Assembly: GCF_000333595.1 (NCBI RefSeq)
Contig: NZ_BADK01000729.1
Span: forward strand, 1 to 37,966
Reading direction: 5' to 3'
Length of the DNA stretch: 37,966 nt
From: Azospirillum sp. B506
GTDB lineage: Bacteria; Pseudomonadota; Alphaproteobacteria; Azospirillales; Azospirillaceae
A program made the translations under genes and the position numbers. Under the pieces are notes generated by a model. The model did not search any database and was not told the origin of the DNA. It worked only from the letters and a program-made list of their open reading frames with translations. The first letter of the stretch is position 1, and each line of letters begins with the position of its first letter. This document shows, in pieces, positions 1 through 37,966 of the stretch.

Positions 1-444
1 GGAGCTGTTCAAGCAGGATCCATGACGAGGTCAAGGTGCGCCGCATCGTTCTGCACCGTCTGCGGCTCGTGCTTCAACTTGAACCTGTTCCCCAACATCG
101 CCTGCTCGATGGCCTTCTTCCGCGTGCTGCGCCCGGTGTCGGTGAACGAGACCGAGATCCACCACGCCGTCATCACCATGGACGGCGGCCCCGCCGCCGC
201 CAACCGCGCCCGCCTGCGCCTGCACGAGCATTTCCAGGGCCCGATGGGCTTCGGCACGCCCGACGATTCCGAGGCGTGGGAGCGGGTGCAGAAGGGTGCC
301 CAGGCCGGCACCGACCTGTGGATCCTGCTGAACCGCGGCCTGCCCGGCGAGCGCATCACCGAAGACGGCCGCGCCAGCGACGTCAGCGCCGAGACCGGCA
401 TGCGTGCCGCCTACCAGCAATGGAAGAAGCTGATGACGGCGTGA
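1..444 (+). CDS. Aromatic-ring-hydroxylating dioxygenase alpha subunit, C-terminal part (5' end outside window)
   Basis: This is the C-terminal part of a Rieske-type oxygenase large subunit, the component that hydroxylates an aromatic ring at a mononuclear iron. The recognisable stretch begins at NLNLFPN (about base 79) and runs through FFRVLRPVSVNETEIHHAV and LHEHFQGPMGFGTPDD to a TGA stop at 442-444. This matches the end of the catalytic domain in the benzoate/anthranilate/salicylate oxygenase group. The Rieske domain and iron ligands lie upstream of the window. The beta subunit follows after 61 bases. The first roughly 75 bases read poorly in this frame, while the two other frames give protein-like pieces (ELFKQDP, HDEVKVRRI), so the 5' edge may contain a frameshift. 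The exact substrate cannot be told from this fragment. Confidence 0.8.
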   Translation, partial: GAVQAGSMTRSRCAASFCTVCGSCFNLNLFPNIACSMAFFRVLRPVSVNETEIHHAVITMDGGPAAANRARLRLHEHFQGPMGFGTPDDSEAWERVQKGAQAGTDLWILLNRGLPGERITEDGRASDVSAETGMRAAYQQWKKLMTA

Positions 445-505
445 GGGTGAGCCGGGGGTGAAGCCCCCACCCTGCCCCCTCCCCCCAGACTCCCCGGAGA
501 TCCCC

Positions 506-994
506 ATGAACACCCAACTCCTCATCGAGGTCAGCGCCTTCCTCTGGCAGGAGGCCGACATGCTCGACCACCGCGACTACCGGGACTGGCTGGCGCAATG
601 GACCGATGACGGCCTCTACATCGTGCCGATCGACCCGGACGTCGCCTCCGGCCCTGCCGACCTCGCCGACCGGCTGAACTACGCCTATGACGACGCCGAC
701 ATGCGCGCCAAGCGCGTCGCCCGTCTGACCAGCGGCGAGTCCGTCTCGACCCAGCCGGTGTCCCGCACCGTGCGCTCGCTGTCGCGCTTCCGCATCCTGA
801 CCGACGACGGCGCTGCGATCACCGTCCGCGCCGCCCAGCATCTGCGCGAATTCCGCAAGGAGACGCTGCGCGACTACACCGCCGACGTGACCTACGAACT
901 TGCCCGCACGGGCGACGGCTTCCGGCTGAAGGCCAAGATCGTCCGGCTGGTGAACTCCACCGACGCGCTGCACAGCATCGGCTACATCCTCTAA
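506..994 (+). CDS. Aromatic-ring-hydroxylating dioxygenase beta subunit
   Basis: This is a 162-residue small subunit of the ring-hydroxylating oxygenase (NTF2/SnoaL-like fold), which supports the alpha subunit hexamer and has no catalytic metal. The N-terminal FLWQEADMLDHRDYRDWL and the following WTDDGLYIVP are the family's hallmark opening. The central SRTVRSLSRF segment matches the conserved arginine-rich strand. The length is normal for the family. I chose the ATG at 506 because GGAGA lies about 5 bases upstream; an in-frame ATG at 458 would add a proline-rich leader of 16 residues with no family match. The gene lies between the alpha subunit and an SDR gene, as in class IA/IB oxygenase operons. 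Confidence 0.88.
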   Translation: MNTQLLIEVSAFLWQEADMLDHRDYRDWLAQWTDDGLYIVPIDPDVASGPADLADRLNYAYDDADMRAKRVARLTSGESVSTQPVSRTVRSLSRFRILTDDGAAITVRAAQHLREFRKETLRDYTADVTYELARTGDGFRLKAKIVRLVNSTDALHSIGYIL

Positions 995-1008
995 CCGGGA
1001 GCCAAGGG

Positions 1009-1749
1009 ATGGCACAGGTCGTTCTCGTCACCGGCGCGGCCCAGGGGCTGGGCCGGGTCATCGCCGAACAGTTCCTCGCCGCCGGCTACCGCGTCGCCCT
1101 GACCGACGTCGCGGAAGGAGCGGTGCGGGAAGCGGCGGCAGCCCTCGACCCGTCGGGAAACGCCGTTCTGCCGCTGGTTCTCGACGTCACCCGCAAGGCG
1201 GATTTCTCCGCGGCGCTCGACGCCGTGCTGGCCCGCTGGGGGGCGCTGCATGTGGCGGTCAACAATGCGGCGATGACACCGATGACCCCGGTCATGCAGA
1301 TCACGCCGGAGGAATTCGACGCGGTGCTGACCGTCAACCTGCGCGGCACCTTCCTCGGCTGCCAGATGTTCGGCGCCCATCTGGCGAAGGCCGGCTACGG
1401 CCGCATCGTCAACATCGCCTCGCTGGCCGGGCAGAATGGCGGCACCGCATCGGGCGCGCATTACGCCTCCTCCAAGGCCGGCATCCTGACGCTGACCAAG
1501 ATCTTCGCCCGCGAACTGGCGGCCGGCAATGTCACCGTCAACGCCATCGCCCCCGGCCCGATGGAGCTGCCGTCGGTCCGCGCCTCGGTCCCGCCGGAGC
1601 GGCTGGAAACGCTGATCGGCATGATCCCGGTGAAGCGGCTGGGCAACCCCGCCTTCGTCGCCAGAATGGCGGTGGAGCTGGCATCAAGCGACGCGGATTT
1701 CACCACCGGTGCGGCCTGGGACATCAACGGCGGCATCTTCATGCGCTGA
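1009..1749 (+). CDS. SDR-family dehydrogenase (cis-diol dehydrogenase or FabG-like)
   Basis: This is a 246-residue classical short-chain dehydrogenase. The NAD(P)-binding TGAAQGLG motif is at residues 8-15, the NNAA motif at 85-88, the catalytic serine at about 138, and Tyr152-x3-Lys156 in YASSK. All members of the catalytic set are present. A GGGAG ribosome site at 997-1001 precedes the ATG by 7 bases. Its position between oxygenase and reductase genes suggests that it rearomatises the dihydrodiol made by the oxygenase, as BenD-type dehydrogenases do. That role is inferred from neighbours; by sequence alone it could equally be a generic 3-oxoacyl reductase. Confidence 0.85.
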   Translation: MAQVVLVTGAAQGLGRVIAEQFLAAGYRVALTDVAEGAVREAAAALDPSGNAVLPLVLDVTRKADFSAALDAVLARWGALHVAVNNAAMTPMTPVMQITPEEFDAVLTVNLRGTFLGCQMFGAHLAKAGYGRIVNIASLAGQNGGTASGAHYASSKAGILTLTKIFARELAAGNVTVNAIAPGPMELPSVRASVPPERLETLIGMIPVKRLGNPAFVARMAVELASSDADFTTGAAWDINGGIFMR

Positions 1750-1761
1750 GGAAAGACGGTC

Positions 1762-2724
1762 ATGACGACGCAAGACACGCTGATGCTGACGGTGGCCCGC
1801 CGCCGGGTCGAAGGGAACGGGGTGCTGCTGCTGGACCTCGTCGACCGGACCGGCCGGCCGCTGCCCCCCTTCGAGGCCGGGGCGCATGTCGATCTGCATC
1901 TGGCGCCGGGGCTGGTCCGGCAATATTCACTGTGCGGCGACCCGGCCGACCGCAACCGCTACCAGCTGGGCATCCTGCGCGATCCCGCCTCCCGTGGCGG
2001 CTCGGTCGCGGCGCATGAGGGCTTGCAGGAGGGTACGGAGGTCGCGGTCGGCCTGCCGCGCAACCTGTTCCCGCTGGCAACCGATGCCGCCCACTCGCTC
2101 CTGATCGGCGGCGGCATCGGCATCACCCCGATGATCGCCATGGCCCACACCCTGACGGCCTCCGGCGGCAGTTTCGAACTGCACTACTGCGGCCGCAGTC
2201 GCGATGCCTGCGCCTTCCTGGACGAGCTGGCGGCCGCCGCCTTCCGCGACCGCGCCGCCCTGCATCTGGACGACGGCCCGGCCGGCCAGCGCCTGGACCT
2301 CCCCGCCCTGCTCGGTTCCGCAGCCGCCGGCACCCACCTCTATGTCTGCGGCCCGACCGGCTTCATGGACTGGGTGATCGGTGAGGCAATCCGCCTCGGT
2401 CTGCCCGCCGACCGCATCCATCGCGAATATTTCCAGGCCGAGGCCGCCACCGCCGGCGGCAGCTTCGAGGTGGTGGCGCAGCGCAGCGGCAAGTCCGTCC
2501 GGGTGGCGGAGGACGAGACCATCGTCCAGGCGCTGGGCCGCATCGGCATCAAGGTGCAGATGTCCTGTGAGCAAGGCGTGTGCGGTACCTGCCTGTGCAC
2601 GGTGCTGGAGGGTACGCCCGACCACCGCGACGTCTTCCTGACCGACGAGGAGAAGGCCGACAACGACCAGATCCTGCTCTGCTGCTCGCGCGCCCGCACG
2701 GACACGCTCGTCCTCGACATCTGA
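1762..2724 (+). CDS. Oxygenase reductase: FMN/NAD domains plus C-terminal plant-type [2Fe-2S] ferredoxin
   Basis: This 320-residue electron-transfer protein takes electrons from NADH through FMN to a [2Fe-2S] cluster and then to the oxygenase. The order is flavin barrel (RQYSLCG at about 53-59), NAD-binding domain (GGGIGITPM at about 116-124, then YVCGP), and a C-terminal ferredoxin domain. The cluster ligands are Cys269, Cys274, Cys277 and Cys307 (CX4CX2CX29C). This domain order is that of phthalate dioxygenase reductase and VanB, not of BenC, where the ferredoxin is N-terminal. The gene starts 12 bases after the SDR stop, with GAGGAA overlapping that stop as ribosome site. It is the obvious electron donor for the oxygenase encoded just upstream. 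Confidence 0.9.
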
Positions 2725-2740
2725 GATTAAGGACACTCCC

Positions 2741-3265
2741 ATGGTTGAGGTTTCCCGCTTCCGCAACGGCATGTCGATGCTGACCGGCGCCGTGAACATC
2801 GTCACCACCGCCGGTCCCGGCGGCCGGGCCGGCTTCACCGCCACCGCGGTGTGCAGCGTGACCGACCAGCCGCCGACCCTGCTGGTCTGCCTGAACCAGT
2901 CCTCCTTCGTGCATCAGGCCTTCACCACCAACGGCGTGCTGTGCGTCAACCCGCTCTGCGGCGGGCAACAGTCGCTGTCGGAGGTCTTCTCCAACCGCGG
3001 CCTGTCGGCCGACGAACGGTTCGCCCATGCCGACTGGACCAGCCTGGAGACCGGCAGCCCGGCGCTGGCCGGCGCGCTGGTCAATTTCGACTGCCGCATC
3101 GTCGACACCCACACGGTCGGCACCCACAGCGTCTTCTATTGCCAGGTCGTCGACATCCGCCAGCGCGCGGCCGGCCCGGAGGGGGCGACGGACGACCATC
3201 TCGGCCTCGTCTACTTCAACCGCTCCTATCACCGGCTGGGCGACGCCTCGCGCGCGCTGCCCTGA
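2741..3265 (+). CDS. Flavin reductase-like protein (HpaC/DIM6 family)
   Basis: This 174-residue protein has the flavin reductase-like fold. [21 protein letters not shown] (here about residues 31-51) is the conserved flavin-binding stretch, and [14 protein letters not shown] near residue 130 is the second family motif. Such proteins make free reduced flavin from NAD(P)H for two-component monooxygenases. The operon already contains a dedicated oxygenase reductase and no flavin-dependent monooxygenase is visible in the window, so its partner is unknown and may lie upstream. AAGGA at about 2729-2733 precedes the ATG at 2741. Confidence 0.82.
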
Positions 3266-3299
3266 TCCTCACCACCCAGAACGGGGAGACCGACCCGGC

Positions 3300-3869
3300 A
3301 TGGACGCCATCCGCATCATCAAGGACGAGCATTTCGCCATCGCCGCGGTGCTGCACGCCCTGCGCCACCAGATCCGCGCCATCCGCGGCGGGGCGGCTCC
3401 CGACTTCCCGCTGCTGGGCGCCATACTCGACTACATCGTCAGCTATCCCGATCGCTGGCATCACCCGAAGGAGGACCGTTTCCTTTTCGCCGCCGTCCGC
3501 CGCCGCGCGCCGGAGGCCGAAGCCCTACTTGGCAGACTGGAACGGGAACACGCGCTCGGCTACCCGATGATCGAGACGCTGAAACGCCAACTGGTGTGCT
3601 TTCAGGCCGGCGACGATGGCGCGGCGGAGGATTTCTTCGCCACCGCAGAGCGCTACGCCGCTCTGGAATACGCCCATCTCCAGACGGAGGAGCAGCAGCT
3701 TCTCCCCCTGGCAGAACGGGTTCTGACGGACGGAGACTGGCGCGAGATCGACGCCGCCTTCCGCGAGAACGACAATCCCCTGTTCGGCATCAAGCCGAAG
3801 GAAGAGGCCGAACACCTCTACCAGCGCATCCTGGAGCTGGCGCCGCCGCCCATCGGTTACGGACGATAG
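3300..3869 (+). CDS. Hemerythrin-like (HHE) di-iron protein
   Basis: This 189-residue helical protein carries the hemerythrin metal-ligand pattern: His11 (KDEH), His54/His55 with Glu58 (HHPKED), His84 (REH) and His126 with Glu130 (HLQTE). Proteins of this family bind a non-haem di-iron centre and handle O2, NO or iron; some act as stress or oxygen sensors. The start at 3300 has GGGGAG upstream; a longer in-frame reading begins inside the flavin reductase gene and its extra sequence has no family match. It is the last gene of the dioxygenase operon, 34 bases after the flavin reductase, and a strong hairpin follows its stop. A link to oxygen supply for the oxygenase is inference. Confidence 0.85.
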   Translation: MDAIRIIKDEHFAIAAVLHALRHQIRAIRGGAAPDFPLLGAILDYIVSYPDRWHHPKEDRFLFAAVRRRAPEAEALLGRLEREHALGYPMIETLKRQLVCFQAGDDGAAEDFFATAERYAALEYAHLQTEEQQLLPLAERVLTDGDWREIDAAFRENDNPLFGIKPKEEAEHLYQRILELAPPPIGYGR

Positions 3870-3872
3870 CGA

Positions 3873-3902
3873 GGGCCGGGTTCGGCCCGCCGGACCCGGC
3901 CC
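3873..3902. terminator. Strong GC-rich hairpin between convergent operons
   Basis: The stem pairs 3873-3885 with 3890-3902 (13 bp including one T·G pair) around a 4-base loop CCCG. It starts 3 bases after the hemerythrin stop and lies between genes that converge (+ strand ending 3869, - strand ending 4008). No T-run follows on either strand, so it may stop transcription weakly or protect 3' ends. Confidence 0.55.
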
Positions 3903-4007
3903 CGCATGGAACCCCCGACAAACCCGGCGTGTGTGGATGCCCCCGGTTAAGCGAGAGAAATCTTCCGACACTGCGCGGCATGCATGAAGCGGACCCGGCG
4001 GTCAGGC

Positions 4008-5147
4008 TCAACCTTGGATGGGCCGACGCGGGCAGCTCGTCAGCAGGCATGGCGCGGCTTCGGTCACGAGAACGGTCTCGCTCACGGCAACGCCGCGCGC
4101 CGATGCGTACATGTGAAACACCTGTCCCGGTTCCAGAACGAAGTCGGCGGCAGGATGGAAGGACTGCGAGAAGTCACTCGGCCGCGGCGTGCGGGCGTAG
4201 AGGCCCATGCTGTAGCCGGTGACGTTGCCGTAGTCAGCCCGCAGCCCGGCGGCCAGCACCGCCGTCCGCAACAGGGCATCGACATCGCGGGCCAGAGCGC
4301 CCGGCTGCATGGCGGCGATCTGCCGGTCCTGAAGCGCTGCCAACCGCCGGAAGGTCTCGCGCGCTTCGACCGGCGGCGTGCCGACGAAGACCGGCCGCAT
4401 CAGCCTGGCTCCGTAATTCCCCACCCGTGGGGTCAGCTCGACATGCAGGATGTCGCCCGGCATCAGCGTCCGGTCGAGGCCGCTGCCGTGCAGGAAATCG
4501 ACATCGCTGCCGCTTCCATGGCCGCCCGACACCAGGATCGGCCCCGGACCGCCATCGTCGGCGCCGAGCCGGAGCTGCGCCGCCGCCGCCATCGCCGCCA
4601 CCTCCCGCACCGTCGAACCGGGATGGACATGGCCTTCCAGCCCAAGCATGCAGCGGTCGGCGATGGCCGCAGCCGCCGCGATGGCGTCGATCTCGTCGAC
4701 GAACTTGCAGGCGCGCAGACAGTCGCTCAACCCCGGCAGCCGGACGAAGCGGGCTTTGGGGAGCAATTCCGCAAGCCGCTGCGCGGTGGCGACGGTGTGG
4801 CCGTAGGACATCGGATCGACGCCGATCCGCGCACCGGCGAGGCCGCGTGCGGCGAGGGCCTTCGCCACCGCGCCATGCGGGTCCTCGTGGTCGTCGAATG
4901 TCGCCACCTCGTCGAACCACACCCCGGAGCGGCAGGGCCCGGCGTCGATGGAGCGCAGGACGAAGCAGGGGTCGCCGTCCATCGGCACGATGACGGCGCG
5001 GTAGAGCGTTTCCGACACGGTGTAGCCGCTGATCCAGGCGATCAGCTCGGCATGATCCGCCAGGACGGCATCGCAGCCCTGGGCCGCCATGGCATCGCGC
5101 AGCCGGGCCATCCGCGGCGCGAAGCGCTCCGCTGCCGAGCCGGTCAT
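4008..5147 (-). CDS. M24-family 'pita-bread' hydrolase, creatinase/Xaa-Pro peptidase-like
   Basis: This 379-residue protein has the creatinase-like N-terminal domain (about 10-145) followed by the M24 catalytic domain (about 160-370). The ATG at 5147 overlaps the upstream M20 stop by 4 bases (ATGA). The C-terminal domain keeps the His of SGGHGSGSDVDFLH (His220) and the late Glu357 in VSETVLVTE. The two aspartates that bind metal in true Xaa-Pro peptidases are not seen: GDILHVELTP has Glu237, and the next segment reads GARLMRP. The usual HGIG motif is also missing, as in metal-free creatinase. It is therefore better called an amidinohydrolase/amidohydrolase-like M24 protein than a prolidase. 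It is the last gene of the peptide-type ABC operon. Confidence 0.75.
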   Translation of the reverse strand: MTGSAAERFAPRMARLRDAMAAQGCDAVLADHAELIAWISGYTVSETLYRAVIVPMDGDPCFVLRSIDAGPCRSGVWFDEVATFDDHEDPHGAVAKALAARGLAGARIGVDPMSYGHTVATAQRLAELLPKARFVRLPGLSDCLRACKFVDEIDAIAAAAAIADRCMLGLEGHVHPGSTVREVAAMAAAAQLRLGADDGGPGPILVSGGHGSGSDVDFLHGSGLDRTLMPGDILHVELTPRVGNYGARLMRPVFVGTPPVEARETFRRLAALQDRQIAAMQPGALARDVDALLRTAVLAAGLRADYGNVTGYSMGLYARTPRPSDFSQSFHPAADFVLEPGQVFHMYASARGVAVSETVLVTEAAPCLLTSCPRRPIQG

Positions 5148-6370
5148 TCGCGAGGCTCCACGCCGCAGATCTCCAGGATGGTCAGCATGTAGACACGGAT
5201 CATGTCGAGATAGTCGTCGATGTCGACCCGCTCGTCCGGCATGGTGTTGTAGCGCCCTCCCGGACCGCAGACGACGCCCTCCATGCCGCCGGAATGCTGC
5301 AGGTGGCCGGCGTCGGTGCCGTAGAAGCCGGGCGGGGTGATGGCGCCGGTCGGCTGGTCGGTGCCGCGCACCTTGCGGTAGGCTCGGTTCACTGCCTGTA
5401 CGATCGGGCTGTCCTTCGCCACCTCGAAGGTCGGCATGGTCGGGGTGCCGCCGCGGTCCTCGGAGAAGACGCTGGCCTTCAGGCCGGGGAAGCGCGCCTC
5501 CAGCGCGTCCAGCTCGCGCCGCAGATCGGCCAGCGCCCCCTGCTCGCTCTGGCCGGTGGCGTAGCGGGCCGAGCCCTTGATCCGCACGAAGTCGGCGACC
5601 TGCGGCGAGCGCCACTCGTGCAGTTCCTTGCCCAGAGCGCCGTGGACGACGCCGACATGGACGCGGTTGATCGTCGCGTGCTCCGGCGACTTGGCACCGG
5701 ACAGGGCCAGCGCATTCAACCGCGGGATCAGGTCGCAGGCGGCGACGACGGCGTCGACCGCCTCCTCGCGCTTGGACAGGTGGCGGGTGTCGCCGACCAG
5801 CTCGATGACGAAGCTCAGCGCCGCCGCGTGCATCGTCATCGCCTGGAGGTCGGTCGGCTCGCTGTTGATGAAGCAGTCGGCGCGCAGCCCCTGCTCCATC
5901 AGCGCCAGCGTGCCGACGCCGCCCTGAAGCTCGCCCACCACATAGGTCAGGATGACGTCGCCGCGCAGCTTCACCCCGGCGTCCATCAGGGTCTTGACCG
6001 CGCAGAAATAGGCGGCGTCGCCCGCCTTCATGTTGGAACAGCCGATGCCGTAGATGAACTTGTCGTCGATCTTGCCGCCCCAGGGATCGACGGTCCAGCC
6101 CTCCGTCACCGGGTTGGTGTCGATGTGGCCGTTGAACAGCAGGCTCTTGCCGCCGCCGGTGCCGCGCCAGCGGCCGACGGCATTCACCCGCCCGCCGGGC
6201 ACCGGCGTCAGCTCCGCCTCCAGCCCGAGGGACGACATGGAGGCGGCCATGAAGCGGGCCAGCTCGCGCTCGCCTTCGGTCTGGCTGTAGCTCTTGTGCT
6301 GAACCATGCGGGCCAGGAAGGCGAGGGCCGCATCGGTGTCGAGCCGGGCGAGAATCTCTGCGGTGTCCAT
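5144..6370 (-). CDS. M20-family amidohydrolase/deacylase with atypical metal site
   Basis: This 408-residue protein is in the ArgE/DapE/carboxypeptidase G2 family, whose members cleave amide bonds of acylated amino acids or peptides with a two-metal centre. His82-x-Asp84 (GHIDTNP), Glu147 (VVGELQGG) and Glu171 (SEPTD) align with conserved positions. Other ligands are changed: GCSNMKAG has Asn113 where a bridging Asp is normal, Leu148 replaces the second Glu of the DEE motif, and the C-terminal His of H-x-P-D-E is missing (NTMPDE at 375-380). It lies 17 bases after the double ATPase gene and overlaps the M24 gene by 4 bases. It may have altered metal use or be a specialised subfamily; it looks intact and not decayed. 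Confidence 0.82.
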   Translation of the reverse strand: MDTAEILARLDTDAALAFLARMVQHKSYSQTEGERELARFMAASMSSLGLEAELTPVPGGRVNAVGRWRGTGGGKSLLFNGHIDTNPVTEGWTVDPWGGKIDDKFIYGIGCSNMKAGDAAYFCAVKTLMDAGVKLRGDVILTYVVGELQGGVGTLALMEQGLRADCFINSEPTDLQAMTMHAAALSFVIELVGDTRHLSKREEAVDAVVAACDLIPRLNALALSGAKSPEHATINRVHVGVVHGALGKELHEWRSPQVADFVRIKGSARYATGQSEQGALADLRRELDALEARFPGLKASVFSEDRGGTPTMPTFEVAKDSPIVQAVNRAYRKVRGTDQPTGAITPPGFYGTDAGHLQHSGGMEGVVCGPGGRYNTMPDERVDIDDYLDMIRVYMLTILEICGVEPRE

Positions 6371-6387
6371 GGGGAGTTCCTAAGGGG

Positions 6388-7974
6388 TCAGCCGACGGGG
6401 GTCGGCGAGGCGGCCATCAGGTCGCGCGTGTAGGGGTGGACATGGTCGGCATCGACCGCGTCGATGGGCAGCAGGTCGACCAGCTCGCCCCGGCGCATCA
6501 CGGCGATGCGGTGGGCGATCTGGCGGATCAGGTTGATGTCGTGGGTGATGAAGAGATAGGCGGCCCCGGTCTCCGCCCGCAGCGCCAGCAGCAGCTCGAT
6601 GATCGAGGCCTGGACCGAGACGTCGAGCGGGGCAGTGATCTCGTCGCAGATGACCAGCGAAGGCTTGGCGGCGAAGGCGCGGGCGATGGCGACACGCTGC
6701 TTCTCGCCGCCGGAAAGCTGGTGCGGCCAGCGCGTGGCGTAGGCGGCCGGCAGCCGCACCTGCTCCAGCAGCCGGCCGATCTCGGCGTTCAGGTCGGTCG
6801 CACCCGTGCCGAACAGCTTCAGCGGGCGCGACAGAATCTCGCCCACCGTCTGGCGCGGGTTCAGCGAGCCGTCGGGATGCTGGAAGACGATCTGCACCGC
6901 GCGGCGGTAGGCGCCGTCCATGTCGCGGGCCGAAGCGATCGGCCGGCCGTCGAAGCGGATGCCGCCGGAAAACTCGGCCAGCCCGGTCAGCGCCCGCGCG
7001 ATGGAGGATTTGCCGGAGCCGGACTCGCCGACGATGCCCAGGATCTCGCCGGCCTTGATATCGAAGCCGACCGCGTGGGTCGCCGGCGGCGGGGGCGGAC
7101 GGAACAGGCGCGGGCGGGCGTAGCGAACCGAAACCGCCTCGGCAGCGAGCAGGACGCGGTCGCCCGGCCGGTCATGGACCAACCGGTTTTCCGGGCGCGG
7201 CACCGCCGCCACCAGTTTGCGCGTCTCATCGTGGGCGGGGCGGGCGAAGATCGAGGCGGCCGGCGCCTCTTCCACCAGCCGGCCCTTCTTCATCACCGCC
7301 ACCCGGTCGGCGACGCGCGAGACCAGGGCGAGGTCGTGCGAGATGTAGAGCGCCGCCACCCCGGTCTCGGCGCGCAGCCGGGCGAACAGGTCGAGGATGC
7401 GGGCGCCGGTGATGACGTCGAGCGCCGTGGTCGGCTCGTCGAAGACGATCAGTTCCGGCCGGCAGCCGAAGGCGGTGGCGATCAGGATGCGCTGCTTCTC
7501 GCCGCCCGAGATTTCGTGCGGATAGCGCCGCATCAGCGCCTCGGGGTCGCGCAGCTCGACATGGCCCAGCAGTTCGAGCGCCAGCTCCCAGGCGGCGCGC
7601 CGGGTCAGGCCGCGGCTGTTGACCAGCGTTTCCGTCACCTGCCGGCCGACGGTCAGCGTCGGGTTCAGCGCGGTCGAGGGATCCTGGAACACCATGCCGA
7701 TGCGCCGGCCGCGGATGCGGGTCAGCGCACGCGGCGGCAGGCTGCGCAGGTCGGTTTCGCCGAGCCGGATGGTGCCGGACAGTTCGCGGGCGTTCTTCGG
7801 CAGGTGACGCATGATCGCCCAGGCCAGCGTGCTCTTGCCCGAGCCGGATTCGCCGACCAGCCCCAGCACCTCGCCCGGCGCGATGTCGAGGCTGATGTCC
7901 TGCAGGACGCGCAGCGGACGGCTGCCGGTGAGGTAATCCAGCGTATAGTCGCGCAATGAGAGGACTGCGGTCAT
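6388..7974 (-). CDS. ABC transporter double ATPase (fused DppD-DppF type)
   Basis: This single 528-residue polypeptide carries both nucleotide-binding domains of a peptide/nickel ABC importer. Domain 1 has Walker A GESGSGKST (41-49), signature ISGGEKQRI (155-163), Walker B LIVFDEP (175-181) and the switch His213. Domain 2 has Walker A GESGSGKSS (316-324), signature LSGGEKQRV (420-428), Walker B LVICDE (440-445) and His478. A proline-rich linker lies near 290-300. In most Dpp/Opp systems these are two genes; fusion occurs in several proteobacterial systems. The ATG at 7974 overlaps the permease stop by 4 bases; a longer in-frame reading to 8124 would run deep into the permease gene. The protein energises import by the two permeases encoded upstream. 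Confidence 0.92.
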   Translation of the reverse strand: MTAVLSLRDYTLDYLTGSRPLRVLQDISLDIAPGEVLGLVGESGSGKSTLAWAIMRHLPKNARELSGTIRLGETDLRSLPPRALTRIRGRRIGMVFQDPSTALNPTLTVGRQVTETLVNSRGLTRRAAWELALELLGHVELRDPEALMRRYPHEISGGEKQRILIATAFGCRPELIVFDEPTTALDVITGARILDLFARLRAETGVAALYISHDLALVSRVADRVAVMKKGRLVEEAPAASIFARPAHDETRKLVAAVPRPENRLVHDRPGDRVLLAAEAVSVRYARPRLFRPPPPPATHAVGFDIKAGEILGIVGESGSGKSSIARALTGLAEFSGGIRFDGRPIASARDMDGAYRRAVQIVFQHPDGSLNPRQTVGEILSRPLKLFGTGATDLNAEIGRLLEQVRLPAAYATRWPHQLSGGEKQRVAIARAFAAKPSLVICDEITAPLDVSVQASIIELLLALRAETGAAYLFITHDINLIRQIAHRIAVMRRGELVDLLPIDAVDADHVHPYTRDLMAASPTPVG

Positions 7975-8801
7975 CGTTCGTCCCGCGGGTTCATGGCGTC
8001 GCGCAGCCCGTCGCCGAGCAGGTTGAAGGCGATGGCGGTCAGCGCGATGGCCAGCGACGGCGCGATGAGGATCCAGGGCGCCTGATGGACGTACTGGCGC
8101 GCCTCCGCCACCATCAGGCCCCATTCGGAGGCCGGCGGCTGGGCGCCGAGGCCGAGGAAACTGAGGGTGGCGAACAGCATCACCGCGAAGGAAACGCGGA
8201 TCGTCGCCTCGATCACCACCGGGGCCATCACGTTGGGCAGCATCTCGCGGAAGATGATCCAGGAGGCGCTCTCGCCGCGCACCGTGGCCGACTTGACATA
8301 GTCCTGGCCGCGGACGGTGAGGGCCACTGCGCGGGTGACGCGGGCCATGCCGGGGGCGAAGGTGACGGCGATGGCGATCATCGCGTTGCCGGCGCCGTTG
8401 CCGAGCGTGCTGACCAGCAGCAGGGCGAGCAGCAGGCCGGGCACCGCCATCACCGCGTCGATGGTGCGCATGATCGCCTCGTCCCAGCGCCCGCCGAGAT
8501 AGGCGGACGCAGTGCCGACCACCGCGCCGGCGACGGTGCCGAGCAGGGTGGCGGCCAGCGCCATCGGCAGGGTGGAGCGGGCGCCGACCAGCAGGCGGCT
8601 CAGCACGTCGCGGCCGAACTGGTCGGCGCCGAACCAGTTCTGGGCGCCGAGCGGGCGGAAGCGGCCGAGGAAGTCCATCTTCTCCGGGTCGTGGGGCGCC
8701 AGCCAGGGGCCGAACAGGCAGGCGGCGGCCAGCACCGCCAGCAGGATCAGGCCGATGGCGCCTTGCGGCGTGCGCATCAGCCGGCGCAGCAGGTCAGTCA
8801 T
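7971..8801 (-). CDS. Peptide-type ABC transporter permease, DppC-like
   Basis: This 276-residue inner-membrane permease belongs to the DppC/OppC group. An N-terminal membrane helix (about 14-32) is followed by the FGADQFGRDVLSRLLVGAR motif typical of DppC proteins. The BPD transport domain comes next, with its ATPase-contact loop in the SATVRGESASWIIFREMLPN stretch. The gene overlaps the DppB-like gene by 8 bases and the ATPase gene by 4, so translation is probably coupled. Together with the DppB-like protein it forms the translocation channel. Confidence 0.92.
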   Translation of the reverse strand: MTDLLRRLMRTPQGAIGLILLAVLAAACLFGPWLAPHDPEKMDFLGRFRPLGAQNWFGADQFGRDVLSRLLVGARSTLPMALAATLLGTVAGAVVGTASAYLGGRWDEAIMRTIDAVMAVPGLLLALLLVSTLGNGAGNAMIAIAVTFAPGMARVTRAVALTVRGQDYVKSATVRGESASWIIFREMLPNVMAPVVIEATIRVSFAVMLFATLSFLGLGAQPPASEWGLMVAEARQYVHQAPWILIAPSLAIALTAIAFNLLGDGLRDAMNPRDER

Positions 8802-9741
8802 AGCGGATCCTCTTGTCGAGGACGGCGTAGGCGACGTCGGCCAGCGTGTTGGCGACGGCGTAGGTCGCCGACATGATGAGGGCGCCGGCCTGGATCGATG
8901 GCAGGTCGCGGGCGGTGACCGCCACCATCAGCTGCCGGCCGATGCCGGGAATGGCGAAGATCTCCTCGATGACGATGATGCCGCCCAGCAGATAGCCGAC
9001 ATCCAGCGCCACGATGGTGACCACCGGCAGCAGCGCGTTGCGCAGGGCGTGGCGGACCAGCACCGTGCGCTCCGGCAGCCCCTTCAGCCGGGCGGCGCGG
9101 ATATAGTCGCTGTGCAGCACGTCGAGCGTTTCCGACCGCACCATGCGGGCGACATGCGCCACCAGGATCAGCGAGGCGGTCAGCACCGGCAGGGCCAGAT
9201 GCCTGACCGCTCCGCCGAAATCCTCCAGCGGCGAGACATAGCCGGTGGCGGGCAGCCATTGCAGGGTATCGGCCAGCAGCATGGCGAGCAGCGTCGCGGT
9301 GACGAATTCCGGGAAGGAGACCCCGAGATAGGAGATCAGCCCGGTCGCCATGTCAGCCAGCTTGCCCTGGCGCACCGCCGCCACCATGCCCAGCGGCACG
9401 GCGATCACCAGCATGACCAGGATGGCGGCGACGGCCAGCAGAAGCGAGCGGCCGAGCGCCGTCAGCATCTCCGGCCCCACCGGCTGGCCGGTGCGCATCG
9501 ACAGGCCGAAATCGCCGGTCGCGGCATGGCCGACCCAGCGCAGATACTGCCACCAGATCGGGTCGCCGAGGCCGAGGCGTTCGCGGATAGCGTTCAGCGC
9601 CTCGGCGGTGGCGTTTTCGCCCAGCAGGGTGACGGCGGCGTCGGCCGGCAGGGCCTGGGTGATGCCGAAGACCAGCACCGACACGATGAAGACCGTGTAG
9701 AGGATCAGCGCCAGCCGCCGCAGGAGCCAGGATGCGCTCAC
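8794..9741 (-). CDS. Peptide-type ABC transporter permease, DppB-like
   Basis: This inner-membrane permease is about 315 residues long. It opens with the DppB-type LLRRLALILYTVFIVSVLVF helix and the LPADAAVTLLGE periplasmic segment, then shows the usual five further helices and the ATPase loop YIRAARLKGLPERTVLVRHA. I chose the GTG at 9741, 5 bases after the binding-protein stop, because the family N-terminus begins there. The longer in-frame reading upstream is arginine/serine-rich sequence antisense to nothing recognisable and lies inside the binding-protein gene. Non-ATG initiation together with tight spacing suggests translational coupling. Confidence 0.88.
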   Translation of the reverse strand: MSASWLLRRLALILYTVFIVSVLVFGITQALPADAAVTLLGENATAEALNAIRERLGLGDPIWWQYLRWVGHAATGDFGLSMRTGQPVGPEMLTALGRSLLLAVAAILVMLVIAVPLGMVAAVRQGKLADMATGLISYLGVSFPEFVTATLLAMLLADTLQWLPATGYVSPLEDFGGAVRHLALPVLTASLILVAHVARMVRSETLDVLHSDYIRAARLKGLPERTVLVRHALRNALLPVVTIVALDVGYLLGGIIVIEEIFAIPGIGRQLMVAVTARDLPSIQAGALIMSATYAVANTLADVAYAVLDKRIRYD

Positions 9742-9745
9742 GGTC

Positions 9746-11317
9746 TCAACCCCGCTTGGGCGCGGCCGCCGCGAGCGAGACGAAGTCGAGACGGAATACC
9801 GAGCCGCGCGGGTGCAGGTCGTAGCCCTCGACATAGTCGCGCCGCGCCGCCAGCAGGTCGAAGAAGACCGGGATGACCGACGGCACCTCGTCATGCATCA
9901 GTTGCTGGGCCTTGGCGTAGAGGGTGGCGCGCTCGGTCTCGTCGGTCTTGGCCCGCGCCTCGGCGACCAGGGCGTCGAAGTCCTTGTTGTTCCAGCGCGT
10001 CTCGTTCCAGGCGGCGTCGGAGGTGTAGAGCAGCGAGAAGACCGCGTCGGCGGTCGCCTGCATGTTGTAGAAGCCGACGTAGAAATTGCCCTTCTTCCAC
10101 ACCTGGTCCAGGTAGGTGGCGTGCGGCATGGTCTGCACCTGGATGCGGAAGCCGGCGGGCTTGGCCATCTCGCGGATGGCGACCGCCAGCTCGGTGCGGG
10201 TGCCCGGCTTGTCCGACGCGATCATGGTCAGGTCGACGCCGTTGGGATAGCCGGCCTCGGCCAGCAGTTTCTTCGCCTGGGCGAGGTCGGCCTTGCGCAG
10301 CGGCTGCTCGCGGTAGAAGCGGTAGGCCGGGCTGATCGGCGTGTCGTTGCCGGGGGTGCCGTAGCCGCCGGCGACGAAACCCACCATCGCCTCGCGGTCG
10401 ATGGCGAGCGCCAGCGCCTTGCGGACGCGCGGGTCGGAGAAGGGCTTCTGGTCGCAGCCCATGTTGACGTTCAGGAACTGGCCCGACGGCAGCCGCAGCG
10501 CCTTGACACCGGAGGCCTTCTCCAGCCGCTGGTACTCGCCGGGGGCGGTGCCCAGCATCAGGTCGATGTCGCCGGAGATCAGCGCCGAAGCCTCGGCGGT
10601 GCGGTCGGGATAGACCAGCACCTCGACCCGGTCGAGATAGGGGCGCGCCGGGTCGTAATAGGCCGGGTTGCGTTCCACCACGATCTTGCGGTCGGGTTCG
10701 AAGGAGACCAGCTTGAACGGGCCGGTGCCGACCGCGCTGCGCGACAGGCTGTCGAGGTCGGTCTCGATCACCTTGGCCGGGACGATGCGGGCGTTGGTAT
10801 AGGCCAGCGCCACCGGCAGGTCGGCATAGGGCGAGGTCAGGCGGAACAGCACGGTCCGCTCGTCCTTGGCCGTGACCTCCTTGATCGGGCCGACATTGGT
10901 GCGGCCCGGCGAGGCGGTCTTGGGATCGAGGATGGCGGTGAAGGTGGCGACCACGTCGGCCGCCGTGCAGGGCGAGCCGTCATGGAAGGTCAGGCCCGGC
11001 CGCAGGACGAAGGTCCATTCGGTGAGCGTCTGGTCGGGCGACCAGGATTCGGCGAGGTCCGGCTCCACCTTCATGCCGGCGGCGAGCCGCGTCAGGCCGG
11101 AATAGAGCAGCTCGGCCACCAGATATTCCGGGTTCACACGGGTGCGCAGCGGGTGGATGACGCTGGCGGCCTGATCGACCGAGATGCGCAGCACGCCGCC
11201 GCGGCGCGCGGCCGACTGGGCGAAGGCCGGCGCAGCACCCGACAGGCTGAAGGCGGGAAGCGCACCGAGGCCGGCGGCGGTCCCGGCGAGGAAAAGGCGG
11301 CGGGTCACGGAACTCAT
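9746..11317 (-). CDS. Peptide/opine-type ABC substrate-binding protein (SBP family 5), Tat-like signal
   Basis: This 523-residue periplasmic binding protein has the DppA/OppA fold. The N-terminus carries twin arginines (TRRLFLAG, residues 5-12) followed by a hydrophobic segment and an AFA|Q cleavage site near residue 33, so export by the Tat pathway is likely. The body shows family-5 landmarks: LAESWSPDQTLTEWTFVLRPGLTFHDGSP-type sequence around 85-115, VGTGPFKLV, and PFSDPRVRKALALAIDRE. It gives the transporter its specificity; the substrate is not readable from sequence. The ATG at 11317 overlaps the M20 stop by 4 bases. An in-frame extension upstream to 11638 lies inside that M20 gene and is rejected. 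Confidence 0.9.
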   Translation of the reverse strand: MSSVTRRLFLAGTAAGLGALPAFSLSGAAPAFAQSAARRGGVLRISVDQAASVIHPLRTRVNPEYLVAELLYSGLTRLAAGMKVEPDLAESWSPDQTLTEWTFVLRPGLTFHDGSPCTAADVVATFTAILDPKTASPGRTNVGPIKEVTAKDERTVLFRLTSPYADLPVALAYTNARIVPAKVIETDLDSLSRSAVGTGPFKLVSFEPDRKIVVERNPAYYDPARPYLDRVEVLVYPDRTAEASALISGDIDLMLGTAPGEYQRLEKASGVKALRLPSGQFLNVNMGCDQKPFSDPRVRKALALAIDREAMVGFVAGGYGTPGNDTPISPAYRFYREQPLRKADLAQAKKLLAEAGYPNGVDLTMIASDKPGTRTELAVAIREMAKPAGFRIQVQTMPHATYLDQVWKKGNFYVGFYNMQATADAVFSLLYTSDAAWNETRWNNKDFDALVAEARAKTDETERATLYAKAQQLMHDEVPSVIPVFFDLLAARRDYVEGYDLHPRGSVFRLDFVSLAAAAPKRG

Positions 11318-12681
11318 CGGTCGGACTCCTTCTGCGGGCCGCGGCCAGGGGTCGGCACGGCGTTCGGATCGGTCTTTTCGGGGATCAGGTCGGGGGCGAA
11401 GCCGGCGGCCAGATAGGCCAGCACGCTCTGCGCCAAGGCCACGATGTCGGCGACGGTGGTGTGTTCGTCGGGGGAATGGACGTTGCTCTCGGGCCGGCCC
11501 AGGCCGGTCAGCAGCACCTCCTGCATGCCGGTGCGCTGGACCCAGCCGAAGTCGGAGCAGCTGGCCGCCCCCCAGGCGCGGAACGCGTCCGGGCGGTAGC
11601 CGAAGCCGGCCGACAGCGCCGCCTGCCAGCGCGGCCAATGCGGCCCGGTCGGATCGCCGGTCGGGGCGAGGTGGCCGACCAGCTGGATGTCCACCGCGAT
11701 GTCGGGGCTTCCGGCCATCGCGCGGGCGACGGCCGTCTCGATCTCCGCCCGCGCCTCCTCATAATTCTCTTCCGGCGTATAGCGGCGGCAGACCAGGATC
11801 TCGAACAGCGAGGGGACCTGCCCGCCGCAGATGCCGCCATGGGCGGCAGCGATGTCGAGCCGGGCGGCCAGCGGTCCGGAGGCGGTCGGTGGCGGCGGCA
11901 GGGCCGAGGTCCGTTGCGCCACCACCGGCTTGAGGTCGGTCAGGGCCTGGAGCAGCGGCAGCGCCGCCTCGATGGCGTTGACGCCGGAGCCGGATTTGTT
12001 GCCCTCGCCGGCATGGACGGTGTGGCCATGCAGCCGGATCTGCAGGTTGAACAGGCCGAAGCAGCCCGCCCAGACGCGTGGCGCGGCACTGCCGTTGAAG
12101 TTCAGGACATGCCCCTTCAGCAGCCCCTGTTTGGCGAGATACCGCACGCCGGGATAAAGCCCGCCCTCCTCGTCGGTGCAGAACAGCAGCATCGGGTCGT
12201 AGGCGAGCGGCAGGCCGCAGGCCTCGGCGGCGCGCAACGCCAGAAGCACGGCGGCGATGGTGCCCTTCATGTCGGCGGCGCCCAGCCCATAGAGCCTGTC
12301 GCCTTGGCGGGTCAGCCGGAGCGGGTCCTTGTCCCAGCCGGGAGCGGCGGGCACGGTGTCGACATGGAAATACAGCCCGAGAACGGGCTTGCCCGTCTCC
12401 CGCTCGCCGATGAGATTGGTGCGCCGGCCGGACGCCGGTCCGCCCGGCACCCGCCACAGGGCGTCCGGAACGACGACCCGGCTGGACCGGAAGCCCAGCG
12501 GGGCGATCAGCTCATCCATCAGGTTGGCGAAGGCGTCGTAGCCGGCACCGGGAGGAAAGGACGTGTCGACAGCGATCATGCGCCCAAGATCGGTCACTGC
12601 GGGTTCGGCCGACCGCGCGATCCAGTCCATCGCCGCATCGAGCAAACCGTCTCCGGTGGGCTGGCCTCGCCGATTGTCCAT
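11314..12681 (-). CDS. M20-family amidohydrolase/peptidase (ArgE/DapE-like), first gene of the operon
   Basis: This 455-residue M20 protein has mostly canonical catalytic residues: His106-x-Asp108 (FHVDTVP), Asp137 (GAADMKG), Glu171-Glu172 (CTDEEGG) and His402 (NVHSPDE). The glutamate usually found in an EPT motif is not obvious; the matching place reads FNGSA (about 196-200). A dimerisation domain with the HGHTVHAG segment lies in the middle. It is the promoter-proximal gene of the seven-gene import operon and is divergent from the GntR regulator, so it is probably the main hydrolase for the imported compound. No signal peptide is visible, so it acts in the cytoplasm. About 25 C-terminal residues extend past the fold and are rich in Pro and charged residues. 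Confidence 0.87.
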   Translation of the reverse strand: MDNRRGQPTGDGLLDAAMDWIARSAEPAVTDLGRMIAVDTSFPPGAGYDAFANLMDELIAPLGFRSSRVVVPDALWRVPGGPASGRRTNLIGERETGKPVLGLYFHVDTVPAAPGWDKDPLRLTRQGDRLYGLGAADMKGTIAAVLLALRAAEACGLPLAYDPMLLFCTDEEGGLYPGVRYLAKQGLLKGHVLNFNGSAAPRVWAGCFGLFNLQIRLHGHTVHAGEGNKSGSGVNAIEAALPLLQALTDLKPVVAQRTSALPPPPTASGPLAARLDIAAAHGGICGGQVPSLFEILVCRRYTPEENYEEARAEIETAVARAMAGSPDIAVDIQLVGHLAPTGDPTGPHWPRWQAALSAGFGYRPDAFRAWGAASCSDFGWVQRTGMQEVLLTGLGRPESNVHSPDEHTTVADIVALAQSVLAYLAAGFAPDLIPEKTDPNAVPTPGRGPQKESDR

Positions 12682-12785
12682 GACACGCTCGCCGTTTTCT
12701 ATATTCTATAAAGAAATGTGACTGGCGCACAAATCTTTGTCAATCATCAAGATTCGGGCAATTTCTGGCTATTTTTGAGGCATCT
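12682..12785. promoter_or_regulatory. Divergent promoter region with two inverted repeats, likely GntR operator
   Basis: This 104-bp AT-rich stretch separates the operon from its GntR-type regulator. Two short inverted repeats share an 11-base spacer: TTTCT-N11-AGAAA at 12696-12716 and AATCTT-N11-AAGATT at 12732-12754. A TTGACA on the - strand (12743-12738) lies inside the second repeat and could be a -35 element; I found no convincing -10. The positions fit control of both directions by the adjacent regulator, but operator function is inference. Confidence 0.4.
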
Positions 12786-13535
12786 GTGAGCAAAAAGACG
12801 GCGAACATGGCGGGTGACCTGCCGATTCCGCTCTATGAACACGTCAAGCGCCGCATGGCGGAAGCCATTCTGCTGGGCGACTGGCCACCCGGCATGGTGC
12901 TGCCGGGCGAGGTCGCGCTGGCCGCCGACTACGGAGTCGCGGTGGGAACGATGCGCCGTGCGTTGGCCGACCTGACCGCGGACGGCATGCTGATGCGCAG
13001 GCGCAAGACCGGGACGGTGGTCACCGGGCGCACGCCACAGCATAGCCTGCGCTTCTTCTTCCAGTATTACAGGCTGCATGGCGGAGACGGTCGGCTGCTC
13101 ACCTCGGAAGCCGTCGTCACCGAGATCGCGCGCAGCCCCGCCACCGCTGAGGAGGCCGCATTGCTGGGCGAAGAACCTGGCGAGCCGCTGATCCGGATCT
13201 TGCGGCTGCGCCGGGTGGAGGGGCGTGCGGTGATGCGGTCCAGGATTGCCATGGTTGCGCGCCGGGTGCCCGATTTTCCGACGGACCCCTCACAGGTGCC
13301 GCAGCGGCTCTACATCCATCTGCTCGACGTCCACGGCATCCGCATTTCCGCCGTCCGGGAACGGGTGTCGGCCGCGCTCGCCACCGCCGAGGATCGGACG
13401 GACCTCGGTCTTCCCGACCCGACGCCACTTCTCGTCATCGATGAGGAGGCATTCGACCAGACCGGGACGCTGACCATCATCAGCCATCACCGCACGGTGA
13501 CGGACGACCAGCGCTATGTGAACGAAGTGCGGTGA
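12786..13535 (+). CDS. GntR-family transcriptional regulator, HutC/UTRA subfamily
   Basis: This 249-residue regulator has an N-terminal winged helix (about 15-80; PLYEHVKRRMAEAILLGDW, then LPGEVALAADYGV and GTMRRALADL) and a C-terminal UTRA effector domain (about 95-240). HutC-type proteins usually repress a neighbouring catabolic or transport operon until an inducer related to the substrate binds. It is divergent from the M20/Dpp operon, its likely target. The start is a GTG at 12786; an ATG at 12807 would shorten it by 7 residues and is possible, since no strong ribosome site precedes either. Confidence 0.88.
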   Translation: MSKKTANMAGDLPIPLYEHVKRRMAEAILLGDWPPGMVLPGEVALAADYGVAVGTMRRALADLTADGMLMRRRKTGTVVTGRTPQHSLRFFFQYYRLHGGDGRLLTSEAVVTEIARSPATAEEAALLGEEPGEPLIRILRLRRVEGRAVMRSRIAMVARRVPDFPTDPSQVPQRLYIHLLDVHGIRISAVRERVSAALATAEDRTDLGLPDPTPLLVIDEEAFDQTGTLTIISHHRTVTDDQRYVNEVR

Positions 13536-13553
13536 CGGGCGAACGATCGTCCG

Positions 13554-13586
13554 GCGCTGGCGCAACAAGGCTGTCGCCAGGGCGCG
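13554..13586 (+). terminator. Hairpin after the GntR gene
   Basis: CTGGCG (13557-13562) pairs with CGCCAG (13575-13580), and the flanking GCGC/GCGC can extend the stem past a bulged G. It begins about 20 bases after the stop. It has no T-run, so it is only a candidate terminator. Confidence 0.3.
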
Positions 13587-13926
13587 AAACGCTCGGGAAC
13601 TGCAAAGGGCCTGCCCGGCCCGGCACCGCAGCTGTGCTGCCGCCAGCCTTCTCCGCCTCACGGACTCATAACATTAGCGGATGAATGACGGCGGGAATTC
13701 GATTTGACGGTTATGTGACTGCACCATCACCCTTGCCCTTAATCCGGACAGCGGCCAAGCGGAAAACGTCCTGCAAAGGGGACGGCCGACGTGGCGGTGG
13801 ACGGCAAGAAAAGCGGTGGTCCGGCGTCATTCGACGACCGGAGAGCCGAGGATCTGGCTCGAACGAACCGCAGTCCGTGAACAGGGACCCTGCCGACAGG
13901 GATCAAGGCTCTAGAGGAGAATGACG
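13587..13926 (+). other. Non-coding leader before the PotD-like gene
   Basis: I see no convincing gene in this interval. It contains TTGACG at 13704-13709 in a moderately AT-rich patch, a possible -35 without a clear -10, and several short hairpins. AGGAG at 13915-13919 serves the next gene. I recognise no riboswitch. Confidence 0.4.
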
Positions 13927-14976
13927 ATGCGCTCGGTGATGTGCGGGTTGATGGCGACGGCGGCCCTGTGGTGCGGCATGGCCGCGGTCCAGACGGCCCA
14001 GGCTCAGGAAAAGACGCTTTATGTCGCCGCCTATGGCGGGTCGTTCGAGCAGACCATGCGCAAGGACGTCATCCCGGCCTTTGAGAAGGCGAACGGGGTG
14101 AAGGTCGAGTATGTCGCCGGCAATTCCACCGACAACCTCGCCAAGCTGCAGGCCCAGAAGGGCAACCAGCAGATCGACGTCGTCATCCTCGACGACGGCC
14201 CGATGTACCAGGCGGTGGCGCTGAACTTCTGCGCCGACCTGGAGAAGGCGCCGGTCTACGACCAGCTCTACGATCTGGCGAAGATGCCGTCGGGCAAGGC
14301 GATCAACTTCGGCGCGGTCGGCACCGGCATCCTCTACAACAAGGCCTGGTTCGACGAGAACAAGATCCCGGCCCCGACCTCGTGGACGGACATCGAGGAT
14401 CCGCGCTTCAAGAAGAAGCTGGCGATCCCGCCGATCAACAACAGCTACGGCCTGCACGCGCTGGTGATGATGGCCCGGCTGAACGGTGGCGGCGAGACCA
14501 ACATCGAGCCGGGCTTCAAGGAGTTCAAGGACAAGATCAACCCGAACGTGCTCGCCTACGAGCCGTCGCCGGGCAAGATGACCGAGCTGTTCCAGAGCAA
14601 CCAGGCCGTCATCGCCGTCTGGGGATCGGGCCGGGCCAAGGCGCTGGCCGACACCGGCTTCCCCGCCACCTTCGTCTATCCCAAGGAGGGCGGCGTCGTG
14701 CTGGGCTCCGCCGCCTGTCAGGTCGCCGGCAGCAAGAATGCGCCGGAGGCGCAGAAGTTCATCCAGCATTTGCTGGGCGTCGAGGCGCAGACCGCGCTGG
14801 CCGTCAGCGCCGGCTTCGGCCCGGTGAACAGGACGGTGGAGCTGCCCGCCGAGAAGCAGGCCGGCATCCCCTACGGTCCGGAGCAGGTCGGCAAGCTGCT
14901 GGTGGTGGATTGGAACACCATCAACAAGAACCGCGAAGTCTGGAACAAGCGCTGGACCCGCGAGATCGAGCGCTGA
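13927..14976 (+). CDS. Orphan PotD-like periplasmic substrate-binding protein
   Basis: This is a 349-residue extracellular solute-binding protein of the spermidine/putrescine (PotD) type. A signal peptide of about 26 residues ends in AQA|Q. The mature protein opens with TLYVAAYGGSFEQTMRKDVI, then shows GNSTDNLAKLQAQ and the GAVGTGILYNKAWFDENKI core typical of this family. The ATG at 13927 is preferred because AGGAG at 13915-13919 is 7 bases away; the ATG at 13921 would be only 1-2 bases from it. No permease or ATPase of this type is nearby, so it is an orphan receptor whose transporter is elsewhere, or it may feed a sensor. A chemoreceptor gene follows on the same strand, but an interaction is speculative. 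Confidence 0.85.
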   Translation: MRSVMCGLMATAALWCGMAAVQTAQAQEKTLYVAAYGGSFEQTMRKDVIPAFEKANGVKVEYVAGNSTDNLAKLQAQKGNQQIDVVILDDGPMYQAVALNFCADLEKAPVYDQLYDLAKMPSGKAINFGAVGTGILYNKAWFDENKIPAPTSWTDIEDPRFKKKLAIPPINNSYGLHALVMMARLNGGGETNIEPGFKEFKDKINPNVLAYEPSPGKMTELFQSNQAVIAVWGSGRAKALADTGFPATFVYPKEGGVVLGSAACQVAGSKNAPEAQKFIQHLLGVEAQTALAVSAGFGPVNRTVELPAEKQAGIPYGPEQVGKLLVVDWNTINKNREVWNKRWTREIER

Positions 14977-14984
14977 GGATGCAA

Positions 14985-15073
14985 ACGCCCTCTCCCGCCT
15001 CTCGCACAAACGAAGTTTGTGCTGACGGCGTCAGGCGGATCGAGGATCCGCTGAGATCCCCGGGAGAGGGCGT
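14985..15073. repeat. 89-bp nested stem-loop element (REP/MITE-like)
   Basis: Outer arms at 14985-14997 and 15061-15073 form a perfect 13-bp stem (ACGCCCTCTCCCG and its complement). Inside lie two hairpins: GCACAAAC-GAA-GTTTGTGC at 15004-15022 (8 bp) and GCGGATC-GAG-GATCCGC at 15035-15051 (7 bp, extendable by TCA/TGA past a bulged G). Between them is the palindrome TGACG-G-CGTCA. The whole would fold as a multi-way junction. It starts 9 bases after the PotD-like stop. The design resembles interspersed palindromic repeats; I saw no second copy in this window. Confidence 0.6.
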
Positions 15074-15198
15074 CTGTCTGTCATGGGACGGCGGTCGGCC
15101 GCGTCCCGCCGCCGGTAACGGACCGGTGGGCCGGAACCGTCTTCCGGACAGACATCCCGGTCTCGCCGCACAAAACCAACGCCGCCATCCGGATGCCC

Positions 15199-15215
15199 CC
15201 CGGCCTTTGGCCGGG
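15199..15215. other. Short perfect hairpin
   Basis: CCCGGCC-TTT-GGCCGGG forms a 7-bp stem with a 3-base loop. No T-run follows. The interval from 15074 to about 15260 has no gene that I can recognise. Confidence 0.35.
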
Positions 15216-15259
15216 TCTGCCAGCCAGTCGGCAGCGGGGGCGATGAACGCCTCCCATCT

Positions 15260-15487
15260 CCACAATAAATCGCCCGATACCTCCAAGACCATTAACACAA
15301 ACTCACCAATTTAACGAAAATTATAACTGCACGCCCTTAGTAATTTATCAACATATTGAATGTAAACGTTGCAAATAACCTTGAGACGATACTCACAACC
15401 AAGGCTTCGCTTCGATTTTTTATTTTCGAGCTATCCTCAGAACATCAGAAATATGACATTCTCGCAAACAGGGACGAGGAAAGTGCG
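15260..15487 (+). promoter_or_regulatory. AT-rich leader of the chemoreceptor gene
   Basis: The composition changes sharply to AT-rich here, unlike the surrounding sequence, and the stretch directly precedes the chemoreceptor. It probably holds the promoter. I could not identify a convincing sigma-70 or sigma-28 element. GAGGAA at 15476-15481 is the ribosome site for the ATG at 15488. Confidence 0.4.
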
Positions 15488-17173
15488 ATGCGTTGGATCA
15501 AGAACATCAGCATTTCGGCAAAGATCCTGCTGTCGCTGGGACTTCTCGCCGTTTTCAGCGTCGGCGTGACCGTCCGGGGGATCGACGCGCTGTCCACGCT
15601 GAACCAGCGCACGCAATCCATCGTTTCGACCGACGCGCGCGGCCTGTTTCTGGCCATGCAGATGGCCGAGGCGATGGGCCGGACCCACCAGATCATCCTG
15701 ACCTATTACGCTTCGGAGGAGGCGGAGGAGATCAAGCGGCTGGAAAAGGCTGCCGAATCCAGCCTGCAGACATTGTCGCAGCTGCTCCGCGACAACCGGG
15801 CCTTCTTCGCCGACCGCGACGCCGCCAACTATCAGGTGATCGAAACCGAACTCGGCACCTACATCGGCCTGATCGAACAGGTGCGCAATGCCCTGATGAC
15901 CTACCAGAGCCGTGACGCCTACCGCCTGCTCAAGGAGGCGTCCAGCGCCTTCGGCAAGGCGGACGAGGCCTTGCGGACCGTGGTCACCGGCCGGCGGAAC
16001 AATCTGACCGTCCAGGCGACCGCCTCGCAGACCGATTACGACGCGACCCTGCTCACGCTGGTGCTGGTTTCGGGCGCGGGTCTGATCCTGGCGACCGCAG
16101 CCGCGCTGCTGCTGGTGCGCCTGCAGATCACCGGGCCGCTGGGTCGCCTGACCAACGCCATGCAGGCATTGGAAGCCGGCCGGCTCGACGTCGCCATCGA
16201 TGTCGCCGAGCGGCGCGACGAGGTCGGCCGCATGACCCAGGCGGTTCGCATGTTCCGCGAACATGCGCTGGCGGTGCGCCGGCTGGAGGACGAGAAGGAA
16301 GAGGCCGCCAGGCGGGCTGAAGCCGACAAGCGCCGCGCGCTCGACGCGCTCGCCGACCGCTTTGCCGCCGACGTCGGCAGCGTCGTCGATCTGGTCGCCG
16401 GCGAGGTCGGGCGGATGAACGGTGCCGCCCTGCAGCTTGCCGGCGCCGCCGGCATGGTGACCGAGCAGTCCGGAACGGCCAACCGCGCCGCAGGACAGGC
16501 CAGCGGCAACGTCCAGGCGGTGGCCGCAGCGGCGGAGGAGTTGTCGGTATCGATCCGGGAGATCAGCGAGCGGGTGCTGCAATCCTCCAGCGTCACCGGA
16601 CGGGCTGCCGAGATGGCGCAAAGCACCAACGCAGGGGTGGCCGAGTTGCGCGATGCGGCGGGCCGGGTCGGAACCGTGGTGGACATGATCCAGGCGATCG
16701 CCCGCCAGACCAATCTTCTGGCGCTGAACGCCACGATCGAGGCATCGCGGGCGGGCGAGGCGGGCAAGGGCTTCGCCGTGGTCGCCAGTGAAGTGAAGAG
16801 CCTGGCCAGCCAGACGGCACGGGCGACCGAGGAGATCGCCATCCAGATCGAAGGGATCCAGAACGAGACGGTGAAGGCGGCGGGTGCCATCCAGACGATC
16901 GCCGGGATCATCGGAGAGGTGAACGTGATCTCGACCTCGATTGCGGCGGCCATCGAGCAGCAGTCGACCGCGACCGCGGACATCACCCGCCATGTGCTTC
17001 AGGCGGCGGACGGGACACGGGATGTCACGCGCACCATCGCCGAGGTGACGACCGCCGCCGCGGCCGTCGATCAGGCGACTGCCGAAATCAGCCGGGCGAC
17101 GGAAACCCTGTCCGCCCAGTCCGACGGGCTTCAGAGCCGCGTCAGGCTGTTCCTGACCGAACTCCGGGCCTGA
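15488..17173 (+). CDS. Methyl-accepting chemotaxis protein
   Basis: This 561-residue transmembrane chemoreceptor has TM1 at about 11-28, a helical (four-helix-bundle-like) periplasmic sensor at about 30-182, TM2 at about 187-208, a HAMP domain ([20 protein letters not shown] onward) and a long cytoplasmic signalling domain. The hairpin tip, with [20 protein letters not shown] near 403-422, is the conserved CheA/CheW contact. I chose the ATG at 15488 because GAGGAA lies 6 bases upstream and the membrane helix follows at once. A longer reading from 15356 is AT-rich and has no family match. It stands alone without che genes. The ligand is unknown; the nearby PotD-like binding protein is only a possible partner. 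Confidence 0.93.
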
Positions 17174-17203
17174 CCGGCAGATGAGCCGACGCCGCCACCC
17201 GCC

Positions 17204-17227
17204 CTGTTGCAACGGCTCTGTCGCAAA
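17204..17227. mobile_element. IS6/IS26-like terminal inverted repeat remnant
   Basis: GGCTCTGTCGCAAA at 17214-17227 closely resembles the terminal repeat of IS6-family elements (IS26: GGCACTGTTGCAAA). A near copy, CTGTTGCAA, lies just outside it at 17204-17212. No intact transposase follows and I found no matching opposite end. It sits at the left edge of the decayed region that follows the chemoreceptor. Family assignment is from memory of the consensus. Confidence 0.4.
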
Positions 17228-17358
17228 GTTGGGTGGCACGCGGCGCATGGCCGGACCTTGGAGGCGAGGCGCGCTACGATGCGCAAACCGGAGCATCGCC
17301 TCGGTGGTGTGACTCGCCGCAAATGACCACCAGGAAATCCGGCACCGGCAGCGGACGC

Positions 17359-17594
17359 CTATACCGACCGATGCCGGCGAAGCAGCAGGCCCCTGGGATC
17401 CACATGGCGCCGCAACAGCTCCCGTGCTTCCAGTGTCGGCGGGGCGATCAGCGGGGCGCCTTCCCTGTCGATGTCGAACCCCGTGGGACGACGATGTCCT
17501 GCCGGTCGGCCTCGCAGTTCACCAATTCCAGGCGGATGCGGCCATTCTCCTTATCGAAGTCGAACATGTATTTCGGCGTCCGCACCCATTCCAG
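17359..17594 (-). pseudogene. C-terminal fragment of a CoA-transferase beta-like subunit, frameshifted
   Basis: On the - strand, RTPKYMFDFDKENGRIRLEL (about 17580-17520) is followed after a one-base frame change by GFDIDREGAPLIAPPTLEAR and LLRRHVDPRGLLLRRHRSV, ending in TAG at 17359. The order (FDFD strand, TGFD-like motif, PPT.EE.LLR, DP.G) matches the end of glutaconate/3-oxoacid CoA-transferase B subunits. The rest of the gene is missing upstream. It is a broken remnant; family assignment is moderate. Confidence 0.45.
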
Positions 17595-17689
17595 TCCTCC
17601 ATGGCGAAGACCCAGACGCCCCCGTCCTGCCCAACCCGCCCGGATAGCCGACACGGGAGGAGGGGCGGCTGGCCCAGATGCTCCATGCC

Positions 17690-18140
17690 CCCTCGGCCTC
17701 GATCTATTGGGGCAACCTGTTGGAGCCGGACCTGTCCAGCATGCCCGCCGACCTGACGCAGGACAGCTTCACCTGCTGGCAGGCCGCCTGCCAGTCGGAC
17801 ACCGGAGTCAAGTGCGACATGCTTGCCCGCCGCGCCTTCGGCGTCTGCTTGAATTCCGCAGTGCAGACCGACCGCTTCGGCAACCTGAACATCATGGCCA
17901 TCGGCGACCACCGCAATCGAAGGTCCGGCTTGCCGGCTGCCTCGCCCAGCCCGAGCATTTCGCCGTCGTTCCCCGCCCGATCGTCGTCGTCGTCGACCTC
18001 GACCGCCACGTCTTCCTTCATCACCAGCGTCGGCCACCTGTGGGGCGGCCGCAGCCACGAGGAGGCCGGGCTGTCCCCCGGCGGCCCGCAGCTCGTCGTC
18101 ACTGGCAAGTCGATCTTCGACTTCGATCCCGGCAGCCGAC
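17690..18140 (+). pseudogene. CoA-transferase beta subunit (IpdB/GctB-like), degenerate with frameshifts
   Basis: Fragments appear in order across two frames of the + strand. Frame 2 reads AVQTDRFGNLNIMAIGDHRN (ending about 17915), frame 1 continues with KVRLAGCLAQPEHFAVVPRP and IVVVVDLDRHVF, and frame 2 resumes at about 18020 with FITSVGHLWGGRSHEEAGLS, GGPQLVVTGKSIFDFDP. This is the order of the conserved core of CoA-transferase B subunits (D-R-Y-G-N-L-N, K-V-R-L-P-G, F-I-T-S, V-F-D-F-D-P). At least two compensating indels interrupt it, and neither end is complete. It is a pseudogene lying next to an inverted fragment of a similar gene. Confidence 0.6.
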
Positions 18141-18155
18141 ATTCGCTGCCGTCCT

Positions 18156-18269
18156 GACGCCATCGTTGTCGCCGACACCAGCCACTCCTCTATTTGGGTT
18201 GCCAACGACGTGACCTCGCTCAAGCCGGGCATGCGCTTTGTCAGGCCGCTCGGGCTGGCCTGTTGGGGG
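18156..18269 (+). pseudogene. Fragment of a ThDP-dependent enzyme (acetolactate synthase-like)
   Basis: A 38-codon stretch reads DAIVVADTSHSSIWVAN followed by TSLKPGMRFVRPLGLACWG. It resembles the start of the C-terminal diphosphate-binding domain of acetolactate synthase/benzoylformate decarboxylase relatives, where VVAD.S.S.IW.AN.L is followed by GMRFL.P.GLAGLGWG. The reading loses similarity at both sides, so only a shard remains. Confidence 0.45.
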
Positions 18270-18372
18270 CATTCTGGACCTGCTGGAGGCGGTGTGAGAG
18301 GCTCTGGCCTTGATCGCCTTTGATCGCCCTTGCCCGCCCTCGAAGACCGCAACGATCCCGCCGCCCGGCACG

Positions 18373-18531
18373 GAACGTGCTGTGCAGGCCATCCCCTGGA
18401 CCATCAAGACTTTCCGGGGCGAACCGAACCACATCGGCCGCGCCCGCATGTTCGCAGAACCGTCGGTTGATCCGGGCGACCCTGGAATGAGCGCGTTCTG
18501 TCATATGCTCGACAGTCTCAGGCCGGGTTGA
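18373..18531 (+). pseudogene. C-terminal fragment of a DhaL-like kinase subunit
   Basis: The last 52 codons of a + strand frame, with stop at 18529-18531, read FRGEPNHIGRARMFAEPSV then DPGMSAFCHMLDSL. This is clearly related to the C-terminus of the intact DhaL in this window (FRDRPNRIGRARMFAERSI then DPGMLAFARLTAVL, gene ending 27993). Upstream sequence lacks the Asp-rich nucleotide motif, so it is a remnant of a second dhaL-like gene. Confidence 0.6.
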
Positions 18532-18583
18532 GCCTCCGGTTTCGAGCAAGCCGGCTCTCCATATCGTCCATCCTGGCCGGTCC

Positions 18584-18598
18584 GCCCGGCAGCCGGGC
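18584..18598 (-). terminator. Hairpin downstream of the TRAP operon
   Basis: GCCCGGC (18584-18590) and GCCGGGC (18592-18598) form an inverted repeat about 40 bases beyond the dctM stop on the - strand, with GGCC arms further out. It lacks a T-run. It is a candidate end of the TRAP transcript. Confidence 0.3.
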
Positions 18599-18636
18599 AC
18601 GGCCATTCCGCGAGGATCCTGCCCCCATTCCCGGCA

Positions 18637-19926
18637 TCATTTGTCGAGACCGAACAGGCGTGGCAGGAACATCACCACGTCCGGCACGTAGGTGATGAGC
18701 ACCAGAACGCCAAGACTCGACAGAAAGAACGGCCACATGTTCTGGACGATCCGTTCGATCCGCACGCCGGTCACCAGGGCGCCGGTGAAGAGTGCCGTGC
18801 CATAGGGCGGCGTCAGCAGACCCAGCACCAGATTGAACACGACCACGACCCCGAAATGGATCGGGTTGATGCCGACCTGGGCAGCGAGCGGCGTCAGGAT
18901 CGGCACGACGATGAAGATGGCCGGCAGCATGTCCATGAACATCCCCCAGACCAGGAGGAAGAGATTGACGATCAGCAGGATCACCATCGGGTCCTGCGAG
19001 ATTTGGAAAAGCAGCGCAGCCACATGGCGCGGCATCTGTTCGGTCGCCAGGATCCAGCCGAGCACGCTGGATGCGCCGGACAGCATGAGGACGACGGCCG
19101 ACAGGGTCGCCGCCCGGACGCAGACGCGGAAGAAGGATCGCAGGTCCGGTCTGCCCCTCGCCCCGACAACGATCAGCAGAAGTCCGTAGCCGACCGCGAC
19201 CGCCGACGCCTCCGTCGGCGTGAAGACGCCGGTCAGGATGCCGCCGAGGATGATCGCCGGCATCAGAAGGAAAGGGATCGAGGCGATGGTGATCGCGATG
19301 AAGTTGGCGAACGTCATCGGCTCCCGTTCGATCGGTCGGCGGAAGGACTGAATCCAGACGACCACCGACATCGCCAGGCCGATGAGGACGCCGGGAACCG
19401 CACCGCCCAGCAGCATGCCGCCGATCGACGTCCCGGTGACCGCGCCGACCAGCACCATCGGGATGCTCGGCGGTATGATCGGCCCCTGGATGCTGGCGCT
19501 GGTCATCAGGGCGGCGGCGAAGTCGCGCGGATAGCCACCCTTTTCCATCATCCGGACCTGCAGCGGCCCCAGGCCGGTGATGTCGGCGATGGCCGACCCC
19601 GAACAGCCGCCGAAGAGCATACTGGAAAAGACCGTGACGTAGGCCAGCCCGCCGCGCAACCGCCCGACCGTCGCCTTGGCGAAGGCGAGCATGCGTTCGG
19701 CGGTCCCGGATTCGACCATCAGATCGCCGGCGAGCGTGAAGAACGGGATCGCCATCAGCGTGAACGTGTCGATGCCGGTGAAGAACTGCTGCACGAGCAG
19801 ATAAAGCGGTTGTCCCTTCACGACGAAATAGACGAAGCAGGACAACAGCATGGAAAAGCTGAGCGGCATTCCCAGGATCATGAATCCGAAGAAGGCCGCG
19901 AACATCAGGGGAAGGGCAATGGACAT
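18637..19926 (-). CDS. dctM: TRAP transporter large permease, DctM family
   Basis: This 429-residue, roughly 12-helix membrane protein is the sodium-coupled large subunit of a tripartite TRAP transporter. SGSAIADITGLGPLQVRMM and the SIQGPIIPPSIPMVLVG loop are DctM hallmarks, as are the second-half FTPTEASAVAVGYGL and LTPPYGTALF segments. The length is normal for the family. It starts 2 bases after the small-permease stop. Together with DctQ and DctP it imports a carboxylated solute. Confidence 0.93.
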   Translation of the reverse strand: MSIALPLMFAAFFGFMILGMPLSFSMLLSCFVYFVVKGQPLYLLVQQFFTGIDTFTLMAIPFFTLAGDLMVESGTAERMLAFAKATVGRLRGGLAYVTVFSSMLFGGCSGSAIADITGLGPLQVRMMEKGGYPRDFAAALMTSASIQGPIIPPSIPMVLVGAVTGTSIGGMLLGGAVPGVLIGLAMSVVVWIQSFRRPIEREPMTFANFIAITIASIPFLLMPAIILGGILTGVFTPTEASAVAVGYGLLLIVVGARGRPDLRSFFRVCVRAATLSAVVLMLSGASSVLGWILATEQMPRHVAALLFQISQDPMVILLIVNLFLLVWGMFMDMLPAIFIVVPILTPLAAQVGINPIHFGVVVVFNLVLGLLTPPYGTALFTGALVTGVRIERIVQNMWPFFLSSLGVLVLITYVPDVVMFLPRLFGLDK

Positions 19927-19928
19927 CG

Positions 19929-20423
19929 TCAGCTCTTCGGCTGGTCGGCAAAGACCGTTTTGGCGACGATCTGAATCGCCATCAGCACGGCCCCGACGGG
20001 AAAGGCGAGATAGATCCAGAAGAAGGCGACGCGCAGCGCCGGTGTCCGCATGATCCCGTCCTCAAGCGCCAGGTCGAGGCCGTACCAGAACAGAGCGGCC
20101 ACGACGACCAGCATGCCCAGGTCGACGATCCAACCGACGATCCTGCGGGCGCGCTCGGAAAGGCGGTCGACGAAGAGCGTGAGACGAAGATGGCTGTCAT
20201 GGCGGATCGCCAGGGCGCTGCCGAGCAGCACCATATAGAACATGGTGTAGCGGGCCAGCTCCTCGCCCCAGAAGATCGGCAGGTGGATGACGTAGCGCGC
20301 GAACACCAAAGTGAGGACGATGGCCACCATGAGGACCAGTGTCAGGCCGCAAGCCAGATCGAGCGCCTGTCGCAGGAGGTTGTCGAGCCGGGCGAAGGCA
20401 CCCGGACTGGAGGTATCGGACAT
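19929..20423 (-). CDS. dctQ: TRAP transporter small permease, DctQ family
   Basis: This 164-residue protein has four predicted membrane helices (about 22-42, 58-76, 97-116, 135-155). The FWGEELARYTMFYMVLLGSA segment between helices 1 and 2 is the conserved DctQ motif. It joins DctM in the membrane complex. It lies 84 bases after the binding-protein gene and just before dctM, the usual P-Q-M order. Confidence 0.9.
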   Translation of the reverse strand: MSDTSSPGAFARLDNLLRQALDLACGLTLVLMVAIVLTLVFARYVIHLPIFWGEELARYTMFYMVLLGSALAIRHDSHLRLTLFVDRLSERARRIVGWIVDLGMLVVVAALFWYGLDLALEDGIMRTPALRVAFFWIYLAFPVGAVLMAIQIVAKTVFADQPKS

Positions 20424-20507
20424 GATCGGTCGGTTCCTTCGGCAGAGTTAAAGGACGACGGTTCACACGGTCCGAGGCAGGTGCCGCAGCGCCGGTCACA
20501 ATGCCGG

Positions 20508-21548
20508 TCAGCGGTCGGCGGCCTCGATCGTCGTATAGAAGGCGTCGACGAACTCCTTGCCCCACTGCGTCGCGGCCCAGCTGCGGGCCGGCCCCTCGGC
20601 CGTCCTGCGGAAGGCGGCCATTTCATCGGGGGTCGGTGCATAGATCGACATGCCCAGCTCCTTGAGTTTGCCGAGCGCAAGCAGATCCTGGACAGCGCCG
20701 ATGCCGTCATGGGCGAGCCGCGCCTCCTTTTCCGCGTCGATGAAGGCCTTGCGGTCTTCGGGCGGCAGCGACAGGAACCATTTCTCGTTGGTGATGACGG
20801 CCCCGACGGTCATCAGGTGCTGGGTCAGCGTCAGGTTCTTCTGTACCTGATAGAATCGCTGCTGGATGATGTTCGACGGCGTGTTCTCCTCGCCGTCGAC
20901 CACCCCGGTCTGAAGCGAGGTGTAGAGTTCCAGATAGGGGATGGGCACGGGGGTCGCGCCGAAGGACTTCATCATCTCCTGATGCGGAACCACCTCCATC
21001 GTGCGGATCTTCAAACCGGCCACGTCCGCCGGCTTCTGAACCACGGTGTCCCTGGTGGTCAGGCTGCGGAAGCCGTAGGGGTTGAGCGACAGGATCCGGA
21101 TGCCGCTGTCCTTGGCCACCTCGTCGAGCAGCTGGTGGATGAAGGGATTGTCGCTCGACAGGGCGGCGCGCAGGTGGGCACGGGATTTGAAGACGAAGGG
21201 CAGATCGACGATGCCGAGCTTCGGCGTATAAAGGGAGGCGAGGACGCCCGACGCGATGTTGGCGGCATGGATGGTCCCGCGCCGGACCTGCTGGATCATC
21301 GAGCGTTGATCGCCGAGCTGCCCGTTGGGGTAGAGTTCGACGATGTAGCGCCCCCCGGTCAGCCGCTCGAACGTGCTTTTGAAGACATGCATTTCGGCGG
21401 CGGTCGCCACCGTCGTCGGGTCGTCCGGATCGGTCCAGGTGAAGCGAAGCGTCTCGGCCGCCGAGGCGACGGCGGCGCCGAGGGTCATCATGCCGGCAAG
21501 GGCCCCGGCAAGGGCCAATGTCGCGAGGCTCTTGAAATGGCTCTTCAT
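20508..21548 (-). CDS. dctP: TRAP transporter substrate-binding protein, DctP family
   Basis: This 346-residue periplasmic protein has a signal peptide ending near ASA|A (about residue 30). The DctP pattern is clear: ELYPNGQLGD (71-80), the Arg182 in AGLKIRTMEV that usually grips the substrate carboxylate, and YTSLQTGVVDGEENTPSNI. Such proteins bind C4-dicarboxylates, sugar acids, keto acids and similar anions; the exact ligand is not readable. GGAG lies just upstream of the ATG. The TRAP genes run P-Q-M, downstream of the IclR regulator gene. The divergent aldolase/kinase/oxidase genes suggest a sugar acid as cargo (inference). Confidence 0.92.
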   Translation of the reverse strand: MKSHFKSLATLALAGALAGMMTLGAAVASAAETLRFTWTDPDDPTTVATAAEMHVFKSTFERLTGGRYIVELYPNGQLGDQRSMIQQVRRGTIHAANIASGVLASLYTPKLGIVDLPFVFKSRAHLRAALSSDNPFIHQLLDEVAKDSGIRILSLNPYGFRSLTTRDTVVQKPADVAGLKIRTMEVVPHQEMMKSFGATPVPIPYLELYTSLQTGVVDGEENTPSNIIQQRFYQVQKNLTLTQHLMTVGAVITNEKWFLSLPPEDRKAFIDAEKEARLAHDGIGAVQDLLALGKLKELGMSIYAPTPDEMAAFRRTAEGPARSWAATQWGKEFVDAFYTTIEAADR

Positions 21549-21867
21549 CGTCGTCTCCTCGAATCGGCCGGATACGCTCGACGGGCCGAGCGCACCAGGG
21601 CAGTCGAGCCGGGGCGGTCATCGGCCGGAAGGGCTGATCGGGCCAGGTCTTGATCGGGTCGGAAGGGAGTGGAGCGCCACCGGGTCGGGGAGGCGTTCAA
21701 ATGCATACGTCCTCGCGTCCGGCAAGGCCGCAGCCGCCGGCAACAGCATCGGATCGGGCGACCGGAACAGCGCTTCGGATCGGCTTCGATTTTGCGCGAC
21801 CCGGTGCTGTCACCCGATCCGGTGCGGGACAAGGGTCAGGTGCCGCCGCCTGCCGGCGACGCGCGCG
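21549..21867 (-). promoter_or_regulatory. Leader between iclR-type gene and dctP
   Basis: This 319-bp stretch has no recognisable gene. It should hold the TRAP operon promoter on the - strand. TGATCGGG occurs twice at 21635-21642 and 21651-21658 (16-base period), and related GGATCGGG/GGATCGGC words follow near 21750-21790. These could be binding sites or simply GC-rich chance repeats. Confidence 0.35.
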
Positions 21868-22689
21868 TCAGCCGGTCGTGGCGACGGTGGCCGGTGGCCG
21901 GCCCCGGCCGCGGGCGGGCTTCGGCGGCTGCCAGCCGAGCCGCACCGAGACGAGGTCGGCATGCTCGATCACCTTGGGGGCGAGTTCGAGCGCGCGCTCC
22001 TCGGTGATCCGGCGGTCCGGACCGCTCACGCTGATCGCGGCGAACACGCGGCCCGAACTGTTGCGGATCGGGGCGGCAACGCAGCGCACGTTGGCTTCCA
22101 TCTCGCCATTGTCGATGGCAAATCCCCGCTCGCGGATCCGGGCTAGCTCGGCCCGGAGCGCGGTCGGATCGGTGATCGTGTTGCGCGTGTAGGCCGGCAG
22201 GCCGAGACCGCAAATCCGGTCGATCACGCGCTCCTCCTGGAAGGACAGGGCGGCCTTGCCCACGCCGGTGCAGTGACAGGGCGAGGATTCCATCACGATC
22301 GTCGAGTTGTTGGGTCCTGACCGGCCGCCCAGCACCCGCTCCACGAAGGACATCCGCCAACCGTCGAAAACGCAGAGATGAACCGACTCGCCGGTGGCCT
22401 GCCCAAGCAGTTCGACGAAGGTGCGGCCCTCGCGATGGATGTCCATGTTGATGAGAACCGCAGTGCCGAGTTCGAACAGCTTGAGACCCAGGCGGTATTC
22501 GAGACGGTTGCCGTCCTGGTCGAGCAGACCGATCTGGCGCAGCGACAGCACCAGCCGATGCGCCGTCGAGCGTGGCAGTCCCGAGCGCTCGGCGATCTCC
22601 GAAACCGACAGGCTGCGGTCGACCGTCGAGAAACATTCGAGGATCGTCATGATCTTCTGGAAGGACTTCACGCCGTAGTCGGATGCCAT
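21868..22689 (-). CDS. IclR-family transcriptional regulator
   Basis: This 273-residue regulator has an N-terminal winged helix (about 8-62; SLSVSEIAERSGLPRSTAHR then LVLSL) and a C-terminal IclR effector domain (about 75-255) with CHCTGVGKAALS and GFAIDNGEMEANVRCVAAPI. The C-terminal tail is Lys/Arg/Pro-rich (PPKPARGRGRPP). It lies between the MFS gene and the TRAP genes on the same strand, so it probably controls the TRAP operon, the MFS gene and the divergent catabolic genes in response to a pathway metabolite. An 11-base palindrome lies just upstream of its start. Confidence 0.9.
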   Translation of the reverse strand: MASDYGVKSFQKIMTILECFSTVDRSLSVSEIAERSGLPRSTAHRLVLSLRQIGLLDQDGNRLEYRLGLKLFELGTAVLINMDIHREGRTFVELLGQATGESVHLCVFDGWRMSFVERVLGGRSGPNNSTIVMESSPCHCTGVGKAALSFQEERVIDRICGLGLPAYTRNTITDPTALRAELARIRERGFAIDNGEMEANVRCVAAPIRNSSGRVFAAISVSGPDRRITEERALELAPKVIEHADLVSVRLGWQPPKPARGRGRPPATVATTG

Positions 22690-22712
22690 GGGGGCTCGTC
22701 AGGCTCATCGCA

Positions 22713-22723
22713 ATGGATTCCAT
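22713..22723. promoter_or_regulatory. Candidate IclR-type operator
   Basis: ATGGA-T-TCCAT is a perfect palindrome 24 bases upstream of the regulator's start codon. Its TGGA/TCCA ends recall IclR-family boxes of the TGGAAAT-N-ATTTCCA kind. I found no second copy in front of the other genes, so self-regulation is only a suggestion. Confidence 0.3.
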
Positions 22724-22817
22724 CGAAGTTCTAACGCGCCTCGGGGCTGGCCGTCAGCCGGGAAATTCGGCCGGGCAACTCGGCGGGGACGGGCCGCCGC
22801 CCGGTCCCAGCCGGCTT

Positions 22818-24149
22818 TCAGGCATGCCGGGGCTTCAGCGCGAGCGCCGAGACCGCCGACAGGAGCGCCATCCCCACCATGTAGACCGTCACGAGAGTCG
22901 TCGTGCCGTAGGCCGCAAGGATCGCGGTCGCGATGAGCGGGGAGAGGCCGCCGCCGAGGATCGGCCCCAGCTGCTGGACCAGGGAAAGGCCGGAATAGCG
23001 GATGCGCGCCGGGAACAGTTCGCTGAAGAAGGCCCCCTGCGCCCCATAAACCGAGCCATGGCCAATCGCCAGGCCGAGCGCGATGGCAAGCCAGATCAGG
23101 CCGGTGTTCCCACTGTCGAGCATCGGGAAGAAGACAAGGGCGAGCGCTGCCTGGAAAGCCATACCGACGGCATAGACCGCCTTGCGGCCGATGCGGTCGG
23201 ACAAGGCCCCGAACATGGGCAGCGTGATGCATTCCAGTGCGCAGCCGAGGAGGACGCCGTTCAGGATGGTCTGCTTCGGCAGGCCAAGCCTGGTCATGCA
23301 ATAGGTGATCGCGACAACCGCATAGACGTTGAACAATCCGCTCTCGGCGATCTTGGCGCCGATGCCGAGCAGGATGTCCCGCCAGTGGCCGGTGACCGCC
23401 TCGACCAGCGGCAGCCGTGCCGGCTTCTCCTCCTTCAGCATCCTGGCAAAGGCGGGGGTCTCCGAAATCCGGCGCCGGATGAAGACGCCCAGACCGACCA
23501 GAACGATCGAGAAGAGGAACGGCAGGCGCCAGCCCCAGGCGAGAAAGACCTCTTCCGGCATCGCCGCAGCCATGACCGACAGCAGGACGATCGGAATGAG
23601 GAAGCCGGCGGGAACCCCGATATGGACGAGGGCGCTGTAATAGCCCCGTTTTTCCGGCGGGGCGTGTTCCACCGTCATCACCATGCCGCCGCCATATTCG
23701 CCGCCCAGGCCGATGCCCTGCACGATCCGCAGGATCAGAAGGCCGATCGGCGCCAGCACCCCGACCTGATCGTAGGACGGCATGAGGCCGATCAGGACGG
23801 TGCCGAAGCCCATCATCATGATCGTGATGAGCAGCATGGCCTTGCGGCCGACCCGGTCACCGAAATGCCCGAACAGCATGCCGCCGATCGGCCGTGCGCA
23901 ATAGCCGACGAAGAAGGTCGCAAAGGCGGCGAGCGACCCGACGAGCGGATCGGAACTGGGAAAGAAGATTTTGTTGAACACCAGCGCCGTGGCGGTCGCG
24001 TAGAGCGTGAAGTCGTAATATTCGATCGCGTTTCCGATTGCGCTGGCGAATGCAACACGCTCGACCAGACCGGACTCCACATCCGCGGCCGCCGCATGCG
24101 GCAAGGGTTCGGCCAGGTCGATCCGGCCGTCGAAAGCCTTGTGTGACAT
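22818..24149 (-). CDS. MFS transporter, metabolite:H+ symporter (MHS) type
   Basis: This 443-residue permease has about 12 membrane helices and belongs to the MHS branch of the major facilitator superfamily (ShiA/ProP/citrate-transporter-like). The opening ASAIGNAIEYYDFTLYATA and the loop GHFGDRVGRKAML are hallmarks of this branch, and RIVQGIGLGGEYGGG is its helix-4 motif. I chose the ATG at 24149 because GGAGG lies 7 bases upstream; an in-frame ATG at 24167 lacks one. It lies upstream of the IclR gene on the same strand and is divergent from the DapA-like genes, so it may be a second uptake route for the same pathway. Confidence 0.9.
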   Translation of the reverse strand: MSHKAFDGRIDLAEPLPHAAAADVESGLVERVAFASAIGNAIEYYDFTLYATATALVFNKIFFPSSDPLVGSLAAFATFFVGYCARPIGGMLFGHFGDRVGRKAMLLITIMMMGFGTVLIGLMPSYDQVGVLAPIGLLILRIVQGIGLGGEYGGGMVMTVEHAPPEKRGYYSALVHIGVPAGFLIPIVLLSVMAAAMPEEVFLAWGWRLPFLFSIVLVGLGVFIRRRISETPAFARMLKEEKPARLPLVEAVTGHWRDILLGIGAKIAESGLFNVYAVVAITYCMTRLGLPKQTILNGVLLGCALECITLPMFGALSDRIGRKAVYAVGMAFQAALALVFFPMLDSGNTGLIWLAIALGLAIGHGSVYGAQGAFFSELFPARIRYSGLSLVQQLGPILGGGLSPLIATAILAAYGTTTLVTVYMVGMALLSAVSALALKPRHA

Positions 24150-24420
24150 GTTCGCCCTCCCGGCCACCGCAGGATTTAGGCGGCAGCCTATTATCTTTGA
24201 TTACGAGACAATGACGACACTCGGTTCGCCGCGCTGTCAACAGAAAATCGTCGCTGCACCGCCGAAACAATTCCCTAAATTACTATATGCACCGCGTCAT
24301 TTGATGCTGCTCCGCAATAAATCGCGCAATTTGCAGCCAAAACTTGAATCATCAGTCTTGACGCCTTCCCACTTCAAAATTAGCCTTTAACCCGCAATCC
24401 GAGATAACAGGAGATTTCAT
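24150..24420. promoter_or_regulatory. Divergent AT-rich promoter region of the MFS and DapA-like genes
   Basis: This is a 270-bp AT-rich gap between divergent transcription units. It contains TTGACG at 24358-24363 with TAGCCT 17 bases on (weak -35/-10 pair for the + strand) and TTGACA on the - strand at 24240-24235 without a clear -10. AGGAG about 7 bases before the ATG at 24421 is the ribosome site of the first DapA-like gene. It is the natural target for the IclR regulator. Confidence 0.4.
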
Positions 24421-25338
24421 ATGTCGCTCCCGCTGACGGGGATCATTCCGCCGCTCGTGACGCCGTTCACGGCGGAGGGACGGATCGACGAAAGTGCCTT
24501 CCGCAACGTCGTGCGCTTCACGCTGTCCAAGGGCGTTCATGGGGTTTGCGTCGGCGGTTCGACCGGCGAAGGCCACACCTTGAAGACGGAGGAGCTTGCC
24601 CGCCTGATCGAGATCACCACCGAAGAGGTCGACGGCCGGGTGCCGGTCGTCGCCGGCGTCATCGCCAACTCCACGGGCGACGCCATCGAACGCTCCAGGG
24701 CGGTTGCCAGATTCCCGATCGCCGCCCTCCAGGTCACGCCGGTCCACTATGTCTTCAAGCCGAGCGAAGACGCGACCGTGGACCATTTCGCCCGCCTGAC
24801 CGACGCGGTCGAGGTGCCGGTCGTCATCTACAACGTCATCCCCTGGAACTATCTCAGCCCGTCGCTGCTCGTCCGCATCATGAGCGGAAATCCCGGCGTG
24901 ATCGGGGTGAAGCAGAGCGCCGGCGACCTGAAGCTGATGGCCGACCTGATGCTGACCGTGCCGGCCGGCAAGATCGTGCTGACGGCGGTGGACGCCCTCC
25001 TCTACCCCTCCTTCGCCATCGGTGCGCACGGCACCATCGCCGCCAATCCGGCGGCGGTACCGGGGGTTTGCGTCGCCCTCTGGGATGCGGTGCAGCGCGG
25101 CGACCATGGGACCGCGCACGAGATCCATCGCGCCCTTCTGCGCTTCTGGAACACGATCTCCGCCGATAACCTGCCGGCGAACGTGAAATACGCGCTCGGC
25201 GCCCAGGGCTGCGCCGCCGGCCTGCCGCGGCGGCCGATGCCGGTCTCCTCCAGCGAGCAGCATCGCATGATCGACACCGCCCTCGCCGAGGTTCTGCGCT
25301 TCGATCCGACGGCCGCGCCGAGGAGCGCGGTCGCCTGA
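24421..25338 (+). CDS. DapA/NAL-superfamily aldolase or lyase, copy 1
   Basis: This 305-residue (beta/alpha)8-barrel lyase of the dihydrodipicolinate synthase/N-acetylneuraminate lyase family would form a Schiff base with a 2-oxo acid. Lys164 (GVKQS) is the catalytic lysine, Tyr137 (YNVIPWN) the proton relay, and GGSTGEG (45-51) the pyruvate-carboxylate loop. The arginine that DapA uses to bind its second substrate is not at its usual place after Tyr (YNVIPWN instead of YN.P.R), so this is not a lysine-biosynthetic DapA. It is followed by a second copy and by DhaK/DhaL and an FAD oxidase, pointing to sugar-acid catabolism; the substrate is unknown. Confidence 0.85.
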   Translation: MSLPLTGIIPPLVTPFTAEGRIDESAFRNVVRFTLSKGVHGVCVGGSTGEGHTLKTEELARLIEITTEEVDGRVPVVAGVIANSTGDAIERSRAVARFPIAALQVTPVHYVFKPSEDATVDHFARLTDAVEVPVVIYNVIPWNYLSPSLLVRIMSGNPGVIGVKQSAGDLKLMADLMLTVPAGKIVLTAVDALLYPSFAIGAHGTIAANPAAVPGVCVALWDAVQRGDHGTAHEIHRALLRFWNTISADNLPANVKYALGAQGCAAGLPRRPMPVSSSEQHRMIDTALAEVLRFDPTAAPRSAVA

Positions 25339-25368
25339 GCGGCGCAGGGCCGGACACCCGCCAACGGA

Positions 25369-25397
25369 AGGGGCGCCGCCGGCATCGGGGCGCCCCT
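25369..25397 (+). other. Hairpin between the two DapA-like genes
   Basis: AGGGGCGCC (25369-25377) pairs with GGCGCCCCT (25389-25397) in a 9-bp stem; three more pairs are possible past a bulged G. It has no T-run and lies within what looks like one operon, so RNA processing or stability is as likely as partial termination. Confidence 0.4.
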
Positions 25398-25420
25398 CGG
25401 ACAGCCGAGAACAGGACATC

Positions 25421-26314
25421 ATGACGGTTCGACTCACCGGGATCATTCCCGCCCTGGTTACCCCCTTCGATGCGGACGGCGAGATCCAGGAAGCGCCCTA
25501 CCGGGAGCAAATCCGCTTCATGCTGAAGAAGGGGGTGCACGGCCTCTGCTTCGGCGGATCGACCGGTGAAGGCTTTGCCCTGGAAACCGAGGAGCTGGTC
25601 CGCCTTGCCGGCATCGCGGTGGAGGAGGTCGCCGGCCGGGTGCCGGTGGTTGCGGGCATCATCGCGAACTCGACCAGGGAGGTGCTGAAACGTGGCCGGG
25701 CGCTCGCCGCCACCGGGGTCGATGCGCTCCAGATCACGCCGACCTTCTATGTCTTCACGCCCGACGACGAGACCAACTTCCGCTATTTCGAAAGCGTGGC
25801 GCGCGAGCTGGCGGTGCCGATCGTCCTATACAATGTCATCCCCTGGAACCTGCTCGGGACCGATCTGGTGGTGCGGATCCTGGAAGAGATCCCGAACGTG
25901 GTCGGCATCAAACAGAGCCAGGGCAACATCCACCGTGCCGCCGAGCTCGTGCTCCGGGCGCCCAGGGACAAGGTGATCCTCGCGGCAATCGACGGGCTGC
26001 TCTACCCCTGCTTCGCCATGGGCGCCCACGGTACCCTCGCCGCCTCGCCCACCGCGGTTCCGGGCCCCTGCGTCCGGCTCTGGGACGCGGTGCAGGCGGG
26101 AGACCACGCGACGGCGCGGGCGATCCATGACCGGCTTCTGAATTTCTGGAGCCTGATGCCGCACGACAATCTGCCGGCCTGCGTGAAATACGCCCTCCAA
26201 CTCCAGGGACTCGCAACGGGCGTCTCGCGTGCGCCGATGCCGATGCCGTCGGCGGCCCAGAAGGCGATCATCGAACCGGCGCTGCGCGCGCTTCTCGACT
26301 ACGACGTGGCGTAA
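25421..26314 (+). CDS. DapA/NAL-superfamily aldolase or lyase, copy 2
   Basis: This 297-residue paralogue is collinear with copy 1, with identical positions for the key residues: Lys164 (GIKQS), Tyr137 (YNVIPWN) and GGSTGEG at 45-51. The two share long identical stretches by eye and differ mainly in helix surfaces and the C-terminus, so they arose by tandem duplication and then diverged. Like copy 1 it lacks the DapA arginine after the tyrosine. The two proteins may act on related substrates, or form a hetero-oligomer; this is inference. CAGGA precedes the ATG. Confidence 0.85.
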   Translation: MTVRLTGIIPALVTPFDADGEIQEAPYREQIRFMLKKGVHGLCFGGSTGEGFALETEELVRLAGIAVEEVAGRVPVVAGIIANSTREVLKRGRALAATGVDALQITPTFYVFTPDDETNFRYFESVARELAVPIVLYNVIPWNLLGTDLVVRILEEIPNVVGIKQSQGNIHRAAELVLRAPRDKVILAAIDGLLYPCFAMGAHGTLAASPTAVPGPCVRLWDAVQAGDHATARAIHDRLLNFWSLMPHDNLPACVKYALQLQGLATGVSRAPMPMPSAAQKAIIEPALRALLDYDVA

Positions 26315-26319
26315 CGACG

Positions 26320-26356
26320 GGCGACGCCGCCGGGTCCTTTTCCGGAGCGCGTCGCC
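26320..26356 (+). other. Hairpin between the second DapA-like gene and dhaK
   Basis: GGCGACGC (26320-26327) pairs with GCGTCGCC (26349-26356); an inner CCGG/CCGG pairing encloses a short T-rich loop. It sits in the 69-base gap before the DhaK gene. AAGGAG then leads into the ATG at 26384. It may adjust expression within the operon. Confidence 0.35.
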
Positions 26357-26383
26357 GCGACCGAGATTCCCAAGGAGCGCCCC

Positions 26384-27370
26384 ATGAAGAAACTGATGAA
26401 TTCGGCGGATTCCTTCGTCGACGAGATGCTCGACGGGCTGGTCGCCGCCTGTCCCTCGCTGCGGCGGTCCGGCCGCGTGGTCCGAACCGCCACCGGACCG
26501 GGACCCGGCCGGGTCGGCATCGTGTCGGGCGGCGGCTCCGGCCATCTGCCGCTCTTCACCGGCTATGTCGGCGAAGGACTTCTCGATGCTTGCGCAATCG
26601 GCGACGTCTTTGCCGGACCGTCGGTCGCCTCCTGCGTCGAGGCGATCCGGGCGGCCGACGGCGGCGCCGGCGTGCTTCTCCTCTACGGCAACTACGGCGG
26701 CGACCGCATGAACTTCGATCTCGCCGCGGAATCGGTCGAACTCGACGGCTTGGCCACCCGCAGCGTGCTCGGCGCCGACGACATCGCCTCGGCGGCTCCG
26801 GCGGAGGCGCACAAACGCCGCGGTGTCGCCGGCATCGTCTATGCCTACAAGATCGCCGGGGCCAAGGCGGCGACCGGCGCCGATCTCGATGCGGTGTCCG
26901 CCGCCGCTGCCGCCACCGTCGCAGCGACGCGGACCATCGGCGTGGCCCTGTCGCCCTGTCTCATTCCCGGTGCGGCGTCTCCCGCCTTCGAGCTCGGCGA
27001 CCAGGAGATCGAGATGGGTATGGGCATCCACGGCGAACCTGGCATCTGGCGGGCGCCCCTGACCTCGGCGGACGTGATCGCCGACGAAATGGTCGACCGT
27101 CTCCTCGCCGACCCGGTCGAGGAAAGCTCGAAGCGGGTGTCGGTGATGGTCAATTCCCTTGGCGCGACACCGCTGGAGGAGTTGCTGATCGTCTACCGAC
27201 GGGTGTCGGCCCGCCTGACCGACGCAGGGCTGACCATCGTCAAGCCGCTGGTCGGGCATTTTGCCACCTCCATGGAAATGGCCGGACTGTCGCTCAGCAT
27301 CTGCCGCCTGGACGGGGAACTCGAGGCGCTGCTCGCCGCCCCGGCCGCCTGCCCGTTCTGGAGGGTGTGA
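26384..27370 (+). CDS. dhaK: DhaK-like dihydroxyacetone/tetrulose kinase, substrate-binding subunit
   Basis: This 328-residue DhaK-domain protein binds a short ketose covalently through a histidine. SGGGSGH (48-54, with His54), Asp107 (GDRMNF) and His216 (GIHGEPG) match the E. coli DhaK catalytic residues His56, Asp109 and the substrate-linking histidine. The length is close to stand-alone DhaK. With the adjacent DhaL it should form a two-part kinase. No DhaM phosphotransferase gene is present, so ATP is the likely donor, as in other split ATP-dependent kinases. Close relatives phosphorylate dihydroxyacetone, erythruloses or similar; the true substrate is unknown. Confidence 0.88.
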   Translation: MKKLMNSADSFVDEMLDGLVAACPSLRRSGRVVRTATGPGPGRVGIVSGGGSGHLPLFTGYVGEGLLDACAIGDVFAGPSVASCVEAIRAADGGAGVLLLYGNYGGDRMNFDLAAESVELDGLATRSVLGADDIASAAPAEAHKRRGVAGIVYAYKIAGAKAATGADLDAVSAAAAATVAATRTIGVALSPCLIPGAASPAFELGDQEIEMGMGIHGEPGIWRAPLTSADVIADEMVDRLLADPVEESSKRVSVMVNSLGATPLEELLIVYRRVSARLTDAGLTIVKPLVGHFATSMEMAGLSLSICRLDGELEALLAAPAACPFWRV

Positions 27371-27372
27371 GC

Positions 27373-27993
27373 ATGGCCGACACGCTCGACACAGTGGCCT
27401 TCCGGGCCGCCCTCCTGCGCATCCGCGATGCGGCGGCGGCGGCGCAGGCCGAACTCGACGCCGCCGACGGACGGATCGGCGACGGCGACACCGGCATCAT
27501 GCTGCGCCGCCTTTTCGAGGCAATCGCCATCGCCGCACCGGCGGACGTCGCCGATCTTGGACTGTTCTTCCGCGCCTGCGCCAAGCGGGCCTCGGAGTCG
27601 ACAGGATCGAGCCTCGGCACCCTGGTGACGGTGGCGCTGATGCTGCTCGCCAAGCGGCTGGCCGGACGGACGGAACTCCCGGTCGCCGAACTCGGCGGGC
27701 TTCTGGGCGAAATCCGCGATCAGGCGATGGCGCGCGGCGGGGCGGCGCTCGGCGACAAGACGGTCGTGGACATGCTCGACGCCGTCGCCCGAGCGATCGA
27801 CGGTCTGGACCGGGAGGCCGCAGCCAGGGCGGCCGACCAGGCGGTGGACGAGACGCTTGCCGATTTCCGCGACCGGCCCAACCGGATCGGCCGGGCACGG
27901 ATGTTCGCCGAGCGCAGCATCGGCATCGACGATCCGGGAATGTTGGCCTTTGCGCGGCTCACCGCCGTGCTCACGCGAGCGGAGGGGCGATGA
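27373..27993 (+). CDS. dhaL: DhaL-like kinase subunit, nucleotide-binding
   Basis: This 206-residue helical DhaL-domain protein holds ADP/ATP and magnesium. The Asp triad of the DGRIGDGDTG motif (Asp32, Asp37, Asp39) is intact, and the C-terminal RPNRIGRARMFAERSI segment is typical. The ATG is 2 bases after the dhaK stop and a GGAGGG ribosome site lies in the dhaK end. Its stop overlaps the FAD oxidase start by 4 bases. A broken relative of this C-terminus occurs at 18373-18531. Confidence 0.88.
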   Translation: MADTLDTVAFRAALLRIRDAAAAAQAELDAADGRIGDGDTGIMLRRLFEAIAIAAPADVADLGLFFRACAKRASESTGSSLGTLVTVALMLLAKRLAGRTELPVAELGGLLGEIRDQAMARGGAALGDKTVVDMLDAVARAIDGLDREAAARAADQAVDETLADFRDRPNRIGRARMFAERSIGIDDPGMLAFARLTAVLTRAEGR

Positions 27994-29423
27994 GTTCGAA
28001 CAATGCGGCGACGGAACGGTCGCCCGGAGCCGGTGACGGCGTTGTCCGGGCCGTCGAGGCGCTGCGGCGTCTCCTCGGTCCGCGGCTTTCGACGACGAAG
28101 GCCGAGCGCACCCAGCACAGCCGCGGCGAGGGCCTGCCCGACGTCGGCCTGCCCGATGCCGTCGCCCGTCCGCAGACGACCGAGGAGGTCGCCGCGATCC
28201 TTCGCCTGTGCCATGAACACCGGGTTCCGGTGATCGCCTTCGGTGCGGGCACCTCGCTGGAAGGACAGGTCGCGGCGATCCGGGGCGGCATCTCGGTCGA
28301 CCTGACCGGCCTCGACCGGGTGATCGACATCTCGGCCGACGCGATGGACTGCCGGGTCGAGGCGGGCGTCACCCGCAAGCGGCTCAACGAGGAACTCCGC
28401 CATCTCGGGCTGTTCTTTCCGGTCGATCCGGGGGCGGACGCCACCATCGGCGGCATGACGGCGACGCGGGCTTCCGGCACCAATGCGGTTCGATACGGGA
28501 CGATGCGCGAGAGCGTGCTCGGCCTCACCGTCGTGACGCCGGACGGCACGATCGTCCGGACCGGCACGCGGGCGCGGAAATCCGCTGCCGGCCTGGATCT
28601 GACCGCGCTCTATGTCGGAAGCGAAGGGACGCTCGGCATCGTCACCGAGGTCCAACTGAGGCTCCAGCCGATCCCGGAAGCCATCCTGGCGGCGGTCTGT
28701 TCATTCCGCGACCTGACGGGAGCGGTGAGCACCGCCGTCGCCGCTCTCCAGTCGGGGCTGAGGATGGCGCGCATCGAGCTTCTCGACGAGGTGCAGATGG
28801 ACGCCTGCATCGCCTATTCGAGGCTCGACTATCCGCGCGGTCCGGCGCTGTTCATCGAATTCCACGGCAGCGAGAGCGGAGTTCAGGAGGATGCCGGGAC
28901 GTTCGGCGTGCTTGCTGCCGACCATGGCGGAGGGGCGCTCATCCGCGCGACGGAAACGGAAAACCGCAACCGGCTGTGGAAGGCTCGCCACGACGCCTAT
29001 CACGCGGTGATGGCCCTGGCGCCGGGCAAGGCCAACATGGGGACGGACGCCTGCGTGCCGATCTCCGCCCTGGTCGACTGCCTGCTGGAGACCAAGGCGG
29101 ATGTGGAGGCAAGCGGCCTCGTCGCTCCGATCGTCGGCCATGTCGGGGACGGCAATTTCCATCTTGGCATTCTCTTCGACCCCGACGACGACCGGGAAAG
29201 GCTGGCGGCCGATGCGCTCGCCCGCCGGGTCGGATTGCGGGCGATCGCCTTCGGCGGCACCTGCAGCGGGGAGCATGGGATCGGCATCCACAAGCTCGAC
29301 CAGATGGAAGCGCAACATGGACCGGCTCTCGACCTGATGCGTCGGATCAAGGCGGCTCTCGATCCCGAAGGACTCATGAATCCAGGCAAGCTCATTCCCG
29401 ACGGCATCGTCCCATCGGCTTGA
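27990..29423 (+). CDS. GlcD-like FAD-linked 2-hydroxy-acid oxidase/dehydrogenase
   Basis: This 477-residue flavoprotein of the D-lactate dehydrogenase/glycolate oxidase GlcD group oxidises 2-hydroxy acids and passes electrons to a quinone or cytochrome. The FAD-binding domain shows GAGTSLEGQ (85-93) and DPGADATIGGM, and the C-terminal domain has GEHGIGIHK (about 427-435) and the final LMNPGKLIP. No glcE/glcF partners are present, so it is more like a single-chain D-lactate-type dehydrogenase. The ATG at 27990 overlaps the dhaL stop (ATGA), with GGAGGGG just before it. A longer in-frame reading runs back through dhaL and is rejected. It should supply or consume a hydroxy/oxo acid for the DapA-like lyases (inference). 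Confidence 0.88.
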   Translation: MSSNNAATERSPGAGDGVVRAVEALRRLLGPRLSTTKAERTQHSRGEGLPDVGLPDAVARPQTTEEVAAILRLCHEHRVPVIAFGAGTSLEGQVAAIRGGISVDLTGLDRVIDISADAMDCRVEAGVTRKRLNEELRHLGLFFPVDPGADATIGGMTATRASGTNAVRYGTMRESVLGLTVVTPDGTIVRTGTRARKSAAGLDLTALYVGSEGTLGIVTEVQLRLQPIPEAILAAVCSFRDLTGAVSTAVAALQSGLRMARIELLDEVQMDACIAYSRLDYPRGPALFIEFHGSESGVQEDAGTFGVLAADHGGGALIRATETENRNRLWKARHDAYHAVMALAPGKANMGTDACVPISALVDCLLETKADVEASGLVAPIVGHVGDGNFHLGILFDPDDDRERLAADALARRVGLRAIAFGGTCSGEHGIGIHKLDQMEAQHGPALDLMRRIKAALDPEGLMNPGKLIPDGIVPSA

Positions 29424-29671
29424 ACGAGGCAGGAAGAGGGGGCTGCAGCCGTCCAGCACCGTCAACATGTCGGTCACCCGGATGCCTGGGCCACCAGTGG
29501 CGGGCTATGGGACGGCATGACGACACGCCCGATTCCCGCTATGCCGGCCATGGGTATCGATATCGCGACGCATGAATCCTACTCATGCATGGACGCCGGA
29601 TAAATCGTTTGTCGGAAGCGGGCAGGATGCGGAGGTTTGGCCCACGGTTTTCAGCGTCGACAATTGGAGGA

Positions 29672-30130
29672 ATGGCCTTGGCAAACGGAATCGAACGCTA
29701 TTCGCTGGAGGAGTCCTCGCCCTACCGGACCCAATTCCTGGAATCGGTGCGGGTTCCGGTCGATGGAACCGAATTCCTGATGCTGAGTGGGCTGACGCCA
29801 CCGGTCATCGACAGCTCCGTTCCGAGCGACCGAGCCGAGGCCTATGGCGACACGGAGGTCCAGACCCGCAACATCCTGGCGGAGTTGAAGGCTACGCTGG
29901 AACGGCGCGGCTATGGCCTGAACGATGTGGTCAAGGTCCAGGCCTTCCTCGTCGGCGACGCGCAGATGGGCGGGCATGCCGATTTCCAGGGCTTTTCCCG
30001 TGCCTACGCGGAGGCCTTCGGCACCGCAAAGACCCCGAACATCCCAGTGCGCACCCGCGTGCAGGTGGCCGGACTGGTGGAACCGGGCTGGCTGGTGGAG
30101 ATCGAGGCGATGGCCGCCAAGGCGGGGTGA
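29672..30130 (+). CDS. RidA/YjgF-family imine deaminase-like protein
   Basis: This protein of about 150 residues has the RidA fold. RidA proteins hydrolyse reactive enamine/imine intermediates and form trimers. NIPVRTRVQVAGL carries the conserved catalytic arginine and LVEIEAMA the conserved glutamate. The N-terminus is longer than in E. coli RidA, as in catabolic relatives. GGAGG (29666-29670) is only 1 base from the ATG at 29672 but 7 from a TTG at 29678, so translation may begin at the TTG. It lies 248 bases after the FAD oxidase gene, too far for sure co-transcription, and converges on the amidase operon, which contains an imine-forming type of dehydrogenase. Confidence 0.85.
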   Translation: MALANGIERYSLEESSPYRTQFLESVRVPVDGTEFLMLSGLTPPVIDSSVPSDRAEAYGDTEVQTRNILAELKATLERRGYGLNDVVKVQAFLVGDAQMGGHADFQGFSRAYAEAFGTAKTPNIPVRTRVQVAGLVEPGWLVEIEAMAAKAG

Positions 30131-30145
30131 CCGCCGCCGCAACGG

Positions 30146-31438
30146 TCAGGCGGACCCGTCCGGCGATCCGCCGAACCGTTCGGCGATGGCGAGAAGCAGA
30201 TCGTCCGCACCGGGACGCCCGACGATCTGGATCCCCACCGGCATCCCGTTGCGGTCGCGCCCGGCCGGCAGCGCCAGCGCCGGCAGGCCAAGCAGGCTGA
30301 AGGGGCGGTTGAAGCGCAGGAAGGCCAGGGTGGTGGCTCCGGCAATGGTCACGTCGTCGTCGTCGACACCATCCAGACGCGGGGCCGGCCCACCGATCAC
30401 CGGACAGAGCAGGATGTCCACCGCAGCGAAAGCACCCCCGATCACCGCCACCCGATGGGCGTCGCGGTCGCGCAGCGCCTGGTCGTAGGCATCGCGCCCC
30501 ACCTCGGCCGCCGCGACCAGACGTCGCCGCACCGCCGCCGGGTACCAGTCCGGGCGCTCGGCCAGCACCGTCCGATGCAAGGCCGACGCCTCGAACGAGG
30601 TGATGGTCCCGGCGCAGGCGTTCAGCGCGTCGAGCGACGGCAGGGCGACCTCGGCCGGAACGGCTCCGCCCATGGTCATCCGGCGGAGGATGGACTGGAT
30701 GACCGCGGCGACCTCCGGCTCCACCCCAGTCCGGAGCCATTCCGTCGGCAGACCGACCCGCGGAGGGCCGACACCCGAATCGTGATGCTCCCTGCACACC
30801 GGATCGCGCAGCACCGCAAACACCGCGCGCAGCAGGGTGGGATCGCGGGCGATGATCCCGATGACATCCTGCGACGGCGACAGCGGCGCGATGCCGGGAT
30901 CCCGGATGGCCCCGGCCGTCGGCTTGAAGCCGAGGACGCCGCACAAGGCGGCCGGGATGCGCACCGACCCGCCGGTGTCGGTGCCGAGAGCGAAGGGCAC
31001 GATACCGGAGGCGACCGCCGCCGCCGATCCGCTCGACGACCCGCCGACGGCGAACCGCGCATCCACCGGGTTCAGCACCCGCCCGAAACAGGGATTCAGC
31101 CCAGTGGCGGCATAACAATGCGGGTCGAGGTTCAGCGCCCCGATGGCGATGGCTCCCGCCGCCGCCAGACGGTCGAGCGCCATGCTGGTCCGCGCACCGC
31201 CCCAGCGGTAGCCATGTCCAACCCCCACCGTCGGCTGCCGCCCGGCAGTGACGAAAACGTCCTTGTAGGCGAAGGGAAGCCCCCAGGGCGCCGGTCGCGG
31301 ATCGCCCGCCGACAGCGACCGCGCCCGCTCCTCCGCGTCGGGGAACAGTTCGATGAAGGCGTTGAGCCGGCTGGCGCGCGCCGCGGCCAAGGCGGCCGTG
31401 ACGGCCTGGACAGGGTCGCGGGAAGACGCGGCGGTCAT
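30146..31438 (-). CDS. Amidase-signature-family amidohydrolase
   Basis: This 430-residue enzyme has the complete Ser-cisSer-Lys triad of the amidase signature family: Lys59 (AYKDVF), Ser134 (GGSSSGSA) and Ser158 (GTDTGGSVRIPAALCG). These enzymes hydrolyse amides to acid and ammonia, and members include malonamidase, allophanate hydrolase and aryl-acylamidase. No signal peptide is visible. It is the last gene of the - strand operon, 105 bases after the RraA-like gene, and ends 15 bases from the convergent RidA gene. The context suggests that it deaminates an acid amide made by the PuuE-like enzyme (inference). Confidence 0.9.
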   Translation of the reverse strand: MTAASSRDPVQAVTAALAAARASRLNAFIELFPDAEERARSLSAGDPRPAPWGLPFAYKDVFVTAGRQPTVGVGHGYRWGGARTSMALDRLAAAGAIAIGALNLDPHCYAATGLNPCFGRVLNPVDARFAVGGSSSGSAAAVASGIVPFALGTDTGGSVRIPAALCGVLGFKPTAGAIRDPGIAPLSPSQDVIGIIARDPTLLRAVFAVLRDPVCREHHDSGVGPPRVGLPTEWLRTGVEPEVAAVIQSILRRMTMGGAVPAEVALPSLDALNACAGTITSFEASALHRTVLAERPDWYPAAVRRRLVAAAEVGRDAYDQALRDRDAHRVAVIGGAFAAVDILLCPVIGGPAPRLDGVDDDDVTIAGATTLAFLRFNRPFSLLGLPALALPAGRDRNGMPVGIQIVGRPGADDLLLAIAERFGGSPDGSA

Positions 31439-31543
31439 GCTGAGACCCTTTCAACAAAGGTGGCGCGGTGCGGGGGCATGGCGGCGGCAATTCCGGAACA
31501 GCCCCATTTCCGGCAGGCGGAAACGGGGCCGCCCGGCAGGGCG

Positions 31544-32242
31544 TCAGACGTGGCCGTAGCGGTCCAGCGCCTGCGCCAGGGTCAAGCCGTTCGACAGCTC
31601 CTCGCGGATGCGAATCTCGGTCGCGGTCAGCGCCTCGGATTCCGCCAGCACCTTCGGAACGATGGCCGCCGGGATGGCGAGCGCGCCGTCCTCGTCGGCC
31701 AGGATGAAGTCGCCGGGCTCGATCCGCACGCGCTCCACCGTGGCCCCGCGCAGGAAGACCGGAACCTGCCAGGCGTTGACCTTCCAACGGCCGATCGACT
31801 GCACCGGCGTGCGGTAGCGGGCATAGACCGGGAAGCCGTGATGGCCGAGCCAGCGCACGTCGCGGATGCCGCCGTCGACCAGCGCGCCGGTGCTGCCGCG
31901 CTCCTTCATGCCGATGGCGATCAGCTCGCCGAAATAGCAGATGCCGTCGCCATCGCCGCTCCACACCGACACGTCGCCGGGCGACAGCCCCTGGCACGCC
32001 GCCATCTTGTCGGTGTCGCCGCCCAGCGGGTACGGGGTCATCTGGCCGCGGATGGTGTAGGCCCAGCCGGCCAGCCGCCCGGCTGTGGCGGGATATGGCA
32101 TGAAGTCCGCCGCCAGCCCCTGGTCGGGCCAGCCCATCACGTCGAGCACGTCGGCGACGTTGGAGGTGTCGACGGCCAGGAATCGGGTGCGGATGTCCTC
32201 GCGCTGCGCGGCGGTGAGGACAGTGTCGGTGTTGTAGCTCAT
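31544..32242 (-). CDS. RraA-like class II pyruvate aldolase (HMG/CHA aldolase family)
   Basis: This 232-residue protein belongs to the RraA/4-hydroxy-4-methyl-2-oxoglutarate aldolase family. The metal/substrate motif GEL (105-107) followed by DGGIRD (123-128, Arg127 and Asp128) is that of active aldolases in the family, and PGDFILADEDGALAIP matches the conserved C-terminal strand. Active members cleave 4-hydroxy-2-oxo acids or decarboxylate oxaloacetate; RraA itself only inhibits RNase E. Presence in a catabolic operon favours the enzyme role. The ATG at 32242 is 20 bases after the SDR stop. A much longer in-frame reading upstream runs antiphase through two genes and is rejected. Confidence 0.85.
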   Translation of the reverse strand: MSYNTDTVLTAAQREDIRTRFLAVDTSNVADVLDVMGWPDQGLAADFMPYPATAGRLAGWAYTIRGQMTPYPLGGDTDKMAACQGLSPGDVSVWSGDGDGICYFGELIAIGMKERGSTGALVDGGIRDVRWLGHHGFPVYARYRTPVQSIGRWKVNAWQVPVFLRGATVERVRIEPGDFILADEDGALAIPAAIVPKVLAESEALTATEIRIREELSNGLTLAQALDRYGHV

Positions 32243-32262
32243 GCTGGGGATCCTTCGGACTG

Positions 32263-33063
32263 TCAGATGCTGGGGATGTAACCGCCGTCCACCCGCAGGG
32301 TGGAGCCGGTGACGTAGGCGGCGCGCTCGCTGGCCAGAAAGGCGACGGCGTCGGCGTATTCGCGGGGATCGCCGTAGCGGGCCATCGGGATGGCGGCGGT
32401 GCTCTCGGCGACGACCTCGGCGAGCGGCCGCCCCTCGCGCGCCGCCTTGCTCTCGTCCAGGAAGCGGATGCGGTCGGTGGCGATGCGGCCGGGCAGGACG
32501 ACGTTGACGGTCACGCCGTCGGCCGCCACCTCGCGGGCCAGCGACTTGGACCAGCCGACCAGGGACAGGCGCAGCGCGTTGGACAGGGCGAGGTTGGGGA
32601 TCGGCGCGACGACGCCCGACGAGGCGCTGGTGACGATCCGGCCCCAGCGCCGCGTCCGCATGCCGGGCAGCACGCGGTCGGTGATGCGGATGACCGACAG
32701 CACCATCGCCTCGAACTGCGCCGACCAGATCTTCGGATCGACGCCGCTGGCCGGCGACGGCGGCGGGCCGCCGGTGTTGTTGACCAGGATGTCGATTCCA
32801 CCGAACCGTTCCTCGGCCAGGGCGACGTTGCGGTCGGTGGCGGCCGCGTCGCCCAGATCCCAGACGATGGGGAGACAGGGCACGGAGGTTTCGGCGCCAA
32901 CAGTTTCGGCGAGGATTGCGCTGGTGGCAGCGAGCGACGGCGCGTCGCGGTCGGCGATGACGAGGTTGGTGCCTTCGCGCGCCAGACCCAGGGCGATGGC
33001 GCGGCCGAGCCCGCCCCCGGCGCCGAGTACCAGGGCGGTGCGGCCGGAAAGTCCGAGATCCAT
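32263..33063 (-). CDS. SDR-family protein lacking the usual Tyr-x3-Lys
   Basis: This 266-residue Rossmann protein has GAGGGLGRA (14-22) for the dinucleotide, NNTGG in place of NNAG, and a normal C-terminal VTGSTLRVDGG. The serine region SASSG is present, but the place of the catalytic Tyr-x3-Lys reads LALSN, so both residues are missing. A known FabG-like subgroup of SDRs shares this trait, so the protein is probably intact and unorthodox rather than damaged. It lies between the aspartate-dehydrogenase-like and RraA-like genes. Its reaction is unknown; a hydroxy-acid or diol oxidation step would fit the context. Confidence 0.82.
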   Translation of the reverse strand: MDLGLSGRTALVLGAGGGLGRAIALGLAREGTNLVIADRDAPSLAATSAILAETVGAETSVPCLPIVWDLGDAAATDRNVALAEERFGGIDILVNNTGGPPPSPASGVDPKIWSAQFEAMVLSVIRITDRVLPGMRTRRWGRIVTSASSGVVAPIPNLALSNALRLSLVGWSKSLAREVAADGVTVNVVLPGRIATDRIRFLDESKAAREGRPLAEVVAESTAAIPMARYGDPREYADAVAFLASERAAYVTGSTLRVDGGYIPSI

Positions 33064-33108
33064 GACGAATCCCCCTTCTGTTTTTCGTTTCTTGCTGAAA
33101 TCGGGCGC

Positions 33109-33966
33109 TCAGGAGCCGACGCGCAGCGGCGCGCGCAGCTTGCGCAGATAGGCCAGCACCGACAGGGCAGTGATGCGGCCGGTCTTCGGGTTGTCGGTCG
33201 GGATGTTCTCGATCGCCATGGTGAAGGTCGCCGAATCCGCCTCGACCTCGATGCGGTGGGTGTTGCGCTCCAGCGCCGGGTCGGCCCAGATCTCCAGCGT
33301 CGTGCGGTCGGGGCCGATGCCGGCCAGCGACAGCGCCACCGCGACGTTCAGATTGGCCGGGAAGCCGACCGCCGCCTCGCGCGGCGTGCCGTGGAAGATT
33401 CGCAGCGGGCCGGTGATGTCCTCGATGGCGATGTTGTTCTCGACCAGATAGGGGGCGCCGACCAGACCGCGGACCGGCTTGCGGGTGACCATGCGCACGG
33501 CGCGGATTTCCCCCTCCGCCGCCGCCGTCACCGCGTCGAGCCCGAGCAGCGCCCCGGTCGGCACGACGATCTGCCCGCCATGGGCGCGGGCGATGGAAAT
33601 CAACCCCTCGTTGGCCAGCAGGGCGCCGGAACTGAGCACCACCGCCGTCTTGCCGGCGCGGAGGAAGGGCCCGACGATGGCCGGAAGCAGCGCTGCGGGG
33701 GCGCATTCGACGACGAGGTCGGCGAGCGGCTCCAGCCCGGCGACGTCCACCACCGGCACCGGGCGGGTCAGGGCGGACAGGCGATCCGCCGCCGCCGCCT
33801 TGTCGCGGGCCGAGACGGCGGTCAGCACACAGCCGTCGAGGCCGTCGTCGAGCGCCTCGACGATCTTCAGTCCGACGGCACCGAGGCCGGCGACGGCGAC
33901 TCGCAACGGGGGCAGAGCGCGGGCGTGCGCCGGGGTTTGGGACAGCCCAAGGGGCGTCTCAGTCAT
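33109..33966 (-). CDS. Aspartate dehydrogenase-like protein (NadX/AspDH family)
   Basis: This 285-residue protein has an N-terminal NAD-binding motif AGLGAVG (26-32), then the family's PTGALLGLDA (136-145), FPANLNVAVALSLAGIG, and ERNTHRI with the conserved His237. The C-terminus NPKTGRITALSVLAYLRKL is typical of L-aspartate dehydrogenase, which oxidises aspartate to iminosuccinate with NAD(P)+. The roughly 20-residue N-terminal extension is unusual but may be translated. No nadA or nadC is nearby, so a catabolic role is favoured over NAD synthesis. The likely product is an imine, which fits with the RidA gene across the operon end. Confidence 0.85.
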   Translation of the reverse strand: MTETPLGLSQTPAHARALPPLRVAVAGLGAVGLKIVEALDDGLDGCVLTAVSARDKAAAADRLSALTRPVPVVDVAGLEPLADLVVECAPAALLPAIVGPFLRAGKTAVVLSSGALLANEGLISIARAHGGQIVVPTGALLGLDAVTAAAEGEIRAVRMVTRKPVRGLVGAPYLVENNIAIEDITGPLRIFHGTPREAAVGFPANLNVAVALSLAGIGPDRTTLEIWADPALERNTHRIEVEADSATFTMAIENIPTDNPKTGRITALSVLAYLRKLRAPLRVGS

Positions 33967-34021
33967 GATGGAACCTTTCGGATGGGAGCCGGCCCTGACG
34001 AGGGCCGGCGTCAGGGACGGG

Positions 34022-34924
34022 TCAGGGTCTGGCCGGAGCGGCCGTTGCCGGCGGCGGCATCAGCGCGGCAAAATGGTCGGCGATCTGGCCGGCGGTGGCG
34101 AACCAAACCGCGTCGCGGTGGGCGTCGAGATGCTCCAGCACCCGGCGGAACTGCTTGATGCGGAAAGGCTGGCCGACGATGAAGCTGTGGATGGTGATGC
34201 CATAGGCGAGCGGCTGGTCCTTCGACTGGCGCAGCATCTCGTCGAAATTGTCGATGGCCATGTCGGCGAAGGCCGGTGCCGTGCCGTCATGCAGCACCAC
34301 CATCGGCACGTCGTTCACCTCATGCGGATAGGGCACGCTCAGCAGCGGCCCGCCGGTGGTCCGCATCCACACCGGCTGGTCGTCCATCGGCCAGTCCAGC
34401 GTGTAGCGGTAGCCGGCCTCCGCCAGCAGATCCTCGGTGTTGGCGCTGGGATGGGCGCCGGGGCTCATCCAGCCGGCGGGGGGCTTGCCCTCGCGGCGGC
34501 GGATGGCCTCGGTCGCCTCGGCGATCAGGCGGCGCTCTTCTTCAATGCTCATGCCGTTCTGGTGCTCGCCGTTGGTGCGGCCATGGGCGACGATCTCGTC
34601 GCCGCGGCGGCGCAGCGCCGCGACCAGTTCCGGGCAATGCTCGTAGCATTCGGTGTTGAGCAGCACCGTCAGCGGCAGGCGGTGGGCGTCGAACAGGTCG
34701 ATCAGCCGCCAGCCGCCGACCCGGTTGCCATATTCCCGCCACGCCCAGTTGTAGCTGTTGGGATGGCTCAGCCCCGGCGAATAGGGCAGGCCGAGGCCGC
34801 TGCCGTAGGGGAAATGCTCGACGCAGAGTGCCACATAGACGGCCAGCCGCTTGCCGCCCGGCCAGGAGAAGTCGGGGCGGTCGGTGATCGCGGAATAAGG
34901 GAAGCGGTTGTGGGAGGGGAGCAT
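34022..34924 (-). CDS. Polysaccharide deacetylase-fold hydrolase, PuuE (allantoinase)-like
   Basis: This 300-residue protein is of the NodB-fold group to which the metal-free allantoinase PuuE belongs. PNSYNWAWREYGNRVGGWRL (about 55-74) is characteristic of the PuuE-like branch. HGRTNGEH holds His114 and His121, matching the second NodB motif. The C-terminal GITIHSFIVGQPFRIKQF segment also matches. These enzymes open cyclic amides or remove N-acyl groups. It follows the binding-protein gene of a sugar-type ABC transporter by 28 bases, so it may act first on the imported compound. The precise substrate is unknown; no other uric-acid-pathway genes are in the window. Confidence 0.85.
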   Translation of the reverse strand: MLPSHNRFPYSAITDRPDFSWPGGKRLAVYVALCVEHFPYGSGLGLPYSPGLSHPNSYNWAWREYGNRVGGWRLIDLFDAHRLPLTVLLNTECYEHCPELVAALRRRGDEIVAHGRTNGEHQNGMSIEEERRLIAEATEAIRRREGKPPAGWMSPGAHPSANTEDLLAEAGYRYTLDWPMDDQPVWMRTTGGPLLSVPYPHEVNDVPMVVLHDGTAPAFADMAIDNFDEMLRQSKDQPLAYGITIHSFIVGQPFRIKQFRRVLEHLDAHRDAVWFATAGQIADHFAALMPPPATAAPARP

Positions 34925-34952
34925 CGCGGATCCTGCCTTCGGTTCGATGGAT

Positions 34953-35912
34953 TCAGGGCCGATAGTCGGCCGGGGCGACGACCGAGCTTAGATCGACCTC
35001 GCCCAGCGTGTCCGAGGTGACGAGCAGCGCCGGCAGCACGACCTTGGCCTCGACCGGCTTCCCGCCGGCGGCGGCCAGCGCCTGGGTGAGGGCGGCGCGG
35101 CCCTGCGCCACCACCTGCTGGATGGAGGTGCAGGCCAGCTCGCGGTCCTTCAGCAGCTGCTGCGCCGTCGGACTGAAGTTGGAGGCGGAGACCCGCACCG
35201 CCGGCATGCGGCCGGCGGCCTTCATCGCGGCGACCACGCCGGCCGCCATGTCGTCAGTGGCGGCGTAGACGCCTTTCAGGTCAGGGAAGCGCTGGGTCCA
35301 GTCCTCCGCCGTGGTCAGGGCGGCGTTGCGGTTGTCGGCCAGCCGGGATTCGGCGACGACCGTCACCTCCGGCGCCTCCTTCGCCAGCGTCTCGCGGAAG
35401 CCCTTGGCCCGCAGGTCGGACCAGGCCTGCCCGGTCGGCCCGGCCATCATCGCCACCTCGCCCTTGCCGCCGATGGCCTGGGCCAGGCAGCGCGCCTGGA
35501 GACGGCCCATGTCGTAATGGTCGGCGCTGACCGTGGCGCTGAGCCGGTCGCTGTTGGGCGGCGAGGAGATGCCGACCACCGGGATGCCGCGGCCGACCGC
35601 CTGCTCCACCACAGCCCGGACCGCGTCGCCGTTGGTGGCGCCGACGATGATGGCGGCGACGCCGCGCTGGGCCAGATCCTGGATCTGGGCGATCTGCTGG
35701 CTGGTGTTGGCGTCGCCGCCGGCATTCAGCTTGACCAGCGTGACGCCGGCGGCCTTGGCCTCCTGCTCCGCCCCGTAGACGGCGGAGATCCAGAAGGACG
35801 AGGCAAGGTTGGGGATGGCGAAGCCGATGGCCTTGTCCTGCGCCAGGGCTGGCGCGGTGGAGAGCAGGAGGGCGGCGAGGCTTCCGGCGAAGCGGATCGG
35901 GGAGCGGGTCAT
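34953..35912 (-). CDS. Sugar-type ABC transporter substrate-binding protein (RbsB-like)
   Basis: This 319-residue periplasmic protein of the peripla_BP_4 group has a signal peptide ending in ALA|Q (about 24) and a mature start DKAIGFAIPNLASSFW typical of RbsB relatives. VGATNGDAVRAVVEQA, GIPVVGISSPPNSDRL and VYAATDDMAAGVVAAMKAAG follow the usual two-domain pattern. Ligands of the group include sugars, polyols and autoinducer-2, but also purines and other small compounds. The ATG at 35912 overlaps the permease stop by 4 bases. It is unusual that the binding protein is the last of the transporter genes and directly precedes the enzymes. Confidence 0.88.
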   Translation of the reverse strand: MTRSPIRFAGSLAALLLSTAPALAQDKAIGFAIPNLASSFWISAVYGAEQEAKAAGVTLVKLNAGGDANTSQQIAQIQDLAQRGVAAIIVGATNGDAVRAVVEQAVGRGIPVVGISSPPNSDRLSATVSADHYDMGRLQARCLAQAIGGKGEVAMMAGPTGQAWSDLRAKGFRETLAKEAPEVTVVAESRLADNRNAALTTAEDWTQRFPDLKGVYAATDDMAAGVVAAMKAAGRMPAVRVSASNFSPTAQQLLKDRELACTSIQQVVAQGRAALTQALAAAGGKPVEAKVVLPALLVTSDTLGEVDLSSVVAPADYRP

Positions 35913-36916
35913 GTCCGTGTCCTTGATTGGGAGGGAAAGGACGGCAGAGAGCGCAGAAGCGTTTCGAGAAGGCCGGAGGCGATGATGACCACCCCGACGG
36001 CGATCTGGGCGACGAAGGGCGAGACGCCCTGGAGGTTGAGGCCGGTCAGCAGCACCTGGATGAAGGCGGCCCCGATCACGACGGCGGCCACGCTGGCGAT
36101 GCCGCCGCTGAGCGCGGTCCCGCCGATGACCGCGGCAGCAATGGCCTGAAGCTCCATCCCCGCCCCTTCGGTCGGCAGACCGGAGCCGGCGCGGACCGTC
36201 ATCAGCACCCCGGCGAGGCCAGCGAACAGCCCGCACAGGCCATAGGCCCAGAGCTGGACGCGCCGGCTGTCGACGCCGACCAGCGCCACCGCCTCGGGGT
36301 TCGACCCGGCCATCAGGATGCGCCGGCCGACGAGGCTGCGGCCGACCAGCAGGGCCGCCCCGACCGCCAGGACCAGCGCCGCCCAGCTGGCGGCGGGCAG
36401 GACCGGCATCGGCTCGAAACCGAGACGGGTCACCGCGGCGGCCGCGTCGAGCGGCACCACCTGCCCGTCGCCGGTGATAAGCAGCGACAGGCCGCGCACC
36501 GCGATCAGGCTGCCCAGCGTCGCCACCACCGGCTGGAGGCCGAGCGTGCCGACCAGCGCACCGTTGACCAGCCCGCAGAGCAGCCCGGCCAGCGCTCCGA
36601 CGGCCAGTCCGGGCAGGCCCCAGCCGTTGCAGGCCATCGCCGCGCAGACGCTGGACAGGGCGGCGACGGCGCCGACCGAGATGTCGAAGCCTCGGGTCGC
36701 CAACACGAACATCTGGCCGATGGCGAGCAGGGCGAGAACCCAGACCTGCGCCCCGATGTTGGCGGCGTTGCCCAGGCTGAGGAAGCGCGGCGCGGTGGCC
36801 GCGAACACCGCCACCGCCAGGATCAGGCAGAGCGGCGCGACCCGGAAGGGGATGGGAAGGAGGGAACCGGCGGCGCGCAGGCCATCGGCGGAACGGCGCA
36901 GGAGACGGGGGCTCAT
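35909..36916 (-). CDS. Sugar-type ABC transporter permease 2 (RbsC-like)
   Basis: This 335-residue inner-membrane permease has about 8-10 helices. GQMFVLATRGFDISVGAVAAL (about 87-107) is the RbsC signature, and GSNPEAVALVGVDSRRVQLW the following cytoplasmic loop; GMELQAIAAAVIGGTALSGG is the conserved ATPase-side segment. It overlaps the other permease gene by 4 bases and the binding-protein gene by 4. With the other permease it probably forms a heterodimeric channel. Confidence 0.9.
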   Translation of the reverse strand: MSPRLLRRSADGLRAAGSLLPIPFRVAPLCLILAVAVFAATAPRFLSLGNAANIGAQVWVLALLAIGQMFVLATRGFDISVGAVAALSSVCAAMACNGWGLPGLAVGALAGLLCGLVNGALVGTLGLQPVVATLGSLIAVRGLSLLITGDGQVVPLDAAAAVTRLGFEPMPVLPAASWAALVLAVGAALLVGRSLVGRRILMAGSNPEAVALVGVDSRRVQLWAYGLCGLFAGLAGVLMTVRAGSGLPTEGAGMELQAIAAAVIGGTALSGGIASVAAVVIGAAFIQVLLTGLNLQGVSPFVAQIAVGVVIIASGLLETLLRSLPSFPSQSRTRT

Positions 36917-37917
36917 GACCGCTCCTCCTCGGGCTGGCGGGCGGGCCGGACCGGCAGCAGCAGGAGCAGCCGGGGAGCCTGTTGGAGGAGCACCGCGCCG
37001 AGGATCACGGCGGCGATCATCAGCTGCTGGTAGGCGACGGGCAGGTTCAGCAGCACAACCGCGTTGTTCAACATGGCGATGACCAGCACGCCGCATAGCG
37101 TCTGCACCGCCCTCCCCTGCCCGCCCGCCAGCGGGATGCCGCCGACGGCGCAGGCCGCGATGGTCTCGAAGGGCAGGTTGGGGGCGAGGCCGGGCTGGCC
37201 GGAGGCGACCCGGCTGGTCAGGATGACGGCGGCAAGCGCGCAGAAGGCACCGGCCACCAGATAGCCCGCCAGCACCGACCGCCACACCGTGATGCCGGAC
37301 AGCCGCGCCGCCGTGCCGTTGGCGCCGACGAGGTACCAGAGCCTGCCAGCGCGGGTGTGGCCGAGCAGCAAGTGCAGCAGGGCGAAGCTTGCCGCCGCCG
37401 CCAGGATCGGCACCGGGATGCCGGCGATCCGGCCGCGCGCCGGCCAGGAGAAGGCGTCGCTGGGCGGCGCGTCGATCGGCAGGCCGCCGGCCAGCACCGC
37501 CGCCCCGCCGCCGGCCACCATCAGCATGCCGAGCGTGACGAGAAAGGGCGGCAGGGAAAAGCGCGCGACCAGCGTGCCGTTGACGAGGCCGACCAGCAGC
37601 ACCGACGCCGCACCGGCCGCGAAGCCGCCCGCCACCCCGGCGGACGGCAGGGCCAGCACCGTCACCACGCTGGCCAGCGCCGCCGACGCGCCGAAGGAGA
37701 ACTCGATCCCGCCAAGGATCAGCACGATGGTCTGGCCGCAGGCGGCGATGCCGAGGATGGACCCGACCCGCAGCAGATTCTCCAGGTTGCCGGCGCTGGC
37801 GAAGCGCGGCACCGCCATGGCGAAGACGCAGAACAGCAGCAGGACGACCCAGACGGCGGCGGGCGGGTTGAGACGGCCGGGAAAGGGACGCGGCCGGGTG
37901 CCGGTCAGGGCCATCAT
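36913..37917 (-). CDS. Sugar-type ABC transporter permease 1 (RbsC-like)
   Basis: This 334-residue permease of the same family as its neighbour has GQTIVLILGGIEFSFGASAAL (about 61-81; the usual DLSVG is changed to EFSFG) and FETIAACAVGGIPLAGG near the C-terminus. The tail is rich in Leu/Pro/Arg. The start at 37917 is an ATGATG overlapping the upstream ATPase stop, so either ATG may be used. Two different permeases, not one homodimer, point to the branch of Rbs-type systems with heterodimeric channels. Confidence 0.87.
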   Translation of the reverse strand: MMALTGTRPRPFPGRLNPPAAVWVVLLLFCVFAMAVPRFASAGNLENLLRVGSILGIAACGQTIVLILGGIEFSFGASAALASVVTVLALPSAGVAGGFAAGAASVLLVGLVNGTLVARFSLPPFLVTLGMLMVAGGGAAVLAGGLPIDAPPSDAFSWPARGRIAGIPVPILAAAASFALLHLLLGHTRAGRLWYLVGANGTAARLSGITVWRSVLAGYLVAGAFCALAAVILTSRVASGQPGLAPNLPFETIAACAVGGIPLAGGQGRAVQTLCGVLVIAMLNNAVVLLNLPVAYQQLMIAAVILGAVLLQQAPRLLLLLPVRPARQPEEERS

Positions 37918-37966
37918 GCCGCCCTCCGTCCGGCCAGCCTGTCCATCATGGCTGTGCGGCCGGTGC
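37914..37966 (-). CDS. C-terminus of sugar-type ABC ATPase (partial, cut by window end)
   Basis: The last 17 codons of a - strand gene (TGRTAMMDRLAGRRAA before TGA) overlap the permease start. Position directly before two RbsC-like permeases and the ATG-RTA type ending suggest the RbsA-like ATPase, but too little is visible to prove it. Confidence 0.5.
   Translation of the reverse strand, partial: TGRTAMMDRLAGRRAA

Follow-up and report, generated by a model that had tools for sequence, protein, structure and literature searches.

Gene content and layout

The window that we analysed is an entire contig of Azospirillum sp. B506 (NZ_BADK01000729.1, 37,966 nucleotides). Eight genes on the minus strand, between positions 30146 and 37966, form one operon, with intergenic gaps of -4 to 105 bp. 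The original prediction described a sugar-type transporter followed, on the same strand, by five enzymes, and all the genes it named are indeed there.

The first two genes encode CUT2-type ABC permeases (36913..37917 and 35909..36916; PF02653, 6e-28 and 1e-31). The former resembles RbsC and AraH and scores under the equivalog cut-offs, and the gene of the latter overlaps each of its neighbours by 4 bp. A periplasmic binding protein resembling TorT and RbsB comes next (34953..35912; PF13407, 5.1e-54), whose N-terminus looks by eye like a signal sequence. The enzymes are a putative PuuE-like cyclic amide/imide hydrolase (34022..34924; PF01522, 5.2e-9), an L-aspartate dehydrogenase, AspDH (33109..33966), an SDR-fold protein that lacks the Tyr-x3-Lys pair (32263..33063; PF13561, 8.1e-45), an RraA-like protein of the class II pyruvate-aldolase fold family (31544..32242; PF03737, 1.2e-22) and an amidase-signature amidase (30146..31438; PF01425, 4.5e-73). 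The scores exceed the curated Pfam cut-offs for BPD_transp_2 (both permeases), Peripla_BP_4, Polysacc_deac_1, Asp_DH_C, adh_short_C2, RraA-like and Amidase. A RidA-family gene (29585..30130, plus strand; PF01042, 2.7e-16) converges on the operon; its membership is uncertain, and so is its start (the annotated gene has 453 bp in A. brasilense).

There is no gene for an ABC ATPase in the window, because the contig stops at 37966. In A. brasilense (NZ_CP059451) the gene order is kept and continues into an ATPase gene and a divergent LysR gene, and the CUT2 set (ATPase, permeases and RbsB-fold binding protein) is complete. Promoter-like and terminator-like sites at the locus do not exceed shuffled controls. 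The upstream DHDPS, DhaKL and FAD-oxidase genes were considered as pathway members and discarded, having no match in the 24.9 kb stretch of A. brasilense that bears the operon.

Conservation of the gene set

The operon is accessory in the genus: a close orthologue of the hydrolase is found in 5 of the 44 other genomes, and the genes of the binding protein, AspDH and SDR adjoin it in all five. We compared six plasmid loci (of 71 plasmid records matching the hydrolase, 7 were examined) and the 80 best among 580 confirmed relatives. In this set, AspDH lies at the locus of 20 of the 25 close hydrolase orthologues (at least 63% identity) and of none of the 61 distant ones. The link between hydrolase and AspDH is seen in both Pseudomonadota and Actinomycetota, with the gene order rearranged, and in mycobacterial loci GntR stands where LysR is found elsewhere. 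The gene set is recurrent across phyla, and therefore the juxtaposition is not due to chance.

On a tree of 94 rows, the AspDH label changes 5 times, against a mean of 20.2 for shuffled labels, and none of 500 shuffles was as low; the count is 4 without L056 and L067, labelled as cut, whose contigs end at or just after the hydrolase gene. The AspDH-linked hydrolases do not form a single clean clade. AspDH is missing despite a close hydrolase in three loci (L059, L062 and L063); in L062, the hydrolase gene adjoins an Amidohydro_1 gene whose product looks by eye like a dihydropyrimidinase. A search of 369 genomes from the class to which Pararobbsia belongs yielded no close hydrolase beyond the query's own.

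Across phyla, the link between hydrolase and AspDH persists; the SDR, RraA and amidase genes are variable. RidA was found at just 4 of the 25 related loci from the same set (six plasmid loci and the best 80 of 580 relatives), and its part in the pathway as the enzyme that deals with imines, as first suggested, is uncertain.

The enzymes and their variability

AspDH scores 420.4 bits with NF009825 (PRK13302), above the cut-off of 253, and the DPxxxxNxH motif, including its conserved His, is retained in 21 of 21 sequences. Aspartate itself is most likely the substrate. AspDH is generic and was ruled out as a marker of the cluster, since only one of the 17 AspDH loci examined outside the genus bears the cluster (15 matches of one search and 2 of another; four matches from the same genus are genomes already known to carry it). 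Five of 17 plasmid AspDH records beyond the cluster were examined. Two of these genes sit in EhuABCD ectoine-uptake operons (Rhizobium CCGE531 and Mesorhizobium NZP2077), one is near hydantoin genes (Neorhizobium NCHU2750), and no genes for cyclic compounds occur in the stretch viewed around the two others (Pseudoroseomonas and Palleronia). Beside the Leisingera cluster lies a Lyase_1 protein, aspartase-like by eye, that is split over two open reading frames.

The amidase (247.2 bits with PF01425, cut-off 27) retains the Lys and both Ser regions in 15 of 15 sequences, which places it in the amidase-signature family. It is weakly related from clade to clade, having been swapped between clades, and is absent from four Bosea-type loci (for Bosea F3-2, the search covered the plasmid record). 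Of the 61 loci with a distant hydrolase, those again coming from the six plasmid loci and the best 80 of 580 relatives, only 8 encode a similar amidase.

Classical SDR oxidoreductases have a catalytic Tyr-x3-Lys. None of the 15 cluster SDRs has this motif at residues 145-175, and it is also missing, by eye, from all eight SDR homologues outside the cluster and from the five nearest solved chains as aligned, so the cluster SDR does not appear to be a classical oxidoreductase. The RraA-like protein scores 77.1 bits with NF006731 (HMG/CHA aldolase / oxaloacetate decarboxylase), under the cut-off of 179, and the residue aligned to the Asp of YFGDL in 3noj is Glu in all 15 sequences. The Arg-Asp pair is retained in 15 of 15; in RraA-like class II aldolases, the Arg stabilises the enolate and the next Asp binds the metal, according to the available text of PMC5065237.

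SDR and RraA are optional, paired genes. Both are missing from 5 of the 19 other AspDH-linked loci that have room for them (L042, L049, L055, L057 and L064), and a search of the remainder of the genomes of the last four, which may be incomplete, and of the Leisingera plasmid record gave no RraA at E<=1e-20. On the best AspDH tree, their co-movement involves at least 4 changes (L051, whose contig stops after AspDH, was excluded from this count). That SDR and RraA move together is nevertheless only suggestive, because well-supported branches hold a single independent pair and the shuffle control failed (65 of 500 shuffles were as low). The two genes are adjacent in 5 of the 8 plasmid loci examined beyond the cluster (2 of 7 RraA records and 6 of 155 SDR records), the exceptions being Ideonella, Martelella and Sphaerotilus. 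We know of no reaction for the pairing of an SDR that lacks Tyr and Lys with an RraA-like protein.

Function of the operon

The predicted model of the hydrolase (pLDDT 86.6) is closest to the PuuE allantoinase 3cl6 (Z 34.1), to 3s6o (33.9), to 1z7a (33.9) and to 3rxz (31.8); it scores 30.5 with HpPgdA (3qbu), and the next entry, ArnD, is at 20.6 (these scores come from a re-examination of Foldseek's 1000 best chains). The fold is thus predicted to belong to the PuuE/HpPgdA small-molecule branch of CE4, and not to the polysaccharide deacetylases, whose Z scores are 21 or less. The available text of PMC3084791 describes the active sites of PuuE and HpPgdA as restricted and suited to small molecules. 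The gene first called a deacetylase is better seen as that of a PuuE-like small-ring hydrolase. It is rather unlikely that the substrate is an N-acyl amino acid or N-acyl amino sugar from which this enzyme removes the acyl group, the amidase and AspDH then using the freed amine: its superfamily (CE4/polysaccharide deacetylase, PF01522) and the annotation as polysaccharide deacetylase of many of the relatives listed would agree with such a route, but the Z scores and the restricted active sites of PuuE and HpPgdA do not, and Asn occupies, in 26 of 26 close orthologues, the position of the second metal His of the CE4 motif. A ureide route in which the hydrolase is a true allantoinase is very improbable. 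PuuE is its nearest solved structure by sequence (1.1e-28) as well as by fold, with many positions common to both in the alignment, and the cluster of M. canariasense is followed by an NCS1 nucleobase/allantoin-type permease; however, the identity to 3cl6 is only 27%, the score with TIGR03212 (PuuE allantoinase) is 138.1 bits for a cut-off of 424.6, the neighbouring genes differ, and no allantoicase, allantoate amidohydrolase or ureidoglycolate genes are among the operon families. To our knowledge, AspDH takes no part in allantoin catabolism. As a general clue to the substrate, the NCS1 permease was reduced to this one case: there is no match (E<=1e-20) in the other five of the six genomes tested, nor in 33 further loci of the M. 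canariasense family, where the cluster itself occurs only at L160 (several of these loci are records already in the hydrolase set and were not added to the counts).

CUT2 transporters are mostly sugar carriers, and the CUT2 permeases and the RbsB fold of the binding protein could point to an ordinary sugar or amino-sugar operon, in which a carbohydrate is imported and the presence of the nitrogen enzymes is coincidental. We find this improbable, since the eight genes include no family of sugar kinases, isomerases or glycosidases, and since the binding protein stays in the company of the hydrolase and AspDH at 16 further loci. The binding protein falls short of the RbsB equivalog NF007936 (89.1 bits, cut-off 337) and of the TorT model NF008185 (132.9 bits, cut-off 200); its nearest solved structure is 2ioy (1.9e-30), in which the Asp-Arg of the DRSANG stretch, whose residues contact ribose, aligns to a Ser-Ser that is invariant among the orthologous binding proteins (17 of 17). 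Nor is it probable that the operon combines several functions, AspDH serving NAD or aspartate synthesis with SDR-RraA and the amidase as passengers: AspDH is commonly free of the cluster (16 of the 17 loci outside the genus) and the passengers are gained and lost among loci, as this would predict, but the link between hydrolase and AspDH survives gene reordering in two phyla and the replacement of LysR by GntR in mycobacteria.

What we infer from the gene families, layout, conservation, motifs and predicted fold is an operon, presumably induced by its substrate, for the uptake and breakdown of a small cyclic amide, imide or ureide with release of its nitrogen; we give this reading a probability of about 55%. 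The CUT2-type transporter would bring in the cyclic compound, whose ring would be opened hydrolytically by the PuuE-like enzyme (its role as a ring hydrolase is probable), with a half-amide or a carbamoyl acid as the product. The amidase, which quite plausibly acts next, would strip the remaining amide or ureido nitrogen to give L-aspartate or a close analogue, and it is just as plausible that aspartate is the intermediate. AspDH would then oxidise it to iminosuccinate/oxaloacetate, which enters the TCA cycle, and ammonia would be freed; hydrolysis of the imine may fall to RidA. More tentatively, SDR and RraA would act downstream as an optional two-gene add-on that processes the 2-oxo acid so formed, converting for instance oxaloacetate to pyruvate. 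As to the substrate, our guesses are hydantoin-5-acetate, dihydroorotate and aspartimide. Hence the nitrogen-compound pathway of the original prediction stands as a conserved catabolic operon with a PuuE-like hydrolase, an amidase and AspDH, but its fixed five-step chain does not, given that SDR and RraA are optional, that the SDR lacks Tyr and Lys and that the amidase is swapped or absent. A bolder version, which we hold to be distinctly unlikely, is the catabolism across phyla of a cyclic aspartate derivative, either hydantoin-5-acetate/dihydroorotate or aspartimide, the PuuE-like and amidase genes encoding carboxymethylhydantoinase and ureidosuccinase (activities to which, as far as we know, no genes are assigned) and the SDR-RraA pair catalysing an undescribed reaction.

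Relation to known systems

The gene set is conserved and apparently not previously described: no matching pathway or gene set was found in the accessible portions of the open-licence literature. If our reading is correct, soil, plant-associated and marine bacteria have an undescribed route from a cyclic nitrogen compound to aspartate, proteins currently annotated as polysaccharide deacetylases carry out small-ring chemistry, and the pair formed by an SDR without its catalytic residues and an RraA-like protein is recurrent.

The end steps of nicotinate catabolism in Aspergillus nidulans offer a parallel, in which a dehydrogenase (HxnW), a cyclic imidase related to HpPgdA and PuuE (HxnM, 64.2% identical to a Pseudomonas putida imidase) and an amide hydrolase (HxnN) act serially on a small ring; this system is fungal, however, its product is 2-hydroxyglutarate, and AspDH and RraA are not mentioned in the available text (PMC9304392). 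In the EhuABCD ectoine operons, too, the genes of an ABC transporter for a cyclic nitrogen compound are directly followed by an AspDH gene, and an amidase gene is close by, but their transporter is of another family and no PuuE-like or RraA gene is listed in the stretch. Hydantoin groups with hydantoinase and carbamoylase genes contain a PuuE-like relative of the hydrolase in Sulfitobacter SK012, or lie near AspDH in Neorhizobium NCHU2750; in these, ring opening is annotated to a dihydropyrimidinase, and the carbamoylases are annotated otherwise than as amidases. Relatives of the hydrolase also occur close to amidase genes: the two genes overlap in Variovorax RA8, and in Alicycliphilus they are one gene apart, with xanthine-dehydrogenase-family genes nearby.

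The operon and its conservation

The operon (30146–37966, reverse strand) is laid out as the original prediction had it, with a transporter and five enzymes encoded on one strand and a convergent RidA gene: the eight genes from the first permease to the amidase are all on the reverse strand, with intergenic distances of −4 to 105 bp. It is truncated in the window by the end of the contig at 37966. The gene order is the same in A. brasilense NZ_CP059451, where both the ATPase gene that is missing from the window and a divergent LysR gene are found, and the proteins encoded by most genes of the window are 92–97% identical to those of A. brasilense and A. lipoferum. No promoter-like sites were detected, and terminator-like sites were not above shuffled sequences.

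Genome contigs were scanned for relatives with an alignment of the PuuE-like protein as query; at least 580 relatives were confirmed, and the comparison set consists of the best 80 loci plus six plasmid loci. In this set, 25 loci encode a close hydrolase (at least 63% identical to that of the window), and 20 of them also encode AspDH, including the Leisingera locus (L042), where its gene lies in another operon of that region. Among the other five, two (L056 and L067) are cut by contig ends and three (L059, L062 and L063) do not have AspDH. None of the 61 loci of the set with a more distant hydrolase (49–59% identical; L043–L045 and L068–L125) contains AspDH. The 20 AspDH-linked loci include those of Azospirillum, Bosea and its kin, Microvirga, Ancylobacter, Enterovirga, Leisingera, Pseudomonas, Pararobbsia, Pandoraea, Mycobacterium montefiorense, Mycolicibacterium canariasense and MAGs. 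The AspDH label requires 5 changes on a quick tree of 94 rows, compared to a mean of 20.2 after shuffling (0 of 500 shuffles were as low); the AspDH-linked hydrolases are clustered on the tree without forming a single clean clade. The operon is unevenly distributed in the genus: 5 of 44 other genomes have it (two of which, matched by coordinates, are loci L040 and L046), with the binding protein, AspDH and SDR alongside in all five.

The operon is real and conserved, and it has probably not been described before: we found no published description of this gene set in the open-licence literature, judged mostly by title and abstract. It would fit within the catabolism of cyclic amides and imides, which is a known kind, and each type of enzyme is already known.

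PuuE-like relatives that are 55–62% identical to the M. canariasense copy also occur in 33 further genomes of its family (L159–L191); AspDH is absent from the stretch read around the PuuE-like gene in 32 of these 33.

Core and optional genes

The binding protein and both permeases go with the set in 16 other loci, and 16 of the 25 close-hydrolase loci contain a LysR-group ORF. The neighbourhood search for the five enzymes upheld the link between hydrolase and AspDH, and did not support a fixed set of five. Of the other AspDH-linked loci, 14 have both SDR and RraA, and five with room for the pair (L042, L049, L055, L057 and L064) have neither; no RraA (E ≤ 1e-20) was detected in the genomes of the last four, nor on the Leisingera plasmid. 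This presence or absence requires 4 changes on the best AspDH tree, with weak support. The SDR–RraA pair is an add-on to the proposed pathway.

Besides the locus of the window, 20 loci are AspDH-linked, and 14 of these have the amidase. Across clades, its sequences are mostly 25–44% identical (50–54% between Azospirillum and Microvirga), whereas the AspDH of the same loci are 48–83% identical; this suggests that the amidase has been recruited repeatedly. It is missing at its place in the four Bosea-type loci, and amidases 32–38% identical are encoded elsewhere in three of these four genomes or records (only the plasmid was searched for Bosea F3-2).

Predicted function of the hydrolase and proposed pathway

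The structural model of the hydrolase (pLDDT 86.6) matches PuuE (3cl6) with a Z score of 34.1 over 275 residues (rmsd 2.0). Other close matches are 3s6o, 1z7a, 3rxz and HpPgdA (3qbu, Z 30.5), while the next is ArnD at Z 20.6, and chitin and peptidoglycan deacetylases rank lower. The protein is below the equivalog cut-off for allantoinase. PMC3084791 describes the cavity of PuuE as considerably reduced, and the active site of HpPgdA as obstructed too. Genes of hydrolase relatives overlap an amidase gene in Variovorax, lie within a hydantoin operon in Sulfitobacter and adjoin an Amidohydro_1 gene in L062; against a hydrolase–amidase pairing, an amidase similar to that of the window occurs in only 8 of the 61 distant-hydrolase loci of the set (best 80 plus plasmid loci).

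The nearest worked example is the nicotinate route of A. nidulans, in which the cyclic imidase HxnM, a structural relative of HpPgdA and PuuE, opens the ring of an imide before the amidase HxnN frees the nitrogen (PMC9304392). Based on this precedent and on the genes found near hydrolase relatives and near AspDH elsewhere, we infer that the most likely route is one in which the compound would be taken up by the transporter, its ring would be opened, and hydrolysis of the amide or ureide would then yield L-aspartate, to be converted into iminosuccinate/oxaloacetate. Hydantoin-5-acetate, dihydroorotate and aspartimide fit as candidate substrates by inference only.

AspDH is above its equivalog cut-off. 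Among five plasmid loci that encode it outside the cluster, two are in ectoine-uptake operons, one is near hydantoin genes and two show neither. In the former two (L197, 5933–9804, and L199, 5946–9807, on Rhizobium and Mesorhizobium plasmids), AspDH is directly 3′ of the EhuABCD ectoine transporter genes.

As to uptake of an ordinary sugar, the binding protein scores 89 bits against the RbsB cut-off of 337, and 133 bits against the TorT cut-off of 200. In a sequence alignment, the Asp-Arg pair with which 2ioy contacts ribose is replaced by Ser-Ser, and all 17 orthologues share the replacement; this makes an ordinary sugar a less likely ligand. In a single case, M. canariasense, an NCS1 permease gene lies 3′ of the cluster.

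All 15 amidase sequences retain the Lys-Ser-Ser regions. RraA is below the aldolase equivalog cut-off, and its Arg-Asp pair is kept in all 15 cluster sequences; in the P. putida aldolase, according to PMC5065237, the Arg stabilises the pyruvate enolate and the Asp binds the metal. Tyr-x3-Lys is at its expected place in none of the 15 cluster SDRs, so that a normal dehydrogenase step cannot be assumed; by eye, it is also absent from all eight outside homologues, and the nearest solved chains (2z1n and 5va8, for example) likewise lack it. The SDR–RraA pair is adjacent, in unrelated operons, in five of eight outside loci (Deinococcus twice, R. leguminosarum, Ensifer and Methylobacterium), at L192 8998–10473, L193 9013–10475, L194 8830–10341, L200 8905–10410 and L201 2011–3574, and these SDRs have a Ser-Asn motif instead of the Tyr/Lys. 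The subfamilies are mixed: in Rhizobium, Ensifer and Methylobacterium the SDR type of the window is beside an RraA of 27–30% identity, and in Deinococcus the RraA type of the window is beside an SDR of 39–42% identity.

Other loci

On Alicycliphilus pDP3 (L205, 8986–17170), a PuuE-like gene is one gene away from an amidase, near xanthine-dehydrogenase-family and XdhC genes, and may belong to an N-heterocycle route. Beside the Leisingera set (L042, 9395–10518), a Lyase_1 protein, aspartase-like by eye, is divided between two ORFs that overlap, which may reflect a broken gene or a sequencing error. Last, the window contains a separate gene set, apart from the operon, at 24421–29423 (forward) together with 21868–22689 and 18637–19926 (both reverse). 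It comprises two DHDPS-family genes, genes for Dak1 and Dak2 domain kinases, a GlcD-like FAD oxidase and an IclR regulator, and a TRAP DctM gene, and may be a catabolic cluster for acid sugars or related compounds.
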